A stretch of DNA of 64,000 bases. Source: Baekduia soli (GTDB lineage Bacteria; Actinomycetota; Thermoleophilia; Solirubrobacterales; Solirubrobacteraceae). Position 1 is the stretch's first letter, and each line of letters begins with the position of its first letter. The notes under the pieces are model-generated. The model made no database searches and was not told where the DNA came from. It saw only the letters and a list, made by a program, of their open reading frames with translations. Location of the stretch: assembly GCF_007970665.1 (NCBI RefSeq), contig NZ_CP042430.1:1054001-1118000 (forward strand). Reading direction: 5' to 3'. Both the position numbers and the translations under genes were made by a program. Of the stretch, positions 1 to 64,000 are shown in pieces.

Positions 1-2
1 AC

Positions 3-335
3 GTCGAGCGGCTGCGGCGCATCCAGGAGATGACGAACGACCTCGGCCTCAACCTGGCGGGCGTCGAGCACGTCCTGCGCCTCGAGCAGGAGCTCGAGCG
101 CGCGCGCCGGCGCCTCGACGCGCTCGAGCGCCGCACGGAGGAGCTGCAGGCCGAGATGGAGGCCCAGGTCGAGGCGGTCCGCCGCGAGCACCGCGCGGAG
201 CTCGTGCCGCTCAAGCACACCAGGTCGATCCTGCCCGCGCACGAGGCCGTCCCGGCCCCACGGCCGGCGCCCGCCCCCCCGTCGGGGCGGCGGCGGATCC
301 GCGTCCAGCGCGAGGACACCCGCCCGGCCGGCTGA
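3..335 (+). CDS. hspR: HspR-type MerR-family heat-shock repressor, C-terminal part (5' end outside window)
   Basis: Reading frame open from the window edge to a TGA at 333-335, giving about 110 residues. The visible stretch RRIQEMTNDLGLNLAGVEHV followed by a long Glu/Arg-rich coiled coil (residues about 20-65) is the hallmark of the HspR effector region. The N-terminal winged helix-turn-helix that binds DNA lies outside the window. In actinobacteria HspR is the last gene of the dnaK-grpE-dnaJ operon and represses dnaK and clpB through HAIR inverted repeats; clpB and a HAIR-like site are 1.3 kb downstream here, which supports the call. The last 40 residues are a Pro/Arg-rich tail. An ATG at 30 is internal, because family similarity continues upstream of it. 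Confidence 0.85.
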   Translation, partial: VERLRRIQEMTNDLGLNLAGVEHVLRLEQELERARRRLDALERRTEELQAEMEAQVEAVRREHRAELVPLKHTRSILPAHEAVPAPRPAPAPPSGRRRIRVQREDTRPAG

Positions 336-363
336 CCCGCCCTCGGGGTAGGTTGGGGCGCAG

Positions 364-1350
364 ATGCGGCCGCTGAACCTGGGGGAGACGCTCGACGCGA
401 GCCTGAACGTCGTGCGGGCGTCCTGGCGCACGCTGGCCGCGGTGATGCTCGTCATGGCGGTCCCGATCCAGCTCGTGGACATCGCCATCGTGAGCGCGAC
501 GACCGACAGCTACCAGGTCGGCTCGTCCTCGCTGACGGGGGCGGGCTCGAACACGACCTACGCCGACCAGGGCGCCTACGCCGCCGGGCAGGTCGTCATC
601 CAGGTCCTCGGCCTCGTCGGCTACCTGCTGGGCACCGTCGCCTGCTACCGGGCGATCGCCGACACCCACCTCGGCCGGCCCACCAGCGCCCGCGCGTCGC
701 TGCGCTTCGCGGCGCGCCGGCTGAGCGCCGCGCTCTGGCTGACGATCATGCTCGTCGTCGGGCTGCTGGGCGCGTTCCTGGCGCTCGTCGTCCCGGGGAT
801 CTTCCTGGTCATCGCGTGGTCGGTCGCGTTCCCCGTGCTGCTCGTCGAGGGCAAGGTGGGCAGGGCGGCGCTCGCCCGCTCCTACCGGCTCGTGCAGGGC
901 CGCTGGTGGGCGACCCTCGGGCGCCTGGCGGTGGCCTACATCCTGGTCACGGTCGTCACCGCGGTCGCGTCGGCGATCATCCTCGTGCCGGCGCTGGCCG
1001 TGGTCTCGGACACGTCGTTCGCGGCGCTCGCGCTCGACCACGCCGCCAACCTCGTCGTCTCCCTGGTCACCACGCCGTTCCTGGCCGCGGTCACCACGTT
1101 CGTCTACTTCGACCTGCGGGTGCGCAAGGAGGGCTTCGACCTCACGCGCCTGGCCGGCGACATGGGCCCGGGGGAGGACGCCGACCGGCGGACCTACGGG
1201 GCGGGCGGGCCCCAGGACGTGCCGCGTGACGCGTTCGGCAACCCCGTCGTGGGGCGCGACGACGCCCCGGTCTCCGTCCCGCCGCCCGCGCCGGGCGGCT
1301 GGGCGCCGCCGGTCGCCCCGCCCCCGCAGCGCCCGCTCTCCGGCGACTGA
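364..1350 (+). CDS. Multi-pass membrane protein, glycerophosphodiester-phosphodiesterase membrane-domain-like
   Basis: 328 residues. The opening MRPLNLGETLDASLNVVRAS resembles a widespread actinobacterial membrane family (glycerophosphoryl diester phosphodiesterase membrane domain / DUF-type). Hydrophobic segments lie at about 24-45, 75-98, 122-162 (probably two), 185-212 and 222-248. The last 75 residues are a Pro/Gly-rich cytoplasmic tail with no hydrophobic stretch. No catalytic motif of the phosphodiesterase itself is present, so enzymatic activity should not be assumed. It starts 28 bases after hspR and could be cotranscribed with it. Confidence 0.7.
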   Translation: MRPLNLGETLDASLNVVRASWRTLAAVMLVMAVPIQLVDIAIVSATTDSYQVGSSSLTGAGSNTTYADQGAYAAGQVVIQVLGLVGYLLGTVACYRAIADTHLGRPTSARASLRFAARRLSAALWLTIMLVVGLLGAFLALVVPGIFLVIAWSVAFPVLLVEGKVGRAALARSYRLVQGRWWATLGRLAVAYILVTVVTAVASAIILVPALAVVSDTSFAALALDHAANLVVSLVTTPFLAAVTTFVYFDLRVRKEGFDLTRLAGDMGPGEDADRRTYGAGGPQDVPRDAFGNPVVGRDDAPVSVPPPAPGGWAPPVAPPPQRPLSGD

Positions 1351-1371
1351 CGCCGGCGGCGGACGGCCGCC

Positions 1372-1608
1372 TCAGGTGTTGCCCTGCACCACGCCGTCGC
1401 CCTCGGCGGCCAGGCGCTCGGCCTCCCGACGGCCCGGGTGGTCCTTCGGCAGGTCCTCCGGGACGATCTCGTCGTGGGCCTCCGGCGTGTCGCCCAGGTC
1501 GGTCTGGTCGTCGGGCGTCACCGGCCCGAGGGGCTCGGGGGCGTGCCCGTCGTGGGGGGAGGGCTCGTCATGGGGCTCTTCGGGGACGCGCTCGTGGGAC
1601 TCGGTCAT
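1372..1608 (-). CDS. Small acidic hypothetical protein
   Basis: 78 residues, strongly acidic and Pro/His-rich, with the C-terminal segment PKDHPGRREAERLAAEGDG. I recognise this only as the style of short hypothetical proteins common in high-GC actinobacteria; no function is visible and no membrane segment or signal peptide is present. It is convergent with the preceding membrane gene and divergent from clpB, with about 100 bases between the two starts. It could instead be a chance open frame. Confidence 0.5.
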   Translation of the reverse strand: MTESHERVPEEPHDEPSPHDGHAPEPLGPVTPDDQTDLGDTPEAHDEIVPEDLPKDHPGRREAERLAAEGDGVVQGNT

Positions 1609-1636
1609 GTCGGGGCGTTACCCCGCACCCGCCTCC

Positions 1637-1664
1637 TTGACGCTCGGACGCGCGCTGCTAAGAT
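1637..1664 (+). promoter_or_regulatory. Predicted sigma-70-type promoter of clpB
   Basis: TTGACG (1637-1642), a 16-base spacer and TAAGAT (1659-1664) match a -35/-10 pair. Transcription would begin near 1671, leaving about 35 bases to the TTG start of clpB. The -10 overlaps the HspR-type inverted repeat. Confidence 0.6.
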
Positions 1665-1685
1665 CTTAGTCACCCCGACTGAGAT
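1663..1685. promoter_or_regulatory. HAIR-like operator for HspR upstream of clpB
   Basis: ATCTTAGT, 7 bases, ACTGAGAT: an inverted repeat with one mismatch between arms and the same N7 spacing as the actinobacterial HAIR consensus (CTTGAGT-N7-ACTCAAG). It overlaps the predicted -10, so bound HspR would block initiation. A second shorter palindrome, CTAAGATCTTAG (1658-1669), overlaps it. Confidence 0.65.
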
Positions 1686-1706
1686 TTGACCGGAAGAGAA
1701 CGCACC

Positions 1707-4246
<2,540 letters not shown>

Positions 4247-4250
<4 letters not shown>

Positions 4251-5002
4251 CGGGCGTAGGCGCCGCCGCCGCGCGGTCCCGGCGACCCGGCCGAGCCGTT
4301 GAGGCTCGTCCTCCGGGACGCCGGGACCGTGCGCACGTCGACGCCGACGGTGAAGAACAGGAACTTGCTGCCCTTCACGCCGCGCCGGTAGGCGCGGCTC
4401 GTGTCGAACTGCAGCCGCCACTTGCCGTGCGCGGGCGCCGGGAACGGGAACAGCCGCCGCCGGGCGGTCCGCACGATGCTGCCGCACTGGCCGCGCGACC
4501 GGCCGAGGCGCACCGTGTGGCGCAGCCGGCCGGCGGGAGATACGTAGTGCAGGTAGACGTCGGGCGGGATCCCGCCGCTCTGCGTGCCGATGCCGAAGCC
4601 GTAGACGGAGAAGCGGACCCGGCTGGAGGGCGCGACGTTGCGCGACGGCGAGAAGTTCACGAGGAAGCGCGTCACGGTGAAGGCCGCCGAGGCGGTCTGG
4701 TCGTCGGACGTCACGGAGATCGTCGACGTGTGCTCCTGCTCGGACCTGGCCAGCAGCGGAGGCTGGACCGTGCCCTGCATCCTGCCCATGTCGTCGGTCA
4801 TGGCCCCGGCGGCGGGAAGCGGCTTGGCGGCCAGCAGCACGGTGTACGGCCTCAGGGGGCCGAAGCCGGAGCCGCGGACCGTCACGACCGTGGACGGCGT
4901 CTGCAGGTAGCAGGCGCGGTCGGTCGTGATGATGGCCGCCTGCGCGGAGGCGGCCGTGAGGCTGGTGAGGACGATGGGGAGGGCGACGGCGAGGCGGCGC
5001 AT
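4247..5002 (-). CDS. Secreted protein of unknown function
   Basis: 251 residues. Residues 1-22 form a signal peptide ([20 protein letters not shown] then QA), so the product is probably exported. The mature part starts with [21 protein letters not shown], which looks like an Ig-like or beta-sandwich module, and is followed by a second beta-rich segment ending in ...[13 protein letters not shown]. It has two cysteines in the mature part (C-Y-L near the start and Q-C-G near residue 190), compatible with one disulfide. The stop codon overlaps the stop of the convergent clpB within CTAG. Confidence 0.75.
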
Positions 5003-5062
5003 GCGGTTCCAAGCGTAGGGGTCGTACTTCGCCCGAACACGCCGATCGGGTAGAAGGAGCGC

Positions 5063-5344
5063 ATGCCGACGTTCATCATGCTGTCCACCCTCACGCCCGA
5101 GGGCGTGCAGACGGTCAAGAACAACCCGCAGCGCATCCGCGAGGTCAACTCCGAGGTCGAGCAGCTCGGCGCCACGGTGAAGGCCCAGTGGGCGGTGCTC
5201 GGGCGCTTCGACTTCGTGAGCATCGTGGAGGCTCCCGACGAGTCGACGATGGCGCGCGTGTCGCTGGAGCTGGGCTCGCGCGGGACGGGTCGCTTCGAGA
5301 CGCTCAGCGGCATCCCGATCGACGATTTCATCGCGTCCTTGTAA
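5063..5344 (+). CDS. GYD-domain small protein
   Basis: 93 residues beginning MPTFIMLSTLTPEGVQTVKN, with LGRFDFVSIVEAPD in the centre: the pattern of the GYD family, small alpha/beta-barrel (ferredoxin-like) cytosolic proteins with no established function. It lies 21 bases upstream of purD on the same strand and may be cotranscribed with it. A distant similarity to dimeric alpha-beta barrels suggests an oligomer. Confidence 0.8.
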   Translation: MPTFIMLSTLTPEGVQTVKNNPQRIREVNSEVEQLGATVKAQWAVLGRFDFVSIVEAPDESTMARVSLELGSRGTGRFETLSGIPIDDFIASL

Positions 5345-5365
5345 CGGCGTCGGGATCACCAGCAC

Positions 5366-6631
5366 GTGAGGGTCCTGATCGTCGGCAGCGGCGGCCGTGA
5401 GCACGCGATCGTCAACGCGCTCGCGCGGTCGCCGCAGCGGCCCGAGCTGATCGCGGCGCCCGGCAATCCGGGCATCGCGGAGCGCGCGCGACTGGCCGAC
5501 GTCGCCGTCGACGACCTCGACGGGCTCGTCGAGCTCGCCCGGTCCGAGGCGGTCGGGCTCGTCGTCATCGGCCCCGAGGCACCGCTCGTGGCCGGCCTGG
5601 CCGATCGCCTGGAGGCGGCGGGCATCGCCCACTTCGGGCCGAGCGCCGCCGCGGCGCGGATGGAGGGATCCAAGGCGTTCGCCAAGGAGATCATGGCCTC
5701 GGCGGGCGTGCCGACCGCGCATTGGCACGAGGTCACCACCGTGGCCGACGGCCTCCAGGCCATCACGTCCTACCCGGCGGTCGTCAAGTTCGACGGGCTC
5801 GCGGCGGGCAAGGGCGTCGTCGTGGCCCCCGACGCGGCGCAGGCCCGCGCCGCGCTGACCGAGATGCTCGAGGCGCGGCGCTTCGGGGACGGCCCCGTCG
5901 TCGTCGAGGACTTCCTCGAGGGCGAGGAGCTGTCGCTCTTCGCGATCTGCGATGGCGAGCGCGCTGTCCCCATGGTGCCCGCCCAGGACTACAAGCGGAT
6001 CTTCGACGGCGACGCGGGCCCGAACACCGGAGGCATGGGCGCCTACAGCCCGGTGCCCGGCGCCCCCGACCCCCACGAGCTGTGCGCTGCGGTCCACCAG
6101 CCCGTCGTCGACCTGCTGCGCGAGCGCGGCACGCCGTTCCACGGCGTCCTCTACGCCGGGCTCATGCTGACCGCCGACGGCCCGCAGGTCATCGAGTTCA
6201 ACGTGCGCTTCGGCGACCCCGAGACCCAGGCCGTGCTGCCGCGCCTGCGCAGCGACCTGCTCGAGCTCCTGATGGCCGCCACCCGCCCGGGTGGGCTGGC
6301 CTCGGTCGCGATGGAGTTCGACGAGCGCTGGGCCGTGACCGTCGTGCTCGCCGGCGCCGGGTACCCCGAGCGCTCGGCGTCCGGGGACGTCATCGAGGGC
6401 CTCGGCGACGTCGGCGACGATGTCGAGGTCACCCACGCCGGCACCGCGGTCCGGGCCTCCGACGGCGCGATCGTCACCGCCGGCGGACGCGTCCTGAACG
6501 TGACGGGGCTGGGCCCCGACCCGCGCTCGGCCCGCGACGCCGCCTATGCTGGCGCCGACCACATCCACTTCGACGGACGGCAGCTGCGCCGGGACATCGC
6601 GCAGCGTGCCGTGGAGCGCGTGACCCCATGA
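5366..6631 (+). CDS. purD: Phosphoribosylamine-glycine ligase (GAR synthetase)
   Basis: 421 residues, GTG start. It catalyses step 2 of purine synthesis: phosphoribosylamine + glycine + ATP to GAR. The N-terminal Rossmann segment [13 protein letters not shown] (residues 2-14), the hinge [12 protein letters not shown], the ATP-grasp segment [12 protein letters not shown] (about 139-150) and the metal/phosphate motif [10 protein letters not shown] (about 279-288) are all intact, and the length is normal for the family. Its stop overlaps the purE start (ATGA), so the two are translationally coupled. Confidence 0.97.
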
Positions 6632-7134
6632 GCGAGCAGCCCGACATCGCCCCCGCCGAGACGACCGGACCGGCCGGCCCGACCGAGATCGAGACCGAGG
6701 CGCTCGTCGCCCTCGAGGACGCCGGCACCGACTCGCCGCAGGTCGGGATCATCATGGGCTCGCAGTCCGATCTGGACACGATGCAGGGCGCCGCGAAGGT
6801 CCTCGAGGACGCCGGCGTGCGCGTCGAGGTCCGCGTCATGTCGGCCCACCGCGACCCCGAGGCCGTCGCCGACTACTGCCGCAACGCGCGCCTGCGCGGC
6901 CTGCGCGTGCTCATCGCCGGTGCCGGCCTGTCGGCGGCGCTGCCCGGCGTGGCCGCGGCGCACACCGACCTGCCCGTGATCGGCGTGCCGCTGTCGAGCC
7001 GCCTGTCGGCTGCCGGCGGGCTGGACGCGATCCTGTCGGTCGTGCAGATGCCGCCCGGCGTGCCCGTGGCCTCCGTGGGCCTGGACAACCCCAAGAACGC
7101 CGGCCACCTGGCGCTGCGCATCCTGAACGCGTGA
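6628..7134 (+). CDS. purE: PurE, N5-carboxyaminoimidazole ribonucleotide mutase / AIR carboxylase
   Basis: 168 residues: an acidic N-terminal extension of about 37 residues, then the PurE core ([19 protein letters not shown] with the active-site His, [24 protein letters not shown]). The usual class I signature GAGGAAHLPGM is replaced by [11 protein letters not shown]. No purK lies beside it or elsewhere in the window, whereas class I PurE normally needs PurK to supply N5-CAIR. Direct carboxylation of AIR (class II behaviour) is therefore possible but not shown. Overlaps purD and purB by 4 bases each. Confidence 0.93.
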
Positions 7135-8399
7135 TCGCGCGCTACACCCGGCCCGAGATCGGGGCGGTCTGGACCGACGAGGCCAAGCTCGAGAGCTGGC
7201 GCCAGGTCGAGGTCGCGTGTGCGCTGGAGACGACGGGCCCCACGCCCGCCGAGCTCGAGGCGATCGGCCACGCGACCTTCACGGTCGACGCGGTGCTCGA
7301 GCGCGAGAAGGTCACCGACCACGACGTCGCCGCGTTCGTCGACGTGCTGAGCGCCAGCGCCGGCGAGGCCGGGCGCTGGATCCACTACGGCCTGACGTCC
7401 TCCGACGTGCTCGACACCGCGCTCGGGCTCCAGCTGCGCAAGGCCGGCGACCTGCTGCTGGCCGGCGCCCGCGAGTTCCGCGACGCGCTGGCCGACCAGG
7501 CGCGGGCGCACGTCGACACGGTGTGCGTCGGGCGCACCCACGGCGTCCACGCCGAGCCCACGACGTTCGGCGTCAAGCTGGCCGGCTTTGCCTTCGAGGC
7601 CGATCGCAACCTCGCGCGGCTGACCCGCGCGGTCGACCAGGTCGCCGTCGGGGCCGTGTCCGGGGCGGTGGGCACCTACAGCGCGACGTCGCCGGACTTC
7701 GAGCGCCGCGTGCTGGCCCGCCTGGGCCTGGAGGCCGAGCCGGTCTCCACGCAGGTCGTCGCCCGCGACCGCCATGCCGAGCTGTTGCAGGCCATCGCGC
7801 TGGCCGGCGCGGGCCTGGAGCGCTTCGCGACGGAGTTCCGCCACCTCCAGCGCACGGAGGTCCGCGAGGTCGAGGAGCCGTTCCGCGCCGGCGCCCAGAA
7901 GGGCTCCAGCGCGATGCCGCACAAGCGCAACCCGATCGTCTCCGAGCGCATCACGGGCCTGGCGCGCGTGCTGCGCGGCTACGCCCAGGTCGGGGTCGAG
8001 GACGTGGCGCTGTGGCACGAGCGCGACATCTCGCACTCGGGCGCCGAGCGCGTCGTGCTGCCCGACGCGACGATCGCGCTGGACTACATGCAGGCCCTGG
8101 CCACGCGGCTGGCGCGCGGCATGGTCGTCCACGCCGACCGGATGCGCGAGAACCTCGACCTGACCTACGGCGCGCTGTTCTCGCAGCGGGTCCTGCTGGC
8201 GCTCGTCGCCGGCGGCCGGCAGCGCGACGAGGCCTACCGCATCGCCCAGCGCACCGCGCAGCAGGCGTGGGACACGCGCACGCCGCTGCGGGAGCTGCTC
8301 GAGGCCGAGCCGGAGCTCGACCTCGATCTCGACGTGATCTTCGACCTCGGCCACTACGTGCGGCACGCGCAGGAGATCGTCGGGCGCCTGGCGTTCTGA
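7131..8399 (+). CDS. purB: Adenylosuccinate lyase
   Basis: 422 residues, GTG start overlapping the purE stop (GTGA). It cleaves SAICAR to AICAR and adenylosuccinate to AMP, releasing fumarate. The fumarase/aspartase superfamily motifs are present: TSSDVLDTA (about 86-94), the general-acid His in THGVHAEP (about 140) and the flexible signature loop GSSAMPHKRNP (about 260-270). Length and motif order match the bacterial tetrameric enzyme. It is the third gene of the purD-purE-purB unit. Confidence 0.96.
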   Translation: MIARYTRPEIGAVWTDEAKLESWRQVEVACALETTGPTPAELEAIGHATFTVDAVLEREKVTDHDVAAFVDVLSASAGEAGRWIHYGLTSSDVLDTALGLQLRKAGDLLLAGAREFRDALADQARAHVDTVCVGRTHGVHAEPTTFGVKLAGFAFEADRNLARLTRAVDQVAVGAVSGAVGTYSATSPDFERRVLARLGLEAEPVSTQVVARDRHAELLQAIALAGAGLERFATEFRHLQRTEVREVEEPFRAGAQKGSSAMPHKRNPIVSERITGLARVLRGYAQVGVEDVALWHERDISHSGAERVVLPDATIALDYMQALATRLARGMVVHADRMRENLDLTYGALFSQRVLLALVAGGRQRDEAYRIAQRTAQQAWDTRTPLRELLEAEPELDLDLDVIFDLGHYVRHAQEIVGRLAF

Positions 8400-8419
8400 C
8401 GTGGCTGCCGTCGAAGCGG

Positions 8420-9880
8420 TCACGCCACGGCGAGGGCCTCGACGCCCTCGGCCGAGGCGGCGCTCGCGTTGGCCTCCCGCGAGCGCAGCAGCACCGTGAC
8501 GGTCACCGCGCCCAGGGCCAGCAGCCCGGCCCCGACGGCGAAGGCCGTCGTGTAGCCGTGGACCAGCGCGTCGGCGCGGACGCCGCCGGCGCCGTCGGTG
8601 GCCGAGTTGGCCACGGTGGTCAGGATCGCCAGCCCGAGGGCGCCGCCGATCTGCTGGGACGTGTTGAACAGCCCGGAGGCCAGGCCCTGGTCCTCGGGCG
8701 CGACGCCGCCCGTGGCGATGAGCGTCAGCGGCACGAACGCGTTGCCGATGCCGATCGCCAGCAGCGCCAGGCCGGGCAGGAACCCGGTGAAGTACGCGGT
8801 GTCCGGCGTCAGCGTCGTCATCCACAGCAGGCCCAGCGTGCCGAGGCCGAGGCCCGCGGCCAGGACCGCCTTGACGCCGAAGCGCACCAGCAGGCGCTGG
8901 GAGAGCACCGAGCCGGCGATGATCCCGACCGTCATCGGCACGAAGGCCAGGCCGGTCTCGAGCGCGTTGTCGCCCTTGATCTGCTGGAAGTACAGCGAGC
9001 CGAAGTAGAAGAGCGAGTACATGCCGCCCATGAGCAGCAGCGTCGCGGCGTTGGCGATCGACAGCGTCCGGACCCGGAAGATCGAGAGCCGCACGAGCGG
9101 CGCCGCGCGCCGGGTCTGCAGCGCCCCGAAGGCCAGCAGCAGGGCGACGGCGGCGGCCCCGAAGGCCAGCGTCCGCGCGCTCGTCCAGCCGAACTCCTGG
9201 GTCTTGACGATGGTGTAGGTCAACAGGCCCAGCCCGCCGGTGACCAGCGTCGCGCCGGCCAGGTCGAAGCCGCCGGCGCGGTCGCCGGCGCGCGACTCGG
9301 GGACGACCCGGAGCGCGAGGACGAGGGTGGCCAGGCCCACCGGCAGGTTGATGAAGAAGACCCACTGCCACGACAGGGCGTCGACGAGGAAGCCGCCGAG
9401 CAGGAGGCCGACCGCGCCGCCGCCGCCGGAGATCGCCGCGAACGCGCCGAGCGCCTTGGCGCGGTCGGGGCCCTCGGGCACGGTCGTCGTGATGATGCTC
9501 AGCGCGGCGGGGGAGACGAGCGCGGCGCCCAGGCCCTGCAGCGCGCGAGCGCCGACGAGCCAGCCGGGGGACGTCGCCAGGGCGTCCATGAGCGAGGCGA
9601 ACGTGAACAGCGTGATGCCGGCGACGAACAGCCGCCGTCGGCCGAGGAGGTCGCCGGCGCGGCCGCCGAGCAGGAGGAAGCCGCCGAAGACCAGCGTGTA
9701 GGCGTTGACCACCCACTGGAGGTCGGTGGCGGAGAACTGCAGGTCGGCCTGGATGGCCGGGAGCGCGACGTTCGTGATCGTCGCGTCGAGGACGACCATG
9801 AACTGGGCGAGGCACACGACGACCACCACGGGCAGCCAGTGGCGGGCGACGGGGGCGTCCTGCGGGGGAGATGAAGACAT
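8420..9880 (-). CDS. MFS drug exporter, DHA2 (14-TMS, EmrB/QacA) family
   Basis: 486 residues. The N-terminal segment VVVVVCLAQFMVVLDATITNVALP (split over helix 1), the loop motif GRAGDLLGRRRLF and ...SPAALSIITTTVPEGPDRAKALG are typical of 14-helix proton-driven multidrug exporters of the inner membrane. Fourteen hydrophobic segments can be counted. It is transcribed away from the TetR gene at 10017 with three palindromic operators between, so it is very likely repressed by that regulator until a drug-like ligand is bound. Substrate cannot be read from sequence. Confidence 0.9.
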   Translation of the reverse strand: MSSSPPQDAPVARHWLPVVVVVCLAQFMVVLDATITNVALPAIQADLQFSATDLQWVVNAYTLVFGGFLLLGGRAGDLLGRRRLFVAGITLFTFASLMDALATSPGWLVGARALQGLGAALVSPAALSIITTTVPEGPDRAKALGAFAAISGGGGAVGLLLGGFLVDALSWQWVFFINLPVGLATLVLALRVVPESRAGDRAGGFDLAGATLVTGGLGLLTYTIVKTQEFGWTSARTLAFGAAAVALLLAFGALQTRRAAPLVRLSIFRVRTLSIANAATLLLMGGMYSLFYFGSLYFQQIKGDNALETGLAFVPMTVGIIAGSVLSQRLLVRFGVKAVLAAGLGLGTLGLLWMTTLTPDTAYFTGFLPGLALLAIGIGNAFVPLTLIATGGVAPEDQGLASGLFNTSQQIGGALGLAILTTVANSATDGAGGVRADALVHGYTTAFAVGAGLLALGAVTVTVLLRSREANASAASAEGVEALAVA

Positions 9881-9913
9881 GGAGGAGGAGATGGGGAGTG
9901 GGTCGGGAGCAAG

Positions 9914-9984
9914 CGGACCGAGCGGTCCGGATGACCGTAGCACAACCGGACCGTACGGTCCGTATTTACGGACCGAATGGTCCG
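9914..9984. promoter_or_regulatory. Triple palindromic operator between MFS exporter and TetR regulator
   Basis: Three near-identical 16-bp palindromes, each CGGACCG-NN-CGGTCCG: 9914-9929 (centre AG, perfect), 9947-9962 (centre TA, perfect) and 9969-9984 (centre AA, one mismatch in the right arm). Centres are 33 and 22 bases apart, i.e. three and two helical turns, so dimers would sit on one face of the DNA. The array lies in the divergent gap between the exporter and the tetR-type gene, the expected place for an autoregulated TetR operator. Confidence 0.8.
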
Positions 9985-10016
9985 TTTGACCCCCTCGAAC
10001 TGATACCCTGAGGGCG

Positions 10017-10664
10017 ATGGCGGTCTCGGATGTCACCCCCCTGCGCGCCGACGCGCGCCGCAACCTCGAGCGGATCCTCGAGGCGGCGCGCGCCGCGTTC
10101 GCCGAGCGCGGGCTCGACGTCGGGGTGGAGGAGATCGCCCGCCGCGCCGGCGTCGGCAAGGCCACGTTCTTCCGCCGCTTCCCGAGCAAGGACGCGCTCG
10201 TGCTCGCCGTCCTGGAGGGCTTCATCGAGGAGATCGAGGCGGCGGCGGCCGACGCGGCGGCGGCGCCCGACCCGCTCGAGGGCCTGCGCGACTTCCTCCT
10301 GCACCACATGACGCTGCAGGCCAACAACACGGCCTTCTTCGACGCGGTCTCCGCGCGCTTCACCGGCGAGAACCCGCCCGTCGAGCTGACGGACCGGATG
10401 CTGGCCGCGATCGGCCGCGTGCTGGAGCCGGCGCGGGCCGCGGGCGTCCTGCGCGACGGCGTCGAGGCGGGCGACCTCTCGACGGTGGCCAAGATGCTCG
10501 GCGCCGCGATCCGGCCCATGCCGGGCGTGCTGCTCCCCGCCGCCGCCTGGCCGCGCTACCTGGACATCGTCCTGGCCGGTCTGCGGGCCGGGCAGGACCC
10601 GCTGCCCGGCATCGCGGCGGACCCGTGCACGATGGTGCGCGAGGTCTCCGCGACGTCCACCTGA
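10017..10664 (+). CDS. TetR-family transcriptional regulator
   Basis: 215 residues. The N-terminal TetR helix-turn-helix covers about residues 15-60 (ILEAARAAFAERGL, VEEIARRAGVGKATFFRRFP, SKDALVLAVLE); the remaining 150 residues form the helical ligand and dimer domain, ending in a less conserved tail with a single Cys. It is divergent from the DHA2 exporter, and three 16-bp palindromes lie just upstream of its own start, indicating autorepression and control of the exporter. The ligand is unknown. Confidence 0.93.
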   Translation: MAVSDVTPLRADARRNLERILEAARAAFAERGLDVGVEEIARRAGVGKATFFRRFPSKDALVLAVLEGFIEEIEAAAADAAAAPDPLEGLRDFLLHHMTLQANNTAFFDAVSARFTGENPPVELTDRMLAAIGRVLEPARAAGVLRDGVEAGDLSTVAKMLGAAIRPMPGVLLPAAAWPRYLDIVLAGLRAGQDPLPGIAADPCTMVREVSATST

Positions 10665-10706
10665 ACCGGCGCCCGTGCCGCCCGGGCGCTTCGATACCGT
10701 CAGGGC

Positions 10707-11597
10707 GTGACCGCCGCCGATCTCGACCTGCCGCTCATCGCCAGCGGGAAGGTCCGTGAGCTCTACGACCTCGACGACCGCCTGCTGCTCGTCGCCTCCG
10801 ACCGGATCTCGACCTACGACGTCGTGCACCCGAACGGGATCCCCGACAAGGGCAAGGTCCTGACGGGCATCTCGGTCTTCTGGTTCGACAAGACCGCACA
10901 CATCATCCCCAACCACTACATCTCGGCGACCGACGGCGTGCCGGACAAGGTCCGCGGCCGCGCGATGGTCGTCAAGAAGCTGACGATGCTGCCCGTCGAG
11001 TGCGTCGTCCGCGGCTACATCACCGGCTCGGGCTGGAAGGACTACCAGGCCACCGGCCGCGTGTCGGGCATCCAGCTGCCGCCCGGCCTGCGCGAGTCCG
11101 AGAAGCTGCCGGCGCCGATCTTCACGCCGTCCACCAAGGCCGACGAGGGGCACGACGAGCCCATCGACCTCGAGCGGGCCGCCGAGATCCTCGGCGACCG
11201 CGAGCTGGCCGGCCGGCTGCGCGACGTGTCCATCGCCCTGTACAGCCACGCGGCCGGCCTGGCCGCCGAGCGCGGGGTGATCCTCGCCGACACGAAGTTC
11301 GAGTTCGGCATCGACGAGGCCGACCCCGCCCGCCCGCTCGTCCTCGGCGACGAGGTCCTGACGCCGGACTCCTCGCGCTACTGGCCCGTCGAGGGCTACG
11401 AGCCGGGGCACGGCCAGCCGAGCTTCGACAAGCAGTACGTCCGCGACTGGGCGTCGTCGACGGGCTGGGACAAGGCGCCGCCGGCACCCGAGATCCCGGC
11501 CGACGTCGTCGCCGGGACCCGGGCCCGCTACGTCGAGGCCTACGAGCTCATCACGGGCGAGCCGTTCGACGGCTGGCTGTCGCGGACGTCGGCGTGA
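10707..11597 (+). CDS. purC: SAICAR synthetase
   Basis: 296 residues, GTG start. It joins CAIR and aspartate with ATP to form SAICAR. Visible motifs: [23 protein letters not shown] at the N-terminus (phosphate-binding strand-loop), [28 protein letters not shown] (about 138-150) and [13 protein letters not shown] (about 215-227). This is the longer form of PurC seen in actinobacteria and eukaryote-like enzymes. It starts a second purine run, purC-purS-purQ-purL, in which each junction overlaps. Confidence 0.96.
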
Positions 11598-11836
11598 GGG
11601 CCCGCGTCCTCATCCGGCCCAAGGCGGGGATCCTCGACCCCCAGGGCGTCGCCGTCGAGCGCGCGCTGCCGGCGCTGGGCTTCGCCGGCGCGGGCAACGT
11701 CCACGTCGGCCGGATGGTCGAGCTCGACGTCGCCGACGCCTCGCAGCTGGAGGAGATGTGCCGCCGGCTGCTGGCCAACCCGCTCATCGAGGACTACGAG
11801 ATCGAGATGATCTCCGACGCGCCGGCCGCCGCGTGA
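11594..11836 (+). CDS. purS: PurS, small subunit of the FGAM synthetase complex
   Basis: 80 residues, GTG start overlapping the purC stop. It begins [21 protein letters not shown], the PurS signature, and ends [12 protein letters not shown]. PurS bridges PurQ and PurL in the three-part Gram-positive/archaeal FGAM synthetase and helps pass ammonia from PurQ to PurL. It sits exactly between purC and purQ, with 4-base overlaps on both sides. Confidence 0.95.
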
Positions 11837-12463
11837 AGCTCGGCGTCGTCACGTTCCCCGGCACCTGCGACGACGCCGACGCGCGCATCGCGGCCGGCAT
11901 GGTCGCCGAGGCCGTCCCGCTCTGGCATCGCGACGCCGACCTGCGCGGCGTCGACGGCATCATCGTCCCCGGCGGCTTCTCCTACGGCGACTACCTCCGG
12001 GCGGGCGCCATCGCGCGCTTCTCGCCGGTCATGGAGTCGGTCGTGGCCTTCGCCCGCGACGGCGGCCCGGTGCTCGGCATCTGCAACGGCTTCCAGATCC
12101 TGTGCGAGGCCGGCCTGCTGCCCGGCGCCCTCCTGCCCAACACGGGGCTGCGCTTCGTCTGCCGCCAGGTCGACCTCGTCGTGCAGACCACCGCGACGCC
12201 GTTCACCTCCACCTGCACGGTGGGCCAGGTGCTGTCGATCCCGGCCAAGCACACGACGGGCCGCTACTTCGGCGAGGTCGCCCCGGAGCAGGTCGTCCTG
12301 CGCTACGCGCACGGGCACAACTTCAACGGCTCCCAGGACGACATCGCCGGCGTCGTCAACGCGGCCGGCAACGTCATGGGCCTCATGCCGCATCCCGAGC
12401 ACGCCGTCGAGACGCTCACGGGCGGGTCGGCCGACGGGCTGGCGCTGTTCGAGGGGATGACCC

Positions 12464-12480
<17 letters not shown>
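11833..12480 (+). CDS. purQ: PurQ, glutaminase subunit of FGAM synthetase
   Basis: 215 residues, GTG start. Class I glutamine amidotransferase: N-terminal [14 protein letters not shown], oxyanion segment [16 protein letters not shown], nucleophile Cys84 in [13 protein letters not shown], and the His/Glu pair in [10 protein letters not shown] near the C-terminus. It releases ammonia from glutamine for PurL. The 3' end overlaps purL by 17 bases. Confidence 0.96.
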
Positions 12481-14710
<2,230 letters not shown>

Positions 14711-14761
14711 GCCGATCCATCCGGCCGTGGCCTGGGCGCCGGTCCGGGGTAGGACCGGCAG

Positions 14762-16336
14762 GTGACCTCTGCGGAGATCCTCGTCGGCCTGCTCGGGGCC
14801 GTGACCGTGCTGGCGGGCCTGGCGCGGCGTCTGGGCCTGCCCGCGCCCATCGTGCTCGTGGTCTGCGGCGTGGCCGTCGGGCTGATCCCCGGGCTGCCGT
14901 CGGCCGCGCTGGACCCCGACCTCATCTTCTTCATCTTCCTGCCGCCGCTGGTCTACGGCGCGGGCTTCAACTCCTCGCCGCGCGACCTGCGCCAGCAGGC
15001 CCGCCGCATCGGCGTGCTGGCCATCGGGCTGGTGGCGGCCACGACGGTCGTCGTGGCCCTCACGCTCAAGCTCGTCGTGCCGGGCTTCGGCTGGCCCGAG
15101 GGCCTGGTGCTCGGGGCGATCCTGGCGCCGACGGACCCCGTCGCGGCCGTGGCCGTGCTGCAGCGGCTGCGCGTGGCGCCGACGCTCTCGGCGATCATCG
15201 AGGGCGAGTCGCTCGTCAACGACGGACTGGGGCTCGTGCTCTACCGGCTGGCCGTCGCGGCCACGGTCGGCGGCACGTTCTCGCTGGTGGACGGCGCGGT
15301 CACGCTCGTGAGCACGGGCGTGGGCGGCGTGGCCATCGGGCTCGCGGTGGGCTGGGCCATCAGCCACGTGCGCCGGCGCATCGACGACCCGGTCGTCGAG
15401 ATCACGCTGTCGCTCTTCACGCCGTATGCGGCCTACATCGCGGCCGAGGCGCTCGGCGTGTCAGGCATCCTGGCCGCCGTCAGCGTCGGGCTCTACCTCG
15501 GCTCGCGGGGCGAGGGCCTGTTCTCGGCGACCGCGCGCATCGAGGCCCAGGGGTTCTGGAAGGCGCTGACCTTCATGCTCGAGTCGACGCTGTTCCTGCT
15601 CATGGGGCTGCAGTTCCGGCGCGTGGCGGGCGCGATCGAGAACCTCGACCCCGGGCGCGTCGCCCTGACCGTGGGGGTCACGATGGCCGCCGTGGTCGTG
15701 CTGCGCGTCGCCTGGATGTTCACGGTGGGGCCGCTGCTGCGCCGGCTCATCCCGGGCGAGCCGAGAGAGGAGCCGCCCGAGCTCGGCGCCGGGGCGCGGC
15801 TCGTCGCGGGCTGGGCGGGCATGCGCGGCGCGGTCTCCCTGGCCGCGGCGCTGGCCATCCCGGCCACGATCGACGGCGGCGCCCACTTCCCCCAGCGCAA
15901 CCTGATCATCTTCGTCGTCTTCTGCGTCATCGTGCTCGGGCTGCTCCTCCAGGGCCTGACGCTGCCGCTGCTGGTCCGGGCGACCGGGCTCGGGCGCGAC
16001 GCGGCCGACGACGCCGGCGACGAGGCCCGGGCGCGGGCCGCCGCCGCCGAGGCGGCCCTCGCCCGCCTCGACGAGCTCGACGGCGACGGCGGCGGGCGCG
16101 CCGGCGACCACCTGCGTGAGCTCTACGAGGCCCGGCTGGGCCACGCCAGCGCCCCCGGGGACGAGACCGGCGACGCCGAGCGCGAGCACGTCGAGACCTT
16201 CCAGCGCCTGCGCGAGGAGCTGCTGCGCTCCGAGCGCGGCGCGCTGCACGATCTGCACGCCCGTGGCGAGATCTCCGAGGAGGCGCTGCGCACCGTCGAG
16301 CGCGACCTCGACCTCCAGGAGGCGCGCCTTGAGTAG
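14762..16336 (+). CDS. Na+/H+ antiporter, CPA1 family
   Basis: 524 residues, GTG start. About twelve hydrophobic segments occupy residues 1-410, with the CPA1 hallmarks GAILAPTDPVAAVAVLQRL, EGESLVNDGLGLVL (the ND pair of the ion site) and AGWAGMRGAVSLAAALAIP. The last 115 residues form a charged, probably coiled-coil cytoplasmic tail (ELDGDGGGRAGDHLREL...), typical of the bacterial NhaP/YjcE-like Na+/H+ exchangers. It separates purL from purF and appears unrelated to purine synthesis. Confidence 0.9.
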   Translation: MTSAEILVGLLGAVTVLAGLARRLGLPAPIVLVVCGVAVGLIPGLPSAALDPDLIFFIFLPPLVYGAGFNSSPRDLRQQARRIGVLAIGLVAATTVVVALTLKLVVPGFGWPEGLVLGAILAPTDPVAAVAVLQRLRVAPTLSAIIEGESLVNDGLGLVLYRLAVAATVGGTFSLVDGAVTLVSTGVGGVAIGLAVGWAISHVRRRIDDPVVEITLSLFTPYAAYIAAEALGVSGILAAVSVGLYLGSRGEGLFSATARIEAQGFWKALTFMLESTLFLLMGLQFRRVAGAIENLDPGRVALTVGVTMAAVVVLRVAWMFTVGPLLRRLIPGEPREEPPELGAGARLVAGWAGMRGAVSLAAALAIPATIDGGAHFPQRNLIIFVVFCVIVLGLLLQGLTLPLLVRATGLGRDAADDAGDEARARAAAAEAALARLDELDGDGGGRAGDHLRELYEARLGHASAPGDETGDAEREHVETFQRLREELLRSERGALHDLHARGEISEEALRTVERDLDLQEARLE

Positions 16337-16418
16337 CGGGAGGCAACGGCGGTGGCCGGTGCCGTTGCTACCCTCCGTCACGCCGCCGCGTCACCTCGTC
16401 CTGCACGAGGCGGCCTCC

Positions 16419-17915
16419 ATGACCGAGCTGATCACCCCTCTCGAGCAGCGCGACGGCCCGCGCGACGAGTGCGGCGTCTTCGGGATCTACGCCCCCGAGC
16501 ACGACGTCTCCCGCCTGACCTACTTCGCCCTGTACGCCCTCCAGCACCGCGGCCAGGAGTCGGCGGGCATCGCCGCGGCCGACCGCGGCGGCTACATCAT
16601 CACGCAGCGCTCGCTGGGCCTGGTCAACCAGGTCTTCAAGGAGCACGACCTGCGCGCGCTGGCCGGCGACCTCGCCATCGGCCATGTCCGGTACTCGACG
16701 ACAGGCTCCAACGAGTGGGAGAACTCGCAGCCCGTGCACCGCAGCGCCGGGTCGGGCGGCAACCGGGAGCTCGCGCTGGCCCACAACGGCAACCTCATCA
16801 ACGCCGTCGAGCTGCACGCCGAGCTGCGCGCCCGCGGCGTCCAGTTCAGCTCGACCTCGGACTCCGAGATCATCGCCGCGATGATCTCCACGCACCCCGC
16901 GGAGCGCATCGAGGACGCCGTCGCCGACGTCCTGCCGCGCCTGAAGGGCGCGTTCTCCACCGTCGTCATGACCAAGGACAAGGTCGTCGCCTTCCGCGAC
17001 GGCGCCGGCCTGCGCCCGCTGTCGCTGGGCCGCCTGGGCGACCGCTTCTGCGTCGCCTCGGAGACGTGCGCGTTCGACATCATCGGCGCCACCGCGATGC
17101 GCGACGTCGCCCCCGGCGAGGTCGTCACCCTGTCCGAGCGCGGGCTCAGCGCCCGGCAGGTCGTCTCGGGCGAGCGCGAGGCCTTCTGCGTCTTCGAGTA
17201 CATCTACTTCGCGCGCCCCGACTCGCGGATGAACGGCCAGCTCCTGCAGGCCGCCCGCGGGCGCATGGGCGAGATCCTGGCGCGCGAGGCGCCGGCGGAG
17301 GCCGACCTGGTCATCGCGGTCCCCGACTCGGGCAACCCCGCCGCGCGCGGCTTCGCCCGGGCGCTCGGGCTGCCCCAGGACGACGGGCTCATCAAGAACC
17401 GCTACGTCGCGCGCACGTTCATCCAGCCCGGCCAGGAGCTGCGCAAGCACGGCCTGCGGCTGAAGTTCAACCCGCTGCCCGAGATCGTCGGCGGCAAGCG
17501 CCTCGTCGTCGTCGACGACTCGATCGTGCGCGGCAACACGACGCGCCAGATCGTGCAGATGCTGCGCGACGCCGGCGCGCTGGAGGTGCACATGCGCATC
17601 TCGGCCCCGCCGATCAAGCACCCGTGCCACTACGGGATCGACATGTCCAGCCGCGAGGAGATGATCGCCCACGGGCGCACGCCCGCGGAGGTCGCGGCCG
17701 AGCTCGGCGCCGACTCGCTGGCCTACCTGTCGCTGGCCGGCGTCTACGAGGCCGTCCGCGGCGAGCGGACCACGCACTGCGACGCCTGCTTCTCCGGCGA
17801 GTACCCCCTGGCCGGCACGGAGGACGCCCAGCACAAGGACGCCTTCGAGCAGCGCGGCCTGCCCGTGCTGGCCGCCGCCCCGGCCGCCGCGCCGGGCCCC
17901 GCCCCCGTCGTCTAG
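16419..17915 (+). CDS. purF: Amidophosphoribosyltransferase
   Basis: 498 residues from the ATG at 16419. It catalyses the first committed purine step: PRPP + glutamine to phosphoribosylamine. A 17-residue propeptide precedes DECGVFGIY, so Cys18 would become the N-terminal nucleophile after self-cleavage. The glutaminase domain (YALQHRGQESAGI, HVRYSTTGS, HNGNLIN) is followed by the phosphoribosyltransferase domain with the PRPP loop VVVDDSIVRGNTT. Cysteines in the C-terminal half (PIKHPCHYGID, HCDACFSGEYP) fit the iron-sulfur form found in Bacillus-type enzymes. The reading frame is open further upstream, but nothing conserved precedes the chosen ATG. Confidence 0.96.
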   Translation: MTELITPLEQRDGPRDECGVFGIYAPEHDVSRLTYFALYALQHRGQESAGIAAADRGGYIITQRSLGLVNQVFKEHDLRALAGDLAIGHVRYSTTGSNEWENSQPVHRSAGSGGNRELALAHNGNLINAVELHAELRARGVQFSSTSDSEIIAAMISTHPAERIEDAVADVLPRLKGAFSTVVMTKDKVVAFRDGAGLRPLSLGRLGDRFCVASETCAFDIIGATAMRDVAPGEVVTLSERGLSARQVVSGEREAFCVFEYIYFARPDSRMNGQLLQAARGRMGEILAREAPAEADLVIAVPDSGNPAARGFARALGLPQDDGLIKNRYVARTFIQPGQELRKHGLRLKFNPLPEIVGGKRLVVVDDSIVRGNTTRQIVQMLRDAGALEVHMRISAPPIKHPCHYGIDMSSREEMIAHGRTPAEVAAELGADSLAYLSLAGVYEAVRGERTTHCDACFSGEYPLAGTEDAQHKDAFEQRGLPVLAAAPAAAPGPAPVV

Positions 17916-18040
17916 CGCAGCGGGCCGAGGCGCATCGCCTCGGCGACCGCTGTGCCCCGGTCGCCGACGTCACGAGGGTGTGACGGGATCGCGTCGCCGG
18001 GCGGCAGCCTCCGGGCGCGGCGCTATGGTCCGGCGCCCGC

Positions 18041-19848
<1,808 letters not shown>

Positions 19849-19849
<1 letters not shown>

Positions 19850-20463
19850 TGGCCGCCCCGCTGCGCGTCGGCGTCCTGGCCTCCGGGGCCGGGACGAACC
19901 TGCAGGCGCTGCTCGACGACCCCGAGGTCGGGCCGCTCGTCGTCGCCGTGGCCTCCGACCGCGCCGTCGCCGGCGCCCTGGAGCGGGCCCGACGCGCCGG
20001 CGTGCCGACCGCCGTCTTCGCACGCGAGGAGCACGCCGACCGCGCTGCGCGCGACGCCGCGATGGCCGACTGGCTGCACGCCCAGGACGTGGGCCTCGTG
20101 GTGCTCGCGGGCTACATGGCGCTGCTGGAGGCGCCGTTCATCGCCCGCTTCCGCGACCGCATCGTCAACGTGCACCCGTCGCTGCTGCCCGCCTTCCCGG
20201 GGATCGCGGCCGTCCAGCAGGCCATCGACTACGGAGTCAAGGTCTTCGGCGTCACCGTGCACCTCGTCGACGAGGGCGTCGACACGGGCGCCATCCTGCT
20301 GCAGCGGGCCATCGAGCTGCCCCCGGGCGCCGACGCCGCGGCCGCCCTGCGGGCGCTGCGCCCGTTGGAGCACACGCTGCTGCCGCAGGCCGTGCGGCTG
20401 CTGGCCGCGGGGCGCGTGCGCCGCGACCCCGGGCACCCCCGGCGCCTGCTCGTCGACGCCTGA
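19849..20463 (+). CDS. purN: GAR transformylase (formyltetrahydrofolate-dependent)
   Basis: 204 residues. It transfers the formyl group from 10-formyl-THF to GAR. Visible: GVLASGAGTNLQALLD at the N-terminus, LAGYMALL, the catalytic Asn-His-Ser region IVNVHPSLLPAFPG and the catalytic Asp in HLVDEGVDTGAI. Length is normal. It follows recQ with a one-base overlap, and so depends on the recQ transcript. Confidence 0.95.
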
Positions 20464-20487
20464 CGCCGCGCCGCGCCGCGGCGGCGG

Positions 20488-20733
20488 CTAGGCGGCCGGG
20501 TCGGGCGCGTCGTCCACGGCGCCCTCCGGGTCGTCGCCGCCGGGCCGGTCGGGCGCGGTGTCCTTCCAGTCGCCGGTGACGACGCGGCTGGCCTCCGCGT
20601 CGCGCCGCGCCGCGTCGGCCTTGCCGGCGGCGTCGTCGATGTGGTCGCCGAGGAGGTCGAGCCGGTCGTCGAGGACGTCGGCCTCGTGCTCGAGCCGCTG
20701 GGCGACCTGTTCGTCGGGGCGGTGCTCGTCCAT
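20488..20733 (-). CDS. Small acidic conserved-looking hypothetical protein
   Basis: 81 residues from the ATG at 20733, beginning MDEHRPDEQVAQRLEHEADV and containing a predicted amphipathic helix with heptad-like spacing (DVLDDRLDLLGDHIDDA), then an acidic Asp/Pro-rich tail. No function is recognised. It is convergent with purN and divergent from purH. The frame is open for another 33 bases upstream, but the chosen start gives the acidic, coherent product. Confidence 0.55.
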   Translation of the reverse strand: MDEHRPDEQVAQRLEHEADVLDDRLDLLGDHIDDAAGKADAARRDAEASRVVTGDWKDTAPDRPGGDDPEGAVDDAPDPAA

Positions 20734-20770
20734 GGCCCCGGGCTTCCCGCACGGTGCGGATCGCAAGCAC

Positions 20771-20798
20771 CCCGCCCGCCCGCCGACGGGCGGGCGGG
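20771..20798. repeat. Perfect 12-bp GC hairpin in the purH leader
   Basis: CCCGCCCGCCCG, loop CCGA, then CGGGCGGGCGGG: a perfect 12-bp stem ending 30 bases before the purH ATG and 38 bases from the divergent small gene's start. No T-run follows, so it is not a classical terminator. It could limit read-through between divergent transcripts or affect purH translation. Confidence 0.6.
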
Positions 20799-20828
20799 TG
20801 AGGCCGCAGAGCCAATACCCTTGCGGTC

Positions 20829-22417
<1,589 letters not shown>

Positions 22418-22418
<1 letters not shown>

Positions 22419-22843
22419 TGGAGATCCGTCGCCTGGGCTCCGAGCCGCCGGGCCCGTGGGAGGCCGCGATCGGCTACTCCCGCGTCGTCCGCGCGGGCGC
22501 GCACGTCTGGGTCGCCGGCTGCACGTCGGTCGACGAGTACGGCGTCGTGCAGGGCATCTCGCCCGCCGAGCAGACCGCGCTGGCGCTGGCCAACGTCGGC
22601 CGCGCGCTGGAGCGCGTGGACGCCTCGCTGGCCGACGTGGTGCGCACACGGCTCTACGTCACCGACGCCTCCCGCTGGGAGGAGGTGGGGCGCGCCCACG
22701 GCGACGTGTTCGCCGACATCCGGCCGGTCACCACGCTCGTGGAGGTCTCCGGCCTGCTGGACCCGCGGATGCTCGTGGAGGTCGAGGCCGACGCGTTCGT
22801 CGCCGCCTCCGGCGGGGCCGGCGGGGCGGGTTTCCCGCGCTGA
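22418..22843 (+). CDS. RidA/YjgF/UK114-family protein
   Basis: 141 residues. It carries the family pattern YSRVVRAGAHVWVAGCTSVDEYG near the N-terminus and VVRTRLYVTDASRWEEVGRAHGDVF with RPVTTLVEVSGL, leading to the metabolite-pocket residues (Arg of RTRLYV, Glu in LVEVEADAFV). RidA proteins hydrolyse reactive enamine/imine intermediates in the cytosol as trimers. Overlap with purH suggests coexpression. It belongs to one of the non-archetypal Rid subfamilies, so the exact substrate is uncertain. Confidence 0.85.
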
Positions 22844-22892
22844 GCAGGGGCTTGCCCTTCCGTCCGGTCCTTCGCGCAACCTTCGCCGCCGC

Positions 22893-24512
22893 GTGCCTGC
22901 CCTGTTGACCCCTGCCAGCGACGGATTGCGGGCGTGGCAGGTCGCGGCGCTTGAGGCGATGGGCACATGGCAGTCGGGCGCGTTCCTGATCTCCGCCGCG
23001 CCCGGGGCGGGCAAGACGCGCCCGTCCATCGAGATCGCGCGACGCCTGCTGGCCCGCGGCGAGATCGACCGCGTCGTCGTGGCCTGCCCGACGACGCCGC
23101 TGACGCGCCAGTGGGCGACGGCCGCCGGCCGCCTGGGCCTGCAGCTCGTCCCCGACGCCGCCGAGCTCGTCGCGCCGCGCGACTTCCACGGCGTCGCGGT
23201 CACGTACGCCAAGATCGCGATGGTCGCCTCGCGCTGGACGTCGCAGTGCACGGGGCGGACGCTCGTCATCGCCGACGAGGCCCACCACCTCGGCGAGGAG
23301 CTGGCCTGGGGCGAGGGCTTCGCGCTGGCGTTCCGCAACGCCGCGCGGTGGCTGCTGCTCTCGGGCACGCCGTTCCGCTCGGACACCACCCCGATCCCCG
23401 GCGTGCGCTACGACGCCGAGGGCGTCGCGGTGGCCGACATCTCCTACACCTACGCCGAGGCCGTGCGCGAGGGCGTCTGCCGCCCGGTGACGTTCATCCC
23501 CTACGACGGCACCCTGTCCTGGCGCTCGGGTGACGACGTCATCGAGGCCGGCTTCGACACGGTGCTCACGGCCCGGGAGGCCTCCCGGCGCTACCGCACC
23601 GCGATCTCGGCCGAGCTGAGCGACGGCCTGCCACGGATCCTCGCCGCGGCGCACGCGCGGCTGCAGGAGGCCCGCGCCGCCGGCCATCGCGACGCCGGCG
23701 GCCTGGTCGTGGCGGCCGACTCCGACCACGCGCGCAAGATCGCCCGGCTGCTCAAGGACGTCAGCGGCCGCAGCCCGGCCGTCGTGCTGCACGCCGAGGC
23801 CGGCGCGCACAAGAAGCTCGCCGCGTTCACCGCCTCGCGCGAGGAGTGGATCGTCGCGGTCAACATGGTCAGCGAGGGCGTCGACATCCCGCGCCTGCGC
23901 GTCGGGGTCTACGCCAGCGCGGCCAAGACCCCGCTCATCTTCCGCCAGGTCGTCGGCCGGTTCGTGCGCACGATCGCGGGGCGCCCGGCCGACATGTCGT
24001 GGCTCTACCTGCCCGGCGACCCGGTGCTGCGCCGCCACGCCACCGACGTCGAGGGCGAGCTGCGCCACGTCCTGCGCCGCGGCGACGGCGACGAGGAGCT
24101 CTTCGACGAGCGCGAGGAGCGCCGCGAGACCGAGCCGTCGGAGGCCGTCGAGTTCGTGGCGCTGTCGGCCGACGTGTCGCCGACCTCGCAGATGTCGCTG
24201 TTCGGCGGCGGCCCGGCCGTGGCGCACGCGCCGGTGGCGCCCATGGCGTCGTTCACCGCCGCCGTCCCGGACGCGGTGCCCGAGCCGGCGTCGCGCCTGT
24301 CGGCGTTCGAGCGCCGCACGATCCTGCGCGACAAGCGCCACCGGCTCGTCGCCGACCTGGGCCGCCGCGACCGGCGCCCGCATCGCGAGATCAACGCGTG
24401 GCTCAACGACGCCGTCGGCGTCACCCGCGTCCAGGACGCCACGATCGAGCAGCTCGAGCGCTCGGTCGACCTCCTGCTCGACGCGTTGTCGGGTCGCGTC
24501 GTGCGCCGCTAG
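22893..24512 (+). CDS. Superfamily 2 DEAD/DEAH-box helicase
   Basis: 539 residues, GTG start. Motif I SAAPGAGKTRPS (about 32-43), motif Ia VVVACPTTPLTRQW, DEAH box VIADEAHHLGEEL (about 124-136), motif III LLSGTPFRSD, then a second RecA fold with MVSEGVDIPRLRVGVYAS and motif VI FRQVVGRFVRT. The C-terminal 150 residues contain an acidic linker and a helical domain (LSAFERRTILRDKRHRLVADLGRRD). It resembles the res-subunit-like helicases of type III restriction enzymes, but no methylase or nuclease gene is adjacent. Its nucleic acid target is unknown. Confidence 0.85.
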   Translation: MPALLTPASDGLRAWQVAALEAMGTWQSGAFLISAAPGAGKTRPSIEIARRLLARGEIDRVVVACPTTPLTRQWATAAGRLGLQLVPDAAELVAPRDFHGVAVTYAKIAMVASRWTSQCTGRTLVIADEAHHLGEELAWGEGFALAFRNAARWLLLSGTPFRSDTTPIPGVRYDAEGVAVADISYTYAEAVREGVCRPVTFIPYDGTLSWRSGDDVIEAGFDTVLTAREASRRYRTAISAELSDGLPRILAAAHARLQEARAAGHRDAGGLVVAADSDHARKIARLLKDVSGRSPAVVLHAEAGAHKKLAAFTASREEWIVAVNMVSEGVDIPRLRVGVYASAAKTPLIFRQVVGRFVRTIAGRPADMSWLYLPGDPVLRRHATDVEGELRHVLRRGDGDEELFDEREERRETEPSEAVEFVALSADVSPTSQMSLFGGGPAVAHAPVAPMASFTAAVPDAVPEPASRLSAFERRTILRDKRHRLVADLGRRDRRPHREINAWLNDAVGVTRVQDATIEQLERSVDLLLDALSGRVVRR

Positions 24513-24523
24513 GGTCCGCGGCC

Positions 24524-25330
24524 GTGGCCGACCTCGACACCGCCGCCGCCCGGGCGCAGGAGCTGCTCCGGCTGCACGCCGACCCCGCGATCCTCGTGCT
24601 CGTCAACGTCTGGGACGTCGCGAGCGCGCAGACCGTCGCCTCCGTGCCGGGCTGCCGCGCGATCGCCACGGCGTCCTGGGCGATGGCCGCGGCCCACGGG
24701 ATCGCCGACGGGGAGGCGATCGGGCGCGACCGGATGCTCGAGCTCGTCGGCGAGATCGCCGGCGCGGTGGCCCTGCCGGTCACCGCCGACCTCGAGAGCG
24801 GCTACGGCGAGACGCCTGCCGAGGTGGGGGAGACGGTCGGGCGCGCGATCGCCGCCGGCGCCGTGGGCTGCAACCTGGAGGACGGGGTCCCCGGCGCGAC
24901 GCTGTTGCGCGACGCGCAGGACGCCGCCCGGCGCGTGCAGGCCGCCCGCGAGCGCGCCGACCGCGAGGGCGTGCCGGTCGTCATCAACGCCCGCACCGAC
25001 GTCTATCTGCGCGGGGCCGACGACGCGGAGGCCGCGCTCCTGCGGGGCCGGGCCTACGCCGCGGCGGGCGCCGACTGCGTCTTCGTGCCGGGCGTGATCG
25101 AGCGCGAGACGATCCGGGCGCTCGTCGAGGGCATCCCGGCGCCCGTGAGCGTCCTGGCGCGGCCCGGCGCGCCGTCGGTCAGCGAGCTGGAGGCGCTCGG
25201 GGTCGCGCGCGTCTCGTTCGGACCCGGGCCGATGGGCGCCGCGCTGGCCGCCCTGGCCCGGACGGCCTCGCAGCTGCTGCAGGGAGGCGCCCCGGCCGAC
25301 GAGCTCGGATACCGCCCATCGGCCGACTGA
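24524..25330 (+). CDS. Isocitrate lyase / phosphoenolpyruvate mutase family protein
   Basis: 268 residues, GTG start 11 bases after the helicase stop. The alpha/beta-barrel of the PEP mutase/ICL superfamily is recognisable from LVNVWDVASAQTVA, VTADLESGYGETPAEV (metal-binding Asp/Glu), CNLEDGVPGATLL and VVINARTDVYLRG. The Cys motif KKCGH of true isocitrate lyase is absent, so this is more likely a small oxaloacetate-hydrolase/PEP-mutase-like enzyme acting on a 2-oxo acid or related carbon-carbon bond. The substrate is not deducible. Confidence 0.85.
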   Translation: MADLDTAAARAQELLRLHADPAILVLVNVWDVASAQTVASVPGCRAIATASWAMAAAHGIADGEAIGRDRMLELVGEIAGAVALPVTADLESGYGETPAEVGETVGRAIAAGAVGCNLEDGVPGATLLRDAQDAARRVQAARERADREGVPVVINARTDVYLRGADDAEAALLRGRAYAAAGADCVFVPGVIERETIRALVEGIPAPVSVLARPGAPSVSELEALGVARVSFGPGPMGAALAALARTASQLLQGGAPADELGYRPSAD

Positions 25331-25351
25331 CGCCGGCGCGCCCCTCCCGCA

Positions 25352-25370
25352 CCCGGGCGAGGCGCCCGGG
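25352..25370. terminator. GC-rich hairpin after the PEP-mutase-like gene
   Basis: CCCGGGCG-AGG-CGCCCGGG forms an 8-bp stem 21 bases after the stop codon. No U-tract follows, as is common in very high-GC actinobacteria, so termination is only a possibility. Confidence 0.4.
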
Positions 25371-25565
25371 GGCGCCCCGCCGGGCAGGTGGGGAGGAACT
25401 GCACTTGCTGATGTGCGGAGGGGTGAGGGGCGGCCGGCCGGTCCAAGAGCCGATCGCCCGCGTTCCGCATCCACCATGGTGAGCCCCCAACCCCAAGCCA
25501 GCCTGAGCGTCGGGTAACGATTGCCTAAGACCGGGCAGGTGGGCCGGCTCCGGCGCACGGCCCGA

Positions 25566-25639
25566 TGCCCCCGGTGGGGCTCGAACCCACAACCTCAACG
25601 CTTAAAAGGCGCGCGCTCTACCGATTGAGCTACGAGGGC
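25566..25639 (-). tRNA. tRNA-Lys(TTT)
   Basis: Acceptor stem GCCCTCG pairs with CGGGGGC (one G-T pair), the D arm is GCTC...GAGC, the T arm is GTGGG-TTCGAGC-CCCAC, and the anticodon loop CTTTTAA gives TTT. The discriminator base is A at 25566; CCA is not encoded. Confidence 0.95.
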
Positions 25640-25668
25640 ACCCTTCAGCCTAGACTCCTGGGCCCCGG

Positions 25669-25740
25669 GCCCCCATGGTGTAGCGGCTAGCACGCGAGCC
25701 TTTCACGCTCGAGGCAGGGGTTCGATTCCCCTTGGGGGTA
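25669..25740 (+). tRNA. tRNA-Glu(TTC)
   Basis: 72 bases, starting GCCCCCATGG and ending TGGGGGTA, with anticodon loop CTTTCAC (TTC) and T arm CAGGGGTTCGATTCCCCTT. The weak G-T first pair is usual for actinobacterial tRNA-Glu. It is divergent from tRNA-Lys, with 29 bases between. Confidence 0.95.
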
Positions 25741-25879
25741 TGCGGGACGGGGGAGGGTGCCCGCGCGGCATCGTCCATCTGTCGAGAGGCCCCAAAACGG
25801 CCGCGCGCGTGGCAGAGTGCAGCCCTCCACGCGGGCACCGTCTCGGCCCGCGGCGATCCTCCCTGGTCATCTCAGCCGC

Positions 25880-26626
25880 ATGAAGCTCCGACTGCGCCGC
25901 CCCTCCGCCTCGATGGGGGTGGCTCTCCTAGCCCTGTTCATCGCCCTCGGCGGCCCCGCGACCGCGGCACGGCTCATCGACGGCCGCTCGATCCGCAAGA
26001 GCTCGATCACGTCGGCGCAGATCCGCAACCGCTCGCTCGGGACCCAGGACCTCTCCAGGACGGCCGTCAAGACGCTCCAGGCCACGCGGGCGGGCTCGGT
26101 GGGCACGCGGCAGCTGGCGGCCAAGGCCGTCGACGCGACGAAGCTCGCCGACAACGCGGTGGGCCCGCTGGCGATCGCGCCGGGCGCGGTGGACGGGTCC
26201 AAGCTCGGCGACGGCGCGGTCGGCCCGGTGCAGCTCGGCGCCTCGGCGGTGACGTCGTCGAAGATCGCCGACGGGGCGGTGGGCTCGGCGGCGATCGCCG
26301 ACGGCGGCCTGCAGGTGACCGACCTGGCCGACGTCTACGGCTCGGTGGTCGTCGACTTCGCCCCGTTCAAGATCAACGAGTGCCAGAAGGCCGAGGTCAC
26401 CCCGACGCCGGTCGGCAACCTCGCGGCCCAGATCAACGACGACATCGTGATCGTCACCCCCCAGCCGGGCTGGTCGGACCTCATCACCGTGTCGGGCAAC
26501 CCGGGCGCCAACAACGTCCTGCGGCTCATCGCGTGCCGCGTCGGCGTCGACCCGGCGAACGTCGATCCGGCCAACGAGGTCGATCCCCCCGCCACGCGCT
26601 TCACCTACATGGGGATCGACACGTGA
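25880..26626 (+). CDS. Secreted repeat protein with DNAVG/DGAVG-type repeats
   Basis: 248 residues. Residues 13-33 are a hydrophobic export signal (GVALLALFIALGGPATAA). Then come short degenerate repeats of about 15-20 residues (KLADNAVGPLAIAPGAV, KLGDGAVGPVQL, KIADGAVGSAAIADGGL), of the kind seen in surface proteins of Solirubrobacterales and relatives, probably a beta-solenoid stalk. The last 100 residues form a separate globular domain with two Cys (INECQKAEV and LIACRVGV). A later start at the internal ATG 25913 would also keep the signal. Function unknown. Confidence 0.7.
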   Translation: MKLRLRRPSASMGVALLALFIALGGPATAARLIDGRSIRKSSITSAQIRNRSLGTQDLSRTAVKTLQATRAGSVGTRQLAAKAVDATKLADNAVGPLAIAPGAVDGSKLGDGAVGPVQLGASAVTSSKIADGAVGSAAIADGGLQVTDLADVYGSVVVDFAPFKINECQKAEVTPTPVGNLAAQINDDIVIVTPQPGWSDLITVSGNPGANNVLRLIACRVGVDPANVDPANEVDPPATRFTYMGIDT

Positions 26627-26785
26627 GCCGGTGCGTGACCGACGACACCGGTTTGCGGTGTACCGGATTTGCCCCCAACTTGCGGGGTGTCTGCGTCCGA
26701 CTTGCGCTCCTCCCCTCCAGGGCCGAGGCCGCGCCGCCGATGACGAGGTCATGGGCGCGGTCATGACAGCAGGAGCACGGCCGCG

Positions 26786-27922
26786 GTGCTGATGCACCGC
26801 CAGACGACGACGCTCGCCCTGGGCGTCCTGATCGCCTGCGCCGTCATGGCCTCGGCGACCGCGCTGCTGCGCGGGACGATCCTCTCCTTCTCCTCCTGGC
26901 CCGAGGCGCGCGACGCCGGCGGCACACAGATCGTCATCCCGCGCATGGCCGAGCCGCGGCGCGAGGTCCCGGCGACCGTCGCCGCCACGCTGCCCGGCTC
27001 GTCGGCCGAGCAGACGACCGCGCGCATCCTGCTCGGCCTGCAGAACACGGTCGACGTGGCGCCCGCGACCACCACGCCGGCCGGCGGCGCGCCCGCCGCC
27101 ACGGCGCCGGGCGCCTCCGCGCCGACGGGCCCCCGCACGGCGCCCGACCGCACGACGGCCCCCACCACGACCGGCCCGGCCGCCGGCACGCCGATGCCGA
27201 CGCCGGCCGCGCCCGTGCCCACCATCCCGGCGTCGCCGTCGGCACCGGTCGTCGCCGACCCTTCGGCCGTGACCCCGGTTCCGGCCGGCACCGTTCCCGT
27301 CGCCGCGCTGCCCATGCTGCCCGCGCTGCCGCGCATCGTCGTGCCCACGGCCGCCGAGGCCACGCCCCCCGCCGACCTCACGCCGGTCGTCGCCACGGCC
27401 GACGACGCCTCGGCCCCGGCCGACCCCACCGCGCCCGTGCCGCCGGCCCCGGCCCCTGCCGTCGTCGCGCCCGCCGATCCGACCCCGCCGAGCCCGGCGA
27501 CGCCCGCCGATCCGACGCCGCCGGCCGATCCGGCGCCCGACCCGGCCCCGGCTCAGGGCCCGGTGACCGCGCCCGCGCCGCAGGTGCCCTCCGCGCCCGC
27601 CGACCCGGCGCCGCCGACCGATCCCACGCCGGCCGATCCGACGCCCGCGCCGACCGATCCGACGCCCGCGCCGACCGATCCGACGCCCGCGCCGGCCGAT
27701 CCGACGCCCGCGCCGACCGATCCGACGCCCGCGCCGACCGATCCGACGCCCGCGCCGGCCGATCCGACGCCCGCGCCGGCCGATCCGACGCCCGCGCCGG
27801 CCGATCCGACGCCCGCGCCGACCGATCCGACGCCCGCGCCGGCGACCGATCCCACCCCGGTGTCCGGAGACGCGGACGCGGACAATGCTCCGGCGCCGGT
27901 CGACCAGGCTCCCGCCGCCTGA
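26786..27922 (+). CDS. Exported or membrane-anchored Pro/Thr/Ala-rich repeat protein
   Basis: 378 residues from a GTG with AGGAG 10 bases upstream; the ATG at 26792 is the alternative but is 16 bases from that site. Residues 9-32 form one hydrophobic segment (LALGVLIACAVMASATALL), then about 50 ordinary residues, then a low-complexity Ala/Pro/Thr tail of about 280 residues. This tail includes ten tandem DPTPAP(T/A) units. Such tails act as extended stalks through the cell wall; no catalytic or binding domain is visible. The opposite strand is also open here only because of the repeat composition. Confidence 0.7.
   Translation: MLMHRQTTTLALGVLIACAVMASATALLRGTILSFSSWPEARDAGGTQIVIPRMAEPRREVPATVAATLPGSSAEQTTARILLGLQNTVDVAPATTTPAGGAPAATAPGASAPTGPRTAPDRTTAPTTTGPAAGTPMPTPAAPVPTIPASPSAPVVADPSAVTPVPAGTVPVAALPMLPALPRIVVPTAAEATPPADLTPVVATADDASAPADPTAPVPPAPAPAVVAPADPTPPSPATPADPTPPADPAPDPAPAQGPVTAPAPQVPSAPADPAPPTDPTPADPTPAPTDPTPAPTDPTPAPADPTPAPTDPTPAPTDPTPAPADPTPAPADPTPAPADPTPAPTDPTPAPATDPTPVSGDADADNAPAPVDQAPAA
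27635..27844 (+). repeat. Tandem repeat, 10 x 21 bp, coding
   Basis: Ten uninterrupted 21-bp units (GATCCGACGCCCGCGCCG plus ACC or GCC), differing almost only in the last codon: the units end T,T,A,T,T,A,A,A,T,A. Near-identity at third positions points to recent slippage or unequal crossing-over. It encodes the DPTPAP(T/A) stalk. Confidence 0.95.
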
Positions 27923-27949
27923 CCCTCGCGCCGCTCGCGCGGCGGAGGC

Positions 27950-28288
27950 CTACGACTCGGGGCGGTAGAAGCGCGACTCGGCGCCGTCGTCGACGGCGCC
28001 GTAGTGCTCGCGCAGGAGCTCGGCGTCGTCGGCGTCGAGCAGCACGTCGGCGCCGGACTCCGGCGCGTTGCGCACCTGGTGGCGCGAGCAGGTCACCCGC
28101 AGGTAGCCGCTCCACCACTGGGAGCCACGCAGCGGCACGAGCCGCGTGCGCGCGCCGAAGGTGCCGCAGTGCACGGTGCCCCATGCCTCGCCGTCGGGGT
28201 CGATATGGACCCCGTCGAGGCGGCCGACGAGCCCGAAGGTCCCGTCGAGGATGAAGACGTCGCGCTTGGCCTGGCGTTGGTCGAGCAT
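27950..28288 (-). CDS. PRC-barrel-like small protein
   Basis: 112 residues from the ATG at 28288 (27 bases of open frame precede it). The pattern DGTFGLVGRLDGVHIDPDGEAWGTVHCG, then RLVPLRGSQWWSGYLRVTCSRHQVRNAPE and LLREHYG, resembles actinobacterial PRC-barrel proteins, small beta-barrel modules found in RNA-processing factors and photosystem assembly proteins. It is soluble, with two Cys. Convergent with the preceding stalk protein. Confidence 0.6.
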   Translation of the reverse strand: MLDQRQAKRDVFILDGTFGLVGRLDGVHIDPDGEAWGTVHCGTFGARTRLVPLRGSQWWSGYLRVTCSRHQVRNAPESGADVLLDADDAELLREHYGAVDDGAESRFYRPES

Positions 28289-28361
28289 CGTGGCCGGGCG
28301 GGTACCCGCGGTCACCGCGGTTCACACCCCGAACGACTGCCGTAGCCTGTGGCCCTCCCGC

Positions 28362-28435
28362 GGGCGGTTAGCTCAGCTGGTCAGAGCACTCGCCTTACAA
28401 GCGAGGGGTCCCCGGTTCGATCCCGGGACCGCCCA
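28362..28435 (+). tRNA. tRNA-Val(TAC)
   Basis: 74 bases: acceptor GGGCGGT pairs with ACCGCCC, anticodon stem CTCGC/GCGAG encloses CTTACAA (TAC), and the T arm is CCCGG-TTCGATC-CCGGG. The discriminator is A. A tyrosine integrase ends 39 bases downstream in the opposite direction, the usual geometry for a tRNA used as an integration site. Confidence 0.96.
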
Positions 28436-28473
28436 TCCTCCGTTTCCCCTTCTCCCGCAAGGGCTCACGACGA

Positions 28474-29769
28474 TCACGGGTCCAGTGTCGCACTCGTATC
28501 GGACACCGGATCGGAGGGCGTTGTGTCATTCGTTGTGCCAAACCCCTCTGGGGCGCGTTGTCCCGTGGGGCCATTCGGCGGCTGCTCGGGCTCGTCCATG
28601 AAGCGCATCAGGGCCCAGACCAGCTCGTGGTCGACGCGGCGGCGCTCTAGCGTCTGGGCGTACACGGCCAGGGTGAGCCGGGCGTCGGCGTGGCCGAGCT
28701 GGCTCATCACGAACCTGGGGTCGCGCCCGGCGAAGAAGCACAGGCTGGCGAACGTGCGGCGCAACGTGTGCGGGGTCACGCGCTCGGGCAGCAGCAGCTT
28801 CCCGGCCTTGGCGCGGCGCTCGTTGGCGCGGCTCACGACCTCGGGGAACAGGCGGGCGCGCAGGTTGTGGTCGTTGAGCCGGCCGCCGGTCCGGGTGGGG
28901 AACATGGGCCCGGCGGGGTCGAGGTCGCGGCTGGCGGCGTGGGCGCGCAGCTCGTCGGCGACGAACGCGGTCAGGTCGATGTCGCGGCGCCCGGCGTCGG
29001 TCTTGGCGGCGGGGATGCGCCAGCGCCCGGAGGCGAGGTCCAGCTCGCCGCGGTCGGCCAGCACGGCCTCGCTGATCCGCGGGCCGGACAGGCATAGCCA
29101 TGCCAGCAGCGCGCGGCGGCCGTAGCGCTGGTGGGGGCGCAGCTCGTTCTCCCACTCCCCGGCGACGTCGAGCAGGTCGACGATCATGTCGGGCTCGAGG
29201 AACGAGCGGGCGGCGGGCTTGACCTTCATCCGCCGGCGCCTGCCGCGGGCGGGGTTCGACCCCAGCAGGCCGTAGTCGACGGCGTCGTCGAGGATCTGGG
29301 CGAGGAGGCCGAGGACCATGTTCACCGACCGGGCGCTCAGGCCGCGGGCGACGAGGGCGTCGCGCAGCTCGTCGACGCGGCGGGCGTCCAGCTCGCTGGT
29401 CGGGGTGTCCTTCAGGATGGCGAGCAGGTGGGCGAGCCGCCACTGGTAGTCGGCCCGCGTGTTGGGGCGCAGCTCGCCGCGGTGGCGCTGCCACCACCGG
29501 GAGGCGGTGACGTGCACGGTCTCGGACTCCGGGTCGGGGGCGGCGACCGCGACGTCGTCCTTGGACGGGGGCTGCCAGGTGCCGCGGGCGATCTGGGCCT
29601 GGACCTGGTCGAGCTCGACCTGGGCGCGCTCCTCGTTCCAGCCCTCGTGGTTAGTGCCCAGGTCGATGCACCAGCGGCGCCCGTAGGCGCGCACCCGGAG
29701 TCGCCACGTGACCGTGGTGTGGTCCCTCCAGTGGTGGGACTCGATCGCTCCCGTCGCCGGTCGAGGCAT
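28474..29769 (-). CDS. Tyrosine recombinase / phage-type integrase
   Basis: 431 residues from the ATG at 29769; a further 24 codons upstream are open but look non-coding. N-terminal arm-type and SAM-like core-binding domain (about 60-190), then the catalytic domain with Arg in SGPRISEAVL, the HTLRR box (THTLRRTFASL, His and Arg), His of LGHADARLTLAVYAQ and the nucleophile Tyr in that last segment. It cuts and joins att sites for a genomic island, conjugative element or prophage. Its C-terminus points at tRNA-Val 39 bases away. No other phage or conjugation gene is recognisable nearby, so the element looks degraded. Confidence 0.9.
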   Translation of the reverse strand: MPRPATGAIESHHWRDHTTVTWRLRVRAYGRRWCIDLGTNHEGWNEERAQVELDQVQAQIARGTWQPPSKDDVAVAAPDPESETVHVTASRWWQRHRGELRPNTRADYQWRLAHLLAILKDTPTSELDARRVDELRDALVARGLSARSVNMVLGLLAQILDDAVDYGLLGSNPARGRRRRMKVKPAARSFLEPDMIVDLLDVAGEWENELRPHQRYGRRALLAWLCLSGPRISEAVLADRGELDLASGRWRIPAAKTDAGRRDIDLTAFVADELRAHAASRDLDPAGPMFPTRTGGRLNDHNLRARLFPEVVSRANERRAKAGKLLLPERVTPHTLRRTFASLCFFAGRDPRFVMSQLGHADARLTLAVYAQTLERRRVDHELVWALMRFMDEPEQPPNGPTGQRAPEGFGTTNDTTPSDPVSDTSATLDP

Positions 29770-30493
29770 CCCGACCAGGACCGTAGCGCGCGTGTCCAGG
29801 GGGCTTGTCGCGCGACGCCCAGCGGATGGCGGCTGTGGCACTCCCCTGCGAGGCGGGAGGCAGCAGCTGGGCGCGCGCTCGGACCACTCGGGCCGTGCGC
29901 TGAGCGCCGCCGGCTGGCTACCTCGGACTCGCGACCGGGTTCGGAAGCCGAAGACGTGTAGTGGTGTGTCGCCGTCCGCTACATGGATGTTGCGGGTAGA
30001 AGCGGATGCCCGGTTTCAAGCCGTGTTCAGGGGTGTGGCGACGCCGGGACTCGTGCGATCTCTTGGCGAACTGTCCCTTGGCCCACCCGTTACGAGAGTC
30101 CGCCCGCTCACGATGGGGACATCACGCCGGTTGCCGCCTATCGCAGCGTCAGCGAACACTTCAAGCACGAACAGCCTTGCTTCGGCGCGCTCAGTGCGAC
30201 CAAGGGAGGCCCCGTGCCATAGCGCTGTCTGCTCAGCGCGTGGTGGGCTCTGAGAGGACCCGCAAGCATCCCACCACCATTAACGCAGCGCACGCGGCAA
30301 CGGGCGTCGGCTGAGAACCGCCCGGCGGGTTCATCCCCAGATGTTCACCGTACGTGCCGCCCACGCTGTGGGCGGGGCAGACGCAGACGAGTGGTCCGGA
30401 AGATGAAGGCCGGGCCCGCGAGGCAAAGCACGACCTGGGCTCGCCGAAGTCTGCGTGCCAACCGACCGACCGGAACCCCACCCGGCCGTAGAT
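29770..30493. other. Intergenic stretch without a convincing gene
   Basis: About 720 bases between the integrase and the IS256 element. Short open frames exist on both strands, but none shows a domain or consistent coding pattern. It contains a hairpin CCGCCCAC-GCT-GTGGGCGG at 30357-30375. A minus-strand frame ending at 30233 may be the tail of a gene cut by the insertion sequence. Confidence 0.5.
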
Positions 30494-31927
30494 CGTCAGG
30501 CAGTCAAGTCCCAGGGCGTGGTGTAGGAGTCGGAGCTCGTTCTTGTCGTTGCTGCGGTCGGCGGCTCAGGCCGCGAGGAGCTCTTCGACCTCCTCCTGAT
30601 TGTTGGTGGTGATGGTCGTCTGATCCTGGGATTGGAAGAGAGGGGTCATCGACTTCTGGCTGATGTAGCTTCGCCCGACGAGCCATTCGTCGTTGGCTTC
30701 GATCGCGAGCATCGAGACCAGTCGGATCACCGAAGCGTCGTCGGGGAAGATGCCGACGACGTCGGTGCGGCGGCCGATCTCGCGGTTGAACCGTTCCAGC
30801 GGATTGGTCGAGCGGATCTTGGGCCAGTGCTCCTTCGGGCAGCTGTAGAAGGCCAGGACGTCGTCCTCGGCCTGTTCGAGTAGCCGGGCGACCTTGCCCA
30901 GCCTGGGCTCGAGCTGAGAAACGGCGTCGGCCAGCCGCTTGCGAGCTTCGGTGCCGTCGGGCGCGGTGAAGATCGAGCGGATCAAGGCGCCCAAGGCGTC
31001 GTGCTGTTCGCGGTGGGCGTGGCCGCGGAGGTCTCTGAGGAAGTGCACGGTGCAGCGCTGCCAGGGCGCCCCTAACACCTTGGCCAGCGCGTTCTTGAGG
31101 CCTTCGTGGGCGTCGGAGATCGCGAGCTGGACTCCGAGCAGCCCGCGGGCGACCAGGGACCTGAGGAACTCGGTCCAGAACGCTTCGGTCTCCGCGGCGC
31201 CGATGTCTAGGCCGATGATCTCGCGGCGGCCTGTCTCGTGGACGGCATGCGCGACAACAACGGCCTTGCGCTGCACCCGTCCGCCGTCGCGGACCTTCTC
31301 GATCTTGGCGTCGACGAACAAGTACGGGTAGCGGCCTTCGAGCGGCCGCTGGCGGAACGCCTGGACCTGCTCGTCGAGCAGGCCGGCGATCCGCGAGACC
31401 TCCGACTTGCTGATTCGCAGCCCGAGGCTCTCGACGAGCTGGTCGACGCGCCGGGTGCTCACGCCGCAGACATAGGCCTGCTGGACGACCGCGACCAGCG
31501 CCTGCTCGCTGCGCTTGCGCGGCTGCAAGAACGACGGGAAGTAGCTGCCCTGACGGATCTTGGGGATCTGCAACTCGATCTCCCCAGCCCTCGTGTCCCA
31601 ACGCCGCGGCCGGTAGCCGTTGCGATGCGTCGCGCGATCCTCGGTCCGCTCGCCGCGCTGAGCGCCGATGAGCTCGGAGACCTCGGCCTCCATCAACTCC
31701 TGAGCGACGGCCTTGACCGACTCGCGGATCACGTCTGCGTGCTCATCACGAAGCACCTGCCTGACGACCTCCACGATCGTCATCCTGTCCTGACCGGCCA
31801 TCGCCGGCCTCCCTTCCTCGTCGTTGCGTGAGAACTCCGACGAAGAATGAGCGCCGCGGTGGCCGGACCTACGTCCGTTCCGTCCGACCGGCTCCTACAC
31901 CAACACTAGGGACGTGACCCGTCAGGC
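30494..31927. mobile_element. IS256-family insertion sequence with 8-bp target duplication
   Basis: The element spans 30502-31919 (1418 bp). Imperfect inverted ends at 30503-30533 and 31888-31918 share GTCA-GTCCC and GGTGTAGGAG-CGG (about 24 of 31 positions). They enclose one transposase gene. CGTCAGGC flanks the element directly on both sides (30494-30501 and 31920-31927), a perfect 8-bp target duplication as usual for IS256. The intact gene and perfect duplication indicate a recent and possibly active copy. Confidence 0.93.
30566..31801 (-). CDS. IS256-family (Mutator-like) transposase
   Basis: 411 residues, full length. The DDE residues lie in YLFVDAKIEKVRDGG, VQLAISDAHEGLKNAL and the Glu of STNPLERFNREIGRRT, with the family CxxH-like segment WQRCTVHFLRD. 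It catalyses cut-out or copy-out transposition of the surrounding element. The ORF lies wholly within the inverted ends, with no frameshift. Confidence 0.96.
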   Translation of the reverse strand: MAGQDRMTIVEVVRQVLRDEHADVIRESVKAVAQELMEAEVSELIGAQRGERTEDRATHRNGYRPRRWDTRAGEIELQIPKIRQGSYFPSFLQPRKRSEQALVAVVQQAYVCGVSTRRVDQLVESLGLRISKSEVSRIAGLLDEQVQAFRQRPLEGRYPYLFVDAKIEKVRDGGRVQRKAVVVAHAVHETGRREIIGLDIGAAETEAFWTEFLRSLVARGLLGVQLAISDAHEGLKNALAKVLGAPWQRCTVHFLRDLRGHAHREQHDALGALIRSIFTAPDGTEARKRLADAVSQLEPRLGKVARLLEQAEDDVLAFYSCPKEHWPKIRSTNPLERFNREIGRRTDVVGIFPDDASVIRLVSMLAIEANDEWLVGRSYISQKSMTPLFQSQDQTTITTNNQEEVEELLAA

Positions 31928-32356
31928 GCTCTGCTCCCCGCAACGGGGGCAGTGCGCCTGCACTCCCTCCGCATTTCCCTCCCATCCGTAAAACGCCTTG
32001 GGCCCCCCAGCCGCCCGCCGGGGCCTTCAGCCCGCGAGCGGTCGCTCTCATGCGCGCGTAGGCGCCTCGCGAAAGGCGCGAAACCATCGCGCGTCACCTG
32101 ACGAAGGCGGTGGGCGAAGGGAAAGCGCAACCGCCCAGCGCTGGCCATGGTCCAGATCGGCGAGGAGGTCACACGCCGCGCTGCGCTCCCGGGACCATCG
32201 GGGCCCCGCGGACCATCTGCGTTCGGGATCCCGCGGCCCAGGCGACCGCCGTCGGCGTCCACGAGCGCGCTGCCGACCACCAGCGACAGGTGCGCGGCCG
32301 TGTGCAGCGTGCGGCCACTGGCCGACGATGTGGCGGCGGCGTCGGGAACGCCGTGT
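31928..32356. other. Intergenic stretch between IS256 and corA remnant
   Basis: About 430 bases. No convincing gene; a minus-strand frame contains LVVGSALVDADGGRLGR, faintly like the start of a PRC-barrel/MgtE-type module, but it decays at once and is not called. Confidence 0.4.
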
Positions 32357-33351
32357 TCAGATCCAGGCGCGGCGGCGGAAGACGATGTACAGCATCAGCG
32401 AGATCGCCACCATCAGGCCCAGCGCATAGACGTAGCCGTAGTACCAGTGCAGCTCGGGCATGTGGTCGAAGTTCATGCCGTAGACGGTGCCGACGACCGA
32501 GGGCGCGAAGAGGATCGCGGCCCAGGCCGGGATCTTCTTGACCTCTTCGTTCTGGGTATTGGAGACCTCGCTGAGGCTCTTGGTCTCCAGCGTGAGGTTG
32601 ACGTTGAGGATGTTCTGCAGCAGTTGGCGGAAGTCGTCGGCCTGCTCCTGCAGGCGCAGCGCGTGGTCCTCGACGTCGCGCAGGTATCGGCGCTCCTCGT
32701 CGTCGACGCCGGGGTCGGCCATGAGGCACTCCAGCATGGGAATGAGCGGGCGGATGGCGCACTGGAAGTGGATGACCTCGCGTGTGAGCTCGTAGATGCG
32801 GCGCGAGGCGTCGGTGCTGCCGTCGAAGACCTCGTCCTCGATCTCGTCGATGTCGTTCTCGACGCCGGCGACCACGGGCAGATAGTCGTCGACGACGCGG
32901 TCCATGATCGCGTGCAGCACCGCCACCGGTCCGCGGCGCAGCAGGTCCGGGCGGCCTTCCAGGTCGCGGCGCACCTCGCCGAGGTCGGGCGCCTCGCTGT
33001 GGCGGACGGTGATGACGAACTGCGGGCCGGCGAAAACGTGGACCTCGCCGAACTCGACGGTCTCGGTCTCGTCGATGTAGCGCGCCGGTCTCAGGACGCA
33101 GACAGGGTGTCGCCGTAGCGCTCGAGCTTGGGCCGCTGGTGGGCGTTGACCGCGTCCTCGACGGCGAGCTCGTGCAGGTGGAACTCCCGGGTGACCTCGG
33201 CGAACTCCTCAAGCGTCGGGCGGTAGAGGCCGATCCACGCGATCCCGTCGCCCTGCAGGCAGGCGTCGGCCAGGTCGGCCAGCTCGCCCGGCTCGGCGAC
33301 GCGCCGACCATCGCGATAGATGGCGCGATCCACGATCACCGAGCCGAACAT
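32357..33351 (-). pseudogene. corA: corA magnesium/cobalt channel gene, frameshifted
   Basis: The N-terminal part (MFGSVIVDRAIYRDG ... HQRPKLERYGDTL) is read from an ATG at 33351 and stops at 33091 in one frame. The rest continues in another frame from CVLRPARYIDETETVEFGEVH to the end, including the long helical stalk and the two C-terminal membrane helices with the CorA signature YGMNF (VYGMNFDHMPEL). The break is at about 33104, where one base appears to be missing between CTG and TGCGTC (GDTL-x-CVLR). CorA forms a pentameric Mg2+/Co2+ channel in the inner membrane; as read, the gene yields only an 87-residue fragment. A sequencing error cannot be excluded. Confidence 0.85.
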
Positions 33352-33455
33352 ACCCGCGGCCCGGAAGTCGGCGTCGTCATCGGTGCGAGATCTGTACGCC
33401 GTGGTCCGGGATCTCCATGCGGCCCGCACGGTCCCGGGGCGATCGTGTGGACACC

Positions 33456-33779
33456 ATGTTGTTGCAGTCCCTAACCCCGCGCCGTGCCAGCCGCCGGCGC
33501 CGCATGCTGGCCAGTGGCCTGGAGCAGGCGGTGCGCGACGCGCACGTCCAGAGCGGGTACTTCACGAGCCGGATCCCGGTGGCGCGCGACCGGGTGCTGA
33601 TGTGCGAGCCCGACCTGCTGGCCCTGGCCGGTGTGCTGCGCTCGGGCCGGGATCTGCCGGTCGACGGCCTGGAGGCCGTCCATGCGCTGCTGACCGATGG
33701 TGCGGGTCCGCTGTACATCTGGGGCCTGGACCTTCCCGGGGCCGTGGCCGACGTCGAGCGGCGGCTGGGCCTAGCCTAA
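33456..33779 (+). CDS. Conserved-looking hypothetical protein
   Basis: 107 residues from the ATG at 33456. The sequence FTSRIPVARDRVLMCEPDLLALAGVLRSG, with ...AVHALLTDGAGPLYIWG, reads as a coherent soluble protein, and I associate the pattern with small uncharacterised actinobacterial proteins. No catalytic motif, signal peptide or membrane segment. It is divergent from corA and convergent with kup, ending 10 bases from the kup stop. Confidence 0.6.
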   Translation: MLLQSLTPRRASRRRRMLASGLEQAVRDAHVQSGYFTSRIPVARDRVLMCEPDLLALAGVLRSGRDLPVDGLEAVHALLTDGAGPLYIWGLDLPGAVADVERRLGLA

Positions 33780-33789
33780 ACGGGCCAGT

Positions 33790-35727
33790 TCAGATGTGGA
33801 TCTGGGATCCGAGCGTGACGACGCGCTCGGGCGGCAGGTTGAAGTAGTCCGCGGGGCTGGCCGCGTTGCGCGCCATCGCGACGAAGAGCCGCTTGCGCCA
33901 GCGCGGCATGCCGTGCGGGCGGTCGGCGACGATCGTGATGTGCGACAGGAAGTACGTCGCGTGGTACGGGTTGAAGTGGGCCTCGCGCGTCCGCCCGCCC
34001 CGGCGCCGGCGGGCCAGCTCGGCCGGGACGTCGAGGCGGTCCTGGTAGCCGAAGCGCAGGGTGATGTGGCTGTAGCCGTCGTCGTCGTAGCCGAGGCCGT
34101 CGGTGTGCAGCCGCTCCTCCTCGGGCACGTGCGGCGTGTTGGCCGTCTCGATCGTGAGGATGACGACCTTCTCGGGGATGCCGTGGATCTGCTCGACCCC
34201 GACGCGCAGCGCGATCGGGGTCGTGTCGCGGCTCGGGTTCAGGTAGACCGCGACGCCCTGCAGGCGGGTGATCGGCGGGAACCGGTTGTGCATGTGCTCG
34301 ACGAAGTCCAGCAGCGGCCCCTCGGCCGCGATGCGGGCGGCGGTGACGGCCTCGCGGCCTCGGTCCCACGTCGACAGCGCGGTGAAGACCGCCGCGCCGA
34401 CGAGCAGGGGGAACCAGCCCCCGTGGAGGATCTTCGTCACGTTGGCGGCGAGGAACAGCACGTCGACGGTGACGAAGGCCAGCACGCCGGCCGCGATGGC
34501 CCAGCGCGGCCGGCCCCACAGCAGCCGCGCGACGACGAGGAACAGGATCGAGTCGATGAGCAGCGTGCCCGTCACCGCGATGCCGTAGGCCGTGGCCAGC
34601 CGCGCCGAGGACCCGAACCCGATGACGAGCGCGAGGACCGCCGCGAACAGCGCCCAGTTGACCGCGGGCACGTAGACCTGCCCGATCGTCGCGTCGGACG
34701 TGTGGCGGATGTTCAGCCGCGGAAGGAACCCGAGCTGCACGGCCTGCCGGGTCACCGAGAATGCGCCGGAGATCACGGCCTGGGAGGCGATGAGGGTGGC
34801 CAGCGTCGCCAGCGCGATCATCGGCACCCGGGCCCAGTCAGGGAGCAGCAGGTAGAACGGGTTGGTGATCGCGCCCGGGTCCTGGAGGATCAGGGAGCCC
34901 TGGCCCATGTAGTTGATGATCAACGCTGGGAACACCACCCAGAACCATGCCCGGCTGATCGGCTTGCGGCCGAAGTGCCCCATGTCGGCGTACAGCGCCT
35001 CGGAGCCGGTGACCGTCAGCACGACGGAGCCGAGCGAGACGAACGCGATGCCCGGGTGGGCGGCGAAGAAGTCCACGGCGTAGTGCGGGGAGAACGCCCG
35101 GAGGATCTGGGGGTGGACCGCGAGCTCGGCGACCCCGGCCGCGGCCAGCGCGGCGAACCAGAGCACCATCACCGGGCCGAAGAGCCGTCCGATCGTCTCC
35201 GTGCCGTAGCGCTGCAGGAGGAACAGCCCGACGAGCACGGCCAGGGTGACGGGCAGCACGACCGACGAGAGGCTCGGCGCCGCGACCTTGATGCCCTCGA
35301 CGGCCGAGAGCACCGAGATGGCCGGGGTGATCATGCCGTCGCCGTAGAACAGCGCGACCCCGAACAGGCCGGCGGCGACGAGCGCGGCCTTGATGACGGG
35401 CCGGTCCAGCCGCACGCGCCGGATGAGCGCGACGAGCGCCATGATGCCGCCCTCGCCGTCGTTGTCGGCGCGCATGATGAACGTCACGAACTTGACCGAG
35501 ACGATCAGCGTGATCGACCAGACGACGAGCGAGATGATCCCGTAGACGTCGCCCTGGGTCGCCTTGACCGCCCCGTGGTCGGCCGCGAAGACCGCCTGCA
35601 GCGCGTAGAGCGGGCTGGTCCCGATGTCGCCGAACACGACGCCCAGCGCGCCGAGCGCCAGCGCGGCCGCCCCAGGGTGGCGCCGCACCGTCGCCTTGAC
35701 CGCTTCTGGCATGTCGGGCGGCAGCAT
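33790..35727 (-). CDS. kup: KUP/HAK-type potassium uptake protein
   Basis: 645 residues from the ATG at 35727 (35712 is an alternative). Twelve hydrophobic segments fill residues 20-460, with family motifs VFGDIGTSPLYAL (near residue 30), ALFYGDGMITPAISVLSAVEG and SEALYADMGHFG, followed by a cytoplasmic domain of about 180 residues ending in SADYF-like SPADYFNLPPERVVTLGSQIHI. Kup imports K+ with protons across the inner membrane, mainly at low pH. The gene is intact, in contrast to the neighbouring corA. Confidence 0.95.
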   Translation of the reverse strand: MLPPDMPEAVKATVRRHPGAAALALGALGVVFGDIGTSPLYALQAVFAADHGAVKATQGDVYGIISLVVWSITLIVSVKFVTFIMRADNDGEGGIMALVALIRRVRLDRPVIKAALVAAGLFGVALFYGDGMITPAISVLSAVEGIKVAAPSLSSVVLPVTLAVLVGLFLLQRYGTETIGRLFGPVMVLWFAALAAAGVAELAVHPQILRAFSPHYAVDFFAAHPGIAFVSLGSVVLTVTGSEALYADMGHFGRKPISRAWFWVVFPALIINYMGQGSLILQDPGAITNPFYLLLPDWARVPMIALATLATLIASQAVISGAFSVTRQAVQLGFLPRLNIRHTSDATIGQVYVPAVNWALFAAVLALVIGFGSSARLATAYGIAVTGTLLIDSILFLVVARLLWGRPRWAIAAGVLAFVTVDVLFLAANVTKILHGGWFPLLVGAAVFTALSTWDRGREAVTAARIAAEGPLLDFVEHMHNRFPPITRLQGVAVYLNPSRDTTPIALRVGVEQIHGIPEKVVILTIETANTPHVPEEERLHTDGLGYDDDGYSHITLRFGYQDRLDVPAELARRRRGGRTREAHFNPYHATYFLSHITIVADRPHGMPRWRKRLFVAMARNAASPADYFNLPPERVVTLGSQIHI

Positions 35728-35809
35728 AGGCCGCCGCCCGGGGTCGCGGATCCTGCCGGCACGGATGGCGTGCTCGGGGCCGCCGCCGACGACGCTTCTC
35801 TGCCCGGAT

Positions 35810-35829
35810 GGCGACCCGCGCGGGTCGCC
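35810..35829. repeat. 20-bp perfect palindrome upstream of kup
   Basis: GGCGACCCGCGCGGGTCGCC, a perfect palindrome 83 bases before the kup start. It could be an operator or a cruciform/hairpin; no T-run follows on either strand. Confidence 0.7.
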
Positions 35830-36049
35830 AGACGCCCAAGTGCCGGTGCGACAAGGCGGCAAGCAGCTGACGGTCTGATTCGGTGTGTCGCGAGCACCAC
35901 AGCGCGTTTGGTCGAGAAGGGCGATGCCGCGCGTGCAGGCCGCGTGCAGGCACGGCGCCTTGGGGGCGGATGATCTGTCCCCGCGGTGCTTGATCGGGGT
36001 GACTGGTCCCGCCTTGAGGGGCCAGACAATCGCCTCTTGGGGCAAGCCA

Positions 36050-36082
36050 GATCGAATGAGAGCGAGCCGAATGATCCGTTCC
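36050..36082 (+). repeat. 33-bp imperfect direct repeat, copy 1
   Basis: GATCGAATGAGAG followed by AGC and GAATGATCC-TTCC matches 37067-37099 at 29 of 33 positions, same orientation, 1.0 kb apart. See the second copy next to the tRNA remnant. Confidence 0.85.
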
Positions 36083-36516
36083 GATGCTGCTCGTCTGCCT
36101 GGCCGGTGTTGGCTACCGCATCTGGGCGATAGGCCCTGGGAGCGCCGGCGTCTAACGTCCGCGGGCGTTGCTCCGGCCGCGGGAGCCGGAGGAGCGATGC
36201 GCGCGTCAGACGGGCCCGAACGACCTCGCCGGAGCAGACGGGAAGCGTTCGGGCTCTCTGACCGGCAGGAGTAGTGTTTGCTCATGACGTCGGCGGCACT
36301 TCGCAGGCTTCACAATCCGCGCGAACGCGTCTGTGGTTGTGATCCGCGGTGTTGGTGTCAGCGGACCGCGATCGGCCGGGCCATCAAGTGGTGGTTTCCC
36401 GCGCGGTTCTTCGGGATCGCTCACCAGCCGCAGGGCTCGGCGGCGTGGAAGCGCGGCCAGGACGCTGCCACCAAGACGTCTTGACGTCGCGCCCGGGGTG
36501 CGTGGGCAGCGATGAC

Positions 36517-36753
36517 CTAGGGCGCAACGGCTGTCGCAGGCAGGACGTAGTAGTACGTGAAGTACGCCGGCGTTTGCCGGCCAAGGGTGGAAGACTCGAT
36601 CGCGATCCGCTCGACCCACCCTCCCGCCGAGGCGACCTGCACATCGAGTGCGTCGATGTCGGCTCCGTCAACGGCTTCCCGGCGTCTGGCCACATGGCTC
36701 CCCGGCAGCGCGACGCCGCCGTGCAGCGGTTGCAGGAGATGAAGATGCGACAC
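36517..36753 (-). CDS. Possible small hypothetical protein
   Basis: 78 residues from a GTG at 36753, with a coherent-looking C-terminus (VASAGGWVERIAIESSTLG ... AYFTYYYVLPATAVAP) but no recognisable domain and no good ribosome binding site. It may be the 3' remnant of a larger gene, since the frame is open about 180 bases further upstream with poor coding character. Confidence 0.3.
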   Translation of the reverse strand: MSHLHLLQPLHGGVALPGSHVARRREAVDGADIDALDVQVASAGGWVERIAIESSTLGRQTPAYFTYYYVLPATAVAP

Positions 36754-37066
36754 GGCGCGGAGGCTACGCCGCCGAAGCGCCTGACAGCGCGCGCCGGACT
36801 CGGGCCAGGAGGTCCGGCCGGCTAACTGTGCCCAGAGCACGCCGGCCTGCTGCCCAGACAAGACACCAGGACCTCGGCGGCGGCGTCGTGCCGTCCGCTG
36901 GGGCACGGACGCGCTCTGTCCTGACCGCAAACCAAGGAATGGTGATGGTGAACGATGAGCCCGTTCTCTGTCCCCAACTCTGTCCCCGATGTGCCTCTGT
37001 CCTCGGTCTTGTCGTCGCCTCGCGGGACGGAACGGGTGCTAGGATCGGCTCTGTAGAGCCAAATCG

Positions 37067-37099
37067 GATCGAATGAGAGTAAGCGGAATGATCCATTCC
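37067..37099 (+). repeat. 33-bp imperfect direct repeat, copy 2, abutting a tRNA remnant
   Basis: Second copy of the repeat at 36050-36082 (four substitutions). It ends 4 bases before the anticodon loop of the tRNA 3' half, a position typical of the inner side of an integration site. Confidence 0.85.
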
Positions 37100-37103
37100 T
37101 GCG

Positions 37104-37145
37104 CTCATAATCCGTCTGATGGGGGTTCGAGTCCTCCCCGGCCCA
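37104..37145 (+). pseudogene. Orphan tRNA 3' half (CAT anticodon): likely attachment-site remnant
   Basis: Canonical tRNA positions 32-73: loop CTCATAA (anticodon CAT), stem strand TCCGT, variable CTGAT, T arm GGGGG-TTCGAGT-CCTCC, acceptor strand CCGGCCC and discriminator A. The bases before the loop (CTGCG) cannot pair with TCCGT, and no D arm or 5' acceptor strand is present. This is the displaced 3' half expected after integration of an element into the anticodon loop of a Met or Ile(CAT) tRNA gene. No matching intact tRNA is in the window. Confidence 0.7.
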
Positions 37146-37485
37146 TGGCCGTCCTCGGCTTGCTCACCGCATCGCCAACAGATCCAACGCTCTCGGTCTG
37201 TTCTGATCTCGACGTTGACCGCCTCCTCTGTGTCGGGCCCACCACCGCACGCCCCTGGCTCCTCCATCTCCTGGGACTGAGTCCGACCACCGAGCCCGTC
37301 CTCGTTCCACGTCTCCATGTCGCGAGCGCACCCGAGATGCAGCAGAGCCTGGATGTCGGCCTATGCCGCGTCGCGACCGCGCAGGACGCGCGGACCAGGC
37401 CGGATCAGCACCGATGACCTCCGGCCGGGTCGGTGCCGGCGTCCCTCGTATGCGGTGGCGGCCAGCCCCTCTGCCAGCCGCCACC

Positions 37486-38604
37486 TAGTGTCGTGATGCA
37501 TTAATTCGTGTGCATGTGGGGAGGGTGTGATCATGCCCTCCTCCGTGCTTGTGCCTGTCGAGTTGTCGGCCGTAGAGCGTGCGCAGTTGGAGTCGTGGAC
37601 GCGACGGCACACGAGTGCGCAGGCGCTGGCGATGCGGGCGCGGATCGTGCTGCTGGCCGCCGATGGGCTCAACAACACCGAGATCGCCGGTGAGTTGGGG
37701 ATCCATCGCAATGTCGCGGGCAAGTGGCGCTCGCGCTTTGTCGAGCACCGCCTCGACGGTCTGACTGACGAGCCCAGGCCCGGGCGGCCCAGGACGGTCA
37801 CCGACGACCAGGTCGAGGAGGTGATCGTCAAGACCCTGGAGACCACGCCCAAGGACGCCACGCACTGGTCGACCAGATCGATGGCCCGCGAGGTCGGGCT
37901 GACGCAGTCGGCGGTGCTGCGGATCTGGAAGGCGTTCGGGCTGCAGCCCCACCGCCAGGAGACCTGGAAGCTCTCCAAGGACCCGCAGTTCATCGACAAG
38001 GTCCGCGACGTCGTCGGGATCTACCTCAACCCACCCGAGCGCGCGGTGGTGCTCTGTGTCGATGAGAAGTCCCAGATCCAGGTGCTGGACCGCACGGCAC
38101 CGATCCTGCCCATGCTTCCGGGCACCCCACAGCGCGCCACGCACGACTACAAGCGCTCGGGCACCTCCAGCCTCTACGCCGCGTTGGACATCACCACCGG
38201 CAAGGTGATCGGCGCGCTGCACAGCCGCCATCGCGCGATCGAGTTCAAGAAGTTCTTGCAGACCATTGACCGCGAGGTCCCCGCCGACCTCGACATTCAC
38301 CTGGTCCTCGACAACTCCTCGACGCACAAGACGCCGGCGATCCGCAACTGGCTGGCCGCCCACCCGCGGTTCGTCTTGCACTTCACCCCGACCTCGAGCT
38401 CGTGGCTGAATCTCGTCGAGCGCTGGTTACCAAGAAGCTACGCCGCGGCGCACACCGCTCGGTCGCTCAGCTCAACGCCGACATCCGCGCCTGGATCGAC
38501 ACCTGGAACGACGATCCCAAGCCCTTCGACTGGACCAAGACCGCTGACCAGATCCCCGACTCGATCACCCGCAACTGCCACCGAATTAACGAATCACGAC
38601 ACTA
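37486..38604. mobile_element. IS630-family insertion sequence (TA target duplication), transposase broken
   Basis: The ends GTGTCGTGAT-C-TTAATTC are inverted over at least 20 bp (37485-37507 and 38583-38605; two mismatches in 23). The element is 37488-38602, about 1115 bp, flanked by TA on each side (37486-37487 and 38603-38604), as usual for IS630/Tc1-mariner. It interrupts or abuts a cation-efflux gene fragment on the right. Confidence 0.9.
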
Positions 38605-38605
38605 G
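37533..38605 (+). pseudogene. IS630-family transposase, frameshifted near the C-terminus
   Basis: From MPSSVLVPVELSAVERAQLE the frame runs through a helix-turn-helix (LAADGLNNTEIAGELGIHRN) and the DDE core: VVLCVDEKSQIQ, HLVLDNSSTHK and SSSWLNLVERW. At about 38424 the frame is lost; the proper ending LVTKKLRRGAHRSVAQLNAD ... NDDPKPFDWTKTADQI continues in another frame to the TAG at 38605. The sequence GAGCGCTGGTTACC suggests loss of about 10 bases between two GCTGGTT copies (family members have Trp-Phe-Ala-x-Leu here). The catalytic residues remain, but the product carries a wrong tail, so activity is doubtful unless frameshifting occurs. Confidence 0.88.
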
Positions 38606-38820
38606 CTTCCGACAAGCGGAAGGTGGGCGTCAAGCTCGATCACCCCGTGCTGCTCGCCGAGGCGCGGGTAACCATCATCGACGGCCTGCTCGCCTCAGCG
38701 GTGCTCGTCGGCATCACGCTCAACGCGCTAATCGGGTGGTGGTGGGCCGACCCGATCTCAGCGCTGGTCATCGTCGCCTACAGCGCGGGGGAGTCAGTCC
38801 ACGCCTGGCCACGGCCCTGA
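38605..38820 (+). pseudogene. 3' stump of a cation diffusion facilitator (CDF) transporter gene
   Basis: About 71 residues in frame directly from the IS630 end: ASDKRKVGVKLDHPVLLAEA, then RVTIIDGLLASAVLVGITL and NALIGWWWADPISALVIVAY. This is the penultimate and last membrane helices of CDF-type efflux proteins with the metal-site neighbourhood (E-A-R-V-T-I-I-D and WWWADP). The N-terminal two thirds are missing; the 37.4 kb flank left of the IS does not clearly contain them. The gene is destroyed. Confidence 0.75.
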
Positions 38821-39016
38821 CGAGGGGCAAGCAGGGAGCCGCTCGTTCGGACTGACCGCGGCCGCGAACAGCCCAACATCGGCGAGCGGGTCGACTCCAT
38901 CGTTGCTGCCGAGTCGGACTCCTGACCGGCTCGCAGCCCTGGGGCGATCTCGTCAGATCGACCAGATGCCCGCAGCGGAGGTAGGTGAGGGACGCCACGA
39001 GTCCTCGTCAAACGGC

Positions 39017-39754
39017 TCACCAGACGCCGAGCAGGACGATAGCGACCGCGGCCTCGGCCAGCGCGACTGTGGCTCCGAGGGTGTCGCCGGTACGCCCGCC
39101 GAGCCGTCCGCGCGACCACGCGGTGACGAGCACGGCGACGGCGGCGCTCGCCGCGAGTGCGCCCAGCCCGGGACCGATGCCGCCAAGCACGACGGCTGCG
39201 GTCACAGCGAGGACCGTGCCGGCCGCCAGGCCAAGAACCCCGACCTCGAAGCCGGACCCGAGGCCGTCGCGTCGGGCCGGCAGCGTAGCCGTTGCGTGCA
39301 GCAGCGCGGCCCAGCGACCGGTCGCGGCCATGACGACGAGTGCACGCACCATGTGCGTGCGGTTGAGCCCGGAGACGGCCGCGACAACTAACAACAACCA
39401 CAACGCGACCGCGAGAACCCCGAACGTCCCCACGGTGGGTTCGCGCATCACGGCCAGGCGGCGTGCGCGGTCGCCGCGAACGCCGAGCCCGTCGGCGCAA
39501 TCGGCCAGGCCGTCCTGATGCAGCGCGCCGGTGATGACGACGAGCATCACGACCGCGAGGACGGCGGCGACGAGGGGCCCGAGCGGGGGCTCGGCCAGGT
39601 AGGACACGACGCCGGCCAGTGCGCCGACGGCCGCGCCGACAGCCGGGAACCATCCCGCCGCCGTCCCCAGTGGCGGGACGGGCTCGCGCAGGCGCACCGG
39701 CACGATCGTCAGGAACGTGATCGCCAGGCCAAGCGCGGCAAGGGGTCGCCTCAC
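39017..39754 (-). CDS. cobS: Adenosylcobinamide-GDP ribazoletransferase (cobalamin synthase)
   Basis: 245 residues, integral membrane protein with six or more hydrophobic segments. The motif HQDGLADCADGLGVRGDRARR (acidic Mg-binding D-x-x-D/D-x-x-D region, about residues 79-99) identifies CobS, which joins alpha-ribazole(-phosphate) to adenosylcobinamide-GDP as the last step of the nucleotide-loop pathway. ...SGLNRTHMVRALVVMAATGRW is also conserved. It overlaps bluB-cobT by 4 bases and is the second gene of that unit. Confidence 0.93.
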   Translation of the reverse strand: MRRPLAALGLAITFLTIVPVRLREPVPPLGTAAGWFPAVGAAVGALAGVVSYLAEPPLGPLVAAVLAVVMLVVITGALHQDGLADCADGLGVRGDRARRLAVMREPTVGTFGVLAVALWLLLVVAAVSGLNRTHMVRALVVMAATGRWAALLHATATLPARRDGLGSGFEVGVLGLAAGTVLAVTAAVVLGGIGPGLGALAASAAVAVLVTAWSRGRLGGRTGDTLGATVALAEAAVAIVLLGVW

Positions 39755-41520
39755 CGCGGTCCCGACACGCCGGCCTCCGCGAAGGTCGCCATCTCGCGGT
39801 GCAGCGCGCCGGCGGCGGCGATCAGCGGGAGCGCGAGCAGCGCGCCGGAGGCCTCGCCGAGCCGTAGCCGGAGGTCGAGCAGGGGCTCCAGCCCGAGCTC
39901 GTCGAGTGCGAGGCGGTGGCCCTGCTCGGCCGAGCGGTGGCTGGCCAACACTCCCTCGGCCACGGCGGGGTCGAGCCGCGTGGCGGCCAGGGCGGCCACG
40001 GCCGTCGCGTAGCCGTCGAGCAGAACCGGAAGGCGCCGGTGCGTGGCCTCGAGCACGGCGCCGGTCAGCGCGACGAGTTCCAGACCGCCGACGGCGGCTA
40101 GCGCCTCACGCACGTGGAGGCCGGCGCCGTGGCGCTCCAGAGCGTCCCGAACGACAGCGCGCTTGCGCTGAAGCCCGGCGGCGTCCACGCCGGTGCCGCG
40201 CCCCACGGCGGCGGCCGGGTCCGCGCCGGTCAACGCGCAGAGCAGCGCGGCGGCCGTCGTCGTGTTCCCGATGCCGATCTCCCCGACGGCTAGGCAGCCG
40301 ACCCCATCGTCGGCGAGTTCGGCCGCCAAGTCGGCGCCCGCCTGCAACGCCGCATCGACCTGTCCGGGGCTCAGCGCCGGACCGGCGAGGAAGTCCGCGG
40401 TGCCGGCGGCGACCTTCAGGTCGCGGACGCCGGGCGGCGTCGGACGGGCGAGCCCCACGTCGGCCACGAGCAGGGTATGGCCGCCCTGGCGCGCGAGCAC
40501 GCCCGCGGCGCTCTCGCTGCGGGCGGTGGCCGCTGCGACCTGCGTCGAGACGTCGCGATCGAAGAGGCTGGTGCCGTGGATGATGTGCCCGTGGTCGGCG
40601 GCGCACACCAGGACGCCCGCGCGCAATGCGGGCGGCGGCGCTGCGCCCGTGATGGCCGCCCAGCGCTCGATGAGCGCCTCGAGCGCCCCGAGGCTGCCGG
40701 CGGGCTTGATGAGCTGGTCGGAGCGGTCGCGCGCGGCGATCGCCGCGATGCGGTTCGGTCCCCGAGCCGCATCGAGAAGGGGTGCGGCGTCGTCGTCGCG
40801 CCAGCGCTCCTCCATGACGACGTCGGCGAGCGGCAGGCGTGCGCCCCAGCCCGCGGATTCCAAGCCCGGCCGGACGGGCCGTTCGTCGGGCCAGCCGAGG
40901 CAGAGGTAGGCCAGCGGCTCGACCCGTGCCGGAATGCCCAGCAGCTCACGCAGGTCGGCGGGCCGGTAGAAGCTCACCCAGCCGACACCTACACCTTCGG
41001 CGCGGGCGGCCAACCAAAGGTTCTCGATCGCGCAGGCCGTGCTGTAGACGTCGGTCTCGGGGATCGTGCCGCGACCCAAGATCTCGACCCCGGGATCGCC
41101 GTGATCGCAGCAGACCACGACGCCGAGCGGCGCCTCGACCACGCCCTCGATCTTCTGGTCCAGGAACTGCCCGGCCTGGGCGTCGAAGCGGTCGGCCTGG
41201 CGCAAGCGCTCGCGCTGGGTCAGCCGGCGCACCTCCATTCGCGTGGCCACGTCCCGCACGAGGATCAGCCGCCACGGCTGCATCAACCCGACGGACGGAG
41301 CCCGGTGAGCGGCCTCGAGGATCCGCTGCAGCACGTTGGCCGGCACCGGGTCGGGACGGAAGCGGCGGATGTCCCGTCGCTCGGCGATGACCTGATGCAC
41401 GGCGTCGCGTACCGCATCGGGGTAGCGCCAGCCGGTCGGATCGGCCGCGCGTTCGGCGGCGCGTGAGGCGTCGAAGCCGGACGGCGTCGGCGGTCGGAGC
41501 AGGCGGTCCTCGGCATCCAC
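39751..41520 (-). CDS. bluB-cobT: Fusion: BluB (DMB synthase) + CobT (NaMN:DMB phosphoribosyltransferase)
   Basis: 589 residues, GTG start. Residues about 30-240 are a nitroreductase-fold BluB (RRDIRRFRPDPVP, APSVGLMQPWRLILVRD, VGVGWVSFYRPADLRELLG), which breaks reduced FMN with O2 to give 5,6-dimethylbenzimidazole. Residues about 255-589 are CobT (IKPAGSLGALEALIERWAAI, VCAADHGHIIHG, GEIGIGNTTTAAALL, and the catalytic Glu region near SHRSAEQGHRLALDELG), which attaches the base to ribose phosphate. Fusion channels DMB directly to its consumer. BluB needs oxygen, in keeping with the aerobic corrin genes. The start lies only about 25 bases from the divergent riboswitch. Confidence 0.94.
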   Translation of the reverse strand: MDAEDRLLRPPTPSGFDASRAAERAADPTGWRYPDAVRDAVHQVIAERRDIRRFRPDPVPANVLQRILEAAHRAPSVGLMQPWRLILVRDVATRMEVRRLTQRERLRQADRFDAQAGQFLDQKIEGVVEAPLGVVVCCDHGDPGVEILGRGTIPETDVYSTACAIENLWLAARAEGVGVGWVSFYRPADLRELLGIPARVEPLAYLCLGWPDERPVRPGLESAGWGARLPLADVVMEERWRDDDAAPLLDAARGPNRIAAIAARDRSDQLIKPAGSLGALEALIERWAAITGAAPPPALRAGVLVCAADHGHIIHGTSLFDRDVSTQVAAATARSESAAGVLARQGGHTLLVADVGLARPTPPGVRDLKVAAGTADFLAGPALSPGQVDAALQAGADLAAELADDGVGCLAVGEIGIGNTTTAAALLCALTGADPAAAVGRGTGVDAAGLQRKRAVVRDALERHGAGLHVREALAAVGGLELVALTGAVLEATHRRLPVLLDGYATAVAALAATRLDPAVAEGVLASHRSAEQGHRLALDELGLEPLLDLRLRLGEASGALLALPLIAAAGALHREMATFAEAGVSGPR

Positions 41521-41528
41521 GGCGTCGA

Positions 41529-41538
41529 ACAGTAGAGT
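41529..41538. promoter_or_regulatory. Possible overlapping divergent -10 elements between bluB-cobT and the cob operon
   Basis: TAGAGT (41533-41538, plus) lies 7-8 bases before the presumed start of the riboswitch RNA. TACTGT (41534-41529, minus) lies 8-9 bases before the GTG of bluB-cobT, which would then be leaderless. Both fit TANNNT; no clear -35 boxes are seen. Confidence 0.35.
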
Positions 41539-41542
41539 GCGC

Positions 41543-41650
41543 CTGGTACGCGCGGCGGACGAGGAATCCGGTGGAAGTCCGGGACGGTCGCGCCACTGTG
41601 ACCGGGCCGTCAGGCCTGGGAGTCAGAAACTCGGCCGCTGCGGACCCTTC
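41543..41650 (+). ncRNA. Cobalamin (AdoCbl) riboswitch controlling the plus-strand cob operon
   Basis: The conserved core is present in order: GAGGAATCCGGTGGAAGTCC (41561-41580), GGTCGCGCCACTGTGACCGG (41586-41605) and the B12 box around AGTCAGAAACTCGG (41621-41634). An expression hairpin follows immediately. Binding of adenosylcobalamin would switch off translation of the cob genes. Confidence 0.92.
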
Positions 41651-41654
41651 GATG

Positions 41655-41678
41655 ACGGGACGCCCGATCCCGTGGAGG
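41655..41678 (+). promoter_or_regulatory. Riboswitch expression hairpin and ribosome binding site
   Basis: ACGGGA-CGCCCGA-TCCCGT (41655-41673) directly followed by GGAGG (41674-41678). The stem abuts the ribosome binding site, fitting translational control through the L5-L13 kissing loop. An almost identical element lies before cbtB. Confidence 0.75.
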
Positions 41679-41683
41679 ACACG

Positions 41684-41707
41684 ATGCACCCGGTGATCGC
41701 AGCGTGA
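41684..41707 (+). CDS. 7-codon leader ORF (MHPVIAA) coupled to the cob operon
   Basis: ATG at 41684 sits 5 bases after a strong GGAGG, and its TGA (41705-41707) overlaps the GTG of the next gene (41704) as GTGA. The next gene has no ribosome binding site of its own and is in a different frame (20 bases offset), so it is probably translated by re-initiation after this leader. The peptide itself may have no function. Confidence 0.55.
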   Translation: MHPVIAA

Positions 41708-42288
41708 GACGGCTGGTGGTGGTGCGCCACGCACCGACCGAGGCGACGCGCGCGTTCGCATTCCCGGCCGACGAGCCGCTCGACGACCGCGGTCGGTCTG
41801 CGGCGTCGGCGCTCGCAGCGTCGTTGCCGTCGGGCTACGACATCCTGAGCAGCCCCGCACGTCGCTGCCTGGAGACGATCGAGTGCGCCGGGCTGGCGGC
41901 GCCGACCGTCGACCCCGCCTTGGCCGAGTGTGACTTCGGATCGTGGGCCGGACAGAGCCTCGACACGTTGACCGCGACCGATCCCGACGCGGTCCGCGCT
42001 TGGATGACCGACCCCGGCGCGGCGCCGCACGGCGGCGAGAGCCTCGTCGAGTTCGCAGAGCGCATCGCCCGCTGGCTCGACGATCAGGCGCAGCGAGACG
42101 GCAGCGCTGTGGTCATCACCCACGGCGGCGTCGCCAAGGCCGCGGTCGTCCACGCGCTCGGCGCGCCGCTTGAGGCGTTCTGGCGCATCGACGTCGCCCC
42201 GCTCGCCGTCACCGAGTTGCACGCGCACGACGGGCGCTGGACGCTGACGCGCACCAACACCACCTCTCCGACGGCGGCAGCGGCGTGA
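41704..42288 (+). CDS. cobC: Histidine phosphatase, probable alpha-ribazole phosphatase
   Basis: 194 residues, GTG start. Phosphoglycerate-mutase-like fold: LVVVRHAPTEAT (catalytic His, RHA rather than the usual RHG), LSSPARRCLETIE, LAECDFGSWAGQSL, GGESLVEFAERI and the second His in VVITHGGVAKAAVVHAL. In this context the likely role is removal of phosphate from alpha-ribazole-5'-phosphate or adenosylcobalamin-phosphate. First gene of the 13-gene plus operon, under the cobalamin riboswitch; overlaps cbiB by 4 bases. Confidence 0.82.
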   Translation: MRRLVVVRHAPTEATRAFAFPADEPLDDRGRSAASALAASLPSGYDILSSPARRCLETIECAGLAAPTVDPALAECDFGSWAGQSLDTLTATDPDAVRAWMTDPGAAPHGGESLVEFAERIARWLDDQAQRDGSAVVITHGGVAKAAVVHALGAPLEAFWRIDVAPLAVTELHAHDGRWTLTRTNTTSPTAAAA

Positions 42289-43181
42289 TTGCCGTGGCCC
42301 TCGCGGGCGGATACGCCGCCGACCTGGTGCTCGGCGACCCCCAGCGCGGCCATCCCGTCGCGGGCTTCGGCCGCCTGGCCCAGCGAATTGAGGCGATGAC
42401 CTACGCGCCGTCGCGCGCTCGGGGCGCCGCCTACGCCACCGCGCTCGTCGGCGGCGCGGCCGCCGTCGGCGGCCTGGCCGGCCGCCGGCTCGGCCGGGAC
42501 GCCGCGTTGGCGGCCGCGACCTGGATCGCGCTTGGTGGCCGCTCGCTCACGCGCGTCGCCGCCCGGCTGGCCGACGAGGTCGAACGCGGCGACCTCACCG
42601 CCGCCCGCGCGACGCTGCCCTCGCTCTGCGGCCGCGACCCCGAGGCGCTCGACGCCGACCGACTCGTGCGCGGGGCTCTCGAGTCGGTCGCGGAGAACAC
42701 GGCCGACGCCGTCGTCGGCGCGCTCGTCTGGGGCGCGGCGGCGGGGCCGGCCGGCGTCCTCGGCTATCGCGCCGCCAACACGCTCGACGCGATGGTCGGC
42801 CACCGCAGCGCCCGTTACCGCGAGTTCGGGTGGGCCTCGGCCCGCCTGGACGATCTCCTGAACCTGCCCGTCGCTCGCGTGTGCGCCCTGCTGACCGTCG
42901 CCTGCTCGCCGCTGGTCGGCGGCTCGCCGAGCGCCGCGGCGCGCACCGCCTGGAACGACGGCCGCCACCACCCGAGTCCGAACGCCGGTCGCGTCGAGGC
43001 CGCGTTCGCCGGCGCGCTGACGGTGCGCCTCGGTGGGCCTCTGGCCTACGGTCGTGTCGCCGAGGAGCGCCCCACCCTCGGCGACGGGCGCGCCCCGACC
43101 GTCGCCGACCTGCGGCGCGCGATCCGCCTCTCGCACGCCGTCGGCGCAGCCGCTCTCCTGACCTGCGCGGTGCTGCGATGA
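42285..43181 (+). CDS. cbiB: Adenosylcobinamide-phosphate synthase (CbiB/CobD)
   Basis: 298 residues. Opens AVALAGGYAADLVLGDPQRGHPVAGFGRLAQRIE and contains ESVAENTADAVVGALVWGAAAGP, RAANTLDAMVGHRSARYREFGWASARLDDLLN: characteristic of the membrane-bound CbiB family, which joins (R)-1-amino-2-propanol (phosphate) to adenosylcobyric acid. Four or five hydrophobic segments. The Bradyrhizobium/Pseudomonas name CobD is often used; CbiB avoids confusion with the decarboxylase. Confidence 0.93.
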   Translation: MIAVALAGGYAADLVLGDPQRGHPVAGFGRLAQRIEAMTYAPSRARGAAYATALVGGAAAVGGLAGRRLGRDAALAAATWIALGGRSLTRVAARLADEVERGDLTAARATLPSLCGRDPEALDADRLVRGALESVAENTADAVVGALVWGAAAGPAGVLGYRAANTLDAMVGHRSARYREFGWASARLDDLLNLPVARVCALLTVACSPLVGGSPSAAARTAWNDGRHHPSPNAGRVEAAFAGALTVRLGGPLAYGRVAEERPTLGDGRAPTVADLRRAIRLSHAVGAAALLTCAVLR

Positions 43182-44695
43182 AGGGCGCATTGCTCGTTGC
43201 TGGCACGCACTCCGACGCGGGCAAGTCGATGGTCACCGCCGGCATCTGCCGCTGGCTGCGTCGCCAAGGCGTGCGCGTCGCGCCGTTCAAGGCCCAGAAC
43301 ATGGCGCTCAACTCGGTCGTCGCGCGTGGCGGCTTCGAGATCGGCCGCGCGCAGGCGATGCAGGCCGCGGCGGCCGGGATCGAGCCCGAGGTCGCCATGA
43401 ACCCCATCTTGATCAAGCCGTCCGGGGCACGGCAGAGCCAGGTCATCCTGATGGGTCGCCCGTACGCCGACGTCAGCGCCCGCAGCTACCAGGAGCTCAA
43501 GGACGAGCTGCGCCCGGTCGTCGCCGAGGCGCTGGCCGACCTGCGCGCGCGCTACGACGTCGTCGTCTGCGAAGGCGCCGGAAGCCCGGCCGAGATCAAC
43601 CTCCGCGCTGCCGACCTGACGAACATGGGCCTGGCCCGGGCCGCCAACCTGCCCGTGCTGCTCGTCGGCGACATCGACCGCGGCGGGGTCTTCGCGTCGC
43701 TCATCGGGACGCTCGTCGCGCTCGCCCCGGAGGACCAGCGCCACCTCGCGGGCTACATCATCAACAAGTTCCGCGGTGACGAGTCGATCCTGGCGCCCGG
43801 ACTCGAGGACCTCGAGCGTCGCACCGGCCGCCCGACGCTCGGCGTGTTGCCGTTCGTCGAGGACCTCGGCGTCGACGCCGAGGACTCGCTGGCCATCGAG
43901 ACCGCCCGTCGCGACCGGCCGGGGGCGACCGGCACGCTCGACGTCGCGGTCGTCCGCCTGCGCTGGATGAGCAACTTCACCGACCTCGACGCACTGACCC
44001 ACGAGCCGGGCGTACGCGTGCGCTTCACCCGCGCGGCGGCCGACATCGCCCGCGCCGACCTCGTCGTCCTACCCGGCACGAAGGCGACCGTCGAGGACCT
44101 CGAGCGCCTGCGCACCGACGGCCTCGACCACGCACTGGCCACCCGCGCCTCTACCGGCGACCCAATCATCGGCGTGTGCGGCGGCTACCAGCTGCTGGGC
44201 CGGACGATCGACGACGACGTCGAGTCACGCACGGGCCGCGTCAACGGTCTCGGCCTGCTGCCGGTGACCACTACCTTTGTCGCCGACAAGGTCCTGCGCC
44301 CCGTCACCGGCCACAGCGCGCTGCTGGACAGCGCGGTCGGCGGCTATGAGATCCGCCACGGCCGCCCCGTGGCCGCCGGTGGCAATCCGCTCATCGTCAC
44401 CGCGGACGGCACGCCCGAGGGGTGCGTAGCGGGCGCGACGCTCGGCACCTCCTGGCACGGCGTGCTCGAGCACGACGACGCCCGGCGGGCGCTGCTGCGC
44501 TGGGTCGCCGCCCGCCGGGGGCTGCCGTTCGTTCCCGCCCCCCACACGACCTTCGCCGCCGAGCGTGAGCGCCAGCTCGACGCGCTCGGCGACCTCGTCG
44601 AGCACCACCTCGACACCGATCGGCTCGCCGCGCTCATCGACGGCGGCGTGCCCGACGGACTCCCCGACCTGCTGCTGGAGGGCGCCACGTGCTGA
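43178..44695 (+). CDS. cobQ: Cobyric acid synthase (glutamine-hydrolysing)
   Basis: 505 residues. It amidates carboxylates b, d, e and g of adenosylcobyrinic acid diamide. P-loop-like GTHSDAGKSMVTAGI at residues 8-22, KAQNMALNSVV, MNPILIKPSG, then the class I-like amidotransferase half with nucleophile Cys334 in GVCGGYQLLGRTI and His in GTSWHGVLEHDDARR. Length is normal for CobQ/CbiP. Overlaps cbiB (4 bases) and cobN (7 bases). Confidence 0.95.
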   Translation: MKGALLVAGTHSDAGKSMVTAGICRWLRRQGVRVAPFKAQNMALNSVVARGGFEIGRAQAMQAAAAGIEPEVAMNPILIKPSGARQSQVILMGRPYADVSARSYQELKDELRPVVAEALADLRARYDVVVCEGAGSPAEINLRAADLTNMGLARAANLPVLLVGDIDRGGVFASLIGTLVALAPEDQRHLAGYIINKFRGDESILAPGLEDLERRTGRPTLGVLPFVEDLGVDAEDSLAIETARRDRPGATGTLDVAVVRLRWMSNFTDLDALTHEPGVRVRFTRAAADIARADLVVLPGTKATVEDLERLRTDGLDHALATRASTGDPIIGVCGGYQLLGRTIDDDVESRTGRVNGLGLLPVTTTFVADKVLRPVTGHSALLDSAVGGYEIRHGRPVAAGGNPLIVTADGTPEGCVAGATLGTSWHGVLEHDDARRALLRWVAARRGLPFVPAPHTTFAAERERQLDALGDLVEHHLDTDRLAALIDGGVPDGLPDLLLEGATC

Positions 44696-47600
44696 GGTTC
44701 ATCACCACCGCCGACACCGAAATCCTGGCCACCGCCTCCGCCGTCCGGCGCCTGCCCGAAGCCTTTCCCACGGTGAGGTGCGCCAACCCGCAGGGCACGC
44801 GTGATCTCGACCCGTTCCTCGACGAGGTGCTGCACGGCGCCCGCGTCGTCGTCATCCGCGTGCTCGGCGGCCGGCGCGGCTGGCAGGGCGGCGTCGACCG
44901 CCTGGCCGAGCGCTGCCGGGCTGACGGCATCGCCCTGATCGCGCTCGGCGGCGAGGCGCGGCCCGACGCCGAGATGACCGTGCTGTCGACGGTGCCGGCG
45001 GGGGTGGTGGCCCAGGTCGGCGAGTACCTGCTGGCCGGCGACGTGGACAACATCGAGCAGATGCTGCGGTTCCTGGCCGACACGCTGCTCCTGCACGGGT
45101 TCGGCTTCGAGGAGCCGCAGGCGGCCGGCGACCTCGGCGTCTACCTCCCCGGCCGCGGGGACGTGACCATCGAGGAGGCGCTGGCTGGCCGTGCGGCCGA
45201 CGCTCCCGTCGTCGGCATCGCCTTCTACCGCGCGCACCGCCTGACCGGCAACACGGCGTTCGTCGACGAGCTGTGCGCCGCGGTGCGCCGCGCGGGCGGC
45301 CACCCCGTCGCGGTCTGGTCGCAGACGCTGCGCCGCGACCACACCGACGGCCGCGTCCCCGCGCTCGAGCTCTTCGCGGGCCACGTCGACGCGCTCATCA
45401 CCACCATGTTGGCCACCGGCGGCTCCAACCGCGGCGATGCGGCCGGGGCGACCGAGGAGGAGATGTCGTGGGACGCCTCGGCGCTGGAGGCGCTCGACGT
45501 CCCGGTGATCCAGGCCCTGACGGTGACGATGTCGCGGGCGCGCTGGGACGAGGGCAGTGAGGGCCTGCTGCCGATCGACGCCGCCACCCAGGTCGCCATC
45601 CCCGAGTTCGACGGGCGCATCATCGGCGGGCCGATCTCGTTCAAGGAGCGCGATCTCGAGGACTCGCCGGTCGGCGTGCCCGTCCCGCACTACGTCCCCG
45701 ACCCGGAGCGCTGCGACCGCCTCGCCCAGCTCGTCGTGCGCCACGCCCGGCTGCGCACGCAGCAGCGGCGCAAGATCGCGATCGTCCTGACCGCGTTCCC
45801 GACCAAGCACGCGCGCATCGGCATGGCTGTGGGCCTTGACACCCCGGCCAGCGCCATCCGGCTGCTTCACCGGCTGCGCCAGGACGGCATCGACGTCCGC
45901 GACATCCCTGCCGACGGCGACGCGCTCATGCACGCCCTGATCGCCGGCGGCGGTCACGACCCCGAGTTTCTCACCGACGAGGTGCTGGCCGCCGTGCCGC
46001 TGCGGCTCCCCGTAGCCGAGTACCTGCAGTGGTACGGCACGCTGGACCCGCGGCTGACCACGTCGATGGAGGAGCGCTGGGGCCCGGCGCCGGGCGACCG
46101 CTACCGCGACGACGGCGACCTGGTCATCGCCGGTCTCGATCTCGGCGACGTGGTGGTGTTGATCCAGCCGCCGCGCGGCTACGGCGACGATCAGGTCGGC
46201 ATCTACCACGACCCCGAGCTCGCGCCGGCGCACCACTACCTGGCCGCCTACCGCTGGCTCGACGCCCACTGGGGCGCCGACGCGATCGTCCATCTCGGCA
46301 AGCACGGCACGCTGGAGTGGCTGCCGGGCAAGATGTTGGCCTTGGGGGCCGCGTGCGCGCCCGACGTCGCGCTGGGCTCGATGCCGCTCGTCTACCCCTT
46401 CGTGGTCAACGACCCGGGTGAGGGCGCCCAGGCCAAGCGGCGCGCTCACGCCGTCGTGATCGACCACCTCGTGCCGGCGATGCGTCGCGCCGAGAGCTAC
46501 GACGAGCTGGCCGACCTGGAGGCGCTGATGGACGAGTACGCGCGCCTGGAGGTGCTCGACCCTTCCAAGCTGCCCGGTCTCGGCGCCCAGATCTGGGAGG
46601 CGATCGAGCAGGCCAACCTCCAGGAGGACCTCGGGATTGAGAACCGGCCCGACGACGCCGGCGCCCTGGTCGAGCACCTCGACGGCTACCTCTGCGAGGT
46701 CAAGGACGTCCAGATCAAGGACGGCCTGCACATCCTCGGCGCCGCGCCCGAGGGCCCGCAGCTGCGCGGGCTGGTCGCCGCCATCGGCCGCCACGGCGTC
46801 GGCGACGTGCCCGGCCTGCGGCGCGCGGTGGGCGCGGCCTTCGGGTTGGACGAGCCCGCGCTTGTCGCCGCGCCCGGCGCACGGGCGACCGGGGGCGAGC
46901 GGCTGGTCGCCCGCTTCCGCGGCACGGCGCACCGCGGCAGCGACCTCATCGATCGCCTCGAGGAGGCCCAGCACGCGCTGTTGGTGTCGTTGTCGGAGCA
47001 CGACTGGGATCCCGCTCGCCCCGAGGAGGTCTGCCGCTCGGTGCTCGGCCTCGACGACGTCGGGGTGGTCAGCGCGCTGCGCTTCGCCGCGACCGAGATC
47101 GTCCCGCGGCTGCTACGCACGACCGACGAGCTCGACAACGTGCTCGGGGCACTGCGCGGCCATCACGTTCCCAGCGGGCCGTCAGGCGCGCCGACGCGCG
47201 GGCGTCTCGACGTGCTGCCGACCGGGCGCAACTTCTACTCGGTCGACCCGCGCGCGCTGCCGTCCGAGCTGTCCTACGCCACCGGGGTCAAGCTCGCCGA
47301 CGCCGTGCTCGAGCGCCATGTCGCCGACTCCGGCGCGTTGCCCGAGATGGTGGGGCTGGTCGCCTGGGGCACCGCCGCGATGCGCACCCAGGGCGACGAC
47401 GCCGCCGAGGTCTTCGCGTTGCTTGGCGTGCGGCCCACGTGGCACCCCTCCTCGCGGCGCGTCACCGGCCTGGAGGTCGTGGCGCTCGAGGAGCTGGGCC
47501 GGCCGCGCATCGACGTCACGCTGCGCATCTCCGGGTTCTTCCGCGACGCGTTCCCCCACCTCATCGGCCTGCTCGACGACGCGGTGACCATGGTCGCCGG

Positions 47601-48438
47601 CCTCGACGAGCGCGACGCGGACAACTACGTCGCCAAGCACGCGCGGGCGCAGGCGGCACGCCTGGCCGGCGAGCTTGACACCGCCGAGGCGTGGCGGCTG
47701 AGCACGACGCGGATCTTCGGCTCCAAGCCCGGGACCTACGGCGCCGGGCTGAGCCAACTGCTCGAGACCCAAGACTGGCGCGACGACCGCGACCTCGCCG
47801 CCGTCTACGAGGCCTGGGGCGGGTTCGCCTACGGCCGCGGACTGCATGGCGTCCCGGCCGCCGGCGCGATGCGCGCATGCTTCGAGCAGATCGAGGTCGC
47901 GGTCAAGAACGTCGACTCGCGCGAGCACGACCACCTCGACAGCGATGACTACTACCAGTACCACGGCGGGATGGTCGCCACCGTGCGGGCGCTGCGCGGC
48001 GGCCGCGAGCCGGCGGCGTACCTCGGCGACAGCGCCGACCCCGAGCGCGTGAAGGTCCGCTCGCTGGCCGAGGAGACGCGGCGCGTCTTCCGCGCCCGCG
48101 TCGCCAACCCGGCGTGGATCGGCTCGATGGTCCGCCACGGGTACAAGGGCGCCGCCGAGCTCGCCGCGACCGTCGACTACCTGTTCGGCTACGACGCCAC
48201 GACCGGCACGACGTCGGACTGGATGTACGAGCAGGTGGCCGAGAAGTACCTGCTCGACGAGCAGGTCGCGGCGTTCATGGACCAGGCCAACCCCTGGGCC
48301 GCGCGGGGCATCGCTGAGAAGCTGCTGGAGGCCGCCGAGCGCGGGCTGTGGGCCGAGCCGGAGGGCGGGACGCTGGAGTCGATCCGCGCGCGGTACCTGG
48401 CGCTCGAAGATCAGCTGGAAGGCGCGGCCACGTCATGA
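44689..48438 (+). CDS. cobN: Cobaltochelatase large subunit CobN
   Basis: 1249 residues, GTG start. The large H-type chelatase subunit that inserts Co2+ into hydrogenobyrinic acid a,c-diamide with ATP, related to ChlH/BchH. Seen: RGDAAGATEEEMSWDASALEALDVPVIQA, LGKHGTLEWLPGKMLALG (conserved chelatase core), NDPGEGAQAKRRAHAVVIDHLVP and near the C-terminus DSREHDHLDSDDYYQYHGG. The presence of CobN marks the aerobic, late-insertion pathway. Partner subunits here are not CobS/CobT of the proteobacterial type but the ChlI/D-like next gene. Confidence 0.95.
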   Translation: MLRFITTADTEILATASAVRRLPEAFPTVRCANPQGTRDLDPFLDEVLHGARVVVIRVLGGRRGWQGGVDRLAERCRADGIALIALGGEARPDAEMTVLSTVPAGVVAQVGEYLLAGDVDNIEQMLRFLADTLLLHGFGFEEPQAAGDLGVYLPGRGDVTIEEALAGRAADAPVVGIAFYRAHRLTGNTAFVDELCAAVRRAGGHPVAVWSQTLRRDHTDGRVPALELFAGHVDALITTMLATGGSNRGDAAGATEEEMSWDASALEALDVPVIQALTVTMSRARWDEGSEGLLPIDAATQVAIPEFDGRIIGGPISFKERDLEDSPVGVPVPHYVPDPERCDRLAQLVVRHARLRTQQRRKIAIVLTAFPTKHARIGMAVGLDTPASAIRLLHRLRQDGIDVRDIPADGDALMHALIAGGGHDPEFLTDEVLAAVPLRLPVAEYLQWYGTLDPRLTTSMEERWGPAPGDRYRDDGDLVIAGLDLGDVVVLIQPPRGYGDDQVGIYHDPELAPAHHYLAAYRWLDAHWGADAIVHLGKHGTLEWLPGKMLALGAACAPDVALGSMPLVYPFVVNDPGEGAQAKRRAHAVVIDHLVPAMRRAESYDELADLEALMDEYARLEVLDPSKLPGLGAQIWEAIEQANLQEDLGIENRPDDAGALVEHLDGYLCEVKDVQIKDGLHILGAAPEGPQLRGLVAAIGRHGVGDVPGLRRAVGAAFGLDEPALVAAPGARATGGERLVARFRGTAHRGSDLIDRLEEAQHALLVSLSEHDWDPARPEEVCRSVLGLDDVGVVSALRFAATEIVPRLLRTTDELDNVLGALRGHHVPSGPSGAPTRGRLDVLPTGRNFYSVDPRALPSELSYATGVKLADAVLERHVADSGALPEMVGLVAWGTAAMRTQGDDAAEVFALLGVRPTWHPSSRRVTGLEVVALEELGRPRIDVTLRISGFFRDAFPHLIGLLDDAVTMVAGLDERDADNYVAKHARAQAARLAGELDTAEAWRLSTTRIFGSKPGTYGAGLSQLLETQDWRDDRDLAAVYEAWGGFAYGRGLHGVPAAGAMRACFEQIEVAVKNVDSREHDHLDSDDYYQYHGGMVATVRALRGGREPAAYLGDSADPERVKVRSLAEETRRVFRARVANPAWIGSMVRHGYKGAAELAATVDYLFGYDATTGTTSDWMYEQVAEKYLLDEQVAAFMDQANPWAARGIAEKLLEAAERGLWAEPEGGTLESIRARYLALEDQLEGAATS

Positions 48439-50219
48439 GCCGCGCACCTGCCTTTCCGCTGTCGGCGATCGTCGGCCAGGAGGACCTCGTCGAGGCCCTC
48501 CTCGTCTGCGCCGTGCACCCGGTGGTCGGCGGCGTGCTCGTCCGTGGCGAGCGCGGCACGGCCAAGTCGACGGCCGTGCGGGCGCTGGCGCCGATGCTCG
48601 GCTCCGACGCGCCGCTGGTGGAGCTGCCGTTAGGCGCGACGCTGGACCGCCTCGTCGGCGCGCTGGACGTGCGCGCGGCGCTGGGCGGCGAGCACCGGCT
48701 CGAGGCCGGGCTGCTGGCGCGCGCCGACGGCGGCCTGCTGTACGTCGACGAGGTCAACCTGCTGGGCGACCACCTCGTCGACGCGCTGCTCGACGCCGCC
48801 GCCGCAGGCGAGGTCACCGTCGAGCGCGACGGCGTCAGCGCCGTGCAGGACGCGCGTTTCCTGCTGGTGGGGACGATGAACCCCGAGGAGGGCGAGCTGC
48901 GCCCGCAGCTGCTCGACCGCTTCGGGCTCGGCGTGCAGATCACCGGACCGCGCGACGTGGCGACCCGCGTGGAGATCGTGCGGCGGCGCATGGCCTATGA
49001 CAACGACCCGATCGCCTTCGCCGCAATGTGGGCCGACGCCGAGGCCGCACTGGCCACGCGGCTGGCCTCCTCTCGCGCGCGGGTCGCCGGCGTCCGGCTC
49101 GGCGACCGCGAGCTGCAGCGCATCGCCGCGGTCTGCGCGCAGCTCGACCTCGACGGCATCCGCGGTGACCTCGTCTGCGCCCAGGCCGCGTGCGCGCTGG
49201 CCGCACTCGACGGCGACGACGCGGTGCAGGACACGCACGTCGACCGCGCCGCCCACCTGGCGTTGCGCCACCGCCTGCGCCGCGACCCGCTCGCGCCGCC
49301 GCCCGACGGCGGCGACCGCGACCCGGCCATCGACGAGGCGCTGGCGGAGGCCGACGACGCGCCACCACCTCCCGCACCGCCACCGCGGGCCGAGCGCGAC
49401 CCGGCGCCGGCGAGCGCGAGCGAGCCACCGGCGTGGTCGCCCGATCCCGACCTGGGCGGCACACCGCCACCGCCGCCGGCGCCCTTCGAGCCGCAGGGGC
49501 TCCCGCCCCACCTGACCACGCCGGCGCCGGTGCCGTCGCGACTGCCCGAGGCCGCGCTGCGACCGATCCGTCGTCCGCGCGGCGGGCTCGCCGTCGTCGA
49601 TGGCCGCCCGGCGCACGGCGACGACGAGATCGCGGCGCTGCCCACGCTGCTCGCCGCGCTACGCGGCGACCCCGGCCCGCGCACGCCGGTCCACGGCGGC
49701 GGGCGCGGCGCGCTGCTGTGCCTCATCGTCGACACGAGCGGCTCGATGGCCGCGCATCGCCGTCTCGCGCGGGTCAAGGGCGCGCTCGAGGTCGCGTTGC
49801 GACGCGCCTACGCCCGCCGCGACCTCGTCGCCGTCGTCGCGTTCAGCGGCGAGGGCGCGCGCACGCTCGTCGCACCCGGTGACCCGCTCGAGTGCGCCGC
49901 CGGCGCGACCCGCGAGCTGCCCGTCGGCGGCCGGACCCCGCTCGCGGCCGGCCTCGACCACGCCGCCGCGCTGCTGCGCGCCGCCGACCACGGCCGCGCG
50001 GCAGGTCGGACGCGCATCGCCGTCTTGCTGACCGACGGCCGCGCCGCCGACCCCGACGGCCACGCCCGGCGCGCGCTGGCCGGCGTCGTGGCGGCCGCCG
50101 ACCGCACCGTCGTCGTCGACCTCGAGGAGGGCCGTGCCCGTCTGGGCCTGGCCTCCGCGCTGGCCGACGCCGCCGGCGCCGACCTGACCCGCCTCGTCAT
50201 CCCCGAAAGGGCCGCATGA
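48435..50219 (+). CDS. ChlI/ChlD-like AAA+ and VWA cobaltochelatase subunit (CobN partner)
   Basis: 594 residues. AAA+ domain (about 1-290): VRGERGTAKSTAVRAL Walker A (about 37-45), GGLLYVDEVNLLGDHLVDALLD Walker B (about 97), MNPEEGELRPQLLDRFGL. Then a Pro/Asp-rich linker (about 300-385; PPPPAPPPRAERDPAPASA) and a von Willebrand A domain with MIDAS LIVDTSGSMAAHRR (about 430) and GGRTPLAAGLDHA. This fuses the I and D motor subunits of Mg-chelatase and, being inside the cob operon right after cobN, presumably drives cobalt insertion. A role in Mg chelation is unlikely, as no (bacterio)chlorophyll genes are present in the window. Confidence 0.88.
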   Translation: MSRAPAFPLSAIVGQEDLVEALLVCAVHPVVGGVLVRGERGTAKSTAVRALAPMLGSDAPLVELPLGATLDRLVGALDVRAALGGEHRLEAGLLARADGGLLYVDEVNLLGDHLVDALLDAAAAGEVTVERDGVSAVQDARFLLVGTMNPEEGELRPQLLDRFGLGVQITGPRDVATRVEIVRRRMAYDNDPIAFAAMWADAEAALATRLASSRARVAGVRLGDRELQRIAAVCAQLDLDGIRGDLVCAQAACALAALDGDDAVQDTHVDRAAHLALRHRLRRDPLAPPPDGGDRDPAIDEALAEADDAPPPPAPPPRAERDPAPASASEPPAWSPDPDLGGTPPPPPAPFEPQGLPPHLTTPAPVPSRLPEAALRPIRRPRGGLAVVDGRPAHGDDEIAALPTLLAALRGDPGPRTPVHGGGRGALLCLIVDTSGSMAAHRRLARVKGALEVALRRAYARRDLVAVVAFSGEGARTLVAPGDPLECAAGATRELPVGGRTPLAAGLDHAAALLRAADHGRAAGRTRIAVLLTDGRAADPDGHARRALAGVVAAADRTVVVDLEEGRARLGLASALADAAGADLTRLVIPERAA

Positions 50220-50935
50220 GCGACACCACCAACGACCAACGCCCGCCGGGCTACGTCGCGCGCTGTTCGCTGCGCGGCGCCGGTTCCTCCCAGGACCCCG
50301 AGGACGCCCCGATCGAGCACCCGATCGCGCTGCTGCGCAACACGGCGCCGGGGGTCGACGTCCCGCATTCGGCCGACGACCGGGGCACCGCCGAGCCTCG
50401 CCGGCGCAAGCCGCGCGACCGCCCGCTGCTCGTCGTGGTCACAGGGGACGGCAAGGGCAAGAGCACATCGGCCTTCGGGATGCTCCTGCGCTCCTGGAAC
50501 CGCGACTACCGCTGCGGGGTTGTGCAGTTCATCAAGTCCGGGAAGTGGAAGGTCGGCGAGCAGCGCGCCGCCGAGGCGCTCGGCGGGATCGACTGGATGA
50601 AGACCGGCGACGGCTGGTCGTGGATCTCCAAGGACCTCACCGAGTCGGCCGACCTCGCCCGCGCCGGCTGGGAGCAGGTCAAGGCCTTCATCGCGCAGGA
50701 GCGCTACGAGTTCCTCCTGCTCGACGAGTTCACCTACCCCATGAAGTGGGGCTGGGTCGACGTCGACGACGTCGTGCAGACGCTCGTCGACCGGCCGGGC
50801 TTCCAGCACGTCGTCGTGACGGGTCGCGACGCCCCACCGGCGCTGATCGAGGCGGCCGACCTCGTCTCCGAGGTGACGCTCGTCAAGCATCAGATGGAGC
50901 AGGGCATCCGCGGCCAGCAGGGGATCGAGTGGTAG
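50216..50935 (+). CDS. cobO: Cob(I)yrinic acid a,c-diamide adenosyltransferase
   Basis: 239 residues: an N-terminal extension of about 70 residues that looks disordered, then the CobO/BtuR/CobA fold with P-loop VVVTGDGKGKSTSAFGML (about 80-90), the WNRDYRCGVVQFIKSGKWKVGE segment and LLDEFTYPMKWGWVD. It transfers adenosyl from ATP to Co(I), forming the upper ligand. Overlaps the preceding gene by 4 bases and the next by 7. Confidence 0.94.
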   Translation: MSDTTNDQRPPGYVARCSLRGAGSSQDPEDAPIEHPIALLRNTAPGVDVPHSADDRGTAEPRRRKPRDRPLLVVVTGDGKGKSTSAFGMLLRSWNRDYRCGVVQFIKSGKWKVGEQRAAEALGGIDWMKTGDGWSWISKDLTESADLARAGWEQVKAFIAQERYEFLLLDEFTYPMKWGWVDVDDVVQTLVDRPGFQHVVVTGRDAPPALIEAADLVSEVTLVKHQMEQGIRGQQGIEW

Positions 50936-51783
50936 AGGTCCTGCTCATCCTCGACGGCGCCAGCGACCCGTGCGGCGAGAGCCTCGCCCAGGCCCGGATG
51001 CCACACCTCGACGCGCTGTCGCGGGCGGGCGAGGTGACGCGCCTGACCACCGTCCCGCCCGGCCTGCAACCCGGCTCGGAGAGCGCGATCCCCGTCCTGC
51101 TCGGCCACACGCCCGCGGCGCCGGTCGACCGCGCCGCGATCGAGGCAGCCGCGCACGGCATCGACATCGGCGAGGCCTGGCGTGTCGACGTCCGGACCGC
51201 CGATGGCACCCGCGCCGACGCGACGGCCACGGCCCATGCCGCCGACAGGCTGCGCGACGCCGGACACCGGGTCCACCACCTCCGTGGCCACCGCCTGCTG
51301 GTGGCCGGCGCAGCTCCGGTGGCCACCGACGAGCTGGTCGTCTGGCCGCGCGGCGCGACGCTCCCGCGCGTGCTCGACGCGCGCACGCTCGTCATCGGCG
51401 CCCGCGGCGCGGCCATCGGGATCGCGCGCCTGCTCGGCGCCGACACCGTCGTCCCCGACGCCGCGACCGGCGACGTAGACACCGACCTGGCCGCCAAGCT
51501 CGACGCCGCCCGCGCGGGCGTCGCCGAGCGTCGCGACCGCGTCGTCGTTCACGTGGGCGGCGCCGACGAGGCCGCCCACCGGCGCGACCGCGCCGCCAAG
51601 GTCGCCTTCCTCGAGCGCGTCGACGCCGAGCTCATCGGGCCGCTCGCGGCGCTCGTCGACGACGCCGACGGCACGCTGCGCATCTGCCCCGACCACGGCT
51701 GTGACCCGGACACCGGGCGCCACGACGCCGTGCCTGTCCCTCACGTCCGCTGGGGACCGGCCCGGTCGGCGGTGCCCGCGTGA
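50929..51783 (+). CDS. Alkaline-phosphatase-superfamily protein resembling archaeal iPGM (ApgM-like), role unknown
   Basis: 284 residues, GTG start. N-terminal VLLILDGASDPCGESLAQAR (metal-binding Asp), then MPHLDALSRAGEVTRL and the nucleophile-type segment PGSESAIPVLLGH (Ser), and C-terminal metal ligands in VVVHVGGADEAAHRRDRAAK and RICPDHGCDPDTGRHDAVPVPHV. These match, in order, the metalloenzyme domain of cofactor-independent phosphoglycerate mutase of the archaeal type, but the product is shorter (about 400 is usual) and lacks much of the inserted transferase domain. It lies between cobO and cobB with overlaps on both sides, so a job in cobalamin synthesis, for example a phosphatase or phosphotransferase on a nucleotide-loop precursor, is an inference from location only. 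Confidence 0.7.
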   Translation: MVEVLLILDGASDPCGESLAQARMPHLDALSRAGEVTRLTTVPPGLQPGSESAIPVLLGHTPAAPVDRAAIEAAAHGIDIGEAWRVDVRTADGTRADATATAHAADRLRDAGHRVHHLRGHRLLVAGAAPVATDELVVWPRGATLPRVLDARTLVIGARGAAIGIARLLGADTVVPDAATGDVDTDLAAKLDAARAGVAERRDRVVVHVGGADEAAHRRDRAAKVAFLERVDAELIGPLAALVDDADGTLRICPDHGCDPDTGRHDAVPVPHVRWGPARSAVPA

Positions 51784-53162
51784 TCCCGCGCCTGGTCGTG
51801 GCCGGCACCAGCAGCGGCGCGGGCAAGACGACCGTCGCCTGCGGCCTGATCGGCGCGCTGCGCCACCGCGGCCTCACCGTCCAGGGCTTCAAGGTCGGCC
51901 CCGACTACATCGACCCCAGCCACCACGCGCTGGCCGCCGGGCGCCCAGGCCGCAACCTCGACGCCTTCCTCAGCGGCCCCGAGCTCATGGTTCCGCTCCT
52001 GCGCCACGGCGGTGCCGGCGCCGACATCGCGATCATCGAGGGCGTCATGGGCATGTTCGACGGCGCCTCCGGGCGCGGCGAGCTGGCCTCCACCGCCCAC
52101 GTCGCCAAGCTCCTGGACGCCCCGGTCCTGCTCGTCCTGGACGCCTCGGCCATGGCCCGCTCCGCAGCCGCCATGGTCCACGGGTTTCGCACCTTCGACC
52201 CCGACGTCAACGTGGCCGGCGTGGTGTTCAACAAGGTCGGCTCCGACACCCACGAGCAGCTCCTGCGCGAGGCCGTCGCCGACAGCGGCCTTCCGGTCCT
52301 CGGCGCGCTGCGCCGCGACGAGCGTGTCGTCACGCCCGAGCGTCACCTCGGCCTCGTGCCCGTCGCCGAGCGCGAGCCCAAGGCCCGCGCCGCGCTCGAC
52401 GCCCTCGCCGAGGCGATGGCGCGCCACGCCGATCTCGATGCGGTCGTCCGCCTGGCCGGCAGCGCGCCCGAGACGCCCGGCCCTGCGTGGCGCCCCGACG
52501 CCGACGGGCCGAGAGTGGGTGAGCGGGGACAGGTCCGCGTCGCCGTCGCCAGGGGGCCGGCGTTCTCCTTCCACTACCAGGAGAACCTCGAGCTGCTTAC
52601 CGGCGCCGGCGCGCAGCTGGCCGAGTTCGACCCGCTGACCGACGCGCACCTGCCCGACGGCGCCGGAGCCCTGGTGCTCGCCGGCGGCTTTCCGGAGATC
52701 TTCGGCGAGCAGCTCGCGGCCAACGCGACGCTGCGCGAGGACATCCGCCGCTTTGCCGCCGCCGGCCGGCCGATCCTGGCCGAGTGCGGCGGGCTGCTGT
52801 ACCTGTGCGAGGAGCTCGACGGCCACGCGATGTGCGGCGTGCTGCCCGCGCGCGGCACGATGACGGAGGGCCCTCTGACCCTCGGCTACCGCGAGGCGGA
52901 GGTCGCCACCGCCACCCCCTGGCTGACCCCTGGTCAGCGCGTCCGCGGCCACGAGTTCCACTACTCCAAGGTGCAGGCCCGCGATCCGCGCGCGCCCGCG
53001 GCGTGGCGGCTCTCGACGCGCGCGGTCTCCAAGCCCGAGGGGATCGTCCGCGGCGCCGTCCAGGCGTCCTATCTGCACGTCCACTGGGCCGCCCACCCGG
53101 CGATCGCGCACGCCTTCGCCCGCGCGGCGGCGACCGCTTCGGCACGCGACGCGGCCGCATGA
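51780..53162 (+). CDS. cobB: Hydrogenobyrinic/cobyrinic acid a,c-diamide synthase
   Basis: 460 residues, GTG start. It amidates the a and c side chains using glutamine and ATP. The N-terminal ATPase half has AGTSSGAGKTTVACGL (P-loop), GFKVGPDYIDPSHH and EGVMGMFDGASG; the amidotransferase half has nucleophile Cys336 in LAECGGLLYLCEEL and the C-terminal His segment VRGAVQASYLHVHWAAHP. CobB acts before CobN in the aerobic route. Overlaps both neighbours by 4 bases. Confidence 0.95.
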   Translation: MIPRLVVAGTSSGAGKTTVACGLIGALRHRGLTVQGFKVGPDYIDPSHHALAAGRPGRNLDAFLSGPELMVPLLRHGGAGADIAIIEGVMGMFDGASGRGELASTAHVAKLLDAPVLLVLDASAMARSAAAMVHGFRTFDPDVNVAGVVFNKVGSDTHEQLLREAVADSGLPVLGALRRDERVVTPERHLGLVPVAEREPKARAALDALAEAMARHADLDAVVRLAGSAPETPGPAWRPDADGPRVGERGQVRVAVARGPAFSFHYQENLELLTGAGAQLAEFDPLTDAHLPDGAGALVLAGGFPEIFGEQLAANATLREDIRRFAAAGRPILAECGGLLYLCEELDGHAMCGVLPARGTMTEGPLTLGYREAEVATATPWLTPGQRVRGHEFHYSKVQARDPRAPAAWRLSTRAVSKPEGIVRGAVQASYLHVHWAAHPAIAHAFARAAATASARDAAA

Positions 53163-54721
53163 CCCTGACGCTCGTCCTCGGGGGCACCCGGTCGGGCAAG
53201 AGCGCGCACGCCGAGGCGCTGGCCGCCGCGACGGGTCTGCCCGTGCGCTACGTGGCGACGGCCGACGGCAGCGACGCGTCGATGCGCGCGCGCATCGACG
53301 CGCACGTGGCCCGGCGCCCAGGGTCGTGGTCGACCGTCGAGGCCGACGGCAGCCTCGCCGAGGCGGTCTCCGGCGCGCAGGACTGCGTCCTGGTCGACGG
53401 CCTCGGGCCGTGGATCGCCACCCGGATCCATCGCGGCGGCGGCTTCGGCGACCCGTCGCGCCTGCCGGCGATCGCGCAGGAGATCGCCGACGACCTCGAC
53501 CGTACCACCGCCACCCTGACCACGGCCGCGCACGCCATCGTCGTCGCCGAGCAGGCCGGTGAGGGCGTGCTGCCGCCCGACGCCGCATCCCGGGCGTGGC
53601 TCGACCTGCTCGGCGATGCGACGCAGCGCCTCGCCGCCCACGCCGACCGCGTCGACCTGATCGTCGCCGGACGCGTCGTGCCGGTCGCCGGCTCCGCTCC
53701 CGGCCCTGCCGATGCCGCGCTACGGCGCCACGGCGACCGTGACGTGCGGCCCGGTGATGCCGATCACGCCGTCAACGTCGTCGCCGGCGGGCCGCCGCGC
53801 TGGCTGCAGGCGGCGCTGAACGGCGCCCTGGCCGAGGTCGGACGCTACCCCGACGAGCGACCGGCGATCGCCGCGATCGCCGCGCTGCACGGCCGCGCAT
53901 CGGGCGAGATCGTGCCGACCAACGGCGCCGCCGAGGCGCTGTGGCTGCTCGGGCCGGCACTGCGCCCCACGTTGGCCGCCTGCGTGCACCCGGGCTTCAC
54001 CGAGGCCGAGGCCGGCCTGCGCGCCCACAGCGTACCCACCGTCCGCGTGCAGCGTGACCCCGACCGAGGCTTCGCGCTCGAGCCCGACCGCGTGCCCGAC
54101 GCGGCCGACCTCGTGGTCGTCGGCAACCCCGCCTCCCCGAGCGGCACCCTGGATCCCGCGACCGCAGTCCTGGCCCTGCGCCGTCCGGGACGGGTCGTCG
54201 TCGTCGACGAGGCGTTCATGGACCTCGTGCCCGGCGAGCCGGGCACCCTGGCGCGCCGGGCACTGCCCGACGTCATCGTCGTGCGCTCGCTCACCAAGGT
54301 CCTCGGCATCCCAGGCCTGCGCGCGGGCTACGCCATCGCCCACGCCGAGATCGCCGAGCGCCTGCGCGCCGTGCGGCCCCCATGGTCCGCGAACACCCTG
54401 GCCTTGACGGCCCTGGCTGCGGCCGCCGCGGCGCCGTCCGAGCTCAGTGCCATCGCCCGGCGTGCCGCCGACCAGCGCCAGGACCTGCACGCGCGCCTGG
54501 CGGCCATCGACGGCGTGCGCATCTGGCCGGGCGCGGCCAACTACGTGCTCATCGCCGTCGATGACGGCGAGGCGCTGGTTGCCGCCCTGCGCGCTCAGGG
54601 GATCGCGGTGCGGCCCGCCGCCTCATTTCCCGGCCTCGACGCCCGCCACGTCCGGGTCACCGCTCGCGACCCGGGAGCCAACGCGCGGCTGGCCGACGCG
54701 GTCGCCGGAGCGCTCGCATGA
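53159..54721 (+). CDS. cobU-cobC: Fusion: CobU (cobinamide kinase/guanylyltransferase) + CobC/CobD-type threonine-phosphate decarboxylase
   Basis: 520 residues. Residues 1-185 are CobU: Walker A LVLGGTRSGKSAHAE (6-15), RIDAHVARRPGSWSTVE with the GMP-carrying His (His49), LVDGLGPW and VVAEQAGEGVLPPD. Residues about 195-520 are a PLP aminotransferase-fold enzyme (GDADHAVNVVAGGPP, NPASPSGTLDPAT, VVDEAFMDLVPG and Lys of RSLTKVLGIPGLRAGYAI), the L-threonine-O-3-phosphate decarboxylase that makes (R)-1-amino-2-propanol phosphate. The two activities, linker synthesis and activation of the linker-bearing cobinamide, belong to the same branch. Both active sites look complete. Confidence 0.92.
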   Translation: MTLTLVLGGTRSGKSAHAEALAAATGLPVRYVATADGSDASMRARIDAHVARRPGSWSTVEADGSLAEAVSGAQDCVLVDGLGPWIATRIHRGGGFGDPSRLPAIAQEIADDLDRTTATLTTAAHAIVVAEQAGEGVLPPDAASRAWLDLLGDATQRLAAHADRVDLIVAGRVVPVAGSAPGPADAALRRHGDRDVRPGDADHAVNVVAGGPPRWLQAALNGALAEVGRYPDERPAIAAIAALHGRASGEIVPTNGAAEALWLLGPALRPTLAACVHPGFTEAEAGLRAHSVPTVRVQRDPDRGFALEPDRVPDAADLVVVGNPASPSGTLDPATAVLALRRPGRVVVVDEAFMDLVPGEPGTLARRALPDVIVVRSLTKVLGIPGLRAGYAIAHAEIAERLRAVRPPWSANTLALTALAAAAAAPSELSAIARRAADQRQDLHARLAAIDGVRIWPGAANYVLIAVDDGEALVAALRAQGIAVRPAASFPGLDARHVRVTARDPGANARLADAVAGALA

Positions 54722-55914
54722 CCATCACGGTGGTGGGTATCGGCGCCGACGGATGGGCCGGCCTCGCCGGGCCCTCACGGGATGCACTCGCGCGCGCTCG
54801 CATGATACTCGGGGCCGAGCGCCAACTCGGACTGCTGCCACCCGAGATCGCGGCTGAGCGCCGGGCCTGGCCCTCGCCCATGGAGACCGCGGTCGACGAG
54901 GTCGCCTCGGGAAGCCTGGGCGACGTGGTCGTGCTCGCCAGCGGCGACCCGACGCTGCACGGCATCGGAGCCACGCTAGTCCGCAAGGCCGGCACCGACC
55001 AGGTGCACGTCCTGCCCCACCCGTCGTCGTTCTCGCTGGCCTGCGCCCGCCTGGGCTGGTCGCAGGCCGACGTCGAGCTCGTCAGCCTCGTCGCCCGCCC
55101 GCCCGAGACCGTCATCGCTTCGCTGCAGCCCGGCCGGCGCCTCGTCGTCCTGGTCACCGGCAGCGACGGGGCCGCCCGCCTCGCACGCGTGCTCGCCGAG
55201 CACGGCTTCGCCGCGAGCCCGTTCGTCGTCCTGGAGCAGCTCGGCGGCCCGGCCGAGCGCCGCGTCGAGACGACGGCGGGCGAGGCCACCGGCCTGGTCG
55301 CTGACGCGCTGCACCTCGTCGCGGTTACCGTCACCGGAGCGGCCGGGCACCCGCGCACGCCCGGGCTGCCCGACGACGCCTACAGCTCCGACGGCCAGAT
55401 CACGAAGCGCCACATCCGGGCGCTCACCGTCGCCGCGCTGGCCCCGCGGACCGGTGAGCGGCTGTGGGACGTCGGCGCCGGATCGGGCTCGGTGGCCATC
55501 GAGTGGCTGCGCATCGAGCCCAGCGCCGAGGCCATCGCCGTCGAGGCCCGCGCCGACCGTGCCGAGAACATCTCCGCCAACGCGCTCGCGCTCGGGGTCC
55601 CGCGGCTGCAGATCGTGACCGGGAACGCCCCCGGCGCCTTCGCCGGCCTGCCCCGTCCCGACGTCGTCTTCGTCGGCGGCGGCATCACCACGCCGGGCCT
55701 GCTCGACGCCTGCTGGTCGGCGCTGCCCGACGGCGGTCGCCTGGTCGCCAACGCCGTCACGCTCGAGGGCGAGCGCGCCGCGGCAGCCGCCCGTGACGTC
55801 CACGGAGGCACGCTGACCCGCATCGACCTCGCCCACGCCGAACCCGTCGGGACGTTCACCGGCTGGCGAGCGCAGATGACCGTCATCCAATGGGCGACCG
55901 TGAAGGGAGCCTGA
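54718..55914 (+). CDS. cobL: Precorrin-6Y C5,15-methyltransferase (CbiE-CbiT fusion)
   Basis: 398 residues. The N-terminal half is the CbiE-type tetrapyrrole methylase (ITVVGIGADGWAGL, VVVLASGDPTLHGIGATLVRK, HPSSFSLACARLGW), which methylates C5 and C15; the C-terminal half is the class I SAM methyltransferase CbiT (ITKRHIRALTVAALAP, WDVGAGSGSVAIEWLR), which also decarboxylates. This is the standard CobL architecture. Overlaps cobU-cobC by 4 bases. Confidence 0.94.
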   Translation: MTITVVGIGADGWAGLAGPSRDALARARMILGAERQLGLLPPEIAAERRAWPSPMETAVDEVASGSLGDVVVLASGDPTLHGIGATLVRKAGTDQVHVLPHPSSFSLACARLGWSQADVELVSLVARPPETVIASLQPGRRLVVLVTGSDGAARLARVLAEHGFAASPFVVLEQLGGPAERRVETTAGEATGLVADALHLVAVTVTGAAGHPRTPGLPDDAYSSDGQITKRHIRALTVAALAPRTGERLWDVGAGSGSVAIEWLRIEPSAEAIAVEARADRAENISANALALGVPRLQIVTGNAPGAFAGLPRPDVVFVGGGITTPGLLDACWSALPDGGRLVANAVTLEGERAAAAARDVHGGTLTRIDLAHAEPVGTFTGWRAQMTVIQWATVKGA

Positions 55915-55916
55915 CC

Positions 55917-56666
55917 GTGCCCGCCGTCGTGCACTTCATCGGGGCCGGCCCGGGCGCCCCGGACCTGCTCACCCTCCGCGCCGCGCAACTGATCGCCGCC
56001 GCGCCCGTGTGCGTGTACGCCGGCGCACTGGTGCCCGACGAGATCCTCGCCCACGCCCCGGCCGGCGCCCGGCTGGTCGACACCCAACACCTCCATCTCG
56101 ACGAGATCGTCGCCGAGTACGTCGCCGCCGACGAGGCGGGCCTTGACGTCGCCCGCCTGCAGTCGGGTGACCTGTCCATCTACTCCGCGGTCGCCGAGCA
56201 GGCCCGCCGCCTCGACGAGCTCGGCATCGCGTGGGACCTCACGCCCGGCGTGCCCGCCTTCGCCGCCGCCGCCGCGGCCCTGCGCACCGAGCTGACGATC
56301 CCCGAGGTGGCCCAGACCGTGATCCTCACCCGCCACGGCCGGCGGGCATCGGCGATCCCACCCGGCGAGGAGCTGGGCTCATTGGCCGCCCACGGCGCCA
56401 CGCTGGTCATCCACCTCGGCACACAGGCCATCGACGAGATCGCCACGGCATTGATCCCCCACTACGGCGCGAACTGCCCCGCCGCGGTCGTCGCCCGCGC
56501 GAGCTGGCTCGATGAGCTCGTGCTGCGCGGCACGCTCGCCGACATCGCCGGGCGCGTCCAGGACGCGGGCGTGCGGCGCACCGCCACGATCCTCGTCGGC
56601 CCTGCGCTGGCCGCCGCAGGCTTCCGCAACAGTCACCTGTACTCCAAGGCCCGCGCGCGCGAGTGA
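55917..56666 (+). CDS. cobM: Precorrin-4 C11-methyltransferase
   Basis: 249 residues from a GTG at 55917 with GGGAGC 5 bases upstream; an earlier GTG/ATG-class start at 55890 would overlap cobL and add nothing conserved. Tetrapyrrole methylase fold: VHFIGAGPGAPDLLTLRAAQLI, VCVYAGALVPDEILAHAP, LQSGDLSIYSAVAEQ, ILTRHGRRASAIPPGE. It adds the C11 methyl from SAM. Confidence 0.94.
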   Translation: MPAVVHFIGAGPGAPDLLTLRAAQLIAAAPVCVYAGALVPDEILAHAPAGARLVDTQHLHLDEIVAEYVAADEAGLDVARLQSGDLSIYSAVAEQARRLDELGIAWDLTPGVPAFAAAAAALRTELTIPEVAQTVILTRHGRRASAIPPGEELGSLAAHGATLVIHLGTQAIDEIATALIPHYGANCPAAVVARASWLDELVLRGTLADIAGRVQDAGVRRTATILVGPALAAAGFRNSHLYSKARARE

Positions 56667-57415
56667 TGCGGGAGCTGCTGCTCATCGGCATCGGTGCCGG
56701 CGATCCCGATCACGTCACGATCCAGGCCGTGGCCGCGATCAACCGATTCGACGTGCTCTTCCTGGTGACCAAGGACGGGACGGACGAGCTCGTCGCTCTG
56801 CGCCGCGCGATCGTCGCCCGCCATCGCACCACCGGCCCGTACCGCGCGGTCGAGCTGGCCGACCCGCCGCGCCCGTGGCGGGACGCGCCCGACTACCGCG
56901 CCGCCGTCGCGCACTGGCGCGAGCAGCGGCGCGACGTGTGGGGCGCGGAGGTCCGCTCGGAGCTGGCCGACGGCCAGACGGGCGCGTTCCTCGTCTGGGG
57001 CGACCCGTCGTTGTACGAGTCGACGCTCGCCGTCGTCGCCGAGCTGGCCGACGACACCATCACCTACGACGTGATCCCGGGCGTCAGCGCCGTCCACGCG
57101 CTCACCGCCCGCCACCGCATCCCGCTCAACCGTGTCGGCCGGCCGGTCCTCATCACGCCGGCCCGGCTGCTGGCCGGCGGCCTGCCCGACGACGTCGACG
57201 ACGTGGTGGTCATGCTCGACGCCGGTACGGCCTTCGCGACGCTCCCGCCGGATGGCCTGACGATCTACTGGGGCGCCTTCCTCGGCACCGAGGACGAGCT
57301 GCTCATCGCCGGCCCGCTGGGCGAGGTCGCCGGCGAGATCGTGCGCGTCCGCACGGAGGCCAAGCAGCGCAAGGGCTGGATGTTCGACACCTACCTGCTG
57401 CGCCGCGAGCGATGA
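56663..57415 (+). CDS. cobF: Precorrin-6A synthase (deacetylating)
   Basis: 250 residues (GTG 56663; ATG 56666 is equally possible). Tetrapyrrole methylase: ELLLIGIGAGDPDHVTIQAVAAI, FLVTKDGTDELVALR, GAFLVWGDPSLYESTLAVV and YDVIPGVSAVHAL. CobF methylates C1 with loss of acetate and exists only in the aerobic pathway, so it is diagnostic here together with CobG. Overlaps both neighbours by 4 bases. Confidence 0.94.
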   Translation: MMRELLLIGIGAGDPDHVTIQAVAAINRFDVLFLVTKDGTDELVALRRAIVARHRTTGPYRAVELADPPRPWRDAPDYRAAVAHWREQRRDVWGAEVRSELADGQTGAFLVWGDPSLYESTLAVVAELADDTITYDVIPGVSAVHALTARHRIPLNRVGRPVLITPARLLAGGLPDDVDDVVVMLDAGTAFATLPPDGLTIYWGAFLGTEDELLIAGPLGEVAGEIVRVRTEAKQRKGWMFDTYLLRRER

Positions 57416-58155
57416 GCGGACGCGTCCTCATCCTCGGCGGGACGGCTGAGGCGCGTGCACTGGCCGCCGAGCTGCAGGGCGCGGGGATCGCGGTCGTCTC
57501 GTCGCTGGCCGGCCGTGTCGCCCGTCCGCGGCTCCCCGTCGGCGAGGTCCGGATCGGCGGTTTCGGCGGGACCGAGGGACTCGCGACGTGGCTGCGCGAG
57601 CACGCAGTGGCCGCCGTCGTCGACGCGACACACCCGTTCGCCCAGCGCATCTCCGCGTCGGCCGCGACCGCGGCCGCGGCGACCGGGACGCCGCTGCTGC
57701 GCCTCGAGCGCCCCGGCTGGACCGCCGGCTCCGGTGACCACTGGACCTGGGTCGACGACCTCGACGAGGCCGCACGCGCCGTCAACGCGGCGGCCGCGCG
57801 CAGGGTCCTGGTAACCAGTGGACGCCAGGGCCTGGCCGCCTTCGCCGCGCTTGACGCCTGGTGCCTGATCCGCTGCGTCGACCCGCCCGATGCGCCGTTG
57901 CCGCGGGCGCACCAGGTCGTGCTCGACCGCGGCCCGTACACGCTGGCCGGCGAGCGGGCGCTGCTGCGCGAGCACGAGGTCGACCTGCTCGTCACCAAGG
58001 ACAGCGGCGGCGACCACACCGCGCCCAAGCTCCAGGCCGCGCGCGAGGCCGGGATCGAGGTGGTCGTCGTGCGCCGCCCACCGCGGCCCGTGACGTCGAC
58101 CGTGGCCGATGTCGCCCGCGCCGCCGCCTGGGCCGTGGCTCAGGTCTCGGGGTAG
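57412..58155 (+). CDS. cobK: Precorrin-6A reductase
   Basis: 247 residues. NADPH-binding N-terminus RVLILGGTAEARALAAELQG, then VVDATHPFAQRISASAATAA (family signature), LLRLERPGW and ...DLLVTKDSGGDHTAPKLQAA near the C-terminus. It reduces precorrin-6A to 6B. Last gene of the plus operon; its 3' end overlaps the convergent cobIJ gene by 16 bases. Confidence 0.94.
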   Translation: MSGRVLILGGTAEARALAAELQGAGIAVVSSLAGRVARPRLPVGEVRIGGFGGTEGLATWLREHAVAAVVDATHPFAQRISASAATAAAATGTPLLRLERPGWTAGSGDHWTWVDDLDEAARAVNAAAARRVLVTSGRQGLAAFAALDAWCLIRCVDPPDAPLPRAHQVVLDRGPYTLAGERALLREHEVDLLVTKDSGGDHTAPKLQAAREAGIEVVVVRRPPRPVTSTVADVARAAAWAVAQVSG

Positions 58156-59657
58156 CTGCGCGGCGTGTAGACCTTCGCCGCGTGGCCGTTGCACGCGGCG
58201 ATCACGCGCGTCGTCGACGAGCCGACGATCAGCAGCGTCCGCATGTCCACCAGGTGCACGTCGACGGCGCCGAGCGTCGTGATCGTCACCACCTCCTCAG
58301 GCGAGCCGACCGCGCGGGCGATGACCACCGGCGTCTCGGACGTACGGTGGCGGCGCAGGACGTCGAGGGCCCGGACCAGCTGGTCGCGCCGCGTGCGCGA
58401 GGCCGGGTTGTAGAGCGCGAGCACGAGGTCGCCGGCGCCCGCGGCGTCCAAGCGCTGCTCGATCACCGGCCACGGCTTCAGGATGTCCGACAACGAGACG
58501 ACAGCGAAGTCGTGCCCGAGGGGCGCGCCGACGCGGGCCGCCGCGGCCTGCATCGCCGACAGCCCCGGCACGACGCGCACGTCGACGTGCCCGAGCGCGC
58601 CGTCGGCCGCCTCGAGCTGCTCGAGCACCGCGGAGGCCATCGCGAAGATCCCCGGGTCACCGGAGGAGACGACGGCCACCCGCGAGCCATCGGCCGCCAG
58701 TTCGAGCGCGTGGCGGGCCCGGTCGGCCTCGACGCGGTTGTCGGTGGCAAACCGCCGTTGCCCGGCTCGCGCCGGTATGCGGTCGACGTAGGTCTTGTAG
58801 CCGACCACGACGTCCGCGGCGGCCAGCTCAGCGCGGGCCTCGGGCGTCAGCCACTGCGGCCCCGCGGGCCCGAGGCCGACGACGGCGACCGAGCCGGCGG
58901 CCATCACGGCGGGCTCGGTGCCCCAGGTTCCGGGGACCAACACGAGCGACATGTAGGGGACGCTCTCCGGATCGACATCGGCCAGCGGGACGACGCGCTG
59001 GACGGCCGAGCTGGCCCGCTCGACGTAGATGGCGCGGTCGGTTACGTCGGCATCGCGAGCGGCCTCGACGAGGCCCGGGAAGGTGCGCCCCAGCTTCATG
59101 ATGACCGCGGCGTCGCTGTCGCGCAGGCGCTGGGCGAGCTCGTCGCGGCTCAGCGTCGCCGGGATGATGGTGAGGACGTCGTCGCGCTTGACCAGCGGCA
59201 CGCCCGCGGCGGCTGCGGCCGCGCTGAACGATGTCACGCCCGGCACGACCTCGGTCTCATAGCGATGCGCGAGGCGCTCGTGGACGTACATGTAGGAGCC
59301 GTAGAAGAACGGGTCGCCCTCGCACAGGACCACGACGTCGCGACCGGCGTCGAGGTGCTCGGCGAGCTCGGCGGCCGACCGGTCGTAGTACTCGGCGATC
59401 GCCGCCTCGTAGCCGCCTGGGTGGTCGGCCGGCTCGATCGTCATCGGATAGACGAGCTTGACCTCAAGCACCCCTTCGCGAAGGTGCGGGTCGGCGATCG
59501 TCCGCGCGACGCCCCGGCTCGTCGTCGGGCTCGTGGTGCGCTTGGCCACCGGGTAGGCGATGACGTCGGCCGCGGCGATCAGCCGCTGGGCCTTCAGCGT
59601 GACGAGCTCGGGGTCGCCCGGCCCCACCCCGACCCCGTATAGGCGCCCGGCGGTCAT
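58140..59657 (-). CDS. cobIJ: Fusion: CobI (precorrin-2 C20-) + CobJ (precorrin-3B C17-methyltransferase)
   Basis: 505 residues from the ATG at 59657. Residues 1-245 are CobI: LYGVGVGPGDPELVTLKAQRLI, VVVLCEGDPFFYGSYMYVHERL, VVPGVTSFSAAAAAAGVPL. Residues about 255-505 are CobJ: VAVVGLGPAGPQWLTPEARAEL, GYKTYVDRIP, VSSGDPGIFAMASAVLEQL, VVPGLSAMQAAAARVGAPLGHDFAVVSLSDILKPW. CobI adds the C20 methyl; CobJ methylates C17 with ring contraction. The intermediate oxidation between them is done by CobG, two genes upstream in the same unit. Such CobIJ fusions are common in actinobacteria. Confidence 0.95.
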   Translation of the reverse strand: MTAGRLYGVGVGPGDPELVTLKAQRLIAAADVIAYPVAKRTTSPTTSRGVARTIADPHLREGVLEVKLVYPMTIEPADHPGGYEAAIAEYYDRSAAELAEHLDAGRDVVVLCEGDPFFYGSYMYVHERLAHRYETEVVPGVTSFSAAAAAAGVPLVKRDDVLTIIPATLSRDELAQRLRDSDAAVIMKLGRTFPGLVEAARDADVTDRAIYVERASSAVQRVVPLADVDPESVPYMSLVLVPGTWGTEPAVMAAGSVAVVGLGPAGPQWLTPEARAELAAADVVVGYKTYVDRIPARAGQRRFATDNRVEADRARHALELAADGSRVAVVSSGDPGIFAMASAVLEQLEAADGALGHVDVRVVPGLSAMQAAAARVGAPLGHDFAVVSLSDILKPWPVIEQRLDAAGAGDLVLALYNPASRTRRDQLVRALDVLRRHRTSETPVVIARAVGSPEEVVTITTLGAVDVHLVDMRTLLIVGSSTTRVIAACNGHAAKVYTPRSYPET

Positions 59658-60280
59658 TCGGCGGCGCTGGCTAGGGCGTTGACGGCCGCGGCGGCCATCG
59701 CGCTGCCCCCGCGACGGCCGTGGACGACCACGTGCTCGAGCGCCGCAGGGTGCTCGGCCAAGGCGGCCTTGGACTCGGCGGCCCCGATGAACCCCACCGG
59801 GATGCCGATGACGGCGGCCGGCGGCGCGACGCCGTCCTCGACGAGCTCGAGCAGCCGGAACAGCGCCGTCGGCGCGTTGCCGACCACCACGACCGATCCG
59901 GGCAGCAGCTCGCGCCAGAGCTCGAGCGCCGCCGCCGTCCGGGTCGTGCCGAGCTCCGCGGCCAGGCCGCGGACCGACGGATCCGACAGCGTGCACACGA
60001 CGTCGTTGCCTGCAGGCAGCCGCGAGCGGGTGACACCAGACGCGACCATCGACGTGTCGCAGAGGATCGGGACTCCCGCGCGCAGTGCCCGCTCGCCGGC
60101 GGCGCCGAAGCCGTCGGAGGCCGCGATGTCGTCGACGAGGTCGACCATGCCGCAGGCGTGGATCATGCGCACGACGACGCGCTCGAGCACCGGGTCGAGG
60201 CCGTCCAGCCGGGCCTCGGCGCGGATGGTGGCAAACGACCGCCGGTAGATCTCCGCGCCGTCTCGGATGTAGTCGATCAT
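59654..60280 (-). CDS. cobH: Precorrin-8X methylmutase
   Basis: 208 residues from the ATG at 60280. Begins [22 protein letters not shown] and contains [18 protein letters not shown] (His of the active site), [17 protein letters not shown] and [33 protein letters not shown]. It moves the C11 methyl to C12, giving hydrogenobyrinic acid. Overlaps cobG and cobIJ by 4 bases each. Confidence 0.96.
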
Positions 60281-61317
60281 CTCGGGCTCCTGGCGATGCC
60301 TCGCTCGATCGCTGCGTCCGGACGACCGCAGCCGCGCTCGCAGGCCGACCAGTGCTCGGGCGGGGCTCCCGGCGCGCGCTGCGCCGCGCGGCGGGTCGCC
60401 TCGGCGCGCACGTTGAGCTCGGCGCGCGGGCACGCCCCGATCCCCGCGCACGCCGACAGCCCCCACCAGCCTGACGACTCCTGGGTCACGAACCCCTTGC
60501 GGTCCAGCACGGAGAGCAGGTCGCCACCGCGGTCGCCCGCGAACGTCACCGTGCGGCGGGCGGAGAGCCGGACGTCGGGCTCGCCGTGGGCGGCCACCAC
60601 GTCGAGGAGCCGAAGGTCGAGCCGTCCGAGCGGCGGCAGCACCGTGACAGCGTCGTGGTGGACGCCGAGCCTGATCGCCGGCGCTCGCGGCGCGGCTCCC
60701 GGGACGACACGGCCGCCGAGCCGCCTGGCGACCCGCTGCGGACCGTCGGGGATGTCGGCGATCCGCCACGCTCCGTCGGCGTGCGCGAGGAACGTCCGCG
60801 CGGCGTCGAGCATCGACGCCGCGTCGCCCCGCAGCGTGGTCGGGCGTCCGTCGAGAATCAGGATGTCGTCGATGACCGCGACGTCGGGCACCGGCCCGGT
60901 CGTGGGGCCCACGCCGAAGAGGAACCGGCCTGACAGCTGGACGAGCGCGGGGTCGGCGCAGAGCAGCCGGTCGAGCTCGCCGACCAAGGCCTGCACCTCG
61001 GGTCCGGCCCACGGCGCGGCGGCGATGTTGCGCACGCGGTCGTGTTCCGGTGAGGGCAGCAGCCCGCCGCACCACAGGACGTCGGCGACCTCGGTGGCCG
61101 CGGCGGGATCAAGGCCGCGCACCTGGACGTTGGCTCGCGAGGTGATCTCGACGAGCCCGTTGCCCAGAGCGGCCGCGGACCGGACGGCCGACAACCCCCG
61201 GGTGGTGAGGATGCCGCCGGGAAGCCGGACGCGCGCGAGCCCGCCGTCGCCCGCGGGGTGCAGACGCAGCACCCCGGGGCAGCGATCGGCGGGCGCGCGC
61301 GCCATCGGCGTCGACAT
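60277..61317 (-). CDS. cobG: Precorrin-3B synthase (oxygen-dependent)
   Basis: 346 residues. Nitrite/sulfite-reductase-like fold: [36 protein letters not shown] in the first half, and the Fe-S/siroheme-type Cys set in the C-terminal part ([18 protein letters not shown] and [10 protein letters not shown]). CobG uses O2 to form precorrin-3B, the step that makes the pathway aerobic. The second ATG ([11 protein letters not shown]) is an alternative start. It lies 23 bases after cbtA. Confidence 0.92.
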
Positions 61318-61340
61318 CGGGCCCGAGGACAGCGTGGCCG

Positions 61341-62096
61341 TCAGCCGACCGGCGCGGCTGTCGAGTCAGGCTCGGCCGCTCGCCGCACGGCCGGCGCGAG
61401 CAGTCGGTCGGCGGCGGCGCCGAAGCCGAGCCCGATGGTCGTCCACAGCGTGAGGCTGATCCCCAGCGACGCGAGGCGGAAGCGATAGAGCACGTCGGCC
61501 GGGAAGCCCTGGGGCGTCTCGAGGATGCGCGGCAGGATCAGCTCGGCGGCCCCGATGACCACCAGGAACGCGGCGGCCGCGACCAGCGTCGCGTTCCACA
61601 TTCCGAGGCGCATGATGCCGGCCCGCCAGATCCGCCTCGCCGCGATCGCGGCGAGGATCGAGATGGTGATCATCGTGAAGTACAGCAAGGTGCGCTTGCT
61701 GATCGTGTCGGGGTTGCTGATCGCCGGCGGGTTGGCCGGGTACTTGGCGAACGGCACGAGGACGATCGTGAGGTACGCCGCAGCGGCGAGTACCAGCGAG
61801 GTCAATCGCGGGCTCATGTTGCCGATGCGGCCATAGGCCCATGCGTAGGTCAGCGAGAAGATCCCGCCGAGCGCAACGCCCATGAACAGCGTCCCGGTCA
61901 GCAAGCCGAACGAGCGCTGGACTCCGCGAGAGACCAGTTCGGGACCTTCGGGCTCGTGGTGCAGACGCGCGAGGTAGCTCTCGAAGTCGATGGCGTGCTG
62001 AATCTGGGGCTCGCCGAAGACGCGAGCGAACGCGAACGCGAGCAGGCCGGCGCAGGCGCCGATGATCATGCCCCTGATCAGGAGCGACCGTGTCAT
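61341..62096 (-). CDS. cbtA: CbtA, predicted cobalt transporter subunit
   Basis: 251 residues with about six hydrophobic segments. Opens [38 protein letters not shown] and shows [23 protein letters not shown] and [19 protein letters not shown], which match the CbtA family. CbtA is always found beside CbtB and cobalamin genes and is predicted, not proven, to bring cobalt into the cell. Second gene of the riboswitch-controlled minus unit. Confidence 0.92.
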
Positions 62097-62105
62097 GACG
62101 GGCCC

Positions 62106-62324
62106 CTAGTGGCAGGGGAATCCGAGGAGGTGACGCGCGTCGTGCACGAACTCGTGCACGGAATGTCCACCGATGATCGACGTCGCGCCTTCCTCGGCAC
62201 CGACGAAAAAGATCAGCAGCATCATCAGGACGCCCGCGAACAGCGCGTACGGCAGCAACTCGCGCGGGGAGACGATGGGAACCGCCGGAGTGCTGCCCCG
62301 GCGATCGAGGGTGACATCGGACAT
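62106..62324 (-). CDS. cbtB: CbtB, small predicted cobalt transporter subunit
   Basis: 72 residues from the ATG at 62324, with AGGAAGG 6 bases upstream. One membrane helix (LLPYALFAGVLMMLLIFFVG, about 24-43) and the typical His-rich end SVHEFVHDARHLLGFPCH, thought to bind cobalt. First gene of the unit cbtB-cbtA-cobG-cobH-cobIJ; 9 bases separate it from cbtA. Confidence 0.93.
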   Translation of the reverse strand: MSDVTLDRRGSTPAVPIVSPRELLPYALFAGVLMMLLIFFVGAEEGATSIIGGHSVHEFVHDARHLLGFPCH

Positions 62325-62330
62325 GCGGTG

Positions 62331-62356
62331 CCTTCCTACGGGATTCTGCGTCCCGT
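62331..62356 (-). promoter_or_regulatory. Expression hairpin and ribosome binding site before cbtB
   Basis: On the minus strand ACGGGA-CGCAGAA-TCCCGT (62356-62338) directly precedes AGGAAGG (62337-62331) and the ATG. The stem sequence is identical to that at 41655-41673. Confidence 0.75.
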
Positions 62357-62378
62357 CGTCGGTGATCGGCTCGCGTGA

Positions 62379-62490
62379 TATGTCCGAGTGTCTGGCTTCC
62401 CGCTCCCGAGCTCGGAGCGGATCACAGTGGCGCGACCGCGCCGGTCTTTCACCGGCTTCCTCGCCCATCACACGCTGGCGCATCATAGCC
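62379..62490 (-). ncRNA. Cobalamin riboswitch controlling cbtB-cbtA-cobG-cobH-cobIJ
   Basis: On the minus strand: GAGGAAGCCGGTGAAAGACC, then GGTCGCGCCACTGTGATCCG, then the B12 box GAAGCCAGACACTCGG, i.e. the full conserved core in the usual order. It ends about 25 bases before the expression hairpin of cbtB. Confidence 0.92.
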
Positions 62491-62877
62491 ATCGGACTCG
62501 CGACCGCAACCGCCGGGATCGGATCTTTGACAATGAGGAGCCCATCCCGATCGCCGCGCGAGAGGTTGACGCCTGCAGCGTCCAGGGCAAGTTCCCACGC
62601 CTACCCGGTGGGGTGGGCGAAGACCGCCAGTGTCGCCTGCGATCGCGGCCGCGGTTATCGGGCGACGGCGGACAACTCGGCCGACGGAGTGGCAACCGAA
62701 GGCCGCAACCGCGGCCACCGGGGTCTCGGACTGGGCGGGTGAGATGTCGCCCGCGTCGAGTGTCGGGCGGGCACGGGGTCGCCCAAATGCCGTCTGCCTC
62801 CACCACTTCCGCGGAAGTTCTCCTGGCCGAGGCATTACGCGGATTGGGAGCGCGTCCGGCAACTCGGAGGCTTCATC
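62491..62877. other. Intergenic stretch beyond the second riboswitch
   Basis: About 390 bases. It should contain the promoter of the minus cob unit; no gene or clear promoter boxes are seen. Confidence 0.4.
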
Positions 62878-63087
62878 GTGATCTCCGACACCGTCAATGA
62901 CGGCCCGAAGTACCACCACCGCGGCTGCCGCGGAGTCACGCTCGCGGGGTTCACCGAGAAGGTTCTTTCGGCCCTGGCCGACAACCGTCGCCCGAACGGC
63001 CGCTACTTCTGGGTCGCGAGCGAGCACGTTGCGAAGACCGGCGGTGCTCGCGCCTGCGAACTTGAGGACGACCCGCTGTATCGCTAG
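62878..63087 (+). CDS. Possible small hypothetical protein
   Basis: 69 residues from a GTG: MISDTVNDGPKYHHRGCRGV, then LAGFTEKVLSALADNRRPNG and YFWVASEHVAKTGGARACEL. The sequence looks protein-like, with two His, two Cys and a basic centre, but no family is recognised and there is no clear ribosome binding site. It could be a fragment. Confidence 0.35.
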   Translation: MISDTVNDGPKYHHRGCRGVTLAGFTEKVLSALADNRRPNGRYFWVASEHVAKTGGARACELEDDPLYR

Positions 63088-63106
63088 ACGGCCGGCGCTC
63101 CGTGCG

Positions 63107-63274
63107 TCACGAAGTTGTGTCGGGGACGTCCTGATCGACCTCGATGAACAGGTCGAGCAGCATGACCCGGGTCTCCTCGAGCGCAGCGCTCCACGCGGCG
63201 CGCAGCAACGCGTTGGCGAGATCGCGCTGCTCGCCGGAACTCAGGACTTCGAGGTCAATCAGCAGGCGTCGCAC
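63107..63274 (-). CDS. Small hypothetical protein downstream of the sigma factor
   Basis: 55 residues, GTG start with GGGAGG 5 bases upstream: MRRLLIDLEVLSSGEQRDLA, then NALLRAAWSAALEETRVMLL and DLFIEVDQDVPDTTS. Predicted almost entirely helical and acidic at the C-terminus. It follows the sigma gene by about 45 bases on the same strand. An 18-codon ORF (MTDAIAHIDGRLRATPAD, 63311-63255) overlaps its start. A partner or anti-sigma role is only a guess from position. Confidence 0.5.
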   Translation of the reverse strand: MRRLLIDLEVLSSGEQRDLANALLRAAWSAALEETRVMLLDLFIEVDQDVPDTTS

Positions 63275-63319
63275 GGAGCCTCCCGTCGATGTGCGCGATC
63301 GCGTCGGTCATCTCAGACC

Positions 63320-63911
63320 TCAAGAGGTTCCCCTGGTGCTATTGGCCCCCTGGATGCCGTCCTCGCTCGCGGTCTGACCACTGGTCGGCCGTAGCTGCCG
63401 CAGACGCTCGAGTCGGACGTGCGCGCGGGCCTTGCCGATCGTCTTGTCGATGTTCGTGTAGGTGCGATCCCCCGGTGAGCTGCGCGATCTCCTTGTACGT
63501 GTACCCAGCGACCTTGAGGGTGAGATCTCGCCGCTGGCGCTCAGGCAGCGCCGCAAGCGCACGCAGCGCTTCGCGTGCCTCGCAGGCTCTGTCGAGTGCT
63601 TCGGCATCGCCAACGAGGGCGTGCGACGCGGTGGCCTCGGCGTAGTCGAGGTTCGTCGTGCGGCGTTCGAGCGCGGAGAGTCGGTAGCTCTCGTTGATCG
63701 CGACACGGCGCAACCACGCGAAGATGCGGTGGCGTTCGGGCTGGTTGCGCAGCAGCATCATCCACGCCATCTGACAGGCGTCCTCGATCAGCTCCGGGGA
63801 TGCGCGAACGACGCGCGCGACGGAGCGCTGCAGACTGCGGTGATGTCGACGGTAGAGCGAGTCCTCGTCGCCTCGGCGGGTCGGCTGTTCGTTGTGGGTC
63901 GAGGGCTGCAT
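63320..63911 (-). pseudogene. Sigma-70-family (ECF-like) sigma factor, frameshifted in region 4
   Basis: From the ATG at 63911: region 2 RSVARVVRASPELIEDACQM and FAWLRRVAINESYRLSALERR, then region 4 ALAALPERQRRDLTLKVAGY and TYKEIAQLTG. At 63468-63472 there is a run of five C (G on the coding strand); one extra G shifts the frame. With four G, the natural continuation DRTYTNIDKTIGKARAHVRL follows to a stop at 63320. As read, the DNA-binding helix of region 4 is replaced by an unrelated tail to 63339. Either a true pseudogene, phase variation at the G-run, or a homopolymer sequencing error. Confidence 0.8.
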
Positions 63912-63919
63912 GACCCCGC

Positions 63920-63996
63920 CCGGGTGAGCGGGGCCCGGTGCCGGCCGCGAAGCGGCGACCGTCAGGTCATATCTGGCACCGGCCCGGCTCGCCCGG
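63920..63996. repeat. Long inverted repeat upstream of the sigma factor
   Basis: CCGGGTGAGC-GGGGCCCGGTGCC (63920-63942) and GGCACCGGCCCGGCTCGCCCGG (63975-63996) form an imperfect 22-bp stem around a 32-base loop, just before the sigma gene start at 63911. The arms also share ATGACC at their outer ends. Confidence 0.7.
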
Positions 63997-64000
63997 TCAT

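What the first reader, a model, noticed from the sequence alone, without database searches (positions are those of the whole stretch)
41655..41707. Riboswitch-controlled 7-codon leader ORF drives translation of the 13-gene cob operon
The only strong ribosome binding site after the cobalamin riboswitch (GGAGG, 41674-41678) is placed for an ATG at 41684 that encodes just MHPVIAA and ends in GTGA, overlapping the GTG of cobC. cobC has no site of its own and is out of frame with the leader. So the riboswitch would gate a mini-ORF and the operon would be read by re-initiation. A leader peptide between a translational B12 riboswitch and its operon is unusual and could add a second level of control.
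Basis: seen in the sequence. Interest (0 to 1): 0.6.

Follow-up and report, generated by a model that had tools for sequence, protein, structure and literature searches.

The report
Riboswitch-gated mini-ORF feeding cobC translation
A vitamin-B12-sensing RNA switch places its only good ribosome landing site in front of a 7-codon mini-gene that overlaps the first gene of the B12-synthesis operon; the layout recurs in many related bacteria with unrelated mini-peptides, so it very probably hands ribosomes on to the operon, as shown once before in the tuberculosis bacterium.

Summary
A cobalamin riboswitch (41527-41652) is followed by a hairpin, GGAGG (41674-41678) and an ATG (41684) opening MHPVIAA*, whose TGA overlaps the cobC GTG (GTGA, 41704-41707). 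In 29 distinct loci where cobC directly follows this riboswitch type, 21 have an out-of-frame upstream ORF (uORF) of 6-36 codons ending exactly in GTGA/ATGA on the cobC start. Seven start cobC directly from the same Shine-Dalgarno (SD) site, and one has an interrupted uORF. The peptides are largely unrelated. All 12 distinct start-to-start distances equal 2 modulo 3, and the second cobC codon, when Arg, is always the rare AGA/AGG (15/15, against 9/398 in gene bodies). The same platform before cbtB has no uORF (0/25), nor, with one doubtful exception, do about 69 other actinobacterial cobalamin leaders. Best explanation: the riboswitch gates the uORF, which hands ribosomes to cobC by termination-reinitiation; the peptide itself probably does nothing. 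This mechanism was shown experimentally for the M. tuberculosis ppe2 B12 riboswitch (PMC11260477), so the kind is known. New here are its clade-wide conservation and interchange with direct initiation. Translation itself was not tested.

The parts
41527..41652 (+). Cobalamin riboswitch aptamer (compact type, GGAA at J3/4, short P6 region)
   Evidence: RF00174 35.3 bits; architecture conserved in the 28-sequence alignment
41645..41650 (+). Pyrimidine tract CCCTTC, candidate anti-SD; pairs with GGAGG in the predicted MFE of the leader
   Evidence: MFE of 41527-41690 pairs CCUUC with GGAGG; only a weak excess over shuffles across relatives
41655..41673 (+). P13-like hairpin ACGGGA-CGCCCGA-TCCCGT abutting the SD; its loop can pair with L5
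   Evidence: GGGACGC and TCCC invariant in 28 of 28 (the pattern was part of the search that collected most of them); L5 pairing computed
41674..41678 (+). Shine-Dalgarno GGAGG, entry site for the leader ORF
   Evidence: mean -11.7 kcal/mol in 21 uORF loci
41684..41707 (+). Leader ORF (uORF) MHPVIAA*, 7 codons
   Evidence: equivalents in 21 of 29 cobC-first loci, this one included
41692..41698 (+). GGTGATC, unconserved SD-like site for cobC inside the leader ORF
   Evidence: -8.0 kcal/mol with the anti-SD tail; not conserved
41704..41707 (+). GTGA stop/start overlap coupling the leader ORF to cobC
41704..42288 (+). cobC-like histidine phosphatase (putative alpha-ribazole phosphatase), first operon gene
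   Evidence: PF00300 137 bits; TIGR03162 best NCBIfam hit, 111.5 bits, below its cut-off of 162.9
42285..58155 (+). Remaining 12 genes of the cob operon (cbiB, cobQ, cobN, chelatase ATPase, cobO/cobA, apgM-like, cobB, cobU-aminotransferase fusion, cbiET, two tetrapyrrole methylases, cobK), nearly all overlapping at their junctions
62365..62502 (-). Second riboswitch with the same hairpin platform (internal control)
   Evidence: RF00174 33.8 bits; ACGGGACGCAGAATCCCGT then AGGAAGG
62106..62324 (-). cbtB, started directly from that SD, without a leader ORF
   Evidence: PF09489

Best explanation
The leader ORF is a landing pad. Without B12 the SD GGAGG is free, ribosomes start at ATG 41684, translate 7 codons, terminate at TGA 41705-41707, and the same ribosome or its 30S subunit reinitiates at the overlapping GTG 41704 of cobC. 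With B12 the aptamer folds, the P13 hairpin is held by an L5-L13 kissing contact (and perhaps the CCUUC tract pairs with the SD), entry is blocked, and cobC and the NTGA-linked genes behind it are translated less. The uORF peptide has no conserved sequence and most likely no function of its own; what is selected is a start at the SD, an open frame, and a stop on the cobC start. Shown here: anatomy, conservation, frame and codon selection. Inferred: translation, reinitiation, and the B12 response.
For: 21 of 29 distinct cobC-first loci carry a uORF with an exact 4-nt overlap. The 12 distinct start-to-start distances (17-107 nt) are all 2 mod 3. The uORF SD averages -11.7 kcal/mol, cobC's own site -3.0. 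cobC codon 2 Arg is AGA/AGG in 15/15, against 9/398 in the bodies, p about 1e-21. The seven loci without a uORF have an ATG 4-14 nt from the same SD, so, apart from the interrupted case, no locus lacks a route into cobC. Controls: the same platform before cbtB has 0/25 uORFs and about 69 other leaders give one doubtful hit. When cobC sits behind cbtA, some loci show cbtA-cobC GTGA overlap or a 21-codon bridging ORF with overlaps at both ends. Precedent: M. tuberculosis uPPE2, where SD, start-codon, stop-position and FLAG experiments show a riboswitch-gated termination-reinitiation relay.
Against: No ribosome profiling or reporter data were found for this clade. One relative (L098) has an in-frame TAG that ends the uORF 21 nt early, although the same frame reopens at a GTG and ends on the overlap. 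In the window itself cobC has a fair SD-like site (GGTGATC), so some direct initiation cannot be excluded. The SD-masking structure is weakly supported: the hairpin columns are invariant and give no covariation, and SD pairing exceeds shuffles only slightly (0.85 against 0.73). The loci are related, so the statistics overstate independence.
Confidence: 0.86

Rival explanations
1. cobC is initiated directly at GTG 41704 through GGTGATC or without an SD; the leader ORF is incidental.
For: GGTGATC pairs with the anti-SD tail at -8.0 kcal/mol in this genome.
Against: The site is absent in most relatives (mean -3.0), while GGAGG, the uORF frame and the stop overlap persist at 12 different distances. 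Strong SDs 22-114 nt upstream of cobC would have no purpose.
Confidence: 0.06
2. The uORF is a regulatory leader peptide whose sequence or codons stall ribosomes and add a second sensing layer.
For: Short leader ORF under a riboswitch; second residue often His or Gln (11 of 21).
Against: Length 6-36 codons and largely unrelated peptides, no shared codon run or arrest motif seen. No competing terminator or antiterminator was noticed in the leader, but none was searched for systematically.
Confidence: 0.05
3. The leader and cobC are joined by frameshifting or stop readthrough into one protein with an N-terminal extension.
For: A minor fusion product was seen for uPPE2-PPE2 in M. tuberculosis.
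Against: uORF peptides are unconserved, and direct-start relatives begin cobC at the same residue (MRRLLL/MKRLLL) without any extension. In M. tuberculosis the fusion was minor.
Confidence: 0.03

Closest known systems
M. tuberculosis ppe2 B12 riboswitch with uPPE2 relay (Kipkorir et al. 2024, PMC11260477)
   Same: B12 riboswitch; SD next to the L13 hairpin serves a short out-of-frame uORF; uORF stop overlaps the start of the first gene (AUGA there, GTGA here); first gene lacks a strong conserved SD; cob genes follow.
   Different: First gene is cobC rather than a PPE gene; the peptides here are very short and unconserved (6-36 codons); the arrangement recurs in many Thermoleophilia and alternates with direct initiation; no experiment here.
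M. tuberculosis Mbox-pe20 uORF (D'Halluin et al. 2026, PMC12810186)
   Same: Riboswitch with translational platform directly controls a small upstream ORF.
   Different: Mg2+ sensor; the uORF is a highly conserved small protein with a homologue elsewhere, unlike the unconserved peptides here.
Ribo-attenuators (engineered; Folliard et al. 2017, PMC5496857)
   Same: A riboswitch drives a short ORF whose stop overlaps the start of the gene of interest, insulating the switch from the gene.
   Different: Synthetic, 150-bp leader, TAATG junction, extra hairpin-masked RBS; no such second RBS is conserved in the natural case.
Leader-peptide attenuators (e.g. trp, erm; from general knowledge)
   Same: Very short ORF upstream of an operon.
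   Different: They depend on codon content or arrest sequence; none is conserved here.

Membership tests
Cobalamin riboswitch (RF00174) | Covariance-model match above gathering score | tested here: met
   35.3 bits against 31.5
Cobalamin riboswitch (RF00174) | L5-L13 kissing loop and SD in or next to the P13 hairpin (translational platform) | tested here: inconclusive
   Hairpin and SD adjacency invariant; L5-L13 complementarity computed, 3-6 pairs; no covariation because columns never vary
Cobalamin riboswitch (RF00174) | Binds B12 and represses | not testable with these tools
   Needs in-line probing or reporters
uPPE2-type riboswitch-uORF relay | uORF has the riboswitch-controlled SD; downstream gene lacks one | tested here: met
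   -11.7 against -3.0 kcal/mol on average over 21 loci; less clear-cut in the window itself, -9.3 against -8.0
uPPE2-type riboswitch-uORF relay | Out-of-frame NTGA stop/start overlap | tested here: met
   21 of 22 uORF-type loci; L098 excepted
uPPE2-type riboswitch-uORF relay | uORF translated and downstream expression dependent on it by termination-reinitiation | not testable with these tools
   Reporter mutants required
Leader-peptide attenuator | Conserved regulatory codons or arrest motif | tested here: not met
   Peptides differ in length and sequence

The most novel reading that the evidence does not exclude
The relay ORF is a natural insulator of the kind synthetic biologists built as ribo-attenuators: selection keeps a short, sequence-free ORF between the B12 platform and cobC so that the riboswitch fold is independent of the first gene, and lineages switch between this mode and direct initiation.
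Probability: 0.3. Interest if true: 0.6.

Novelty: new member of a known kind. Interest (0 to 1): 0.5.

Why it matters
In M. tuberculosis the B12 riboswitch-uORF relay was discussed as possibly the by-product of a PPE gene invading a cob locus. Finding the same relay at the head of an ordinary cob operon across many Thermoleophilia, with the frame and stop overlap kept while the peptide changes freely, shows it can be a conserved device. It also offers a natural comparison set (uORF and direct-start relatives with the same platform) to ask what such a relay adds.

Tried and rejected
Own SD for cobC: GGTGATC found but unconserved. Conserved leader peptide: rejected. uORF as a general feature of B12 leaders: rejected, one doubtful hit in about 69 (the script applied an SD threshold, and 19 leaders gave no SD-preceded start at all) and 0/25 at cbtB. 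Covariation proof of the P13/anti-SD switch: not obtainable, the columns are invariant, and SD pairing is only slightly above shuffles. The cobC tree is poorly resolved, so the number of gains and losses of the uORF is uncertain. An Actinomycetospora cobC homologue (L118) had no Rfam riboswitch hit.

Full report
OBSERVATION. Between the cobalamin riboswitch (RF00174, 41527-41652, 35.3 bits) and cobC lie a hairpin ACGGGA-CGCCCGA-TCCCGT (41655-41673), GGAGG (41674-41678), a 5-nt spacer, and ATG CAC CCG GTG ATC GCA GCG TGA (41684-41707). The TGA overlaps the GTG of cobC (41704). cobC has no other in-frame start below its preceding stop. The 16S tail of this genome is GGATCACCTCCTTTCT. GGAGG pairs with it at -9.3 kcal/mol; the region before the cobC GTG contains GGTGATC, which pairs at -8.0 with its GG 10 nt from the GTG. 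'No site of its own' is therefore slightly overstated for this genome.

OPERON. The 13 genes are cobC, cbiB, cobQ, cobN, a cobaltochelatase ATPase, cobO/cobA, an apgM-like metalloenzyme, cobB, a cobU-aminotransferase fusion, cbiET, two tetrapyrrole methylases and cobK. Nearly all junctions overlap, mostly by 4 nt in NTGA form. The leader ORF is the first link of this chain. Some internal genes have good SD-like sites of their own, so not every gene need depend on ribosomes from the leader.

CONSERVATION. cobC homologues were collected from 61 related genomes and from named genome contigs. The hairpin plus SD was searched as a pattern in 399 genomes of the class: 48 genomes have matches, while the reversed control pattern gives about three hits. 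Loci were fetched. In 29 distinct loci cobC follows this riboswitch directly. Twenty-one have a uORF starting 5-9 nt after GGAGG and ending exactly on the cobC start (20 GTGA, 1 ATGA), 6 to 36 codons long. Seven have no overlapping uORF and start cobC at an ATG 4-14 nt after the SD. One, L098, has MDVSRFFA followed by TAG 21 nt short of cobC; the same frame reopens at GTG and ends on the overlap. The loci span several genera and families of the order plus G164 in another family of the class. The cobC tree has few well-supported inner branches but needs more than one change between the states. Because the pattern contains the hairpin and SD, their invariance in the alignment is partly a result of how the loci were found; the uORF and its overlap were not part of any search.

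SELECTION ON THE OVERLAP, NOT THE PEPTIDE. The distance from uORF start to cobC start takes 12 different values (17-107 nt), all 2 mod 3; treated as independent this has a chance of about 3^-12 (my arithmetic). The second cobC codon, when Arg, is AGA or AGG in 15 of 15 loci, against 9 of 398 Arg codons in the gene bodies (Fisher p about 1e-21), as needed to make the A of NTGA. uORF SD energies average -11.7 and cobC own-site energies -3.0 kcal/mol. cobC starts with GTG in 20 of 21 uORF loci and with ATG in 7 of 7 direct loci. The peptides share little beyond a frequent MH/MQ/MV start. Related loci inflate these figures, but the direction is not in doubt.

CONTROLS. The same platform also precedes cbtB (PF09489), including at the other end of this window (62106-62502, minus strand). 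There the SD serves cbtB directly in all 25 loci used. Among about 69 other actinobacterial RF00174 leaders, 49 show a direct SD-start, 19 show neither, and only one has a doubtful uORF over 300 nt away. Where cobC sits behind cbtA, the two genes overlap by GTGA in Svornostia abyssi and two other loci. In two loci a 21-codon mini-ORF bridges cbtA and cobC with NTGA overlaps at both ends.

MECHANISM. The most likely mechanism is that the riboswitch controls access to GGAGG, the uORF is translated, and cobC is reached by termination-reinitiation at GTGA. The hairpin abuts the SD in all 28 aligned sequences, and its loop can pair with L5. The MFE of the leader pairs CCUUC (41646-41650) with GGAGG. 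The masking part rests on weak evidence: the columns are invariant, so there is no covariation, and SD pairing exceeds shuffles only modestly (0.85 against 0.73). Translation, reinitiation and B12 response were not tested.

COMPARISON WITH THE KNOWN. The M. tuberculosis ppe2 B12 riboswitch controls a uORF, uPPE2, with an AUGA overlap. Expression of PPE2 is lost without the uORF SD or start, falls when the stop is moved, and proceeds mainly by termination-reinitiation. The authors suggested that a PPE gene may have invaded a cob locus. An M. tuberculosis Mbox also controls a small uORF. Engineered ribo-attenuators use the same logic to insulate riboswitches from the downstream gene. No paper in the held library mentions both Thermoleophilia and riboswitches. 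This is therefore a new member of a known kind, with an unusually clear evolutionary record.

VERDICT. The leader is best seen as a sequence-free landing pad, not a regulatory peptide.

Noticed in passing
L012:1439-1504 and L117:2439-2504: Where cobC lies behind cbtA, a 21-codon mini-ORF bridges them with ATGA at the cbtA stop and GTGA at the cobC start; the peptides differ (MRGAWRMTLAGRGSSATPLAS and MRGVCRTDRGRRARFGTPAVA).
   Followed up: partly
L098 around 2402-2510: Exception: uORF MDVSRFFA ends at TAG 21 nt before the cobC GTG; the same frame reopens at GTG and ends on the GTGA overlap.
   Followed up: partly
39751-41520 (-): BluB-like nitroreductase fused to CobT-like phosphoribosyltransferase, divergent from the riboswitch.
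   Followed up: no
50929-51783 (+): apgM-like metalloenzyme (PF01676/PF10143) inside the cob operon, which also has a CobC-like phosphatase; a possible second phosphatase of the pathway.
   Followed up: no
53159-54721 (+): CobU fused to a CobC/CobD-type aminotransferase.
   Followed up: no
30331-30456 (+): Match to the EGFOA RNA family (56 bits, gathering score 37.7).
   Followed up: no
L189 about 200-500 (genome 2876334-2876519): Third RF00174 riboswitch of the genome, of another platform type, before a gene starting MMPKILGPLVVG with a signal-peptide-like N-terminus.
   Followed up: no
L107 (CAMCUD010000003.1): Record titled Bifidobacterium breve MAG, but its cbtA-cobC locus closely matches Solirubrobacterales sequences; the title looks wrong.
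   Followed up: no
L132 and L014 (G001): A same-genus genome has two cobC copies: one behind riboswitch and uORF, one overlapping by GTGA a long upstream ORF with regulator-like sequence.
   Followed up: no
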